NCBI GenBank assembly: GCA_012519705.1
Contig: JAAYPR010000045.1
Coordinates: 1 to 40,517 of the forward strand
DNA length: 40,517 nt
Direction: 5' to 3'
Source: Campylobacteraceae bacterium
Lineage (GTDB): Bacteria > Campylobacterota > Campylobacteria > Campylobacterales > Campylobacteraceae
The notes under the pieces were generated by a model. It searched no databases. It was not told where the DNA came from and worked only from the letters and a program-made list of their open reading frames with translations. A program made the translations under genes and the position numbers. Below are positions 1-40,517 of this stretch, piece by piece (the first letter of the stretch is position 1; each line of letters starts with the position of its first letter).

Positions 1-1
1 A

Positions 2-283
2 AAAAATCCAGAAATTTATACTCTAGGGCTTCTTTTAGTTTTTGGTTTGATGATATATGGTTCATATTATTATTTTAGTGGCGATGTTTTAGACCTTAAA
101 GGTGGCTCTTACGCAAGAATAAATGATATAACTTACTTACAAAGATACCAGACAAAATTAGGTGCATCTTATACAACAGCTCTATGGCAGGGCGGAATAT
201 TTTTTATCTGCCTTATCGGAACAGTTTCGGAAATACCATATTATATATGGATACGTAAATTTTCTAAAAAAACTGATAGTTAA
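2..283 (+). CDS. Membrane protein, 3' part only
   Basis: The reading frame is open from base 2 to a TAA at 281-283, so the gene starts upstream of the window. The first in-frame ATG (47) lies inside a hydrophobic stretch and has no convincing ribosome binding site, so it is unlikely to be the true start. The visible ~93 residues hold two hydrophobic segments (around LGLLLVFGLMIYGSYYYF and ALWQGGIFFICLIGTV) separated by a polar loop, ending in a basic tail (KFSKKTDS). I do not recognise the family. The next gene starts 47 bp downstream on the same strand and is also a membrane protein, so the two may be co-transcribed. Confidence 0.6.
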   Translation, partial: KNPEIYTLGLLLVFGLMIYGSYYYFSGDVLDLKGGSYARINDITYLQRYQTKLGASYTTALWQGGIFFICLIGTVSEIPYYIWIRKFSKKTDS

Positions 284-329
284 ATTTCATTTTTTCATAA
301 AATTTCATATAATTATAAAAAGGATAAAA

Positions 330-1040
330 ATGCAAACAAAATTTGGTGATAAACTAATAAATTTTGCTAAAAGCCATAAAGCTTTTGCTAAAAAAAGCGA
401 CGGGACTGTAATAATGTATATCTATTTTGCTTTTACTTTGAATGTTTATCTAATACCAGCTAATATTTTAGAAAATTTTCCTTTTTTATGGCAGTTTTGT
501 AAATTTATGGCTTCTTTTGTTCCGCTTATTGAAAAACTTATCTTATATCAAGCACCTGAAAATATAATTTTTTATTTTTCATATATGGCAATATTTTTTA
601 TAATATTTTCTGTTATTTACATTTATAAAGCATTTTTTTATATTTTCGGGGTTGATGACCCATTTGAAACTGCGAAGCGAAATGCAAAAGATAGTCCAAT
701 ATATGCTACTCTAGGTTGGATTTCTCTTATAATTTTCTTTGGATTTAATGCATATGATATCTATAGTGGAAGTTTTCTAGACGGTAAAGTATCCTCAAGA
801 AGAGGAACTAGTGAGCTAACTTTTATAAAAGACATTTTACAAGGCGGAAAATTTTCTTCAGTTATAATATCTACTTTTATATCTGGTCTTACTTGGATTA
901 GTTTTAATTTTTTATTTTCCATAATCCGCCTAAATTTCTGCACCAAATTAAATATAAAAAGACTGAAATTAAAACTATTTTTACTGTTTTGTGTGTTTAT
1001 AGGGTTTATTTGGGTTTTAAAATATTATATGGTTATATAG
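330..1040 (+). CDS. Hypothetical multi-pass membrane protein (236 aa)
   Basis: I chose the ATG at 330 because it follows an AGGA ribosome-binding motif (321-324). The longer in-frame opening from 162 would overlap the preceding gene by more than 100 bp in another frame. The protein has about five hydrophobic segments. A cytoplasmic-looking basic start (MQTKFGDKLINFAKSHKAFA) comes first, a polar central loop contains GVDDPFETAKRNAKDSP, and the C-terminus is basic then hydrophobic. No enzymatic motif is visible and the family is unknown. Its last ~90 bp plus the downstream hairpin recur in degraded form at 4771-4925, which suggests this locus was once duplicated or used as a recombination site. 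Confidence 0.6.
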   Translation: MQTKFGDKLINFAKSHKAFAKKSDGTVIMYIYFAFTLNVYLIPANILENFPFLWQFCKFMASFVPLIEKLILYQAPENIIFYFSYMAIFFIIFSVIYIYKAFFYIFGVDDPFETAKRNAKDSPIYATLGWISLIIFFGFNAYDIYSGSFLDGKVSSRRGTSELTFIKDILQGGKFSSVIISTFISGLTWISFNFLFSIIRLNFCTKLNIKRLKLKLFLLFCVFIGFIWVLKYYMVI

Positions 1041-1113
1041 GCATTTTTAAAAAGAAAAAGCCCCAAGCTAGGGGCTAAATTTAAAGTATTTTCTTAAAAA
1101 TAAAAACTTATTT
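953..1113. repeat. Direct repeat copy A (gene 3' end plus terminator)
   Basis: This block matches 4771-4925 in the same orientation. Shared landmarks, in order, are TATAAAAAGA, TTTTGTG, GTTTATT, GGTTTTAAA, AAAGAAAAAGCCCCAAGC, TAGGGGCTAAATTTAAA, and an AAAATAAAAA stretch that runs into the 3' ends of two different minus-strand genes (both end in Lys-Lys-stop). Copy A is the intact one: its coding part is the C-terminus of the 330-1040 gene. The two copies flank the TonB/NapH-like operon. Confidence 0.75.
1050..1077 (-). terminator. Rho-independent terminator of the TonB/NapH-like operon
   Basis: The stem AGCCCC (1059-1064) / GGGGCT (1071-1076) has a 6-nt loop. Read on the minus strand it is followed by TTTTTCTTTTT, the U-rich tract expected of an intrinsic terminator. 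It lies about 30 bp past the stop of the 1108-2058 gene. On the plus strand only AAATTTA follows, so termination of the 330-1040 gene would be weaker. An identical stem occurs at 4872-4889. Confidence 0.75.
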
Positions 1114-2058
1114 TTTACTTTTTATAAGCTTTTTAAACCTCTCTTTTGATGATGAAAAAAGGCTAAATTTAGTAAATTTTAGACTTAAAACATCATCGTG
1201 CGGACAAGATTCTACGCATTTTAAACACATGATACAATCTGTTTTTGTAATGTCGCCATTTTTGTCATAAGTAATCTCTTCTATATCCATAGGGCAGTTT
1301 TTTAAGCAGTTTTTACACCTTTCGCATTTACCATGATGGTTTTTTGTAAGTCTTAAAAAGCTAAGTTTTGAAAAAAGCGAACTCATCGCTAGCATCGGAC
1401 AGACTCTACAAAATGGCTGTCTTATAAAAAATGAGAGTATAAATATAAAGCCTAGCAAAACCCCAGAGATAGCCGATAGAGTAAGTTTTATATAGTTTGA
1501 GTAGTCTATGAAAATTTGCTCAAAGTTCCCAGTTGCTACGGTTGAGATGGTTCTTGATGGGCATATGGCACAAAAAGATGAGTTAAAGCTTCTACTTATA
1601 TATCCGCACCCAGCAAGCAAAGACAAAGCTACTACAAACAAGATAAATATAGCCCATCTTATCTTTCTAAGAACTAAAACCTTATCTCTATCTAGAGTTG
1701 AAATTTGAAAAAGCTTTAGTTTTTTACCAGCATTATAAAGAATTTCTTGGATAAAGCCTACTGGACAAACCCAGCCACAAAAGGCTTTATTAAAAATAAC
1801 TATAAGAAGTCCAAAAGATAAAAAAGTTCCAAGTATAGCTGAAGCTCCAACTAAAAATTCTCTATTTGCTAGGTGGAAAAGCTGTTTTTGAGTAGATATT
1901 AACATACAGTAGTCAGCACCGTAGTTGTTGTAAGCACAACTTAGGGCTGGGAGATTTGATGTGAGACTACCTGAGATATAAAATCTATCTATTAAGTATC
2001 CACCATAAATTAAAAAAACAAAACTAACTATTTGGACTAATTTTCTAGCTTTTGACAT
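1108..2058 (-). CDS. NapH-like membrane polyferredoxin (4Fe-4S binding)
   Basis: This 316-residue inner-membrane iron-sulfur protein resembles the NapH/NosR/CcoG group, which passes electrons across or along the membrane. An N-terminal membrane segment (about residues 8-25) and several further segments (about 70-90, 133-150, 190-212) alternate with short Cys motifs: FCGWVCP (C94, C98), FCAICP (C163, C166) and FCRVCP (C217, C220). The C-terminus carries two classical ferredoxin motifs, C245/C248/C251/C255 and C275/C278/C281/C285, each followed by Pro. The start overlaps the preceding gene by 14 bp, so it is the last gene of an operon with a TonB receptor. From context I infer a role in reducing an imported metal or cofactor. 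A nitrate-reductase role is unlikely because no nap genes are nearby. Confidence 0.8.
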   Translation of the reverse strand: MSKARKLVQIVSFVFLIYGGYLIDRFYISGSLTSNLPALSCAYNNYGADYCMLISTQKQLFHLANREFLVGASAILGTFLSFGLLIVIFNKAFCGWVCPVGFIQEILYNAGKKLKLFQISTLDRDKVLVLRKIRWAIFILFVVALSLLAGCGYISRSFNSSFCAICPSRTISTVATGNFEQIFIDYSNYIKLTLSAISGVLLGFIFILSFFIRQPFCRVCPMLAMSSLFSKLSFLRLTKNHHGKCERCKNCLKNCPMDIEEITYDKNGDITKTDCIMCLKCVESCPHDDVLSLKFTKFSLFSSSKERFKKLIKSKK

Positions 2059-2752
2059 TTTTAACTCTCCTATATAAAACCACTCCGCCAGCCATACCTA
2101 AAACTATGGCTAAAACTCCCAAGGTTTGACTTCTACTACATCTTAGGGAGTTTGCAATATACTCCTCACTTAGTGACACTTTATACTCTTTGTTGTTTGC
2201 TACAAAACTGCTACTTAAGATAAAAGTTGAGCTTTCACGGCAACTTAAATCGTCTGGAAGTTTGAGTTTAAAAACTCCCTTTTCATCGCTTAAAAGCTTG
2301 ACTTCACTACCATTTAGCGTTCTAAGCGTAACTCTATGATATGGCAGTGGCTTGCCTCTAAAAAGTAGCTTAAATTTATAACTTCTAGATGAGGTGAAAT
2401 TTCCCTTTTGAGATGGGAGTCTAACTGGGATGATATCAAGAGAGCTATTTTTATACTCTAGAACTTGAGTTTTAGCTAGTTCTCCACCCCTTGTTTTAAA
2501 GTAGTGTTTGGCTACGCTATCTTTGAGTTTGAGCTCTAAAAGATGATAGTATGAAAAACCACTTTTTATAGGGGTGAGTTTGTTGCCGCTTAGCTCTAAA
2601 TTTATGACTTCTAAGTTTGGATTAATCTGTGAAATTTTAGCTTCACTAGTTAGTCCTACTGCTTCATACCCTTTGCCAGACTTTAAAAAATAGATCAATT
2701 CCTCGCCACTTAAAAATGAGCAAAGCAGTAGAAATAGTAGAACTTTTTTCAT
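2045..2752 (-). CDS. Secreted, C-terminally anchored protein with Ig-like (DUF4198/CnaB-type) domain
   Basis: The protein has 235 residues. An N-terminal signal peptide (MKKVLLFLLLCSFLSG) is followed by ~190 periplasmic residues, then one hydrophobic segment near the C-terminus (LGVLAIVLGMAGGVVLY) and a basic tail, so it should be anchored in the inner membrane facing the periplasm. The stretch around FRGKPLPYHRVTLRTLNG and DEKGVFKLKLPDD has the pattern of a beta-sandwich domain of the DUF4198/carboxypeptidase-regulatory type, often found next to metal uptake genes; this is a family-level resemblance only. Its ATG lies 1 bp after the TonB receptor stop, and its end overlaps the NapH-like start, so all three are probably translationally coupled. 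The function is unknown; a periplasmic partner of the receptor is plausible. Confidence 0.65.
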   Translation of the reverse strand: MKKVLLFLLLCSFLSGEELIYFLKSGKGYEAVGLTSEAKISQINPNLEVINLELSGNKLTPIKSGFSYYHLLELKLKDSVAKHYFKTRGGELAKTQVLEYKNSSLDIIPVRLPSQKGNFTSSRSYKFKLLFRGKPLPYHRVTLRTLNGSEVKLLSDEKGVFKLKLPDDLSCRESSTFILSSSFVANNKEYKVSLSEEYIANSLRCSRSQTLGVLAIVLGMAGGVVLYRRVKNVKS

Positions 2753-2753
2753 A

Positions 2754-4607
2754 TTACAACTTTAAGTCAAATCCGATGTAGTAGTATCTTTCATAGTCGC
2801 CTCCCATGCCGTTTCTTGACTGCATGCTATAAGGCATCTCTTTGTCAAAGAGGTTATTAACCCCAAGAAACAGATTTAAGTTTTTATTGACTTGATAACT
2901 AGCCTTTACATCAGCTATAGTATAGTTGATGTTTGAGTTTCCACTAACTTCATCTGGTCCGTAGTAGTCCATATATCTTCTTAAGTTGAAATAAAATCCA
3001 AAGTCACCAGGCTCATAAGCTAAACTTACCTTAAATGTGTTTCTAGCACTTCCTGTAAGCCTGCCACCATCTTGTTTATCTTCTGTATCAAGATAGCTCC
3101 ATGAAACTCCAGCACTTAACTCCTTGGTAAAGTCATAGTCTAGTCCAAGCTCAACCCCGCTTATAGTTGCTTTATCAATGTTTCTATAACTTACATATGA
3201 TGTTCTTCCAACTCTTCTAACTGTGTGTGAGTTTATAAGGTTGTCAATACTTGAGTAGTGATACGTGGCAAATGCACTTAAGCTTTCACCTCTATAGTTT
3301 ACAGAAAGTTCATAAGTATCTGACTCTTCAGCCTTCAAATCAGGACTTCCTGATATGATATAAGGTCCTCTTGTAAAATACCCATACATTTGGCTAAATC
3401 CAGGTGCTTTATATCCAGCCGCATAGCCAGCTCTAAAGACAAAATCATCTAGCTTATAAGCAAGTGAAACTTTAGGCGTAACTTCACTTCCAAAGTCGCT
3501 AAAATAGTCATATCTTACGCCGATATTGCTAGTTAAATTTTCTGTAATGTCAAGCTCGTTTTGGAAAAAAGTATTTGCGTTGTATCTATGAGCTTTTTTC
3601 GTGTACATAGAGACATCTATAGTTTCATATCTATATCCAGCACCTAAGATGTTTGTCATATAGTCAGTTGTGAAGTGTCTAAAGTAGGTGTTTAGTTCAA
3701 GTTGTGAGTATTTTGTAGTCTCTACACCGCTTCCTCTGTGAACTTCAGCGTCGCTATATCCATAAGCTATGTTTGCATCAAAGATATAGTTGTTTCCAAC
3801 TCTATTATACGCAGAGCTTGCTTGATATCTTTTTTCTTTTTCGTAAGTATCAATCCCTCTAGAGCTTATACCGTCATCATCTTGATTTGTAAACTCAAGT
3901 CTATTTGTAAGAGTGTCTGAGCCGCTTAATAAGATGGTGTTAGAGTATGCAAGGAAAATTTGGTCTGTTTCGTTTAGTGTAGTACCTACACTGCTTCTGT
4001 CTTCCCAATATTTTTCTTGATTTCTTGACTCAAGAGTAAAGGCGTGAGAGACATTTTCACTTTGTTTTATTGTGCCATAAACTCTTGTATTTAAAGACTT
4101 TCTTTCCTCTCCCCCGTACATTCCAGCTACAACTGATAGTCCAAAAGAGTCTTCTTGTATGCCTTTTTTTGTGATGATGTTTACAACACCAGCTAAAGCA
4201 TCAGCACCATATAGCACAGACATAGGTCCTCTTATGATTTCTATCCTTTCAACATCTTCAGCCGCTATACTTACAAGACTACTTTTGCCATACTTTCCAG
4301 TTCTTCTTACTCCATCAACTAGGATTAAAGTATAGTCACTATCAAATCCTCTGATTCTAACATCTGCGTAACTTCCAGAGTCTTTAACATCAATGCTTTG
4401 AGCGTTTTTAAGCATTTGAGGAACTGTTTTAAAACCAACAGTTTTTATCTCTTTTTCGCCAATCACTTCAACACTTGCTTGAACGTCGTCAATTGATTGT
4501 TCTTGACCAAGACCTGCAGTTACAACTACAGAGTCCAACTTTACACTATCTGTCGCAACAAGATGAGATGATAAAATCACACTCAAACAGAGAGCTTTAA
4601 ATCTCAT
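2754..4607 (-). CDS. TonB-dependent outer-membrane receptor
   Basis: This 617-residue protein is of usual size for a ligand-gated outer-membrane importer of metal chelates or similar nutrients. It has a signal peptide (MRFKALCLSVILSSHLVA), a TonB-box-like LDSVVVTAG, and a plug domain (about residues 35-150) with RIRGFDSDYTLILVDGVRR and ERIEIIRGPMSVLYGADALAGVVNIITKK. These are hallmarks of the FepA/CirA-type plug. A beta-barrel follows, with FRAGYAAGYKAPGFSQMYG, SPDLKAEESDTYELS and NLFLGVNNLFDKEMPY near the end. It is the first gene of a three-gene operon. The substrate cannot be read from sequence; the NapH-like protein suggests a redox-active metal (iron or copper). It has the promoter at 4641-4646 and a good SD (AGGAAA) before the ATG. 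Confidence 0.9.
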   Translation of the reverse strand: MRFKALCLSVILSSHLVATDSVKLDSVVVTAGLGQEQSIDDVQASVEVIGEKEIKTVGFKTVPQMLKNAQSIDVKDSGSYADVRIRGFDSDYTLILVDGVRRTGKYGKSSLVSIAAEDVERIEIIRGPMSVLYGADALAGVVNIITKKGIQEDSFGLSVVAGMYGGEERKSLNTRVYGTIKQSENVSHAFTLESRNQEKYWEDRSSVGTTLNETDQIFLAYSNTILLSGSDTLTNRLEFTNQDDDGISSRGIDTYEKEKRYQASSAYNRVGNNYIFDANIAYGYSDAEVHRGSGVETTKYSQLELNTYFRHFTTDYMTNILGAGYRYETIDVSMYTKKAHRYNANTFFQNELDITENLTSNIGVRYDYFSDFGSEVTPKVSLAYKLDDFVFRAGYAAGYKAPGFSQMYGYFTRGPYIISGSPDLKAEESDTYELSVNYRGESLSAFATYHYSSIDNLINSHTVRRVGRTSYVSYRNIDKATISGVELGLDYDFTKELSAGVSWSYLDTEDKQDGGRLTGSARNTFKVSLAYEPGDFGFYFNLRRYMDYYGPDEVSGNSNINYTIADVKASYQVNKNLNLFLGVNNLFDKEMPYSMQSRNGMGGDYERYYYIGFDLKL

Positions 4608-4640
4608 AAATTTCCTTTTTTTAAAATAAATTTAAATCTA

Positions 4641-4646
4641 ATTATA
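4641..4646 (-). promoter_or_regulatory. Probable -10 box of the TonB receptor operon
   Basis: On the minus strand this reads TTGTTATAAT, a perfect TATAAT, about 35 bp before the receptor ATG at 4607. The region upstream is A/T tracts without a clear -35, as is common for Campylobacter sigma-70 promoters. The AT-rich surroundings could hide a Fur box, but I cannot point to a convincing one. Confidence 0.5.
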
Positions 4647-4770
4647 ACAATAAAATATTAAAGTTTAATTAAGTTTTTATAAAATATAAAATAAAGTCAA
4701 AGAATAGTTTAGAATAAACTTATATAATTTTTTTTATATAGCTTAACTAATATATTAAGTCAAAAGTAGA

Positions 4771-4856
4771 TATAAAAAGAGAAAGTTTCTGCTATTTTTG
4801 TGTTTATATGGTTTATTTAGGTTTTAAAGTACTATGTGGCTGTATAAATTAAGTAG
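4771..4856 (+). pseudogene. Decayed 3' fragment related to the 330-1040 membrane-protein gene
   Basis: The gap 4608-4918 holds the receptor promoter and then this remnant. From TATAAAAAGA at about 4771 it follows the end of the 330-1040 gene with gaps. It has TTTTGTG where the intact copy has TTTTGTGTG, a 2-nt loss that breaks the frame. No open frame of useful length remains. It is the coding part of direct repeat copy B. Confidence 0.6.
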
Positions 4857-4860
4857 TTCT

Positions 4861-4890
4861 AAAAAAGAAAAAGCCCCAAGCTAGGGGCTA
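4861..4890 (-). terminator. Rho-independent terminator of the DsbC-like gene
   Basis: The stem AGCCCC (4872-4877) / GGGGCT (4884-4889) and 6-nt loop match the terminator at 1059-1076. On the minus strand the stem is followed by TTTTTCTTTTTT. It lies about 30 bp past the stop of the 4919-5635 gene. Confidence 0.75.
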
Positions 4891-4918
4891 AATTTAAAAT
4901 ATTTATTAAAAATAAAAA

Positions 4919-5635
4919 TTATTTTTTGATTTTTGCTAAGTCCATGATAAATGGAACACCAGTTATACCAGCAGCGAAATATTTATCTGAAAGTTTTTGA
5001 AGTCTCTTAAGCTCTGCTTCACTTGCACCAGTTGCTGATGCGTCTTCAGCGTAGTATTTTTTAAGAACTGCGATTTTAGCAGCGTCGTCTTTAGCATTTG
5101 CCACTTCTTCATAAATTTTCGCACTTTTTTGGTGTGAGTTTTCACCGCCAACTGAAACCATGATGATTTCATAGTTATTAGTTTTTAAACTCTCTTCGAT
5201 ATTTCCTATCTCCATTTTGCAGTATGGGCAGTTTGTATCTGTTAGCATGAGTAGAGTAGGTTTGTTTGCATCATTTCCTAGTTTGATGATGTTTTTAGGC
5301 TCTTCTTTATGATAAACTTCTGAAATTTTGCCAAGAAGTGCGTCAGCTTCAAACTCTGCTTTTAGGCTCTTTTTTGTTTTTAAATTTACAATATCTTGAA
5401 CCATGATGTCATCTTTTACAAAGATTATATCCTCTTGACTCATGTTTCCTTGGCTCATCTTTAAAACAACCATTTCAAAACCACTTCCGTCATTTAGTGG
5501 TTCTCTTTTTACGATTTCCATTGTTAAGCCGTGAGCTTTTAGAGCTTCTTTGTCATATAAACCTAAAATATCATCATTTGATGCTGCAAAAATAGCACTA
5601 AAGCTAAGAACTGAAGTTAAAAGTAGTTTTTTCAT
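4919..5635 (-). CDS. Periplasmic thioredoxin-fold protein, DsbC/DsbG-like
   Basis: This 238-residue exported protein probably handles disulfide exchange or isomerisation. It has a signal peptide (MKKLLLTSVLSFSAIFA), an N-terminal ~100-residue domain of the size of a DsbC dimerisation domain, and a C-terminal thioredoxin fold. The fold has the active site TDTNCPYCKMEI and the cis-proline loop ITGVPFI. CPYC is the glutaredoxin-type dipeptide, whereas E. coli DsbC uses CGYC. Thus fold and redox activity are fairly sure, while isomerase versus oxidase or reductase is not. It has its own -10 (5664-5669) after selB and its own terminator, so it is probably a single transcription unit. Its context next to cytochrome c and selenoprotein genes is compatible with a role in maturing exported redox proteins, but that is inference. 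Confidence 0.75.
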   Translation of the reverse strand: MKKLLLTSVLSFSAIFAASNDDILGLYDKEALKAHGLTMEIVKREPLNDGSGFEMVVLKMSQGNMSQEDIIFVKDDIMVQDIVNLKTKKSLKAEFEADALLGKISEVYHKEEPKNIIKLGNDANKPTLLMLTDTNCPYCKMEIGNIEESLKTNNYEIIMVSVGGENSHQKSAKIYEEVANAKDDAAKIAVLKKYYAEDASATGASEAELKRLQKLSDKYFAAGITGVPFIMDLAKIKK

Positions 5636-5663
5636 TTATATCCTTTTTTGATAAATAGCTAAA

Positions 5664-5669
5664 ATTATA
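5664..5669 (-). promoter_or_regulatory. Probable -10 box of the DsbC-like gene
   Basis: TATAAT on the minus strand, in the 51-bp gap between the selB stop and the DsbC-like ATG, about 29 bp upstream of that ATG. AAGGAT (5639-5644) serves as ribosome binding site. Confidence 0.5.
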
Positions 5670-5686
5670 TATTTAAATTCTAAATA

Positions 5687-7507
5687 TTATAAAAACACTC
5701 TATTATTGTTTTCAAGCTTTTTGATATCGCCAAATTTATCTAGGTATTCAAGGTATGAAATAGCAAATTTACGGCTTACATCAAGCTCTGTTTTGACATT
5801 TTGCACGTTAGCAAAACCATCGTTTTTGATAATATCTCTGATTTTTTTCATAGCTAGGTTTAAATTTCCTGCCGTTACGAAAAGGTTATGCTCCAGCCTT
5901 ATAACTTTTTTTGCTCTGGTTAGTGCTTTTAGAGCGTTATCGCCTAAACTTCTATCTATATCTAAATCATCGTAGATATTATAAGGAGCGTCTGGGGTTA
6001 TGCCAGAGTTTTCTAAAATAGAGTAAATTTTCTCATTTAAACTCTCTTCTAATTTTTCAAAGCTTACACCTTTTTTTACATATAAAGAGCCGTTTTTTTC
6101 TAGTATATTTTCGTTCGTAAGAGCGTCTAAAATGTGCTCAGTCAGCCCCTCTGTCGCCCAAGTAGTCTTTAGTGAGATACTATTTGCTGAGATTACCGCG
6201 TATTCGTTTTTAGAGATTATAAACTTTACTACTTCTTTTAAATCCTGCACCCCGGCACTATCATAAACACAAAGCCCAGCTTTATCCACAAAGACATTTT
6301 CTAGTTTTAGAGCAACTTCTAGGGCTTCTTCGTGACTTAAGTCAAACCTTTGAAATGACGATATTAACCCAAAGCCGTGTCTGTGGTTTCTAGCTAAAAT
6401 TTCAAATGTCTTTACGAAATTTTTTTCTAAAAGAGTAACTAAAAAGCCTATTTTTTCAGCCTTTTTAAGCGGTTCGCTGATAGGGTTTAGAACCTTTCCG
6501 CCACCTTTTACGCGGGAGTTTTCAAGTATGACATAAGGCTCATCAAATTTTAAAAACATCTCTTCGTCAAATTTAAATGTCACAAAACTATTTCCATCTT
6601 TTTGGCTTAAAACTAAGCATTTTGCCGCTTCTTGTCTGCTTCCTGCACAAAAGACAACTTCGCTGTTGTGTTCTATATCCCCGTAAAAAACTGCATCTAT
6701 CTCTTTAAACCCTCTAAAAAACCCTTTTTTACTTAAGATATAGCCTTTCTCTAACTCGCTTACTTTTACATTTGCTAGGTTTAGGGCAACTCTGTTTGGC
6801 GAAGTTGCGAAGTCTCTAAACTCGTCGTGAATTTGCACACTTCTAACTTGTAAAAGTTTATTTGTATTTAGGCAAAAAAGCTTTTCGTTTTTCTTGATGC
6901 TTCCCTCTATTAAGCTTCCTGTAACTATCGTTCCAACCCCTTTAAAGCTAAAAACCCTGTCTATATAGTATCTCACAAGAAAGCTTTCAGGTCTTTCTTT
7001 TGAGCTTAGGGTAAAGAGATAGTTTTTTAGTTCAGCTATGCTATGGTCATCTTTTATACTTACAAAAAATGTCTCTAGCACTTCTAAATTTGGGAAATTT
7101 GAGATATACTCCTTTACTTCAAACTCAACTTCTTCATGTCTTGAAGCTGGCGTTAAGTCGCACTTTGTAACGCAAAGGATGATGCTTTTTACTCCAAGTA
7201 ATGAGAGAATTTGAATATGCTCTTTAGTTTGAGGCATAAGTGAGTCATCACTTGCTACAACTAGCATCGCCGCATCAAACGCATACGCCCCTGAAATCAT
7301 CGTTTTAACTAAGTTTTCATGCCCCGGAACGTCAACAAAAGCGATATTGTTATCCCCGCTTTTTAAATTTGAAAAACTTAAGTCTATCGTTATACCACGC
7401 TCTTGTTCGCTCTCCATTCTATCGCCTTCAAAGCCGTTAATTGCCTTGATAAGAGCTGTTTTACCGTGGTCGATGTGTCCTGCTGTGCCGATAATTATAC
7501 TACTCAT
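5687..7507 (-). CDS. selB: Selenocysteine-specific translation elongation factor SelB
   Basis: SelB brings selenocysteinyl-tRNA(Sec) to the ribosome at UGA codons marked by a SECIS hairpin. The 606-residue protein starts with an EF-Tu-like GTPase domain: G1 GHIDHGKT (residues 10-17), the switch region ERGITIDLSF, G3 DVPGH (59-63) and G4 TKCD (114-117). EF-Tu-like domains follow, and the C-terminal ~230 residues look like the tandem winged helices that bind SECIS RNA. Length agrees with the family (E. coli SelB has about 614). Its ATG overlaps the selA stop as TAATG, so the two are translationally coupled. The obvious client in this window is fdhA, with UGA at 12918. selC and selD are not present here. 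Confidence 0.96.
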   Translation of the reverse strand: MSSIIIGTAGHIDHGKTALIKAINGFEGDRMESEQERGITIDLSFSNLKSGDNNIAFVDVPGHENLVKTMISGAYAFDAAMLVVASDDSLMPQTKEHIQILSLLGVKSIILCVTKCDLTPASRHEEVEFEVKEYISNFPNLEVLETFFVSIKDDHSIAELKNYLFTLSSKERPESFLVRYYIDRVFSFKGVGTIVTGSLIEGSIKKNEKLFCLNTNKLLQVRSVQIHDEFRDFATSPNRVALNLANVKVSELEKGYILSKKGFFRGFKEIDAVFYGDIEHNSEVVFCAGSRQEAAKCLVLSQKDGNSFVTFKFDEEMFLKFDEPYVILENSRVKGGGKVLNPISEPLKKAEKIGFLVTLLEKNFVKTFEILARNHRHGFGLISSFQRFDLSHEEALEVALKLENVFVDKAGLCVYDSAGVQDLKEVVKFIISKNEYAVISANSISLKTTWATEGLTEHILDALTNENILEKNGSLYVKKGVSFEKLEESLNEKIYSILENSGITPDAPYNIYDDLDIDRSLGDNALKALTRAKKVIRLEHNLFVTAGNLNLAMKKIRDIIKNDGFANVQNVKTELDVSRKFAISYLEYLDKFGDIKKLENNNRVFL

Positions 7508-8841
7508 TAAAAATGCCTTTCATTAAAAATGTTTTTGCAAATTTCTATTAATCCATTTAAATCTTTATCCATTATACTTCTAAAATCAAGGATGAATCTG
7601 TCATTTTCTATTCTTCCAATGACTCTTTTTTTCCTAAATTTAAGTTCTAGCTCTTCAGCATCCCCTTTAAAAGCTAAAGCGATACTTGGATAGAGTCTAT
7701 TTGGCATAGTGCCACCGCCAACGATGGTTTTTGTCTCTATAACTTTGGCTGGGTGGTTTATGCTGTTTTTAACTAAGTTTGCCATTTCTATTAACTCATC
7801 TGTGTCTTTGTAAATTTGATGGGTTGTTTGGATGAGGTTAAACTCTTTGTTGATATAAGCTTTTAGAGTTTCGTTTAGGATACTTAGGGTTACTTTATCA
7901 ACTCTTAGCATCCTTAAAAGTTGGTTTTCTTTGAGTCTATTGATATACTCTTTTTTACCCAAAATTACCCCACACTGAACACTTCCAAAAAGTTTATCCC
8001 CGCTAAAGCTTAAGAGGTCAACCCCGCTTTCCAAAAACTTATAAATAGGCGGCTCATCTTTGCCTAAAGAGTAGGGAAGTTCGTTTACATAGCTACTTCC
8101 AAGGTCAAAGTAGCTAATAAGCGAGCCTTCTCTTGCAAGAGCTGAAATTTCATCTATACTTGAGTACTCGCTAAAGCCCTCAACGCTGAAATTTGACTGA
8201 TGAACTTTCATAAGCATGGAAGTGTTGTCATTTATAGCGTTTTCATAGTCTTTGATTTTGGTTTTGTTTGTCGTGCCGATTTCTTTTAAAATCGCCCCAG
8301 AACTAGCCATAACTTCAGGAATTCTAAAGCTCCCACCTATCTCAACTAGCTCTCCACGACTTACAATAACCTCTTTATCTTTGGCAAATGTATTTAGGAC
8401 TAAAAACACAGCACTAGCGTTGTTGTTTACGATGATGACATCTTCACATTTAAAAAGCATAGAGCAAAGCTTTGAGGTAAAGTCATATCTAAGTCCTCTT
8501 CTTCCAGCTTTTAAGTTATACTCTAAATTTGAGTAGGAAGTTATAGTTCTAGCAGCTCTTTTTAGTAGCTCATCATTTATAACGCTTCTTCCTAAATTCG
8601 TATGAACGACAACTCCAGTTGCGTTGATAACTGGCTGAAGTTCTAGGTTTTCATACTCAGCATATCTATCTTTAATCTCAGCGATGATTTCATCTTCATC
8701 TTTGTAGGGTTTGAAATTTATCGCTTTAGCTCTTTCTTCTTCGATAACATCTCTTGCTAACTCTAAAATAAGGGGTCTAAAATAGCCGTCAAACTCAGCT
8801 AAATTTGTTATTTTGTCAACTTTTGGAAGTTTTATCTGCAT
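7507..8841 (-). CDS. selA: L-seryl-tRNA(Sec) selenium transferase SelA
   Basis: SelA is a PLP enzyme that converts seryl-tRNA(Sec) to selenocysteinyl-tRNA(Sec) using selenophosphate. The 444-residue length is normal (E. coli about 463). Recognisable segments are PVINATGVVVHTNLGRS (residues 70-86), the glycine/arginine-rich AGRRGLRYDF, and LLSFSGDKLFG with the PLP-binding lysine at K283. The N-terminal residues before 70 match the family's tRNA-binding region in size. The start follows a good AGGAG (8847-8851). It is the first gene of the selA-selB operon, about 90 bp upstream of which lies an unrelated toxin-antitoxin pair. Confidence 0.96.
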   Translation of the reverse strand: MQIKLPKVDKITNLAEFDGYFRPLILELARDVIEEERAKAINFKPYKDEDEIIAEIKDRYAEYENLELQPVINATGVVVHTNLGRSVINDELLKRAARTITSYSNLEYNLKAGRRGLRYDFTSKLCSMLFKCEDVIIVNNNASAVFLVLNTFAKDKEVIVSRGELVEIGGSFRIPEVMASSGAILKEIGTTNKTKIKDYENAINDNTSMLMKVHQSNFSVEGFSEYSSIDEISALAREGSLISYFDLGSSYVNELPYSLGKDEPPIYKFLESGVDLLSFSGDKLFGSVQCGVILGKKEYINRLKENQLLRMLRVDKVTLSILNETLKAYINKEFNLIQTTHQIYKDTDELIEMANLVKNSINHPAKVIETKTIVGGGTMPNRLYPSIALAFKGDAEELELKFRKKRVIGRIENDRFILDFRSIMDKDLNGLIEICKNIFNERHF

Positions 8842-8930
8842 GGTTTCTCCTGTTTATCTAAACTAGACATTTTGAAAGTATAGCGAAAATTGGGTTAAAT
8901 TTGAATTTTATAGTGTTGAATTTGAAGTGG

Positions 8931-9221
8931 CTATTTTATCTCTTTGTTCCATAAATTTCGTTTATAGATGTCAAGTATTAAAATAGTGCTGTCGTCTAAT
9001 ATCCTAAATGGAACAACATATCCCTTAAAAATCAAATCCCTTATATCATCCCTGTTTAAATCTCTGTTTTTTCTATAGCTGTAAAGCATTTCTATACTGT
9101 CAATTTTTTCTTGCAAATCTTGATAAAATTTATACGCTCTATTTGGACTATCTTTTGCTATATAGTCAACCAAATCTAAAATATGGTTATTAAAATTTCT
9201 ATGATATTTGACCTTTATCAT
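8931..9221 (-). CDS. ParE/RelE-family toxin of a type II toxin-antitoxin pair
   Basis: This 96-residue basic protein has the ParE/RelE superfamily layout. An N-terminal KVKYHRNFNNHILDLVDYIAKDSPNRAYKFY helix pair comes first (quoted in part: YIAKDSPNRA is typical), then RDLIFKGYVVPFRILD, and a final strand ILILDIYKRNLWNKE. Members of this fold target gyrase (ParE) or ribosome-bound mRNA (RelE). I cannot tell which applies here, because the typical C-terminal motif is not clear. Its ATG overlaps the stop of the upstream antitoxin gene by 4 bp (ATGA), the usual arrangement of such pairs. Confidence 0.75.
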   Translation of the reverse strand: MIKVKYHRNFNNHILDLVDYIAKDSPNRAYKFYQDLQEKIDSIEMLYSYRKNRDLNRDDIRDLIFKGYVVPFRILDDSTILILDIYKRNLWNKEIK

Positions 9222-9463
9222 AAATTTAACCTATTTTTTACATTGGCTTCTATTTCCTCTTTCGTGTATAAAATAGCCGTTCCACTATCTATCTCATCTA
9301 TGGCTTTAAGCAGCCTCTCTTTTATCTCATCGCTGGTATAAACGCAAGGCTCTTTTTTTTTCTGCCAGTTTAGGATGAGCTCGTTTGCTTTGTTTATGAT
9401 ATTTAGTTCATCTTGATTTAGGCTTTTTAAAAAATTTGGTTCGTTGATTAGTGACAGCTCCAT
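9218..9463 (-). CDS. Probable antitoxin partner
   Basis: This 81-residue acidic protein lies directly upstream of and overlaps the ParE/RelE-like toxin. It is largely helical in appearance (LNQDELNIINKANELILNWQ) with an acidic C-terminal half (YTKEEIEANVKNRLNL) that could wrap the toxin. No clear ribbon-helix-helix, HTH or PhD signature is visible, so the identification rests on gene order, size and overlap. A GGAAT-type RBS precedes the ATG. The cognate promoter must lie in 9464-9589, shared divergently with the fdh locus. Confidence 0.65.
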   Translation of the reverse strand: MELSLINEPNFLKSLNQDELNIINKANELILNWQKKKEPCVYTSDEIKERLLKAIDEIDSGTAILYTKEEIEANVKNRLNL

Positions 9464-9553
9464 TTTTAATTCCTTTTTTAAATAAAAAGATTATATCAAA
9501 ACTAAAATAAAAAAACTAAATTTTAAAAGTTTCTTTGAAATTAAGAAAATTAT

Positions 9554-9559
9554 TATAAA
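9554..9559 (+). promoter_or_regulatory. Probable -10 box of the fdh locus
   Basis: TATAAA (within TTATAAAATAG) about 31 bp before the ATG at 9590. No clear -35 is visible. It is the only TATAAT-like hexamer suitably placed before the polyferredoxin gene. Confidence 0.4.
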
Positions 9560-9589
9560 ATAGCAGAGTTTTTTATTAAATGAGGATAG

Positions 9590-11266
9590 ATGATGAAAGA
9601 ATTTGTATTTTTAAACGACTTAGACGCTGATGTGGTACTTCCTGATGAGATAGAGGTTATAGACACGCCTGGTGTTGAAAAATATCTAGTTAGCAACTCT
9701 GCTAAAATAGATGCTCAAGTTTACGCTCCAGAGATAAATTTCTATGTTAAGCAAAGCAAAGACACTATTTTAGACAAGGCTAAAAACCTAGCTACGCTTT
9801 ACGAAGCAAGAGCTACTACCTTTGACTTAGCTCAGGATTTAGACTATAAAAAAGAAGTTGGTAAAAATGTTATTTTGATAAGCGACAAAGATAGAGCGGG
9901 GCTTGCTGAGTATCTAAAAAATGGTGGTTATAAGGTTATTTTACTAACTCACGCTGAGATTAAGTTTATGTATGGCGAGATAGGTGAGCTTTACGTGACG
10001 ATTTTAAGAGAAAATGATGAGTTTGAGGTTGAAGCTGACTTTGTGCTAGTCGATGAGATAAGAGAGTATATGCTAAGACAAAGTGGGACTTTAGATATCA
10101 GCCATCTTTTAGATGATGAAATTTTAGAGTATTTAAACCAAAGAAGCCCAACTCACCACTACAAAAGTGCTATAACTTACGATGAAACTATTTGTCAGTA
10201 TCACGGACGTAGAACAGAGCATTGTGCAAGATGTGTGGATGTTTGTCCAACTGTTGCGATTTTAAAAGACAATGAAAAAAGAGAGCTAGTTTTTTCACAC
10301 ATCGACTGTGTTGAGTGTGGAGGATGCATCTCTGTGTGTCCAAGTGGGGCGTTAGACTACGCTAAAATGCCAAGAGATGCGTTTTTAGAAGTTGTTAAAC
10401 TTTACGAAGATAAAAAAATTCTCATAACTCCAAGGATTATGGATATAAAAAATTGTGACGTAGAAATAGACGCCGGCGTGCTTCCGTTCGCCATTGAAGG
10501 TGAGAAGTTTTTAAGCGAAACTCACTTTATGACTATGCTTCAAATAAGTGGGGCAAACATCGTTTACTACAGCGATATAATCGCACCAGGAGTTAGAGAA
10601 TCAATTGATTTAATCAACCAAATCATACAAGCTAAATACGGTGAAACCGGGGTTTTCATAGCAAGTGATGAGATAGAGCTAAGAAAAGTTTTAAAAGAGC
10701 AGAAATTTATAGATGGCTTAAAATATGAGATGAGTGAATACGCAACTCCAAAAAGAGAAATTTTTGCAAAAAGAGTTAAGCACATAGTTGGAGATGACAA
10801 CTTAGGACTTGCAAAAACAGGCGAATGGGTAAGATACGGTAAAGTTACGATTAACCAAGATAGTTGTACACTTTGTTTAAGTTGTGTTGGAGCCTGTAAT
10901 GTTGGGGCTTTAATGGCTGATGAGAGCGATAACACCATAAAATTTAACGCTTCAATTTGCACGACCTGTGGCTACTGTATAGAAAGCTGTGCTGAGAAAG
11001 AGACGATTTTTTTAGATAGAGATGGTATGAGACTTGAGCCAAGCTATTTCGAGCATCAAGTTTTAGCAAAAGATGAGCTTTTTAAATGTATCGAGTGTGG
11101 AAAAGAGTTTGCTACAACAAAAGCTGTTATGAAGATAGCTAATATGATGACCCCGATATTTGGGGCGGATGCTGACAAGGTTAAGACACTTTACTGCTGT
11201 GCTGACTGTAAAGCTAAAGTTATGATACAAAAACAACTAAGAGAGAACAAACCAAAACTATTTTAA
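9590..11266 (+). CDS. Fdh-locus 4Fe-4S polyferredoxin (558 aa)
   Basis: A soluble multi-cluster iron-sulfur protein. The N-terminal ~195 residues have no recognised motif. Two ferredoxin-type motifs follow: CARCVDVCP (from C212, with C202 nearby) and CVECGGCISVCP (240-251). A ~170-residue middle region has an alpha/beta look (ILITPRI...GVLPFAIEGEKF). A second pair lies near residues 426-470: CTLCLSCVGAC and CTTCGYCIESC. The last ~60 residues carry two CxxC pairs (CIECGKEF and CCADCKAK), resembling a zinc ribbon. No signal peptide or membrane segment is present, so it should be cytoplasmic. Similar large ferredoxins sit at the head of formate dehydrogenase loci in epsilonproteobacteria; a role in Fdh maturation or electron transfer is inferred. 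ATG 9590 and ATG 9593 are adjacent; spacing from GAGG favours the second. Confidence 0.8.
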   Translation: MMKEFVFLNDLDADVVLPDEIEVIDTPGVEKYLVSNSAKIDAQVYAPEINFYVKQSKDTILDKAKNLATLYEARATTFDLAQDLDYKKEVGKNVILISDKDRAGLAEYLKNGGYKVILLTHAEIKFMYGEIGELYVTILRENDEFEVEADFVLVDEIREYMLRQSGTLDISHLLDDEILEYLNQRSPTHHYKSAITYDETICQYHGRRTEHCARCVDVCPTVAILKDNEKRELVFSHIDCVECGGCISVCPSGALDYAKMPRDAFLEVVKLYEDKKILITPRIMDIKNCDVEIDAGVLPFAIEGEKFLSETHFMTMLQISGANIVYYSDIIAPGVRESIDLINQIIQAKYGETGVFIASDEIELRKVLKEQKFIDGLKYEMSEYATPKREIFAKRVKHIVGDDNLGLAKTGEWVRYGKVTINQDSCTLCLSCVGACNVGALMADESDNTIKFNASICTTCGYCIESCAEKETIFLDRDGMRLEPSYFEHQVLAKDELFKCIECGKEFATTKAVMKIANMMTPIFGADADKVKTLYCCADCKAKVMIQKQLRENKPKLF

Positions 11267-11276
11267 AGGATTATAA

Positions 11277-11957
11277 ATGACAGATAAAAACTTAATAATG
11301 GGGCGAAGTTTCTACTATGAGTTCTTCGCTCTTCCATTTTTTTTCAGTGAAACAGATGAGAAATTTCAAGTTTGGAAAAAACAGCTTGAGTATCTAAAAA
11401 CATCTCCAATCACCGCTTCAAATTTAGCAGATTTTGAAGCGATTGAGAGGTTTGACTTTGAAGGTTTTAGAGCTGAACAAAACACACTTTTATTTGACTA
11501 CTCATATACAAACATCCCAACAACAGCTTCTTTTTACGATGAAGGACGTGATGATGGGATGATGAAAAAACTTGTTGTTGATACTCTAAGAAAGAGCAAA
11601 TTTAGAAAAAACGAAGAACTTTGCAAAGATAGCGAGGATTTTATAGGATTTATCTTTTATGCTATGAGCTCACTTTTAAAAGAAGAGGCTGATAAAGGCA
11701 CGTTTTTAAGCACAGAACTTTTTGTAAATACTATAAATAACTTTATAGATGAGTTTATAGGATTTATGAAAGATAGTAAAGAGGCGAATCTATTCTTGCA
11801 CCTTGCAAATTTAATGGAGTCGTTTTTTGAGTTAGAACGCTCACTTTTAGGGGTGGAAAAACCAGAAGAGAAGCCAAGTATCGCAAAAGAGAGCATGGCA
11901 AAACAACCTTACGCTACAAATTTAAAACAACCAAGTGAGAAATTTAACTGGGAGTAA
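11277..11957 (+). CDS. TorD-family molybdoenzyme chaperone of the fdh locus
   Basis: This 226-residue, mostly helical cytoplasmic protein lies 10 bp downstream of the polyferredoxin, with an AAAGGATT ribosome site. Features of the TorD/DmsD/NarJ chaperone group are the opening GRSFYYEFFALPFFF, the acidic mid-section, and FIGFIFYAMSSLLKEEAD followed by FLSTELFVNTINNFIDEF. Such chaperones hold the Tat signal peptide and apo-form of a molybdoenzyme until the cofactor is inserted; the expected client is FdhA, encoded next. The C-terminal ~35 residues are Lys/Glu/Pro-rich and probably disordered. Family membership is inferred from helical pattern and context, since TorD proteins share little sequence. 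Confidence 0.75.
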   Translation: MTDKNLIMGRSFYYEFFALPFFFSETDEKFQVWKKQLEYLKTSPITASNLADFEAIERFDFEGFRAEQNTLLFDYSYTNIPTTASFYDEGRDDGMMKKLVVDTLRKSKFRKNEELCKDSEDFIGFIFYAMSSLLKEEADKGTFLSTELFVNTINNFIDEFIGFMKDSKEANLFLHLANLMESFFELERSLLGVEKPEEKPSIAKESMAKQPYATNLKQPSEKFNWE

Positions 11958-12038
11958 GTAATAAATTTTTACTTAATTAAACTACCTAGTTATCAAATTT
12001 AACTTATTTTAATACAAAATATGCTAAATTTACATACT

Positions 12039-12101
12039 ATATATGCTAGAAGAGCAGATTGAAGAGAATACTCTCTAAAAATGTGCGAATCTAGCATGTA
12101 T
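12039..12101 (+). promoter_or_regulatory. Structured 5' leader of the Tat-protein/fdhA/fdhB operon
   Basis: The gap 11958-12132 is noncoding. Within it an 11-bp stem (12039-12049 with 12091-12101, core ATGCTAG/CTAGCAT, one G-U) encloses a 41-nt loop. The loop contains a second perfect hairpin, AGAGA (12063-12067) - ATAC - TCTCT (12072-12076). It ends about 19 bp before a strong AAGGAGG ribosome site for the 12133 gene. This could be a cis-regulatory RNA or a processing/stability element. There is no U-run after the outer stem that would make it a simple terminator. Confidence 0.45.
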
Positions 12102-12132
12102 TTGTTTTAGTTTTTATGCAAGGAGGATAGCT

Positions 12133-12360
12133 ATGACTAAAGATCGTAGAGCTTTTTTAAAAAAGTCTCTAGCAGCAGGAGCAGTTGCTGGTGCTACCGC
12201 AGCCGCGGCAAATAAGCTAGCAAACTGTGCGACAACTTTATCTGATGACTGTGCTACTGAACCAAGTAGTAGTGGGGTAATCTGTGGTAAAGCTGTAAAA
12301 AAAGAGGTTCTTTATAAGAAAAACACACTGTGGGAACAATACTATAGTATTGCACACTAA
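12133..12360 (+). CDS. Small twin-arginine 'formate dehydrogenase region Tat target' protein
   Basis: This 75-residue protein begins with a twin-arginine signal (DRRAFLKKSLAAGAVAGATA) and ends with KKEVLYKKNTLWEQYYSIA. That matches the pattern of the short Tat-target proteins found just before fdhA in many formate dehydrogenase loci (TIGR02811-type). It has two cysteines before the C-terminal block (C-A-T repeats) and one in VICGKA. It is preceded by a near-perfect AAGGAGG and followed 11 bp later by fdhA. Its role is not established; it may accompany or stabilise the exported FdhAB dimer. Confidence 0.8.
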   Translation: MTKDRRAFLKKSLAAGAVAGATAAAANKLANCATTLSDDCATEPSSSGVICGKAVKKEVLYKKNTLWEQYYSIAH

Positions 12361-12371
12361 AGGGGGAAGAG

Positions 12372-15296
12372 ATGAGTAATATAGGAAGAAGATCTTTCCT
12401 TAAGCTTTCAGCTCTTGGTATGGGTGCTGCTAGTGCTGGAGTAACTTCAGCGTTTGGCAAAAACGACACACTAAGAGAAGCGACAAGCGATGAGGTTAAG
12501 AATCCATTTCCAAACTCTGTTATGAAAAGAACAGTTTGTTCGATTTGTTCGGCAGGCTGTGGTATCGTAGCAGAAGTGGACGAGGCGTCAAATACATGGA
12601 TAAGACAAGATATGGCTATAGATCACCCGATCAGCCAAGGAAGTCACTGTTCAAAAGGTATCGATCAAATCGACTTAACAAAGTCAAAAATGAGACTTAA
12701 ATATCCACTTAAAAAAGTAGGTGGTAAATGGGAAAGAATTAGCTGGGAAACAGCTGTTGAAGAAATCGGTAATAAAATGCTTGAAATCAGAGCAGAAGAT
12801 GGACCAGACTCAATCGAGTTTTTAGGTTCAGCGAAGTTTTCTAACGAACAAGCATATTACTTTAGAAAGTTTGCAGCATTTTGGGGAACTAACAACATAG
12901 ACCACGTTGCAAGAATTTGACATAGCGCTTCAGTTGCCGGTGCGGCAAATACCTGGGGTTATGGTGCTATGACAAACCACTTTGGTGACGTTGTTGGAAA
13001 CTCAAAGATGATGATGGTCGTCGGAGCAAACCCAGCAGTGGCAAACCCAGTAGGTGGAATGAAACATATCCTTCAAGCAAAAGACAGAAACAACGCAACA
13101 CTTGTTGTTGTTGACCCTGTTTATACAAGAACAGCAGCAAAAGCTGACATGTTTATTAGAATTAGACCTGGAACAGACATCGCGTTCTTCTACGGCGTTT
13201 TACATCAAATTTTCAAAAACGGCTGGGAAGATAAAGAGATGATAAGAACCAGATCATACGGAATAGAAGAAATTAGAAAAGAGGCTCTTAACTGGACACC
13301 AGAAGAGACTGCTAACGTTACAGGATGTAAACCAGAAGAAGTAGTTCAGTTTGCTAAAATGTATGCAACTACTAAACCAGCGACACTTTTCTGGTCACTA
13401 GGTATCACTCAGCACTCAGTTGGTAGTGCAAACACAAGAATTTTACCTATCCTACAACTAGTTTTAGGAAATATCGGTAAAGTCGGTGCTGGATGTAACA
13501 TCATCAGAGGTCACGATAACGTTCAAGGTGCAACAGATATGGGCTGTTTGGCTGATACTCTGCCAGGATACTACGGTTTAGGTGATGGAACTTGGAAATA
13601 CTACTGTAAAGGTTGGGGTGTAAACTATGATGACTTCATCAAAAGATTTGCAGTTTCAACTAAAGAAAAAAGAGCAAAAACAGGTGAGCCTGTAAAAAAT
13701 ACAGTGTTTAATGAGTATTTCTATCATGACCCAGCAAACCCAGAAGATAGAAACTGGAGAAATGAAAAAGGTTACTCACTTGCTAAATGGTGGCAAGGTG
13801 TTTTAAAAGAAGAAAACACATTCTCAAGTGGAAACTTAAGAGCTGTTTGGGTTCAAGGAACGGGAATTACCTCTATGGCTCATACAACGAAAATTGCTGA
13901 AGCTGTAGATAAAGTAGACTTGATGGTCATAGCTGAACCATTCCTAAACGAGATAGGAATTCTAACAGACAGACCTGATGGAATTTACGTACTTCCTGTA
14001 TCAACTCAGTTTGAAAGCGAAGGACATATCCACGCTACAAACAGAGCTGCTCAGTGGAGAACTCAAGTTATAAAACCTATCTATGAAAGTAAACAAGACC
14101 ATGAAGTAATGTTTATGTTTGCTAAGAAATTTGGGTTTTATGATGAGTACGTAAAAGGTATGATGATGGACGTTGTTGATGGCGAGTTAAAACAAGTTAA
14201 AAACGAGTTTAAATGGCCAGAAGATGCAACAAACGAAGTCTTTAGAAACCTACAAAGTATTGGAATTTCTGGAAGAACTGCTGAGAGAATCAAAAAACAT
14301 CAACAAAACTGGCATAACTTTGACCCAGATACACAGATGGGAAGAGGTCCGGTTGAGGGCGAATACTTTGGTCTTCCATGGCCATGTTGGGACAAAGAAC
14401 ACCCTGGAACGCCGATTCTTTACGACGTATCAAAACCTTACGCTAAAGGTGGTTCAGGATTTAGAAATAGATTTGGACTTGAGCACAACGGCGTTAGTCA
14501 GTTAGCTGATGAGAGCATAAGCTTACCAGGATCAAAAATCAAAGGTGGACACCCAGAGATTACAAAAGCTAATATCGAACAAGTTTTAGGCATAACTTTA
14601 ACTGAGAGAGAAAAAGCGATAATGGGCGATCACTGGAGTAGAGACCATAGTGGAACAATTCTAAAAAGATGTAGAGAAGCTGGAGTTTGTCCTTACGGAA
14701 ACGCAAGAGCAAGAGCTATTGTTTGGGAGTTTATAGATCAAATTCCAAAACATAGAGAACCACTTCACTCACCAAGATGGGATTTAGTACAAAAATATCC
14801 AGCTATTGATGATCAAGAGAGAAACTTCCGTGTTTCAACTAGATTTATCAGTGAACAAACTGAAAAAGACTGGAGTAAAGAGTTCCCGACAATTGTATCT
14901 TCACTTAGACTTGTAAACCTAAGTGGTGCTGGTATGATTGAGAGAACTAGTAAGTATCTTGCGGCTATCACGCCTGAGATGTTTGCTCATGTTAACCCGC
15001 AATTAGCGGCTAAATATGGCATCAAAGATAGAGATATGATGTGGATACACGCACCACAAGGAACGAAGATCAAAGTTAAGTGTTACTACTCAGAGTCAGT
15101 TACACCTGATAGAATTTGTCTTCCATATCACTTCGCTGGTATTATGCAAGGTGTGGATATAAGTGATAGATATCCAGAAGGAGCTAAACCTTACACCATA
15201 GGTGAGAGCTCGAATACCATTACCAACTACGGATTTGACCCAGTTACTCAAATAGCAGAGTATAACGCGGGGCTATGTAGATTAGAAAAAGCATAA
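12372..15296 (+). CDS. fdhA: Formate dehydrogenase large subunit, selenocysteine-containing (UGA at 12918-12920)
   Basis: This catalytic molybdopterin subunit oxidises formate to CO2 in the periplasm. The full product is 974 residues when the in-frame TGA at codon 183 is read as selenocysteine; a naive translation splits it into 182 and ~775 residues. It has a Tat signal (GRRSFLKLSALGMGAA), a 4Fe-4S site C56/C59/C63/C93 followed by the conserved K95, then VARI-Sec-HSASVAGAANTW and GAMTNHFGD. The Sec-His pair and GAMTNH match FdhN/FdhF-type enzymes. A SECIS-like hairpin follows the UGA. Downstream features include QGATDMGCLADTLPGY and the C-terminal domain with GESSNTITNYGFDP. It sits 11 bp after the small Tat protein and 10 bp before fdhB (AAGGAG). 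selA and selB lie nearby on the other strand. Confidence 0.97.
12918..12948 (+). promoter_or_regulatory. UGA selenocysteine codon and SECIS hairpin in fdhA
   Basis: TGA (12918-12920) is followed after 18 nt by a hairpin with stem TTGCC (12934-12938) / GGCAA (12944-12948) and loop GGTGC, so the apical GGU motif expected by SelB is present. In the E. coli fdhF SECIS, as I recall it, the GGU also lies 18 nt after UGA. The element is inside the coding region, as in other bacteria. Confidence 0.88.
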
Positions 15297-15306
15297 GGAG
15301 TAAGTT

Positions 15307-15873
15307 ATGGCAAGGTTAAAATTTTTCGTAGATAATGACAGATGTATAGCGTGTTATGGTTGCCAAGTAGCTTGTTCTTCTGCACATGAGACTCCGATTG
15401 GTATTAATAGAAGAAGAGTTCTTATCCTAAATGAGGGAGTTCCTGGCAAAGAAGTTTCAACAACTATCGCTTGTCAGCACTGTACAGATGCACCATGTGC
15501 ACAAGTTTGTCCGGTTCAATGCTTCTATGTAAGAGAAGATGGAGTTGTGCTTCATGATAAAAAGACCTGTATAGGTTGTGGATACTGCTTATATGCATGT
15601 CCGTTTGGAGCTCCACAATTCCCAAGAGATGGTGCATTTGGCATCAAAGGTGAAATGGATAAATGTACACTATGTGCTGGCGGTCCAGAAGAGACAAACT
15701 CAGAAGCTGAGAGACATCTATATGGACAAAATAGAATCGCAGAGGGTAAAATCCCAATGTGTGCGGCGATTTGTTGTACAAACGCTCTTTTAGTAGGCGA
15801 TGCTACAGAAGTATCAGAAGTTTACAGAAGAAGAGTTACTCATAGAAACGCAGTTGCTAAAATGCCACTGTAG
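15307..15873 (+). CDS. fdhB: Formate dehydrogenase iron-sulfur subunit
   Basis: This 188-residue ferredoxin subunit carries electrons from FdhA to the membrane cytochrome b. Four cysteine groups are seen: CIACYGCQVAC, CQHCTDAPCAQVCP, CIGCGYCLYACP, and CTLC with MCAAICCTNAL. This is the four-[4Fe-4S] pattern of the FdhB/HybA/PsrB family. It has no signal peptide, consistent with hitch-hiking export with the Tat substrate FdhA. The C-terminal membrane helix of E. coli FdnH is absent. The gene ends the operon: a strong hairpin begins 11 bp after the stop, and fdhC/fdhD do not follow as they do in C. jejuni. Confidence 0.93.
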   Translation: MARLKFFVDNDRCIACYGCQVACSSAHETPIGINRRRVLILNEGVPGKEVSTTIACQHCTDAPCAQVCPVQCFYVREDGVVLHDKKTCIGCGYCLYACPFGAPQFPRDGAFGIKGEMDKCTLCAGGPEETNSEAERHLYGQNRIAEGKIPMCAAICCTNALLVGDATEVSEVYRRRVTHRNAVAKMPL

Positions 15874-15883
15874 TTTTACTTAG

Positions 15884-15920
15884 GTTTTAGGGGACAAGTT
15901 CCCCTAAAACTTTAATCTTT
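15884..15920 (+). terminator. Rho-independent terminator after fdhB
   Basis: A perfect 11-bp stem, GTTTTAGGGGA (15884-15894) / TCCCCTAAAAC (15900-15910), with a 5-nt loop and a following TTTAATCTTTT. It would separate the fdh operon from the lipoprotein genes downstream. Confidence 0.85.
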
Positions 15921-15925
15921 TATGA

Positions 15926-15931
15926 TACAAT
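15926..15931 (+). promoter_or_regulatory. Probable -10 box of the TraT-like lipoprotein genes
   Basis: TACAAT, 22 bp before the ATG at 15953 and directly after the fdh terminator. An AGGAG ribosome site lies at 15943-15947. No clear -35 is visible. Confidence 0.4.
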
Positions 15932-15952
15932 TTCATAAATTTAGGAGACGTT

Positions 15953-16519
15953 ATGAAAAAGTATCTAATCACTCTTTTTGCTTCATTTATCATTCTTTTT
16001 TCAGGTTGTGCTGGTAAGTCATCTTTAAATAGTGGGATTATAAAAGAGAGCGAGCCGGTTTTTATAGACTCAAAGGCTAAAAACAATAAAGTTTATATAA
16101 AATTTAGTAACTCAAGCGAGGCTCAGTCAAATTTAGCTGAGGTTTTAGCTCTAAATTTATCAGATAGCGGATATGAAATAGTCGCTAGTGAAAAAGTTGC
16201 TTCTACTGCGATAAAAGGCAACATAAACTACTTTAAAAAAGTTGCCGTTAGAAGGGGTTCATATCCAAATGTTGGCGTTGGGGTAGGGCGTGGCTGGTCT
16301 GGTGTAGGAGTTGGAGTAGGAGTTAATGACATCTTTGGAAAAAGTTATATCTATACCGCTCAACTCTCGCTTTTAATCACTGTAAATGATAAAACTGGCA
16401 TAAAAAACTATAAAACCCTGCTGGACTATCAAAGTGACACGAGTAGTTTAAGTAGTGCCTTGGGTGAGTTTGATAGCAAAGTTTCAAGTCAAATTTTAAG
16501 ATATTTGAGTGGATATTAA
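15953..16519 (+). CDS. TraT-like outer-membrane lipoprotein (first of two)
   Basis: This 188-residue lipoprotein precursor has signal MKKYLITLFASFIILFSGC with lipobox FSGC. The mature part follows the TraT complement-resistance/surface-exclusion pattern: SEPVFIDSKAKNNKVYIKF (TraT has a similar block ending in FLQIKNTS), SNSSEAQSNLAEVLALNL, and GYEIVASEKVASTAIKGNIN. Then comes a Gly/Val-rich stretch (VGVGVGRGWSGVGVGVGVN), in the place where TraT has a glycine-rich hydrophobic region. TraT is best known from F plasmids, where it blocks mating-pair formation and complement action; chromosomal homologues have unknown roles. It is followed 1 bp later by a paralogue. The resemblance is by eye, over the whole length. 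Confidence 0.7.
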   Translation: MKKYLITLFASFIILFSGCAGKSSLNSGIIKESEPVFIDSKAKNNKVYIKFSNSSEAQSNLAEVLALNLSDSGYEIVASEKVASTAIKGNINYFKKVAVRRGSYPNVGVGVGRGWSGVGVGVGVNDIFGKSYIYTAQLSLLITVNDKTGIKNYKTLLDYQSDTSSLSSALGEFDSKVSSQILRYLSGY

Positions 16520-16520
16520 G

Positions 16521-17090
16521 ATGAAAAAGCAACTATTTTTTCTGTTTTTAGCTTTGGTTTTTATAGGATGTGCGGGTAAAACTCAGCTTGATAGAGATAT
16601 AGTCCAAAGTAGTGAAGCTATCTTTATAGATAAAAAACCAAAAAACAACAAAGCTTTCGTGAAATTTACAAATACAAGCAACCTTGATAGTAATTTAACC
16701 GAGGCAATTTCTTTAAATTTAGCAAATAACGGCTATGAGATAGTGGATGATAAAGAGCTAGCCTCAACTAAAATCTATGGAAATTTAAACTATTTTAGAA
16801 GAACTTATATAAAAGATATAGATCCGTTTGTGGTTTCTAGTATAAACTTTAGATACAGGGGTTACAGGCGTTATGACATACTAGATGACTACTACTCAAG
16901 TACTACAAATAGCTATATTTATGACGCTCAAATTTCACTTCTTATAGATATAGACGGCGAAAAATATCAGACAAATTTAAACTATCAAAGCGATAAAAAT
17001 ATCAATAGCACAAGTACGGCTCAAGATATTTTCAATGCTAAAATTTCAAAGCAAATTTTGGGGTATTTAGGTTTTGCAAATTATAATTAG
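16521..17090 (+). CDS. TraT-like lipoprotein (second of two)
   Basis: I place the start at ATG 16521, 1 bp after the previous stop. This gives MKKQLFFLFLALVFIGC, a lipoprotein signal with the Cys at residue 17. Aligned by eye to its neighbour it shares CAGK, SEAIFIDKKPKNNKAFVKF, NLTEAISLNLANNGYEIV, ASTKIYGNLNYF, SYIYDAQISLLI and NYQSD, so the two arose by duplication. It lacks the glycine-rich hydrophobic segment of the first copy and has a Tyr/Asp-rich stretch (around YRGYRRYDILDDYYSS) instead. This suggests the two copies contact different partners. The function is unknown beyond family resemblance. Confidence 0.65.
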   Translation: MKKQLFFLFLALVFIGCAGKTQLDRDIVQSSEAIFIDKKPKNNKAFVKFTNTSNLDSNLTEAISLNLANNGYEIVDDKELASTKIYGNLNYFRRTYIKDIDPFVVSSINFRYRGYRRYDILDDYYSSTTNSYIYDAQISLLIDIDGEKYQTNLNYQSDKNINSTSTAQDIFNAKISKQILGYLGFANYN

Positions 17091-17117
17091 ATTTGTAAAT
17101 TTACACCCTATGCAGTC

Positions 17118-17149
17118 ATTGCGAGGCTTTTGTAAAAAGCCGTGGCAAT
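17118..17149. repeat. REP-like palindrome
   Basis: ATTGC (17118-17122) pairs with GCAAT (17145-17149), and inside it GGCTTTT (17125-17131) pairs with AAAAGCC (17135-17141) around a 3-nt loop. Motifs of the type 'cattgcgagg ... gcaatct' recur as dispersed palindromes in many bacterial genomes. The tail GCAATCTAGT recurs at 17401. Confidence 0.55.
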
Positions 17150-17232
17150 CTAGTGGTTGAATTTTTTAACATATTAGAATCAAATTTAAAAAGCATATCA
17201 TCCGTCATTTTAAACTTATTAAAGCTTTAATA

Positions 17233-17280
17233 AAGGGGGAAAGGGGGCTTGAATTACGAAGTCGCTCCCCTTTCCCCCTT
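17233..17280. repeat. G-tract/C-tract inverted repeat
   Basis: The 14-bp perfect arms AAGGGGGAAAGGGG (17233-17246) and CCCCTTTCCCCCTT (17267-17280) flank a 20-nt spacer. Homopolymeric G and C runs of this kind are unusual in this AT-rich genome. The arms could form a very stable hairpin, and the G-rich strand contains closely spaced G-runs. Confidence 0.6.
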
Positions 17281-17373
17281 GAACCCCCAATCCCCCGACG
17301 ACGTTCAAGGTTGCTGTGCTTCGCACAGTTTTAACTGCTTTTGTTACACAAAAGCTTCTTAAAATTAATATAT

Positions 17374-17398
17374 CGCCACTCTAAGGAGCGAAGTGGCG
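17374..17398. repeat. REP-like palindrome, second copy
   Basis: CGCCACT (17374-17380) pairs with AGTGGCG (17392-17398) around CTAAGGAGCGA, followed by AAGCAATCTAGT. The GGAGCGAAG and GCAATCTAGT parts relate it to the palindrome at 17118. Confidence 0.5.
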
Positions 17399-17528
17399 AA
17401 GCAATCTAGTATTTAAATTCAATTTAAAAATTTAATAATAAAAATCCATACAGAACTACTTCATAAAAAAGCAAAATTTCATCTTCTTTATGAAAATCTG
17501 CATTTTTACGTCATTCGCCTTAAATTTG

Positions 17529-17557
17529 TTGACATTTGTTTTTTTTTTTTTGATAAT
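17529..17557 (+). promoter_or_regulatory. Sigma-70 promoter with a T13 spacer tract
   Basis: TTGACA (17529-17534), a 17-bp spacer, and GATAAT (17552-17557). The spacer contains 13 consecutive T (17539-17551) abutting the -10. The ATG of the next gene follows at 17588, preceded by AAAGGAGA. Slippage of the tract would change the -35/-10 spacing. Confidence 0.75.
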
Positions 17558-17587
17558 ATGAATTATTTTATTTTCAAAGGAGAAAAG

Positions 17588-18016
17588 ATGAGAAAACTTT
17601 TAGTTGCCATTATGGCTGTTTTTATGTTTGTTGGGTGTGGTGAATCGGCAAGCAAGGCAGAATATGAGATTGTAAAAAATACTGCTACAAAATTTATCAA
17701 CCATCTTTATAAAGATGACGCAAAGAGTGCGGTTAAGATGATATATCTTTCAAAAACAGATGAAAAAGATGCTAATGTTAGAAATGCCATAGACGATAAA
17801 ATAGAAGCACTCATTGATGAGCAAAAAGAACAGGTGAAAAAAAGAGGTGGGTTTAAAAGTTCAAAAGTTGTATTCTATGATATATATTATAAATATGATG
17901 TACCAACTGAAGCAAGTGTTTCTGTTGAGGTTGAGTTTAAAGATGGCACAAGTAAAGCCGATATGCTTAGTTTAGTTAAAAATGACAAAAATGAGTGGAA
18001 AATAAAGCTATATTAG
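17588..18016 (+). CDS. DUF4878-like lipoprotein
   Basis: I chose ATG 17588 because it follows AAAGGAGA; an in-frame ATG at 17558 overlaps the promoter region. The 142-residue precursor has signal MRKLLVAIMAVFMFVGC with lipobox FVGC. The rest follows the DUF4878 (NTF2/cystatin-like) pattern: an N-terminal helix (EIVKNTATKFINHLYKDD), a Lys/Glu-rich helix ending KKRGGFKSSKVVF, then strands ASVSVEVEFKDGTSKADML and KNDKNEWKIKLY. The W-K-I ending is characteristic of such small exported domains. The function of the family is unknown. It is followed 14 bp later by a second small exported protein, and its promoter contains a slippage-prone tract. Confidence 0.75.
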   Translation: MRKLLVAIMAVFMFVGCGESASKAEYEIVKNTATKFINHLYKDDAKSAVKMIYLSKTDEKDANVRNAIDDKIEALIDEQKEQVKKRGGFKSSKVVFYDIYYKYDVPTEASVSVEVEFKDGTSKADMLSLVKNDKNEWKIKLY

Positions 18017-18030
18017 AAAAGGAGAAAAAT

Positions 18031-18528
18031 ATGAAAAGATTTTTAGTTGTTTTATTGGCAAGTTTATTATCATTTAGCTTTTTAAATGCAAAAACACCAG
18101 AAGAGTTTGCTTTAGATGTATCAAAACATATAGGGGCTTTTGACATGGAAAAAGTTCTTACTTTTTTTGTAGACCCTAGCAAGACAAATGTAAGTCCAGA
18201 GATAAGAGAAGATATTAAGAAACATATTCAAGAACTTAAAGAGTTAATTAACGACAAAGAGGAATTTGCTGAGAACAAAGCTTCGTTTGAGGGGCATAAA
18301 GATACAAAAATCTTAGGATTTGGAAAATGGGCTCCAAAACCAAAGAGAAACAATCCGTATAACTGGCTTCTTATGGAGTATCAACAAGAGTCTATGGTTG
18401 AAGATAGCAACTATGATGATATATTTTATGTAAAAGTTCGCTTATTTTTTAAAGATAAATACGAGGATATGTCAATATATCTCATAGAACAAAAAAAGGG
18501 TGAGTGGAAAATAGTTGCGTTTGGATAA
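18031..18528 (+). CDS. Exported NTF2-like protein
   Basis: The start at ATG 18031 follows AAAGGAG with good spacing; the longer in-frame start at 17995 would overlap the previous gene. The 165-residue protein has a cleavable signal peptide (MKRFLVVLLASLLSFSFLNA). The remainder resembles the preceding protein in layout: a helical N-terminal part (TPEEFALDVSKHIGAFDMEKV), a Lys/Glu helix, and a C-terminal strand ending YLIEQKKGEWKIVAFG. It therefore probably also belongs to the NTF2-like superfamily, although it lacks a lipobox. No enzymatic residues are evident. Confidence 0.6.
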   Translation: MKRFLVVLLASLLSFSFLNAKTPEEFALDVSKHIGAFDMEKVLTFFVDPSKTNVSPEIREDIKKHIQELKELINDKEEFAENKASFEGHKDTKILGFGKWAPKPKRNNPYNWLLMEYQQESMVEDSNYDDIFYVKVRLFFKDKYEDMSIYLIEQKKGEWKIVAFG

Positions 18529-19111
18529 GTTGCTAAAACACCTATTATTCATAGTTTTGTTTATGATAATAGGCGTTTTTATTTATAAAAACATTAGTTT
18601 TAAAACTCATAATTTTAATCTTGAAAATCTCCCAAAAATAGAAGTGGGAGATTTAATATTTCGCCATGGCAATACAATGGATAGTGTTATTATCTCAAAG
18701 AAAAGCGGGTTTAAATACTCTCATTTAGGTGTTATCGTTAGCACAAATCCAGTTCTTATCATACACGCAACTCCTAGTGAAAAATACGATGATAAAATAA
18801 CCATCATAACTCTTGATGAGTTTTTAAATGAAGCGACTGATTTTGGCTTGGCGAGGGTTAAATTTATAGATGATACAAATAGAGAGTTTTTTATAAATGA
18901 CCTAAAAAAAAGCCTTGGAAAAAAATTTATTTTAAGAAAAAAGGAAGATGAGAACCTATACTGCACAACTTTCATAACAAATTCTTTATCTAAAATAGCA
19001 AAATTTGAGCCAAAGTATCAAAATGTGGAATTTATGCTTATTGGCGGTGAGTATCTGTTCCCATCAGCCATATGGCTCGATGAGAATATTGAAATTTTAT
19101 ATGAAAACTAG
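18515..19111 (+). CDS. Permuted NlpC/P60 (YiiX/YebB-type) hydrolase
   Basis: The likely start is TTG 18515, overlapping the previous gene by 14 bp after a GGTGAGTGGA stretch; no upstream ATG is available. The 198-residue protein has an N-terminal membrane helix (LLFIVLFMIIGVFIY) and then an exported domain. Its order of motifs is that of circularly permuted papain-like peptidases: VGDLIFRHGN, YSHLGVIV with catalytic His70, IHATPSEK, and later LYCTTFITNSL with catalytic Cys150. Family members are cell-wall or lipid/amide hydrolases (YiiX/DUF830, poxvirus G6R-like); the substrate here is unknown. It completes a three-gene exported-protein cassette. Confidence 0.75.
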   Translation: MRLDKLLKHLLFIVLFMIIGVFIYKNISFKTHNFNLENLPKIEVGDLIFRHGNTMDSVIISKKSGFKYSHLGVIVSTNPVLIIHATPSEKYDDKITIITLDEFLNEATDFGLARVKFIDDTNREFFINDLKKSLGKKFILRKKEDENLYCTTFITNSLSKIAKFEPKYQNVEFMLIGGEYLFPSAIWLDENIEILYEN

Positions 19112-19126
19112 CTTCTGTTAAAACCC

Positions 19127-20650
19127 TTACTTAAAATTCTCATTTAAAAGCATCTTCGCTCTTACTTTTTTATACTCATCAGAAGTTAGTTTTTGAATTT
19201 GCTCTTTTGTTAAATGAGAGCCTTTTAAAATCCGCTTACCGTTAGCGAAATTTACCTTTGACAGCTCGTGACACTCTTCGCAAGGTTTTGCAACCCTGCC
19301 AGTAGTATGTGGGCTAAATGGGATAAATGCTCCAAACTCACCACTCTCATCCCCGCTCATGTCGTTGAAAATCATCTCTTTAAAGCTGTTTTTATAAGAG
19401 AGTCTATACTCAAAAAACGGTCTTAAAATGCTAACTTGCCCGTTTTCATCATTTCCTAAATAGAGCCTTTCCCACCGTCTGTATTTCCAGCCCATATACC
19501 AAACTCCCTCTTTTAAAGCCCCATCTAGATAGTCATACATAACGGGCTTTGTAGCGTTGTTTTCTAATGCTAAGTTTAAAAACCTCTCCAAATATCCATC
19601 GCCTTGTAGAGTTAGTTTTCTCCACTGCTCGTAGTTTGGCGTATCATCTCTAAGAAGTGAGAGTTCGTGGTTGCTCATCTGCCATGATGAGTGACAACTT
19701 GAACAGCTTAAATTTGAGTGATAAGAGGCGTGGGCATATTTGAAATTTAGGCTTTTTTTAGGTTCTTTATCTAAAATTTTATTCACATTAGAACTCTCGT
19801 TTAAATTTACAGCTAAATCTCCTAAGCTTTTTACATGGCAACTAACACAACTTGGTTTTTGAGAACCCATCACGCCATTATGGCAGTCTATGCAGTTCAT
19901 GCCAGCACTATGATGGACATCGCTACTTAAATGGTGAAAATCAAGCCCAAAAATTTGAGGCGGATATTTCCCATCTAGAGTTAATGGAGCTCTATAGCTA
20001 TCCTCAAAATCTTTTGGGAAAAGCCCTAAAAAGTCAGTTCCTACAAACTCTTTGTTGTGGCATGAGAGACACATGTTCATCTTTGGTTTAGATAGGGTAT
20101 GGTTTTTGGCAAAGGGCTTTTTGTTTCTCATAGTTTTATCACTCCCACGGTAGAGCCCATCACTTCTATACTCAGCGTGGCACGCCATACAGCCCTTGCC
20201 ATGATGCATCCCAGTACTGTAGTTTATGCTATTTTCTGTGTGACAGGAAAGGCATTTTCGTCTTAAGAGATCAGTTACTAAATGCTCTTTTGTCTCAATC
20301 ACTTCAGGGACTTGGGGCAAAGTTTGGATAGTGAAGTTTCTATCTAGCCCAAAGGATTTAAAGATTAGGTTTATCTCGTTTTGATGAGTGTAGTGGTTTG
20401 AGTTTCTAAATTTATCAATCTCATCTTTATGGCACTCCCCACAAAACCCATCTACAAATTTATCGCTTGCTGGGTGGGTTATGATATCATCGTGAGTGTA
20501 GTGCTCTCTATCTCTTTTTAAAACATGGCACTCCACACAGCTAAAGTTGTGATTTACACTATCAAAGCTCTCAACATTGTGACACTCCACACACTCGCTA
20601 GCAAAAACAGAGCTAATTAATAGAAAAATTATAAAGATTATTTTAGGCAT
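19127..20650 (-). CDS. Decaheme periplasmic cytochrome c
   Basis: The 507-residue exported protein has ten CXXCH heme-binding motifs, in order CVECH, CVECH, CGECH, CLSCH, CMACH, CLSCH, CIDCH, CVSCH, CSSCH and CEECH. A signal peptide opens it (MPKIIFIIFLLISSVFA). Two motifs in the first 45 residues are followed by a heme-rich middle and a ~170-residue heme-poor stretch (WRKLTLQGDGYLERF...). The last heme is introduced by FSPHTTGRVAKPCEECH. That block has a counterpart (PHTTGKSKECAECH) in the 12-heme protein, and DFHHLSSDVHH/NCIDCH corresponds to its DYHHTN/ECIDCH, so the two are paralogues. It is the last gene of the ten-gene operon and overlaps the previous gene by 13 bp. No homologue of known function was recognised; it probably moves electrons from the Rieske/cytochrome b module. 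Confidence 0.85.
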   Translation of the reverse strand: MPKIIFIIFLLISSVFASECVECHNVESFDSVNHNFSCVECHVLKRDREHYTHDDIITHPASDKFVDGFCGECHKDEIDKFRNSNHYTHQNEINLIFKSFGLDRNFTIQTLPQVPEVIETKEHLVTDLLRRKCLSCHTENSINYSTGMHHGKGCMACHAEYRSDGLYRGSDKTMRNKKPFAKNHTLSKPKMNMCLSCHNKEFVGTDFLGLFPKDFEDSYRAPLTLDGKYPPQIFGLDFHHLSSDVHHSAGMNCIDCHNGVMGSQKPSCVSCHVKSLGDLAVNLNESSNVNKILDKEPKKSLNFKYAHASYHSNLSCSSCHSSWQMSNHELSLLRDDTPNYEQWRKLTLQGDGYLERFLNLALENNATKPVMYDYLDGALKEGVWYMGWKYRRWERLYLGNDENGQVSILRPFFEYRLSYKNSFKEMIFNDMSGDESGEFGAFIPFSPHTTGRVAKPCEECHELSKVNFANGKRILKGSHLTKEQIQKLTSDEYKKVRAKMLLNENFK

Positions 20651-22410
20651 GGCGTTAGTCCTAGTTCAAATTTCTCTTTTGAAGCGTTGTAGTCAAGATA
20701 GATTTTATCATCCCAGTTTCTATGGCAGATGATGCATTTGTAAGCATCAGTAATTTTATAAATTTCATCTTTGTTAAACGCTCTTGCTAAGTCTCTTGAG
20801 GTGGTTTGGAACTGCTCTCCGCTAGGCGAGACAAAAGCATCTATCGGGTAAGAAAATGGCTGTCCGCTTTTTACAGAGTCATAGTAAGGCGTGAAGTTTA
20901 AAACCCCATCTTTATAGTCAAGTAGCCCACGCCCAAACCCAAGAGTAGCGGGGTTAAAGTGACACTCTGCGCACTCTTTAGATTTGCCTGTAGTGTGTGG
21001 TTCCCACCCAGCCATCGCCATAGCGTGGAAATTTGCTACTTCATCATCTTCAAAGATAGTAGCTATAACTTGACATCCTGGGGCAAAAGGCATAACTTTG
21101 CCGTTGTATCCAACTCCAAGCGACATATCTTCATAGCGTAAAAAGCTTCTTAACTCTAGCCAACTACCCTGTGTCATCTCATCTTTTACCCAGTCAAACT
21201 GAGTGCCTTTGTCAAAATACACTTCATGACAGCCATAGCAACTTGGCACCCACTGGGCGTGACAAGCCGAGCAGTCTAAATTCGCATGAATTTCCCCGCT
21301 ATGGTAAGGCTCATCGCTCATCTTAAAAAAGTCTACAAACCTACCATCTTTTTTTCTATAGAGTCTAAAGCTTTCGTTATCATCATTTTTTTTGAGATTA
21401 TAAAGTGGGGCATTTTTGCGTCTAGTATAGGCTACTTCGTCAGAGTGTGGGATAAAGCCGTTTAAATCAGTTAGTTTTATAGCTAACTCATCAGCCTTTT
21501 TAAACTCTGGGTCGTGGCAATCAACACAGCTAATATCCACAGCATCTTCCATGTGCCCATGCCTAAATCCATCTCCCATAATGCCCATGGTTGTGTGACA
21601 GTCGATACACTCAAGCCCTAAATTTGTGTGGTGGTAGTCGGCTGGAAGTTCGTAGAAAAAGCGAATTTTATCAATCCTGTTTGATAAATTCCCATCTTTA
21701 AAAGGTGTGCCGTATCCTTCACTTTCAAATTTACCAAAATAGCTAAGTCCGATTCTATTTGAGCGGTTATGACATTTTAGGCAGGTGTCGCTTTTGATGT
21801 TTGTAGTAAAAGTTGAGTGAGTTGTTCGGTTGCCCTCTCTTAATCCTATGGTGTCTAAGCCGTTATCTTCGGCTCTATGGCAGTTTGCACATCCTCCACC
21901 TTTTTTCATAGCTGGGTCAAAAAAGGAAGACTCACTTTGATTTATATGGCAACTTGCACACCCTTTATCAACGTGGGAATTTGTGATTTCTATCATCTTA
22001 TCTTTGCTTAAATTTGTAGTTGATTTCTCAACCCACTGTTCATGCATAACATCGCGAATGCCTTTTTGAGTCTGCATAATGCTCTGGCTAACTCTTAAAA
22101 GCTCTGTCTCGTGGCACTCTTTACAAAAAATTTGAGCGTGATGTAGGTAGGATGGATTTACAACCATATTTTCATGAGCTAGAGTTTCGTTGCTTTCAAG
22201 CGGGTTTCCACCGTGACAGCTCACACAGCCAAAAATTTCAACCGGATGAGAGTTGCTTAATGAGCCATAACCCGCATGACACTCTAGACAGCTCTCAACT
22301 GGTTTTTTGTTAGCAAGTTCGGTTTGGCTTAGCTCGTTGTATAAAATAAATAAAATTATAAATAAAAAAGAGATAGACGCTAAAACTCTATATAGTGTAG
22401 AAATACGCAT
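20638..22410 (-). CDS. Dodecaheme cytochrome c, N-terminally anchored
   Basis: The 590-residue protein has twelve CXXCH motifs: CLECH, CVSCH, CKECH, CASCH, CANCH, CLKCH, CIDCH, CVDCH, CSACH, CYGCH, CAECH and CIICH. The N-terminal hydrophobic segment (YRVLASISFLFIILFILY) lacks an obvious cleavage site and may anchor it in the inner membrane facing the periplasm. Ten hemes lie before residue ~400, then a 90-residue gap, then two isolated hemes near the C-terminus. Many free His residues (YHHTN, HGHMED, YHSGEIH) could be distal ligands. It follows the cytochrome b gene with a 23-bp overlap and precedes the decaheme gene with a 13-bp overlap. The likely role is electron acceptor for the bc-like module in place of cytochrome c1, or a terminal reductase. 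This is inferred from position. Confidence 0.85.
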   Translation of the reverse strand: MRISTLYRVLASISFLFIILFILYNELSQTELANKKPVESCLECHAGYGSLSNSHPVEIFGCVSCHGGNPLESNETLAHENMVVNPSYLHHAQIFCKECHETELLRVSQSIMQTQKGIRDVMHEQWVEKSTTNLSKDKMIEITNSHVDKGCASCHINQSESSFFDPAMKKGGGCANCHRAEDNGLDTIGLREGNRTTHSTFTTNIKSDTCLKCHNRSNRIGLSYFGKFESEGYGTPFKDGNLSNRIDKIRFFYELPADYHHTNLGLECIDCHTTMGIMGDGFRHGHMEDAVDISCVDCHDPEFKKADELAIKLTDLNGFIPHSDEVAYTRRKNAPLYNLKKNDDNESFRLYRKKDGRFVDFFKMSDEPYHSGEIHANLDCSACHAQWVPSCYGCHEVYFDKGTQFDWVKDEMTQGSWLELRSFLRYEDMSLGVGYNGKVMPFAPGCQVIATIFEDDEVANFHAMAMAGWEPHTTGKSKECAECHFNPATLGFGRGLLDYKDGVLNFTPYYDSVKSGQPFSYPIDAFVSPSGEQFQTTSRDLARAFNKDEIYKITDAYKCIICHRNWDDKIYLDYNASKEKFELGLTPCLK

Positions 22411-23197
22411 ATAAAACAGTCCATAAAACGATGAGTAGAAGTATTAAGTTATAAAAAACTCTATTTTTTATAAAACAAATCACACTTAGAAGCACAAAAG
22501 GCGTGGCCAAAAAACAAACTACGATGATAGAGTTTACACCTTTTATAAGTAAATTCTCCCCGCCTAAGAAAAACCATGGACCACTTACATTTTCATCCAT
22601 GATTAGCGGGTTTAAATCAGGTGGCATAGAGATAAAACTTAACACCACCAAGGTTAGCCCAAGGCCAACGATAAAATACTTTGTAAAAACTCTTTTAGAG
22701 TGAGCTTTTAGAAAATAGATTAAAATTATAGGAAAGATTATAGTGTGAAGTATAAAAAACCGCCAAAAGAACTGGTTAAAGTCTTTAAATAAAGAGATGA
22801 AGTTTTCTAAAATAGGGGTGTTTAAAATAAGAGCAAAAGCTACTTGTGCAGCTGACTCGGCGTTTAAATCGCCTTTTAAAACATATCCGCTAAACATCAG
22901 CACAAGAACCGCGATAAAAGCCACAACTCCGCTTAAGTAAGCAAATTTAGAGATGTTTTTATTACTTTTTCTAACTAGTTCAACTACTATGTGAAATAGA
23001 GTGAAAATTAAAAAAAGCTCTCCGCTAAAATAGTGAAGCTTTCTAAAAAAAACAGCGTAAGGGATAAATTTAAAATTTGCAATACTCTCATAAGGCTGGC
23101 TTGGATAGTAGACAAAAAGTAGAACTATCCCGCTTAGTAAGCAGACTAACATAAGACCGACTGTTATCCATGAGAGCAAAAAAGAGAGCTGTTTCAA
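22388..23197 (-). CDS. Diheme cytochrome b of a Rieske/cytochrome b complex
   Basis: The 269-residue integral membrane protein has about seven hydrophobic helices. Four heme-ligand histidines are present in the bc1/b6 arrangement: H55 and H69 (14 apart, helix B) and H151 and H166 (15 apart, helix D, the spacing of cytochrome b6). Next come a fifth helix, MPPDLNPL, and SGPWFFLGGENLL. This is the position where the quinol-oxidation motif PEWY sits in cytochrome bc, but here it reads GPWF, lacking the glutamate. Two helices follow, so the protein is b6 plus a shortened subunit-IV part. It overlaps the Rieske gene by 4 bp. It is thus the membrane core of a quinol:cytochrome oxidoreductase-like complex linked to the two multiheme cytochromes rather than to cytochrome c1. 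Confidence 0.85.
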   Translation of the reverse strand: MKQLSFLLSWITVGLMLVCLLSGIVLLFVYYPSQPYESIANFKFIPYAVFFRKLHYFSGELFLIFTLFHIVVELVRKSNKNISKFAYLSGVVAFIAVLVLMFSGYVLKGDLNAESAAQVAFALILNTPILENFISLFKDFNQFFWRFFILHTIIFPIILIYFLKAHSKRVFTKYFIVGLGLTLVVLSFISMPPDLNPLIMDENVSGPWFFLGGENLLIKGVNSIIVVCFLATPFVLLSVICFIKNRVFYNLILLLIVLWTVLYAYFYTI

Positions 23198-23625
23198 AGT
23201 GAAATTTCCATTTCGTTGTTATTTATTTTTATGTTTGCGACGTAGAGATTTTCTTTAGCTGGACCTTTTAGGACCTTACCATCTAAATCAAACTCGCTTT
23301 TGTGACACGGACAAGCAAACAAGCCTTTTAATGCGTCAAATTTAAGTTCACATCCAAGATGAGTGCAGCTTCTTGAAAAAGCTTTGTAGCCATCTTTTGT
23401 TTTGATTATAAAAAACCCCGGAATTTCTGTAACTTCATAAGTTAAATCAGAGATAAAAATCTTAGCTTTAGTAAAACTTTTATCCCCAGAAACAACAAGC
23501 CTTGAGGCTGGATATATTAAAGCTCCAGCCCCAAGCCAAGGAAGAAAATCCAAAGATTTTTTAATAAATCTTCTTCTTTTAACATCCTTCAAATTGTGCC
23601 GCTCCTGCTGCTGGTTTAGGACCAT
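23194..23625 (-). CDS. Rieske iron-sulfur protein
   Basis: This 2Fe-2S subunit would accept electrons from quinol in a bc-like complex. It has a Tat-type N-terminus (KDVKRRRFIKKSLDFLPWLGAGALIYP), expected for Rieske proteins. It also has both Rieske boxes: CTHLGC (ligands C87 and H89, C92 for the disulfide) and CPCHKSEFD (ligands C105 and H108, C107 for the disulfide). At ~143 residues it is compact. The ATG at 23625 lies 47 bp inside the preceding gene. An in-frame TTG at 23592 (GGAG about 8 nt upstream) would give a shorter, more usual Tat n-region and may be the true start. It overlaps cytochrome b by 4 bp. Confidence 0.88.
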   Translation of the reverse strand: MVLNQQQERHNLKDVKRRRFIKKSLDFLPWLGAGALIYPASRLVVSGDKSFTKAKIFISDLTYEVTEIPGFFIIKTKDGYKAFSRSCTHLGCELKFDALKGLFACPCHKSEFDLDGKVLKGPAKENLYVANIKINNNEMEISL

Positions 23626-23920
23626 CTGCTGCTTTTGACTTCTCTAATGCAGTTCCAAAGTCTAAGATATCTCCCTCATCAGCGATGTGTTGGATGATAT
23701 CATCATAGTTTGCCCATGCTAGTTTATCCCAAGCGTTTGCTTGGATTGCTTTTTGTGCATAAACTTTAGCTAGTGGGAAATTTCTTTTATTCACCTCTTC
23801 GCGTGAGAGGTCGATATACTTTTGCATCTCAGCTTTGTTCATGACATAGTCTTGTTGGTTTTCAGCATTTGCACTTGTTAAAAAACCGATAAAAACTAAA
23901 GGTAGTAAAATTTTTCTCAT
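23579..23920 (-). CDS. Small periplasmic helical (TPR-like) protein of unknown function
   Basis: I prefer ATG 23920 (AGGAG with 7-nt spacing) over ATG 23926, which would abut the SD; the product is 113 residues. It has a signal peptide (MRKILLPLVFIGFLTSANA), then a helical region with one TPR-like helix pair (EEVNKRNFPLAKVYAQKAI, then ANAWDKLAWANYDDII). An Ala/Pro-rich tail ends in a C-terminal cysteine (QFEGC). No heme or metal motif other than that Cys is present. It sits between the PsrB-type ferredoxin and the Rieske gene, exactly at the junction of the molybdoenzyme half and the bc-like half of the operon. A coupling or assembly role is conceivable but not shown. Confidence 0.7.
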   Translation of the reverse strand: MRKILLPLVFIGFLTSANAENQQDYVMNKAEMQKYIDLSREEVNKRNFPLAKVYAQKAIQANAWDKLAWANYDDIIQHIADEGDILDFGTALEKSKAADGPKPAAGAAQFEGC

Positions 23921-23929
23921 ATCCATCTC

Positions 23930-24529
23930 CTAGTTGTTCATAGTTACGTAGTAAATATTTGGTCTAAGACCACTACTTTCTTTTAAGCGTCTAACCGAAG
24001 TTGCCTCTCTTAAGATTTTAGAAACTGTGCTTTCAGGGTCGTTTAAGTCCCCAAAGTTTCTTGATCTTCCAACACAAGTTCTAACACATGCTGGTGCTAA
24101 GCCTTGCTCAAGTCTTGGTAGGCAGAATGTACACTTATCTACAGTTTTCTTCTCTTCGTCATAGTATCTTGCGTTATATGGACATGCAACCATGCACGCT
24201 TTACAGCCGATACAAAGAGCTGGGTCAACGAGTACTATGCCATCCTCTTCTCTTTTATAGCTTGACTCAGTTGGGCAAACAGAGACACATGGTGCATTTT
24301 CACAGTGGTTACATAGAACTGGTAAAAACCTTACAGTTGGTTTTCCATCGTTGTCTTTGTCTTCGATTTCAAAAACTTTAGTTCTATATGCCTCTTTTGA
24401 AGGTGACACATCCCACTCTGACTTACAAGCTACATAGCAAGCATCACAGCCTATACATCTGTCTGTGACTATTACCATAGCCCAGTTATGAACTTTTTCT
24501 GATTTGTTTTTGTTAATATCTAATGCCAT
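23930..24529 (-). CDS. PsrB/NrfC-type four-cluster ferredoxin subunit
   Basis: The 199-residue electron-transfer subunit of a CISM (complex iron-sulfur molybdoenzyme) family enzyme. Four cysteine groups are seen: CIGCDACYVAC, CNHCENAPCVSVCP, CIGCKACMVACP, and CTFC with ACVRTC, together binding four [4Fe-4S]. It has no signal peptide, so it would be exported with the Tat-tagged catalytic subunit. Its gene follows the catalytic gene by 9 bp. It would pass electrons between the NrfD-type membrane subunit and the molybdoenzyme. The C-terminal SGLRPNIYYVTMNN is typical of PsrB/PhsB/NrfC proteins. Confidence 0.9.
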   Translation of the reverse strand: MALDINKNKSEKVHNWAMVIVTDRCIGCDACYVACKSEWDVSPSKEAYRTKVFEIEDKDNDGKPTVRFLPVLCNHCENAPCVSVCPTESSYKREEDGIVLVDPALCIGCKACMVACPYNARYYDEEKKTVDKCTFCLPRLEQGLAPACVRTCVGRSRNFGDLNDPESTVSKILREATSVRRLKESSGLRPNIYYVTMNN

Positions 24530-24538
24530 CTTCTTCTC

Positions 24539-26794
24539 CTACGCCTTTTTTATGGTAACAAAGCCATTATTATGGGCACTACATCCACTTAGTGGGTCTA
24601 CGTCGTTGCTACAGAAAAACGAGTCACTTATACCTTTTTTATACGCTATTGTCATATCTTTACTGATATGTCCAAAACCGTGGTGAATAAATAGAGTGTC
24701 TTTTATGATTCTATCAGTTATTTTGATATTTTGCGGCTCTGATGTGTAGCCTGTAACGGTGTTTGTAACTATTACTTTATCACCTTTTTTAAGACCTACT
24801 TTTTTAGCATCTTCTGGGTTTATCCAGATAGGTGAGTCATCTTCTAGCTCCATTAAAATCCAGTTATTTTGCGTTCTAGCGTGAGCGTGAGCTGGTCCTC
24901 TACCAAAAATCAGCCTAAACTCTCCATCTTTTGGTTGTGGAACTGGCACATATGTAGGCATTGGAGCACATACATCACCATACTGTTTATGCATCTCCTC
25001 GGCTTGCGGGGCATATAGCTGAATTTTGCCTGTTGGAGTTGGGAAGAACATCTTTTTACCACTTGAGTAAGGAAACGGAACTGTATCTTCATGGACTAAT
25101 ACCCCGTCTTTTTCCAATGTCTCAACTTGGTCTTTTGAAAGCCTTGCTTTTAGAAGTACCATATCATCCTTTGGTGAGTTTGTAAAATACTCTGTATAGC
25201 CAAATTTACTCATAATGCCATAACACATTTCTTGAATGTGCTTTGTGTCATAAAGTGGTTTAATAGCAGCTTGTCTAAATGTCACAAACGGTTTTTCATC
25301 AGCTTGGATAAACGGCCCATCATCTTTTTCTAGATATGTTGATTCAGGTAAAACTACGTCTGCGTAGTATGCTGAGTCGTTCATCTGAGTATCTATAGCG
25401 AGTATAAAGTCAACCTTTTTCATCGCTTCAAAAAGCTTGCCCGTTTCAGTAGATGTGCTGGTTATCGGGTTTGTTGCATAGAGTAACCACGCTTTTATAG
25501 GGTATGGTTTTTCTTCTAATGTTGCCTTATACACGCCATTTGTTAAACCTAAGTTTGTAGGAGTGTGTGGATAAGTTGTGCCTGCACCATCAGCTCTTTT
25601 TGCTGTTACTGGTTTAATTGGCTCGCCATCCGGCATCTTAATAGGGAATCTTGTATTTTCCCAAATTCCACCAACACTTCCATAACTTCCCATTAGAGCA
25701 TTGATTATCGCCATTGCTCTAGCTGATTGAGAGTCGTTTCCATATCTTGCATTTCTTCTTGGAGCTATGACAACACAGTGTGGTGCTGCTTTTGCAAGTT
25801 CCCATGCGACATTCTCGATATCTTTAGCCGAAATTCCACACTCTTTCTCAGCCCACTCAGGAGTGTATTTTTGAACGTGTGCTTTTAGTTCGTTATATCC
25901 GTAGCAGTATTTTTGAACATAGTCAAAATTTGCTAAGTTATCTCTCATGATAACATGGATTATAGCTAAACTCATTGCTAAGTCAGTTCCTGGTTTTATC
26001 TGAAGCCATCTGTGAACGTTTGAAGCACTCTCGCTTAGTCTTGGGTCTACATAGGTTACTTTACAGCCTCTTGAAATTCCCTCTATAAAATCTCTTGCCT
26101 CTCTGACCTGAATAGCACCTGACATGTTTCTACCAAATACAAGCATATATTTAGAGTTTTTCATATCATAGCGTTCGTGCCCGCCGATACCGCCGCCACC
26201 AAATGTTAGTGAGTAGCCGATTTCTCTTGAACCACGACACTCTGAAAATGATGAAACCGTTAAGTTCGGGCTTCCCAAAATTTTAATCATATCATTAAAA
26301 TAGCTTGCACTGCTTCCGTGTGAAAATGCTGCTATCGTTTGTGCTCCGTATTGTTCAATTAACGGTGCAAGTTTATCATGGATATATTGATAAGCTTCAT
26401 CCCATGAAGCTTTTCTCCATTTCCCTTCGCCCCTTTCTCCAACTCTAATTAGTGGAGATTTTATCCTATCTGGATCATAAGTAGATGCAATGCCAGCGTT
26501 TCCTTTAGCACACAAAGTTCCGTAGTTGTTTGGGTTGTGGATATTTCCTTCAAGTTTTTTTACAACACCATCTTTTGTGTAAACATCAACCCCGCATCCC
26601 CAGAAGCACATTTCACAAACGTTTGTAGTTTTAACTCCTGCATCATAGTGCATAAGCTCTTCCATAGCTTTGCTAAGTTTGTGTTCTTTTGCATCAAGTG
26701 GTAAAGGAAGACCTTTAATTCCAGCAGTTGCTGCTACCGCTGTAGCACCGCTTATCTTTAAAAATCCACGGCGTGTTACTTTCATATCTTTCAT
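24539..26794 (-). CDS. Molybdopterin oxidoreductase catalytic subunit, polysulfide/thiosulfate reductase (PsrA/PhsA) type
   Basis: The 751-residue periplasmic molybdoenzyme has a Tat signal (TRRGFLKISGATAVAATAG) and a 4Fe-4S site at C60, C63, C67 and C95 with CAKG after the last. In FSECRGSREIGYSLTFG the cysteine C186 sits where the molybdenum ligand is found in Psr/Phs enzymes. Later come VFGRNMSGAIQVREARDF, a bis-MGD binding stretch, and near the C-terminus FRLIFGRGPAHAHARTQNN. Length agrees with PsrA/PhsA (~750-765). Adjacent PsrB and NrfD-type subunits make it a three-subunit membrane complex, and the rhodanese suggests a sulfur substrate (polysulfide or thiosulfate). Arsenate, tetrathionate or selenate reductases share this fold, so the substrate is uncertain. 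ATG 26794 has AAGGAGG upstream and overlaps the preceding stop as TAATG. Confidence 0.85.
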   Translation of the reverse strand: MKDMKVTRRGFLKISGATAVAATAGIKGLPLPLDAKEHKLSKAMEELMHYDAGVKTTNVCEMCFWGCGVDVYTKDGVVKKLEGNIHNPNNYGTLCAKGNAGIASTYDPDRIKSPLIRVGERGEGKWRKASWDEAYQYIHDKLAPLIEQYGAQTIAAFSHGSSASYFNDMIKILGSPNLTVSSFSECRGSREIGYSLTFGGGGIGGHERYDMKNSKYMLVFGRNMSGAIQVREARDFIEGISRGCKVTYVDPRLSESASNVHRWLQIKPGTDLAMSLAIIHVIMRDNLANFDYVQKYCYGYNELKAHVQKYTPEWAEKECGISAKDIENVAWELAKAAPHCVVIAPRRNARYGNDSQSARAMAIINALMGSYGSVGGIWENTRFPIKMPDGEPIKPVTAKRADGAGTTYPHTPTNLGLTNGVYKATLEEKPYPIKAWLLYATNPITSTSTETGKLFEAMKKVDFILAIDTQMNDSAYYADVVLPESTYLEKDDGPFIQADEKPFVTFRQAAIKPLYDTKHIQEMCYGIMSKFGYTEYFTNSPKDDMVLLKARLSKDQVETLEKDGVLVHEDTVPFPYSSGKKMFFPTPTGKIQLYAPQAEEMHKQYGDVCAPMPTYVPVPQPKDGEFRLIFGRGPAHAHARTQNNWILMELEDDSPIWINPEDAKKVGLKKGDKVIVTNTVTGYTSEPQNIKITDRIIKDTLFIHHGFGHISKDMTIAYKKGISDSFFCSNDVDPLSGCSAHNNGFVTIKKA

Positions 26795-27930
26795 TATTTA
26801 TCCTCCTTGCCAAGGTTTAAAACAATATAACCAATTTCATAAAGTAGCATAGCAACCCCAAAAGATGAGATAAATATACTTATTTCAGCTAAGCTCGGAG
26901 TATACTCTACCAACTCTATAACTGGTAAAAACTCAGACTCTACTCTTATAAGCTGACCACCGACAACTCCGTCATACACTGTAAAAAATACCCCTATAAT
27001 CGCACATATCCCAGCTACTGCAACTAAAGTTAGGTTTTTAAATTTAGATGCTATTAATAGCGTTATTGGAAGCACTATTCCTACAAAAATTTGAAAGAAG
27101 TAGAAATTAAACGAAAGTGGTCCGTTAGTTAGCATCTTAATATTTTCTGATAGATAGCTACCTGCTGTATATGATGAGATAACTACAGTCCAAGCATGAA
27201 CAAACGCTATTGCGATTAGACAAAATAGCATATAAGTAGCAAGAGCTTTAAGTGTCTTTTGATTTACCTCTTTTGCTCTAAATCTCATAAATACAGTTAG
27301 TAAACTAGCACCACTTAAAAGTGCTCCTAAAACAAATGAAATTGTAAATTGAGCTGTGTTCCAAAGTGGTCTAGCAGCGTTTACAGCAAATACCATTGAT
27401 AAAGTAGAAAACGCTACTATACCCATGATGAACGCAACTATACTAGCCCAAAACGAAGCTCTTTCCCCACCTTTAAACAGTAGCCAAAGCTCTAGGATAA
27501 GAAGTGGTGTTTCTATGATGTAGAACGTACACATCCACCAAATAGGAGACTCAATTTGAAAATTTATATAGTATCTTACAAATCTTAAAACTTGAAGCTC
27601 AAATGGTCCTCCAAGCTCCCAAAAGATTGTCCAAAACGCAGCTATTAAAAATGTCAGTGCCATTAAAGCAACACATTTTGATCTATACTCAAAAACTTCA
27701 AATTTAAATACGTGAACAAGTGCCGCTAAGGTTGATAAGCCAACACTAATCCCAACAAAAAAAGCATATCCAAGAAGAAGTAGACCTAGAGGCAACTCTC
27801 TTGAAACAGCGTAACTTGACTCTTGACCATGAAAAAATACCATGCCTATACCATAAAGCCCTACTGAAAATACCAGTAGTGAAATACCTAGGTTAAAAGC
27901 AGTGTTTTTTTTAGATGATAAAGTTTGCAT
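26794..27930 (-). CDS. NrfD/PsrC-type quinone-interacting membrane subunit
   Basis: The 378-residue integral membrane protein has about nine hydrophobic helices. Landmarks of the NrfD/PsrC family are the opening YAVSRELPLGLLLLGYAFFVG, FWELGGPFELQVLRFVRYY and FQIESPIWWMCTFYIIETP. In PsrC this subunit exchanges electrons with menaquinol or its methyl derivative and anchors PsrAB on the periplasmic face. Its stop overlaps the start of the catalytic gene by 1 bp (TAATG), and its own start directly follows the TorD-like gene. It gives the operon a second quinone site besides the cytochrome b. Confidence 0.88.
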   Translation of the reverse strand: MQTLSSKKNTAFNLGISLLVFSVGLYGIGMVFFHGQESSYAVSRELPLGLLLLGYAFFVGISVGLSTLAALVHVFKFEVFEYRSKCVALMALTFLIAAFWTIFWELGGPFELQVLRFVRYYINFQIESPIWWMCTFYIIETPLLILELWLLFKGGERASFWASIVAFIMGIVAFSTLSMVFAVNAARPLWNTAQFTISFVLGALLSGASLLTVFMRFRAKEVNQKTLKALATYMLFCLIAIAFVHAWTVVISSYTAGSYLSENIKMLTNGPLSFNFYFFQIFVGIVLPITLLIASKFKNLTLVAVAGICAIIGVFFTVYDGVVGGQLIRVESEFLPVIELVEYTPSLAEISIFISSFGVAMLLYEIGYIVLNLGKEDK

Positions 27931-28425
27931 TTATACCTCATTTTCTCTTATTAAAAGATAACAAATTTGAGAAATTTCAGCAAAGCATTTAATCGGAACT
28001 GACTTTTCCAAAGCTTTACTAAAATCATCCAACCAATAAAGCCACTCTTTAAATTTAGCAAACTCACTAGTTTTACCATTTTCTAGGAGTATTGCACAAA
28101 AAGAGAGCATTTTGCTTATATAATCAGGTGGTCCAAAATCTTGATTTTCAAAACCACATGACTCATAAAAGTTTTTAACCTCTACAGAGGTGTTTGACAT
28201 CATCCTTCCATCTATCCAATAAGATGCAACCGGAACGATGCCAAACTTGCTAGAGTTATGTTCAAAGTAATTGATATAAATTTCCCTAGCCTCATCTAAA
28301 GTTTGGCTAGGGATGGTTATTTTATTGCCAACTAATCCGTTAAGTAACTCTAGTTTTTTAAACCAGTTTTCATCAGGATATAAAAAAATATCTGCACTTA
28401 AATCAAATATATCAACTCTTTTCAT
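27931..28425 (-). CDS. TorD-family chaperone for the PsrA-type enzyme
   Basis: The 164-residue helical cytoplasmic protein directly abuts the membrane subunit gene. TorD-type features are an N-terminal LSADIFLYPDENWFKKLELL, the core EIYINYFEHNSSKFGIVPVASYW (in TorD the equivalent carries the Tat-peptide contact), and FGPPDYISKMLSFCAILLE with a conserved acidic/Pro pattern ('PD(H/Y)'). It would bind the Tat signal of the molybdoenzyme and assist cofactor insertion. The window thus has two separate TorD-like proteins, one per molybdoenzyme. Confidence 0.8.
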   Translation of the reverse strand: MKRVDIFDLSADIFLYPDENWFKKLELLNGLVGNKITIPSQTLDEAREIYINYFEHNSSKFGIVPVASYWIDGRMMSNTSVEVKNFYESCGFENQDFGPPDYISKMLSFCAILLENGKTSEFAKFKEWLYWLDDFSKALEKSVPIKCFAEISQICYLLIRENEV

Positions 28426-28440
28426 ATCCTAAATCTCTCC

Positions 28441-29364
28441 TTACTGAGCTGGTGCAACTTCTGGCTCGCTTTTTAGAACCTCTCTTTTTGGTAAGCGTGA
28501 GTATTCAAACATAGAACCATCATAAACTGTAACATTTTCAGTTCCTGCGGTATACTTTGACATAAACCAACCGCCAGTTGCGAAAAATCCTGCGTTACAG
28601 TACCAAATAGTAGGTTTTGTAACATCTCCGCCAGCTGAATTGATAAGATTTACAACACTGCTTTTATCTGTTTTCATATAGAAAATTCCATCTTTTTTCT
28701 CTACAAATTTACCAATAAATACGCTGTGTGCATCTCTAATGTGACCATTTTTAGCCGCGTTTGAGTGAGCTGTTTCACCCTTGAAGTGTGAGTCAGATCT
28801 ACCATCCATTAATATCCAATCCCCAGTAACAACAGCGTTGTCTATATCATAAACTGTTGCTACAAGATCAGAGTTTACTTCTGTGATTTTAAACTCTGAT
28901 TTTGCAGGTTTTTTAGCATTTGGAGCAGTTTTTCCACCATCTTTAATCCAAGCTGCATAACCACCATTTAAAATAGCTGTATTTTTTAATCCATAAACTT
29001 CACTTACATAGACAGCTGAAGTTGTGCCTATGTAGTCAGTTGCACTTTTGTTTCCTTCAGAGTAGAAAACTATAGTTTTATCATCTGTGATACCGCTTTG
29101 TTGAATCAATCTTTCAAACTGGATAGGTGAAGCAACAAATCCTTTGATGTCAAATCTATACTCTCTAAAGTCATCTACATGCCAATCAATAGCACCTGGT
29201 ATAAAAGCACCGCCTTTATCGTCTCTTAAGTCAACTAAAACGAGATTTCTATCATCGATATTCTCTTTTAGCCACTTAGTGTCCACAATCTTATTCTCTG
29301 GCACATCTAGTGCAAAAGCACAGGCAACAATCGATGAAATTAATAAAATTTTTCTGTATAGCAT
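28441..29364 (-). CDS. Periplasmic two-domain rhodanese-like sulfurtransferase
   Basis: The 307-residue exported protein has a signal peptide (MLYRKILLISSIVACAFA) and two rhodanese domains. Domain 1 (about 25-145) has LVLVDLRDDKGGAFIPGAI, but the catalytic-loop position reads FYSEGNKSAT with Ser102 instead of Cys, so it is probably inactive. Domain 2 (about 165-295) has WILMDGRSDSHFKG and the loop IWYCNAGFFATGG with Cys256 as the sulfur carrier. The C-terminus is Glu/Pro/Ala-rich. It is the first gene of the ten-gene operon. In Wolinella a periplasmic sulfurtransferase (Sud) delivers polysulfide sulfur to PsrA; a similar role is inferred here from context. Confidence 0.87.
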   Translation of the reverse strand: MLYRKILLISSIVACAFALDVPENKIVDTKWLKENIDDRNLVLVDLRDDKGGAFIPGAIDWHVDDFREYRFDIKGFVASPIQFERLIQQSGITDDKTIVFYSEGNKSATDYIGTTSAVYVSEVYGLKNTAILNGGYAAWIKDGGKTAPNAKKPAKSEFKITEVNSDLVATVYDIDNAVVTGDWILMDGRSDSHFKGETAHSNAAKNGHIRDAHSVFIGKFVEKKDGIFYMKTDKSSVVNLINSAGGDVTKPTIWYCNAGFFATGGWFMSKYTAGTENVTVYDGSMFEYSRLPKREVLKSEPEVAPAQ

Positions 29365-29394
29365 ATTTTTCTCCTTGCATAAAAAATGTTCTAT

Positions 29395-29400
29395 ATTATA
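29395..29400 (-). promoter_or_regulatory. Probable -10 box of the ten-gene respiratory operon
   Basis: A perfect TATAAT on the minus strand (GATATAATATAG), about 31 bp before the rhodanese ATG, with AAGGAG (29371-29376) as ribosome site. T-rich sequence lies upstream, with no clear -35. No other convincing promoter was seen inside the operon, whose genes mostly overlap. Confidence 0.55.
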
Positions 29401-29530
29401 TCAAAAAAATTTCTTTAAGAGCTAAAATAGTAATTATTTATTAATTTTATATTAATTTAAGATTTTATTAACTATAAATTTCGGTTTTTATAGTAAGAAA
29501 AATTGATTTTTTAAAGCAGTATATGCATAT

Positions 29531-29561
29531 AAAAATCTAAAGGGAAATCTCCCTTCAGATT
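29531..29561 (-). terminator. Rho-independent terminator of the AsmA-like gene
   Basis: AATCT-A-AAGGGA (29534-29545) pairs with TCCCTT-C-AGATT (29550-29561), with one mismatch and a 4-nt loop. On the minus strand it is followed by TTTTTAT. It lies 11 bp past the stop of the 29573-32248 gene and isolates it from the operon beyond. Confidence 0.75.
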
Positions 29562-29572
29562 GAAATTTTATA

Positions 29573-32248
29573 TTAGAAAAATCCTTTTAAAAGGTTTTTA
29601 ACTTCATCTTTGATTATTTCATCTGATGAAGGCTGTGTAGAGGCGTTAGCATCGAGATTTGCTCCGCTTTCTTGTCCACTACTTTTTTTCCCACCTCCTA
29701 GAAGTTTATCAAGTCCTCTATCGATCGCACCATCTATAGTGGCTGGCTCTGTAGAGTTTCCATCTTTTTGGGTGCCTAGAAGCTTATCAAGCCCCTTTCC
29801 TAAGGCTTTATCAAGCTTTTGTTCTAAATAGTTAGATTTGATATCCACTTTTGGTTTTGATGTAGTTCCTGTTATAGTGCCTGAAAGATCCGTCTTTTCT
29901 ATGTTTATAGCTACAGGAATGTTTATCTTTGAAGTTTTGGTATTAAGCGAGGCAGAAGTTGCGTTAACCTCCATTTTAGGTGCTTTTAGATGAGCGTTAA
30001 AGTTAATAAGCTCATTGTTTATAGTTCCTTTTACCCAGGAGTTGTTAAAAATTTCTTTTGTGATATCTCTTTGGGTTAGTAGGCTAACAACGTTTGTAAA
30101 CTCACTTTTAGTAAGTTGCCCTTCGTTGATATCAAGATTGAAATTTCCAAGTTTGTTGTTTATATTATATTTAAAATCTAAATCGCCAATTCCCTTGTAA
30201 AACTCACCAAAATCTAGCATCCTAGTTAGCTCTAAAATTTGAAATTTATCAAATGTCGCAACTAGGTTTTCATTAGTTAAATTTGCCTTGAAATTACCAT
30301 TAAATAGGTCTGAATATAAATTTATCACTAAATTGTCAGCTTTTTTATCTATATTTCCATTAGCTTTTAGAGAGCCATTCATCTTTTTTCCCGTTGCAAA
30401 AGCTAGTTTTGATAAGTCATTTACTAAAGCCTCATAGTCTGCTTTTAAAGCACCACTATTTATGTTAAAACTTCCATCAAATTTAGTAAGATTTGCCAAA
30501 TCAGAGTCTATTTTTGTAACAAAGCTTGCAACTGAACTAGCTATGTTTATATCAGCATCTGCTTTTAGTTTTACACCTTTTGGGAACTCTTTATTTAGCA
30601 TTTTACTTAGCTCTTTTTCATTTAGTACGCTGTTTGCAAGGCTTAATTTTGCAGTTCCGTTTAGGTTTTTAACATCTATACTTGAAAGTGCCACATCAGC
30701 AGTTATAAGTCCACTTGCAAGGGCGTTTTGACCAATTAAACCAAAAATATCATCAAGGTTTAAATTTGCTACTTTTGCATTTAAGTTTTTACCATTTGAG
30801 TTTGCGGTAATCGCACCGCCAAGTGTTTTGATGTCTAAATTTAGACTTGTTAGAGCGTTGTTTGCCATAGCAACACTTCCGTTTGCTTTTAAGTCACCCT
30901 TTAAAGTTTTCTTAGTAAACTCTTTTAGTTTTGCCAAATCATCAACATTTGCTATAAAGTCAGCCTTTAGATTTTTAGACTTTAGATCGTAAACAGCATC
31001 AACTTTTTCAACTTTAAACAAATTTGAGATTAAGCTTGAGCTTGAGTTAACAACTCCATTTTCTATCTTAGTGTCTGAGTTTAAGCTAAATGAGTTATCT
31101 TTTGGAAACTCTAAGTTTGTTAGCTTTTTAAACCCACTTGGCTCAACTTTGCCATCTTTAACGCTTAAAATAGCATTTCCTTTGATGTTGTCAAGGTTAT
31201 TTATATCATCTATTTTAACCTTACCATCAACTACACCAAAAACAGCCTTTGGCATCGCTATAACGCCAAGAATTTCTGAAATCTCAATACTATTTATATC
31301 AGCACTTAGAACACTGTTTTCTAGGTGAGTTTTAACTTCCCCGCCAAAACCGTTAAGGTTAAAATCTACAAATTTAAGCTTGTTTTCCGCGATTTTTACA
31401 AAACCATCAGCTTTTAAGCTTCCAGCTAGTTTTTGTTTTGTAAAAGGCTCAAGGTTAGCTAAATTTAAGATATCAAGGTTAAAGTCACTCTCCAGCTCTT
31501 TTGAGTTTAAGTTATAGATAGTTTTTAAAGCCTCTAAATTTCCAAGTTTTGACTCTATTTTTGAGTTAGCCGTTACGACGTTGTTTTCAAAAACTATATC
31601 TGAGTTTAGCCCAAGAGCGATGTTTTCAGGGATTGTGATATTGATATCTTTTAAGCCATTTTTGCTAATGACCGCATCTTTTGAGCTAATGTTTGCTGTT
31701 CCAACGCCGTTTTTGATATTTGCTAGGGCGTCAAGATGTCCGCTTACAAAAGCAGGTTGATTTGCCAAAGCTAGAGCTTTTGTTAAATTTAGCCCCTTTG
31801 CGTCTAAGTCAACGTTAAATGGTTTAAACTCTTTGATGCTTGCTAAAAACCTAACATCGCTATCAAGCAGTTTACCAACACCATTTACACCAAAATCTTT
31901 CGCCTTGCCCCTAACTTGTCCAGCTAGACCCATTGGCTCATCTAGCTCAACCCCAAAGCTTTTTAAGTTTTTGATGTCTAGCTCGTAGCTTAAGTCAAAG
32001 CTTTGTGAAAAGAGCCAGTAGTTACCTTTGAGGTTTGCATTTATCTCGTCATTTATTGAAGCAATGATATCTACTTTTCCTAATTTTAGGTCAAATTTAG
32101 AAAGTTTTACATCATAACCTGTTTTTTCTTTTGCCGTTTTTTCAATATACGGCTTTACAAGATTGTTTCCAAAACCAGTAAATGCCACTACATATACTGT
32201 AATCAAAAACAAAACAACTAAAACGCCTAAAAATTTAAGCACTCTCAT
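29573..32248 (-). CDS. AsmA-family-like membrane-anchored repeat protein
   Basis: The 891-residue protein has an N-terminal membrane helix (FLGVLVVLFLITVYVVAFTG). It is followed by VKPYIEKTAKEKTGYDVKLSKFDLKLGK, an AsmA-like opening quoted here in part as its first 20 or so residues. The long body consists of many similar beta-rich units with phrases such as NLKADFIANVDDLAKLKEF, KGDLKANGSVAMANNALT and KADYEALVNDLSKLAF. The C-terminal ~90 residues are low-complexity (Gly/Lys/Ser) with KALGKGLDKLLGTQ and GAIDRGLDKLLGGGKK. AsmA/TamB-type proteins form long hydrophobic grooves that carry lipids between membranes, or influence outer-membrane assembly. Its specific role here is inferred only from architecture. 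It is divergent from groES and ends at its own terminator. Confidence 0.7.
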   Translation of the reverse strand: MRVLKFLGVLVVLFLITVYVVAFTGFGNNLVKPYIEKTAKEKTGYDVKLSKFDLKLGKVDIIASINDEINANLKGNYWLFSQSFDLSYELDIKNLKSFGVELDEPMGLAGQVRGKAKDFGVNGVGKLLDSDVRFLASIKEFKPFNVDLDAKGLNLTKALALANQPAFVSGHLDALANIKNGVGTANISSKDAVISKNGLKDINITIPENIALGLNSDIVFENNVVTANSKIESKLGNLEALKTIYNLNSKELESDFNLDILNLANLEPFTKQKLAGSLKADGFVKIAENKLKFVDFNLNGFGGEVKTHLENSVLSADINSIEISEILGVIAMPKAVFGVVDGKVKIDDINNLDNIKGNAILSVKDGKVEPSGFKKLTNLEFPKDNSFSLNSDTKIENGVVNSSSSLISNLFKVEKVDAVYDLKSKNLKADFIANVDDLAKLKEFTKKTLKGDLKANGSVAMANNALTSLNLDIKTLGGAITANSNGKNLNAKVANLNLDDIFGLIGQNALASGLITADVALSSIDVKNLNGTAKLSLANSVLNEKELSKMLNKEFPKGVKLKADADINIASSVASFVTKIDSDLANLTKFDGSFNINSGALKADYEALVNDLSKLAFATGKKMNGSLKANGNIDKKADNLVINLYSDLFNGNFKANLTNENLVATFDKFQILELTRMLDFGEFYKGIGDLDFKYNINNKLGNFNLDINEGQLTKSEFTNVVSLLTQRDITKEIFNNSWVKGTINNELINFNAHLKAPKMEVNATSASLNTKTSKINIPVAINIEKTDLSGTITGTTSKPKVDIKSNYLEQKLDKALGKGLDKLLGTQKDGNSTEPATIDGAIDRGLDKLLGGGKKSSGQESGANLDANASTQPSSDEIIKDEVKNLLKGFF

Positions 32249-32278
32249 TTAATTCTCCTTTGATAATTTTTACATAAA

Positions 32279-32284
32279 ATTATA
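32279..32284 (-). promoter_or_regulatory. Probable -10 box of the AsmA-like gene
   Basis: TATAAT on the minus strand (GTTATAATTT), about 31 bp before the ATG at 32248, with AAGGAG as ribosome site. It is divergent from the groESL promoter about 110 bp away. Confidence 0.5.
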
Positions 32285-32389
32285 ACTTATTTTGATAAAT
32301 AGATAAATTTCAATGCAAGTTTTAGTGTTTTTTATTTAGAAAGTTTAGTCTATCATACTAAAGGTTTATGTTAAAATTCTCTTTAGGTA

Positions 32390-32418
32390 TTGACATATTG
32401 CTAAATTTTATATATAAT
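32390..32418 (+). promoter_or_regulatory. groESL promoter
   Basis: TTGACA (32390-32395), a 17-bp spacer and TATAAT (32413-32418): a perfect consensus sigma-70 promoter, rare in this genome type. Transcription should start near 32425, inside the CIRCE-like operator. Confidence 0.85.
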
Positions 32419-32419
32419 C

Positions 32420-32446
32420 TCATCACTTTTAAACTTAGAGTGATAA
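32420..32446 (+). promoter_or_regulatory. CIRCE-like HrcA operator
   Basis: TCATCACTT-N9-GAGTGATAA against the CIRCE consensus TTAGCACTC-N9-GAGTGCTAA: the right half matches 8 of 9 and the left half 6 of 9, with the exact 9-bp spacer. It overlaps the expected transcription start of groESL, as repressor sites for HrcA do. hrcA itself is not in the window. Confidence 0.75.
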
Positions 32447-32472
32447 AAAATAAAAATCAAGAAAGGAAAAAT

Positions 32473-32742
32473 ATGAATTTTCAACCATTAGGAAAACGTG
32501 TTTTAATCGAACGTGAGGAAGAAGTAAAAACTACAGCTACAGGTATCATCATACCTGACAACGCAGCAAAAGAAAAACCACAAATCGGCAAAATCGTAGC
32601 AGTTGGCAACGACGAAGAGTGTAAAAATGTAAAAGTTGGCGACACGGTTGTGTTTGCAAAATACGCAGGAAGCGAAGTTAGTCTAGATGATAAAAAATAT
32701 CTTATCTTAAATTTAGAAGATGTTCTAGGTGTAATTAAATAG
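32473..32742 (+). CDS. groES: Co-chaperonin GroES
   Basis: The lid of the GroEL folding chamber. The product has 89 residues from ATG 32473, which follows AAAGGAAAA; the upstream in-frame extension from 32368 would run through the promoter and operator and is not used. It starts [13 protein letters not shown], has the mobile-loop region [19 protein letters not shown], and ends VLGVIK. All match GroES, although the usual length is 86-97. It is co-transcribed with groEL 26 bp downstream and probably controlled by HrcA. Confidence 0.97.
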
Positions 32743-32768
32743 TATAAGAAAAATAATAGGAGAGAAGA

Positions 32769-34406
32769 ATGGCAAAAAATATAACTTATTCAGATGATGC
32801 AAGAAACGAACTATATAATGGAGTTAAAAAACTAAGTGATGCAGTAAAAGTAACGATGGGACCAAGAGGAAGAAACGTTTTAATCCAAAAAAGCTTTGGT
32901 GCTCCAGCGATTACAAAAGACGGCGTTAGCGTTGCAAAAGAGATAGAACTAGAAAACGCTATTGAAAACATGGGTGCAAGTTTAGTTAAAGAAGTTGCAA
33001 ACAACACAAATGACGAGGCAGGGGATGGCACAACAACAGCTACAGTTTTAGCTCACGCAATATTCAAAGAAGGTCTTAGAAACATCACAGCAGGTGCAAA
33101 CCCAGTAGAAGTAAAAAGAGGTATGGATAAACAAGCTGCTGCTATCATAGATGAGCTTAAGAAAATTTCAAAACCAGTAAAAGATAAAAAAGAGATAACT
33201 CAAGTTGCGACTATCTCAGCAAACTCTGATACAAATATCGGAAATTTAATCGCTGATGCGATGGAAAAAGTTGGAAAAGACGGTGTTATCACAGTTGAAG
33301 AGGCAAAATCTATCAATGATGAGTTAAATGTAGTTGAGGGAATGCAGTTTGATAGAGGTTATTTAAGCCCATACTTTGTAACAAATGCTGAGAAAATGAC
33401 AGTTGAACTAAATAGTCCATATATTTTACTTTTTGATAAGAAAATCGTAAATTTAAAAGAGCTTTTACCAGTTCTAGAAGCAGTTCAACAAAGCGGAAAA
33501 CCACTTCTTATAATCGCTGAGGATATTGAAGGTGAAGCGTTAGCAACTTTAGTTGTAAATAAGCTAAGAGGCGTTTTAAATATCTCTGCTGTTAAAGCTC
33601 CAGGATTTGGCGATAGAAGAAAAGCCATGCTTGAAGACATCGCTATCTTAACAGGTGGAAACGTTGTAAGTGAAGAGCTTGGAAGAACTTTAGAGAGTGC
33701 AAATTTAGGCGACCTTGGACAAGCTGAAAGTATCGTAATAGACAAAGACAACACAACTATCGTAAATGGTAAAGGTGAAAAAGCAAAAATTGACGCAAGA
33801 GTAGCTCAAATCAAAGCTCAAATCGTTGAAACATCATCAGACTATGATAGAGAAAAACTTGAAGAGAGACTTGCAAAACTAAGTGGCGGGGTTGCGGTTA
33901 TCAAAGTTGGAGCAGCAACAGAGACTGAGATGAAAGAGAAAAAAGATAGAGTAGATGACGCTCTAAGTGCTACAAAAGCAGCTGTTGAAGAAGGTATCGT
34001 AATCGGCGGTGGAGCGGCCCTTGTATGTGCAAGTAAAAAGGTAAAACTTGATCTTGCTGGTGATGAACTAATCGGAGCAAATATCGTTCAAAGAGCTCTT
34101 TTTGCACCACTGAAACAAATCGCAGAAAACGCAGGGTTTGACTCAGGCGTTGTAGCTCACGACATCTCAACAAATAGCGATGATAAAATCGGCTTTGACG
34201 CTGTAAGTGGAAAATATGTAAATATGTTTGAAGAGGGAATCATAGACCCAGTTAAAGTTGCAAGAGTAGCACTACAAAACGCAGTAAGCGTTGCAAGTAT
34301 GCTTTTAACAACTGAAGCTACAATTAGCGAAATCAAAGAAGATAAACCAGCTATGCCTGATATGAGTGGTATGGGCGGAATGGGTGGCATGGGTGGCATG
34401 ATGTAG
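32769..34406 (+). CDS. groEL: Chaperonin GroEL
   Basis: The ATP-dependent folding chamber, 545 residues, the standard length. Recognisable parts are [12 protein letters not shown] near the start, [15 protein letters not shown] (nucleotide-binding), [10 protein letters not shown] and [17 protein letters not shown]. The Gly-Gly-Met C-terminal tail ([10 protein letters not shown]) is also present. It is the second gene of groESL, with GGAGAG as ribosome site, and is followed by a strong terminator. Confidence 0.98.
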
Positions 34407-34499
34407 TTTTAACTACAAATTTCACTTTTGTTTTTTGGGGCGGAGTATCGACTGGTTTTAGACTGGCTGAATTCGCCTAAATTTCTATCTAAAATGTTT

Positions 34500-34530
34500 G
34501 GCGTAGTGGGGTTTCTTGCTACGCCTTTTT
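34500..34530 (+). terminator. Rho-independent terminator of groESL
   Basis: GGCGTAG (34500-34506) / CTACGCC (34519-34525) stem with a 12-nt loop, followed immediately by TTTTT. It is about 95 bp past groEL. The rest of the gap 34407-34671 is AT-rich, except for a G-rich patch (TTGGGGCGGAG) near 34437, with no gene seen. Confidence 0.85.
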
Positions 34531-34637
34531 AAATTTACTCTACTTAAAATTTAACTACTTACATTTTTATTTTAAATTTCATTAAAATCATAAATTTAAA
34601 CTTACTTTAATAAAGACCTTTTTAACTCAAAAAAATA

Positions 34638-34643
34638 TATAAT
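34638..34643 (+). promoter_or_regulatory. Probable -10 box of the WG-repeat gene cluster
   Basis: TATAAT (in ATATATAATTTT), 28 bp before the ATG at 34672. AAGGATAAAAG is the ribosome site, repeated almost unchanged before each of the three genes. No clear -35 is visible. Confidence 0.5.
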
Positions 34644-34671
34644 TTTATAAGCTCAATATCAAGGATAAAAG

Positions 34672-36063
34672 ATGAAAAAATTTGGTTTTATTTTACTGTT
34701 TTTAGTGAGTTTTTTAAATGCCAAAATTATCGGCTATGGAGACTTGGAAAGTTATGAACTAGTTTATAGAGATGGCTACGCGGTTGATAAAACTGGTAAA
34801 ACTATAGCAAAAGCTAAAAATTATGATCATATATCAGAGTTTCTAGACGGCATAGCTGTGGTAGAAATAGATGAAAAAAAGGGTCTTATCGATAGAAGTG
34901 GCAAGGTCATAGTTGAGCCTAAATTTACTTTTATAAGCCATTTTTCACAAGGGATAGCTTCTTTTCTTGAAAATAACAGATACGGTTACATAGACACAGA
35001 TGGGAAGATGATAGCTGAGGCTAAATTTGATGATGCTCATGCGTTTAGCGAGGATTTAGCTCTTGTGGTATTGAGCGGAAAATTTGGCTTTATAGATAAG
35101 AGTGGTAAATTTGCCATAGAGCCTATCTATGAGTTGGCAAGTAGTTTTTATAACGGTAGTTCGGTAGTTCAAGTGGGTGGCAAATTTGGAGCTATAGATA
35201 AAAATGGTAAGTTTATAGTGGGGTCAAAATTTGATGCTTTATCTGATTTTACTGGTGATTTAGCGAAAGTTGCAATGGATGGAAAATGGGGTTTTATAGA
35301 TAGAAGCGGTAAGTTTATGATAGAGCCTAAATATGATTATATACATGACTTATCAGAGGGTCTTTTTTCAGCTAGCTTGGGCGATAAATGGGGCTTTGTT
35401 GATATGAGTGGAGAGTTTGTGATAGAGCCTATTTTTGACTACGCTGATAGTTTTTATGATGGTTTGGCTAAAGTTGAGGTTGATGGCATATGGGGATTTA
35501 TAGATAAAAGTGGCAAGTTTGTTATAGAGCCTAAATTTAGTGATTTGTTTGAGTTTTATGACGGGCTTGCTTTTGCTAGTGTTGATAGTGGATATGGTTT
35601 TATAAACAAAAATGGAGAGTTTGTCATAGAGCCAAAATACGACTATGCATCTGAGTTTGTTGAAAATATAGTTGTGGTTGAAAAGAGTGGAAAGTATGGT
35701 TTTGTAGATAAGAGCGGTAGGGTTATATCGGAGCCGATATTTGATTTGGTTTACTCATGTGTGGGAGGCGTGGTTTTAGTAGAGCTAAACGGAAAAATGG
35801 GAGCTATGGACAAAGATGGAAATTTTATAGTTGAGCTTAAATTTGATAGTGTTTCTGAGTTAGCCGAAGATATGTTTGTGGTTGAGATAGATGGAAAATG
35901 GGGCTATTTAAGCAAGGATGGCAAATTTAACATAGAGCCTATTTTTGACTATGCAGGAAATTTTAGCAGTGGTAAAGCCATAGTTAAAATGGGCGATAAA
36001 TGGGGACTTGTAGATAAAAATGGCAGTGTTTCGTATGAGCTTTTTTATTTTGAAACAGAATAA
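34672..36063 (+). CDS. Secreted WG-repeat protein, copy 1
   Basis: The 463-residue exported protein has signal peptide MKKFGFILLFLVSFLNA and opens with KIIGYGDLESYELVYRDGYA. About 12 repeats of 34 residues then fill the rest. The repeat pattern is K-(F/W)-G-F-I-D-(K/R)-S-G-K-F-x-I-E-P-(K/I)-(F/Y)-D, then a hydrophobic/acidic linker ending D/E-G-L-A-x-V. This is the WG (KWG) repeat family, thought to form beta-rich, propeller- or solenoid-like surfaces. Units begin for example at KFGFIDKSG, KWGFIDRSG and KWGFVDMSG; unit 8 (GYGFINKNG) and unit 11 (KWGYLSKDG) deviate. There is no enzymatic motif and no membrane segment after the signal. The function is unknown; binding of a protein or carbohydrate surface is plausible. 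It is the first of three tandem paralogues, 10 bp before the second. Confidence 0.85.
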   Translation: MKKFGFILLFLVSFLNAKIIGYGDLESYELVYRDGYAVDKTGKTIAKAKNYDHISEFLDGIAVVEIDEKKGLIDRSGKVIVEPKFTFISHFSQGIASFLENNRYGYIDTDGKMIAEAKFDDAHAFSEDLALVVLSGKFGFIDKSGKFAIEPIYELASSFYNGSSVVQVGGKFGAIDKNGKFIVGSKFDALSDFTGDLAKVAMDGKWGFIDRSGKFMIEPKYDYIHDLSEGLFSASLGDKWGFVDMSGEFVIEPIFDYADSFYDGLAKVEVDGIWGFIDKSGKFVIEPKFSDLFEFYDGLAFASVDSGYGFINKNGEFVIEPKYDYASEFVENIVVVEKSGKYGFVDKSGRVISEPIFDLVYSCVGGVVLVELNGKMGAMDKDGNFIVELKFDSVSELAEDMFVVEIDGKWGYLSKDGKFNIEPIFDYAGNFSSGKAIVKMGDKWGLVDKNGSVSYELFYFETE

Positions 36064-36073
36064 AGGATAAAAG

Positions 36074-37474
36074 ATGAGAAAATTTGGTTTGATTTTGTTA
36101 GTTTTGGTAAGTTTATCAAACGCTAAAATTATTGGCTATGGGGATTTGGAAAGCTACGGGCTAGCTTATAAAGACGGCTACGCAGTTGATGAAAGTGGTA
36201 AAAATGTAGCACAAGCTAAAAACTACACTTTTATACATGACTTTTATAAAGGATTGGCAAAAACTGAGGTTGGTGAAAAACTAGGTTCTATAGATAGAGA
36301 TGGCAAGGTTGTGGTAGAGCCTAAATTTGATATTTTGTATGGATTTTTTGAGGGTTTAACCGTTGTTGGAATGGGCGATAAATATGGCTTTATGAATCAA
36401 AATGGCGAGATGATAGTAGAACCACAGTTTGATGGGGCAGGTGATTTTAGAGAGGGTTTGGCTTTAGTTCATCTAAATGGAAAGTCTGGCTTTATAGATA
36501 AGAGTGGTAAATTTGCGATTGAGTCTAAATTTGATGGAGCATCTGAGTTTTCAAAAGGTTTGGCAAGTGTAGAAATAAATGGAAAATCTGGCTTTATAGA
36601 TAGAAGCGGGGAGTTTGTAATAGAGCCTAAATTTGACTGGGTTTATGCTTTTGACGGGAATTTGGCAAGAGTTGAGATGAACGGAAAACAAAGCTTCATA
36701 GATAGGAGTGGTAATATGCTAGTAGAGCCTATTTATGACTATATTTATGAGTATTCAGAAGGCATGCTTGCAGTTAGCATAAATGAAAAATGGGGTTTTT
36801 TAGACAGAGATGGAAATGTAGTAATCAGTCTAAAATTTGACTTAGTAAATAGTTTTTCTAACGGGTTATCTAAAGTTCAAGTTGGCGAAAAGCACGGCTT
36901 TATAGACAGAAGTGGTGAGTTTGTAATAGAGCCGATTTATGATAATGCGTTTGACTTTTACAACAATGTAGCTATGGTTAATCTTAATGGCAAATGGGGG
37001 CTTATAGATAAAAATGCTAATTTTATAATAGAGCCAAAATTTGAGTTTATATCTGACTTTTCAGAAGGCTTAGTTTCGGTTCAGTTAAATGGAAAATGGG
37101 GGTTTTTAAATGAACAAGGCGAGTTTGTTATAGAGCCTATGTTTGACTTTGTCTCTGTTTTTTCTAATGGGATTTCTATGGTAGAACTTGATGGAAAAGT
37201 GGGAATTATAGACAAAATTGGCAATTATATTGTAAAACCTAAATTTGGTTTTATATCTAACCTCTCAGAAGACGTGTTTGTAGTTGAGATGGGCGGAAAA
37301 TTTGGCTATATCGGTATAGATGGAGAGTTTATAATAGAGCCTGTTTTTGACTATGCTGGCAACTTTTTTGATAGCAGAGCTATAGTTAGAGTTGGTGATG
37401 AGTGGGGATTTGTAGATAAAAATGGAAGTGTTTCTTATGAGCTTTACTACTTTGAGATAGAACAAAAGCAATGA
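36074..37474 (+). CDS. Secreted WG-repeat protein, copy 2
   Basis: The 466-residue exported paralogue has signal MRKFGLILLVLVSLSNA and then KIIGYGDLESYGLAYKDGYA. Again about 12 units of 34 residues are seen, among them KYGFMNQNG, KSGFIDKSG, KSGFIDRSG, KQSFIDRSG, KWGFLDRDG, KHGFIDRSG, KWGLIDKNA and KVGIIDKIG. Several units lack the WG pair itself (KSGF, KQSF), so the surface they form differs from copy 1. The C-terminus (GSVSYELYYFEIEQKQ) is shared with the other two apart from the last residues. It is co-directional and almost contiguous with copies 1 and 3, with the same ribosome site, so probably expressed as one transcript. Confidence 0.85.
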   Translation: MRKFGLILLVLVSLSNAKIIGYGDLESYGLAYKDGYAVDESGKNVAQAKNYTFIHDFYKGLAKTEVGEKLGSIDRDGKVVVEPKFDILYGFFEGLTVVGMGDKYGFMNQNGEMIVEPQFDGAGDFREGLALVHLNGKSGFIDKSGKFAIESKFDGASEFSKGLASVEINGKSGFIDRSGEFVIEPKFDWVYAFDGNLARVEMNGKQSFIDRSGNMLVEPIYDYIYEYSEGMLAVSINEKWGFLDRDGNVVISLKFDLVNSFSNGLSKVQVGEKHGFIDRSGEFVIEPIYDNAFDFYNNVAMVNLNGKWGLIDKNANFIIEPKFEFISDFSEGLVSVQLNGKWGFLNEQGEFVIEPMFDFVSVFSNGISMVELDGKVGIIDKIGNYIVKPKFGFISNLSEDVFVVEMGGKFGYIGIDGEFIIEPVFDYAGNFFDSRAIVRVGDEWGFVDKNGSVSYELYYFEIEQKQ

Positions 37475-37488
37475 AAAAAGGATAAAAG

Positions 37489-38880
37489 ATGAGAAAATTT
37501 GGTTTTATTTTGCTGGTTTTAGTGGGCATTTTGAATGCTAAAATTATCGGCTATGGGGATTTGGAAAGCTATGGACTAGTTTATAAAGATGGCTACGCAG
37601 TTGATGAAAGTAGTAAAAAAGTAGCAAAAGCTAAAAACTACACTTTTATCAATGACTTTTATGATGATCTCTCCAGAGTTCAAATCGGTGAAAAACAAGG
37701 CTTTATAGATAGGGATAGTAGAGTTGTGGTAGAGCCTAAATATGATGAGTTATATGGGTTTTCTCAAGGGCTAGCCCCAGCTTCTATGGATGGTAAATTT
37801 GGCTATCTAAATAAAAACGGCGAAGTTGTAGTTGAGTTTAAATTTGATAGTGTATATGACATCGTAAATGGCCTAGCGATGATTCAACTGGGCGATAAAT
37901 TTGGCTTTATGGATAAGAATGGGAATATCGTGGTAGAGCCTAAATTTGAGAGTGCGACTGAGTTTCAAATGGGATTATCTATAGTTCAGATTGATGGCAA
38001 GCAGGGTTTTATAGATAGAAGTGGGGAGTTTGTGATAGAACCTAAATTTGACTGGCTTTATACGTTTAACGGTGAGTTTGCAAGAGTTGAGCTGGATGGA
38101 AAACAAAACTTCATAGATAGAAGTGGTAATCTTATTTTAAAGCCAAGTTATGATTTTGTTTATGAGCTCTCAGAAGGGCTATTTGCAGTTAGTAAAGATG
38201 GAAAATGGGGTTATGTGGATAGGGATTCAGATGTTATAATAGACTTCAAATTTGACCAAGCCAATAGTTTTTCTAACGGACTAGCTAAAGTTGAAATTGA
38301 TGGAAAAAGTGGCTATATAAACAGAAGTGGCGAGTTTGTTATAGAGCCTATTTTTGACCTTGCGTTTGACTTTGTTAAAGGTTTGACTTTGGTATGTTTT
38401 AATGGAAAATGGGGGATTATAGATGAGGCTGGAAGCTATAAAATAGAGCCTAAATTTGAGAGTGTGGGCGAGTTTTCAGAAGGGCTAATCGCAGTTCAAA
38501 TAGGCGAAAAATGGGGCTTTGCAGATGAGAGTGGAAATGTTGTGATAGAGCCTGTTTTAGACTATCTCTCTTTGTTTGAAGAGGGTTTGGCTCTTGCGAT
38601 GGTAGATGAAAAATTTGGCTATATGGACAAAAGTGGCAAGTTTACAATAGAGCCAAAATTTAACTCTATATCTAGATTTTCAGAAGGAGTTTACGCAGTT
38701 CAGCTAGGAGATAAATTTGGATATATAGATAGAGATGGTAAGTTTATAATAGAGCCTATTTTTGACTATGCGGGCGACTTTGAAAACGGCAAAGCTATAG
38801 TTAAAGTGGGTGATGAGTGGGGATATACAGACAAAGAGGGCAATGTTTCTTATGAGTTTTACTATTTTGAGATAGAGTAG
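37489..38880 (+). CDS. Secreted WG-repeat protein, copy 3
   Basis: The 463-residue exported paralogue has signal MRKFGFILLVLVGILNA and then KIIGYGDLESYGLVYKDGYA. It is closest to copy 2: they share KNYTFI(H/N)DFY, EFVIEPKFDW and SFSNGL in the same order, against weaker agreement with copy 1. Repeat units include KQGFIDRDS, KFGYLNKNG, KFGFMDKNG, KWGYVDRDS, KSGYINRSG, KWGIIDEAG, KWGFADESG and KFGYMDKSG. It ends GNVSYEFYYFEIE. Being last, it is followed by ~95 bp with a new promoter for an unrelated gene; no terminator hairpin is evident. Function unknown, as for its paralogues. Confidence 0.85.
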   Translation: MRKFGFILLVLVGILNAKIIGYGDLESYGLVYKDGYAVDESSKKVAKAKNYTFINDFYDDLSRVQIGEKQGFIDRDSRVVVEPKYDELYGFSQGLAPASMDGKFGYLNKNGEVVVEFKFDSVYDIVNGLAMIQLGDKFGFMDKNGNIVVEPKFESATEFQMGLSIVQIDGKQGFIDRSGEFVIEPKFDWLYTFNGEFARVELDGKQNFIDRSGNLILKPSYDFVYELSEGLFAVSKDGKWGYVDRDSDVIIDFKFDQANSFSNGLAKVEIDGKSGYINRSGEFVIEPIFDLAFDFVKGLTLVCFNGKWGIIDEAGSYKIEPKFESVGEFSEGLIAVQIGEKWGFADESGNVVIEPVLDYLSLFEEGLALAMVDEKFGYMDKSGKFTIEPKFNSISRFSEGVYAVQLGDKFGYIDRDGKFIIEPIFDYAGDFENGKAIVKVGDEWGYTDKEGNVSYEFYYFEIE

Positions 38881-38943
38881 GGTTTTAAGGTGCAGTAATT
38901 TTTCTCGCTTAACAAAAATCAAATTTAATTTGTTTTAATAAGA

Positions 38944-38949
38944 TATAAT
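38944..38949 (+). promoter_or_regulatory. Probable -10 box before the 38977 gene
   Basis: TATAAT (in AGATATAATTTTT), 27 bp before the ATG at 38977. The ribosome site TAGGGC is weak. Confidence 0.45.
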
Positions 38950-38976
38950 TTTTAGATTTTTTATGTAGGGCAAAAG

Positions 38977-39642
38977 ATGAAAGCTTATGCTAGATTTATA
39001 AAAAAAGATGATATTGTTTATAGGATTAATACTATATTACAATTTGGGGATAGTTGGAATCATATTGGAAATATCGTTTTAGCCAACCCAGGAAGTTCAA
39101 ATATAATAAGCGAAATTTCAGATGATATTGATATAGAGTTATCTAAATTTTTTAAAAAATTAAAAAAAGAATATAGCAGAGAATATTGGTTTGAGTGTAA
39201 ATCAGATCCAACTATGAAGCAAGTAAAAAAAATCTTTAATGGATGGTATGTTGATGACATATTTGCTTTAAATGGAACTGTTCAGTTATTTAATAGCTTT
39301 AATGTTAGAAACCCCAAACTAGATGAGGCAATTATCTCTGTAAAGTATGATGATAGCTTGTTGTTTTCAGAGGGAATTGAAAAATATTTTAATGAAAAGC
39401 CAACATATTTTGGTTTTTCTCGTGCTGTTATTAATAATAAAACGCTAAATAAAAGAATTAAAAATATTTTTTATAATTCATCAGATAAAATCAGAGCATT
39501 GTATAAAAAGAACTTTGAGAATAATTCATTTTATCATCCGATGTATGTAAATAGGAGCTACAATATTGATTTTTTTAAAGATTATAAAAATGAAGTTCTT
39601 ATTCCATTTAAAGATTTGGTAAAAAATGAGATAAAAGTTTAA
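38977..39642 (+). CDS. DUF1643-like hypothetical protein
   Basis: The 221-residue cytoplasmic-looking protein has no signal or membrane segment. GNIVLANPGSSN, SDPTMKQVKKIFNGW and GTVQLFNSFNVRNPK recall the DUF1643 pattern of a 'NPS' loop, a D-P-T-x-(R/K) motif and an N-L-F-x-x-R-x-x-x-P strand. That resemblance is by eye and modest. The C-terminal ~70 residues (NEKPTYFGFSRAVINNKTLN onward) are Lys/Asn/Phe-rich. Base composition is more A/T-rich than in the neighbouring genes, which hints at an acquired gene. It converges with the regulator gene, 6 bp apart. No function is assigned. Confidence 0.5.
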   Translation: MKAYARFIKKDDIVYRINTILQFGDSWNHIGNIVLANPGSSNIISEISDDIDIELSKFFKKLKKEYSREYWFECKSDPTMKQVKKIFNGWYVDDIFALNGTVQLFNSFNVRNPKLDEAIISVKYDDSLLFSEGIEKYFNEKPTYFGFSRAVINNKTLNKRIKNIFYNSSDKIRALYKKNFENNSFYHPMYVNRSYNIDFFKDYKNEVLIPFKDLVKNEIKV

Positions 39643-39648
39643 ATTGAT

Positions 39649-40314
39649 TTATTTCATACTTTGCAAAATATACCCTTTGCCATAGACGCTTTTTATATTT
39701 AGTTTTAGGGTTCGTTTTAGGTTCCCAACTAGGTTTTGGATGATTATCCTTGAACTTGGTGTGGTTTCATAGACTGAACTCTCTATCATCTCAAAAGTTA
39801 CTATTTTGTTTAAATTTCCACAAAGCAAAAGCATAAGTTTATGTTGCATCGGAGAGAAAAAAACCTCCTCACCATCTTGGTAAAACTTCTCTTTTTCAAA
39901 ATTTACACTTAAGTTTTTGGTTAGGTTTATCGGTTTTGTATCTTTTTCTTTGCTTTCAAGAAGCAAGTAGATATTATCCAAAATCGCACTAAATTTTATA
40001 GGCTTAAACAGCACTACAGACTTTCCACCCTCAAAGTTTTTTATAAACCTAGCATAAACTTGCCTTTTTGTCGCTAGGAAGATGAATTGCTGTTTTTTAT
40101 GAACTTGAAGCATGGGCTTTAAATCCAAGTTTTCGTTCTCGTCTAAATCAAGCACAACTATATCTATATAAACATTTGAGTTTAGATATGAAGTGATGAG
40201 TTCATCCACGCTTACTATAAAGACATTTTTAAAAATCTTTTTTTGACTTATTTTTTGGATTAACTCTTTGTCGCTCGTTGCAAACATTACATTTAAGTTA
40301 CTAAATTCATTCAA
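39649..40314 (-). CDS. OmpR/PhoB-type transcriptional regulator with degenerate receiver
   Basis: The 221-residue protein has an N-terminal receiver domain (about 7-118) and a C-terminal winged helix (about 130-220). The receiver has the phosphorylatable aspartate in IDIVVLDLDEN (D56) and the lysine in VLFKPI (K104). The usual N-terminal acidic pair is replaced: the strand reads NVMFATSDKEL, so T/S stand where D-D or E-D is expected. The effector domain shows FFSPMQHKLMLLLCGN, VTFEMIES and LVGNLKRTLKLNIKSVYGKGY, the OmpR-type recognition helix and wing. No histidine kinase gene is adjacent in this window. It may act without classical Mg-dependent phosphorylation. Target genes are unknown. Confidence 0.85.
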   Translation of the reverse strand: MNEFSNLNVMFATSDKELIQKISQKKIFKNVFIVSVDELITSYLNSNVYIDIVVLDLDENENLDLKPMLQVHKKQQFIFLATKRQVYARFIKNFEGGKSVVLFKPIKFSAILDNIYLLLESKEKDTKPINLTKNLSVNFEKEKFYQDGEEVFFSPMQHKLMLLLCGNLNKIVTFEMIESSVYETTPSSRIIIQNLVGNLKRTLKLNIKSVYGKGYILQSMK

Positions 40315-40418
40315 TTTAAGAGCCTTTTGATTATTTTATAGAATTTTACACTTATTAATGTTATCATAAGCTTAAAAATGAAATATTAATTAATATACAC
40401 TGTATAATAGTTTTTGGC

Positions 40419-40517
40419 TCAATTAAACTTAAGCGGATTTTCTCTTATTAATTTTAGCAAAGTCTTATATAAATCTTTATTATCTTTTTTAATATTGTAC
40501 CTATATTCACATTCTTT
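40419..40517 (-). CDS. C-terminal end of a probable IS1595/ISXO2-type transposase (partial)
   Basis: On the minus strand the frame is open from the window edge to TGA at 40419-40421 and encodes 32 residues. These include ECEYRYNIKKDNKDLYKTLL and end RENPLKFN. The pattern E-F/Y-x-x-R-(F/Y)-N-x-(R/K)-(K/N)-x-x-(D/N)-L-Y-K-x-L-L-K-L-(L/I)-R-x-N-P-L is what I recall for the C-terminus of ISXO2-like (IS1595 family, IS1016 group) transposases. Only the tail is visible, so the call is tentative. The gap 40315-40418 between it and the regulator is AT-rich with no gene. Confidence 0.5.
   Translation of the reverse strand, partial: KECEYRYNIKKDNKDLYKTLLKLIRENPLKFN

Follow-up and report, generated by a model that had tools for sequence, protein, structure and literature searches.

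Results

Gene content of the locus

The window, i.e. the whole stretch of 40,517 nucleotides that was analysed, contains ten ORFs on the minus strand between positions 19127 and 29364, with gaps of −47 to +15 bp according to the ORF list (Table 1). All ten tightly packed genes of the original prediction were thus found, each overlapping its neighbour or lying 0–15 bp from it. Pfam and NCBIfam agreed with the gene families first assigned, namely a rhodanese, a NarJ/TorD-type chaperone, an NrfD protein, a PhsA/PsrA-type molybdoenzyme, a four-cluster Fe-S subunit, a Rieske protein, a cytochrome b and two multiheme cytochromes; the small periplasmic protein has no match in either collection. The two multiheme cytochromes contain 12 and 10 CXXCH motifs, which gives the 22 hemes counted earlier, and the −10 box that had been proposed in front of the first gene is present as well. 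Other promoter or terminator matches within the region did not exceed the level in shuffled DNA, and the window has no Rfam match. From the layout of the sequence, the operon is likely transcribed as one unit.

Table 1. Features of the operon and its upstream flank
Feature	Coordinates	Strand	Basis
Rhodanese with tandem domains, 307 aa; the C-terminal domain holds the active Cys256	28441..29364	(-)	PF00581, MST model, ExtH-like
NarJ/TorD-type molybdoenzyme chaperone, 164 aa	27931..28425	(-)	PF02613
NrfD/PsrC-type membrane quinol subunit, 378 aa	26794..27930	(-)	PF03916
PsrA/PhsA-type catalytic molybdoenzyme, 751 aa	24539..26794	(-)	Pfam/NCBIfam
PsrB-type four-cluster Fe-S subunit, 199 aa	23930..24529	(-)	PF13247 and others
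Small periplasmic protein, 115 aa, signal peptide, ends FEGC; proposed sulfur carrier	23579..23926	(-)	Alignment, model
Codons of the small protein's last two residues, Gly114-Cys115	23582..23587	(-)	ORF end and conservation
Rieske 2Fe-2S protein, 143 aa, boxes CTHLGC and CPCHKS	23194..23625	(-)	PF00355, motif alignment
Diheme cytochrome b, 269 aa, ExtP-like	22388..23197	(-)	Pfam/NCBIfam, motif alignment
12-heme cytochrome c, 590 aa, ExtM family	20638..22410	(-)	NF040943, 275 bits
10-heme cytochrome c, 507 aa, ExtN-like position	19127..20650	(-)	NCBIfam, gene order
TATAAT, likely −10 box of the operon	29395..29400	(-)	Sequence; first ATG about 30 bp downstream
Terminator-like stem, 12 pairs, then T-rich DNA; probably ends the upstream gene	29534..29561	(-)	Strong stem

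Elsewhere in the window, the alpha subunit of a formate dehydrogenase is encoded on the plus strand (12372–15296) by two ORFs that are split by an in-frame TGA. When this codon is read as selenocysteine, a protein of 974 residues results, with Sec183 in the motif ARI-U-HS. The gene for the beta subunit follows at 15307–15873, and SelB and SelA genes (5687–8841, minus strand) are located near the selenocysteine formate dehydrogenase. This enzyme is a plausible electron donor system for the operon, but proximity alone proves nothing. Positions 34672–38880 on the plus strand hold three ORFs in tandem (463, 466 and 463 aa); the first and the third, which are those that were scanned, encode WG repeats.

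Distribution and modular composition of the cluster

According to the original prediction, the PsrABC-type enzyme, the Rieske/cytochrome b pair and the multiheme cytochromes form one conserved unit, and the order of their genes does recur in other genomes, across Campylobacterales and Desulfurellales. Since the same order is seen in many other genomes, a chance adjacency of the ten genes is untenable and was rejected. A close PsrA (E below 1e-120) was detected in 11 of 249 Campylobacterales genomes, all 11 of which carry neighbouring parts of the cluster, in some cases cut by contig ends (G058, G097 and G028). This argues against a scenario in which either half occurs alone as a rule and their adjacency is specific to this strain. 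Gene order is the same as in the window in G223, G037 (where one gene is inserted between the cytochrome b and 12-heme genes), G058, G071 and G009; G109 has a divergent arrangement. Judging from these comparisons, the cluster is not a one-strain fusion.

The Rieske/cytochrome b pair, on the other hand, does not form the core of the unit. Two genomes of the window's genus (G122 and G209) possess everything except the Rieske and cytochrome b genes, and two rumen Campylobacter MAGs (L101 and L106) likewise combine Psr with both multiheme cytochromes in the absence of the pair. Therefore, the Rieske/cytochrome b pair is optional.

When named genomes were scanned with the alignment of 12-heme proteins, 50 loci were recovered; they belong to Campylobacterota (Desulfurellales among them), Desulfobacterota/Thermodesulfobacteriota, Myxococcota and WOR-3. 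The recurring core comprises a 12-heme and an 8- to 10-heme cytochrome, usually with a rhodanese. Three modules can be distinguished: module B (chaperone, NrfD, PsrA, PsrB, small protein), module C (Rieske and cytochrome b) and module D (two YeeE-type half transporters and a second small protein). The identity of the YeeE halves is supported by PF04143, and in each half a single cysteine is invariant (19/19 and 18/18). In a tally of 54 loci, which counts some genomes twice, B+C is the most frequent composition (17), followed by D alone (10), B alone (5), C alone (4), B+C+D (2) and C+D (1), and 15 loci have none of the three modules within the fetched DNA. The 12-heme tree groups the window with the two rumen MAGs and Sulfurospirillum UBA6810. 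Outside Campylobacterota, three loci (L126, L117 and L109) encode Rieske, cytochrome b and multiheme cytochromes and have no Psr genes in the fetched DNA.

A distinct PsrA clade

The window PsrA has a Tat signal (RRGFLK), one 4Fe-4S site and, at the position of the Mo ligand, Cys186, which is kept in 26/26 sequences. Its score on the PhsA model is 527 bits, under the cut-off of 694, and the nearest solved structure by sequence is 2vpw, the PsrABC of Thermus. The PsrA proteins of the cluster are 54–61% identical to that of the window, whereas all other Psr/Phs sequences in the sample share only about 31–39%. In the phylogenetic tree, which has some long branches, the cluster PsrAs including the Desulfurellales members form one supported clade, adjoining the PsrAs of L172 and L173, two genomes from the Desulfobacterota side in which the gene neighbours an ext cluster. 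Wherever the region is complete, a member of this clade is accompanied by the gene for the small protein. The cluster PsrAs make up a separate clade that occurs solely in this setting.

The Rieske/cytochrome b pair

The window cytochrome b has all four heme histidines (His55/69 and His151/166), and its Qo motif reads GPWF instead of PEWY. The motif [GS]PWF takes the place of PEWY in 24/24 long-form relatives, while three control cytochromes b have PEWY; a normal bifurcating Qo site can therefore not be assumed. ExtP of the Geobacter type is short and lacks the segment with the Qo motif.

Conserved cysteines in the rhodanese and the 12-heme cytochrome

NCBIfam relates the 12-heme cytochrome to ExtM, the cytochrome b to ExtP and the rhodanese to ExtH, in all cases under the equivalog cut-offs. 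For ExtM (NF040943), the score of 275 bits compares with a cut-off of 800 bits, so that the protein is homologous but not an equivalog. A wider ExtM-related family of roughly 800 aa (L082:5576-8005 and L051-L068) is common in Campylobacterales in other settings. The 12-heme family possesses a non-heme cysteine, Cys446 in the sequence APGCQV, that is retained in 61/62 relatives, i.e. as strictly as the heme cysteines. No conserved non-heme cysteine is present in the 10-heme family, and eight of the ten hemes of this cytochrome are kept in 40/40 relatives. Cys256 of the rhodanese is conserved in 25/25 tandem relatives; the window rhodanese has no terminal cysteine. With a mean pLDDT of 42, the AlphaFold prediction for the 12-heme cytochrome is too poor to place Cys446 relative to a heme, and a sequence search of the PDB with the 12-heme profile returned no real relative.

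A Gly-Cys tail on dissimilar proteins

The small periplasmic protein had been noted in the original prediction, but its Gly-Cys terminus and its probable mechanistic role were passed over. Cys115, its last residue, is the sole cysteine. The structural model comprises a confident three-helix core (residues 31–83) and a disordered tail of low confidence (residues 84–115). Weak fold matches of the core are TPR repeats, among them NrfG, a TPR protein of heme assembly in nitrite reductase. Each of the 31 homologues that are complete in the main set (19 beside Psr and 12 beside YeeE) terminates in Gly-Cys, and the only invariant columns of a 21-row alignment are Ala53, Ala60, Gly114 and Cys115. Three YeeE-linked small proteins (L192, L193 and L194) end in GCI, one residue past Gly-Cys. 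Among the other ORFs of at least 100 aa at the same loci, 2/581 end in Gly-Cys; both belong to L109 and are likely members. One is a YeeE half (L109:6610-7476) with a C-terminal linker ending in GDDEGC; the other, an adjoining separate protein of 154 aa, ends nearly alike.

The ending recurs in further proteins of related loci: ExtJ, confirmed by NF040942, ends in LQGC or MQGC, several ExtH rhodaneses in ext-type loci end in Gly-Cys after Gly-rich linkers, and so do Lys-rich small proteins beside Psr genes in the ext-type loci L173 and L174. No sequence similarity was detected between these Gly-Cys-ending proteins. Since none of 20 canonical Psr/Phs loci encodes a Gly-Cys-tailed protein, we rejected the tail as a general feature of Psr operons.

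It is conceivable, though improbable, that the tail acts as a structural disulfide tether, as a metal ligand or as an adaptor for heme maturation that docks the protein on the cytochromes, and carries no sulfur. TPR-like cores usually bind proteins, NrfG is among the weak fold matches, and Cys446 of the 12-heme cytochrome could form a disulfide with the tail. However, the tail recurs on unlike proteins including a rhodanese and a sulfur transporter half, and it follows long flexible linkers, which suits a mobile arm more than a fixed tether. The small protein is likely the key to the mechanism.

Discussion

A model for the operon

Quite possibly, the operon serves the respiration of sulfane sulfur, be it polysulfide, elemental sulfur or a similar species, and acts on sulfur in protein-bound form. 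We infer the chemistry of the carrier, the substrate and the direction of electron flow as follows. The rhodanese would move sulfane sulfur onto the terminal cysteine of the 115-aa carrier, yielding a persulfide on a flexible arm. By extension from what is known of the enzyme family, the arm would present this persulfide to PsrA, which would release sulfide using menaquinol electrons delivered via PsrB and the NrfD subunit. The arm may also react with the 12-heme cytochrome at Cys446. Electrons of this cytochrome would pass via the 10-heme cytochrome and also, in those clusters that have it, via the Rieske/cytochrome b pair, giving a second quinone-linked route. For the cytochrome branch, the reductive direction is somewhat more likely.

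Several lines of evidence speak for a carrier: the conserved gene order, the constant association of the PsrA clade with the carrier gene, and the strict conservation of the Gly-Cys ending in the homologues together with its absence from the canonical loci. In addition, the same ending is found on proteins as dissimilar as ExtJ, ExtH, the Lys-rich proteins and a YeeE half, the model combines a rigid core with a disordered tail, and the potential partners have invariant cysteines (Cys256 of the rhodanese, Cys446 of the 12-heme cytochrome and one per YeeE half). Sud/PsrABC and SoxYZ/SoxT provide precedents. On the other hand, a terminal cysteine could serve other roles, the three YeeE-linked members end in GCI rather than GC, and the 12-heme model, being so poor, does not set Cys446 beside a heme. 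Moreover, a Rieske centre is normally of high potential, which is awkward for the reduction of low-potential sulfur.

An oxidative or disproportionating function is an alternative. Here the 12-heme cytochrome would oxidise carrier-bound sulfane sulfur, with the 10-heme cytochrome and the Rieske/cytochrome b pair or further acceptors taking up the electrons, and another share of the sulfur would be reduced to sulfide by PsrABC. Ten YeeE loci without Psr retain the rhodanese, the carrier and both cytochromes, and thus the cytochromes work without the reductase; furthermore, relatives are found in lineages that are known to metabolise sulfur. We nevertheless consider this unlikely, as the formate dehydrogenase of the window, a likely donor, fits a reductive chain, and the known disproportionation markers YTD and MOLY do not match (PMC12998232). 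The YTD cluster is defined as YedE with TusA and DsrE (PMC12998232), none of which was found in the window operon by Pfam, and a YTD/MOLY disproportionation cluster was rejected on gene content.

Returning to the sulfane sulfur model, we tentatively propose a new kind of periplasmic sulfur carrier, in which a flexible Gly-Cys tail would have arisen on several unlike proteins (a TPR-like protein, ExtJ, a rhodanese extension, a YeeE extension and a Lys-rich peptide) and would feed protein-bound persulfide to a dedicated PsrA clade as well as to the 12-heme Cys family. In that case, the Ext system of Geobacter might also be a carrier system for sulfur or other chalcogens. It is poorly understood how elemental sulfur and polysulfide reach periplasmic respiratory enzymes, and the function of the Ext operon, which is conserved across Geobacter species, is unsettled. 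A Gly-Cys carrier and an invariant cysteine in the 12-heme cytochrome would give both problems one testable chemistry. As the carriers are short and dissimilar, annotation pipelines miss this signature. Text searches of the literature outside subscription journals brought up no description of the cluster or of the Gly-Cys tail.

Comparison with known systems

The original prediction had likened the locus to the Cbc systems of Geobacter, in which a quinol module of the inner membrane is combined with cytochromes c. The window operon shares this combination. Because the NCBIfam matches are to ExtH, ExtM and ExtP, Cbc was set aside, and by sequence the closest system that we found appears to be Geobacter Ext.

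In Geobacter, the operon encodes the rhodanese ExtH, the small protein ExtJ, ExtM with 12 hemes, ExtN with 10 hemes, the Rieske protein ExtO and the cytochrome b ExtP (PMC5877670). The window operon shares the ExtH/M/N/O/P part list of the G. sulfurreducens extHIJKLMNOPQS cluster and a small protein that ends in Gly-Cys. Owing to this correspondence of parts, the most fitting view of the operon is that of a Psr set attached to a core of the Ext type, rather than of a Cbc-type complex. In contrast to Ext, ExtI porin, ExtKL, ExtQ and ExtS are absent among its ten ORFs, PsrABC with its NrfD subunit and the chaperone is added, the small protein is unrelated in sequence to ExtJ apart from its ending, and the cytochrome b has a longer C-terminal part bearing [GS]PWF.

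The ext genes of Geobacter are tied to the reduction of selenite/tellurite and Fe/Mn oxides, not to sulfur, which counts against the carrier model: loss of ExtI alters selenite/tellurite reduction, and extHIJKL affects the reduction of Fe/Mn oxides (PMC5877670, PMC6148476). The cytochromes and the Rieske/cytochrome b pair might accordingly deliver electrons from quinol to oxidised forms of selenium, tellurium or metals, with Psr as a separate enzyme in the same operon. Although ExtH/J/M/N/O/P are the closest characterised relatives, such a role seems rather doubtful, given the missing Ext components, the ExtM score far under the equivalog cut-off and the strict coupling to either the Psr clade or YeeE sulfur transporters, which points to sulfur.

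The Rieske boxes and the four heme histidines are intact as in cytochrome bc1/b6f, from which the window pair differs by a short cytochrome b, by [GS]PWF in place of PEWY and by multiheme cytochromes as partners. With PsrABC/PhsABC of Wolinella, Thermus (2vpw) and Salmonella, the window enzyme has in common that the catalytic, Fe-S and NrfD subunits are encoded in one operon, as well as the Tat signal and the Mo-ligand cysteine. It differs in that its PsrA is at most about 39% identical to the other Psr/Phs proteins sampled and that the set is linked to a rhodanese, a Gly-Cys carrier candidate and two multiheme cytochromes.

SoxY has a flexible C-terminal arm with a Cys next to a Gly. The small protein likewise has a conserved cysteine in a flexible Gly-containing C-terminal arm, but it has TPR-like helices and the cysteine as its last residue, and neither a SoxZ partner nor other Sox genes are encoded beside it. 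SoxYZ is a periplasmic sulfur carrier that has been proposed to feed the YeeE-like SoxT (PMC11582611), and the Gly-Cys loci are similarly linked to YeeE-type transporters. A helper of PsrABC that binds sulfur in the periplasm is known from Wolinella, where Sud presents polysulfide to the enzyme (PMC2628731); in the window operon, by contrast, two separate proteins would divide this task, the rhodanese and the TPR-like protein that ends in a cysteine.
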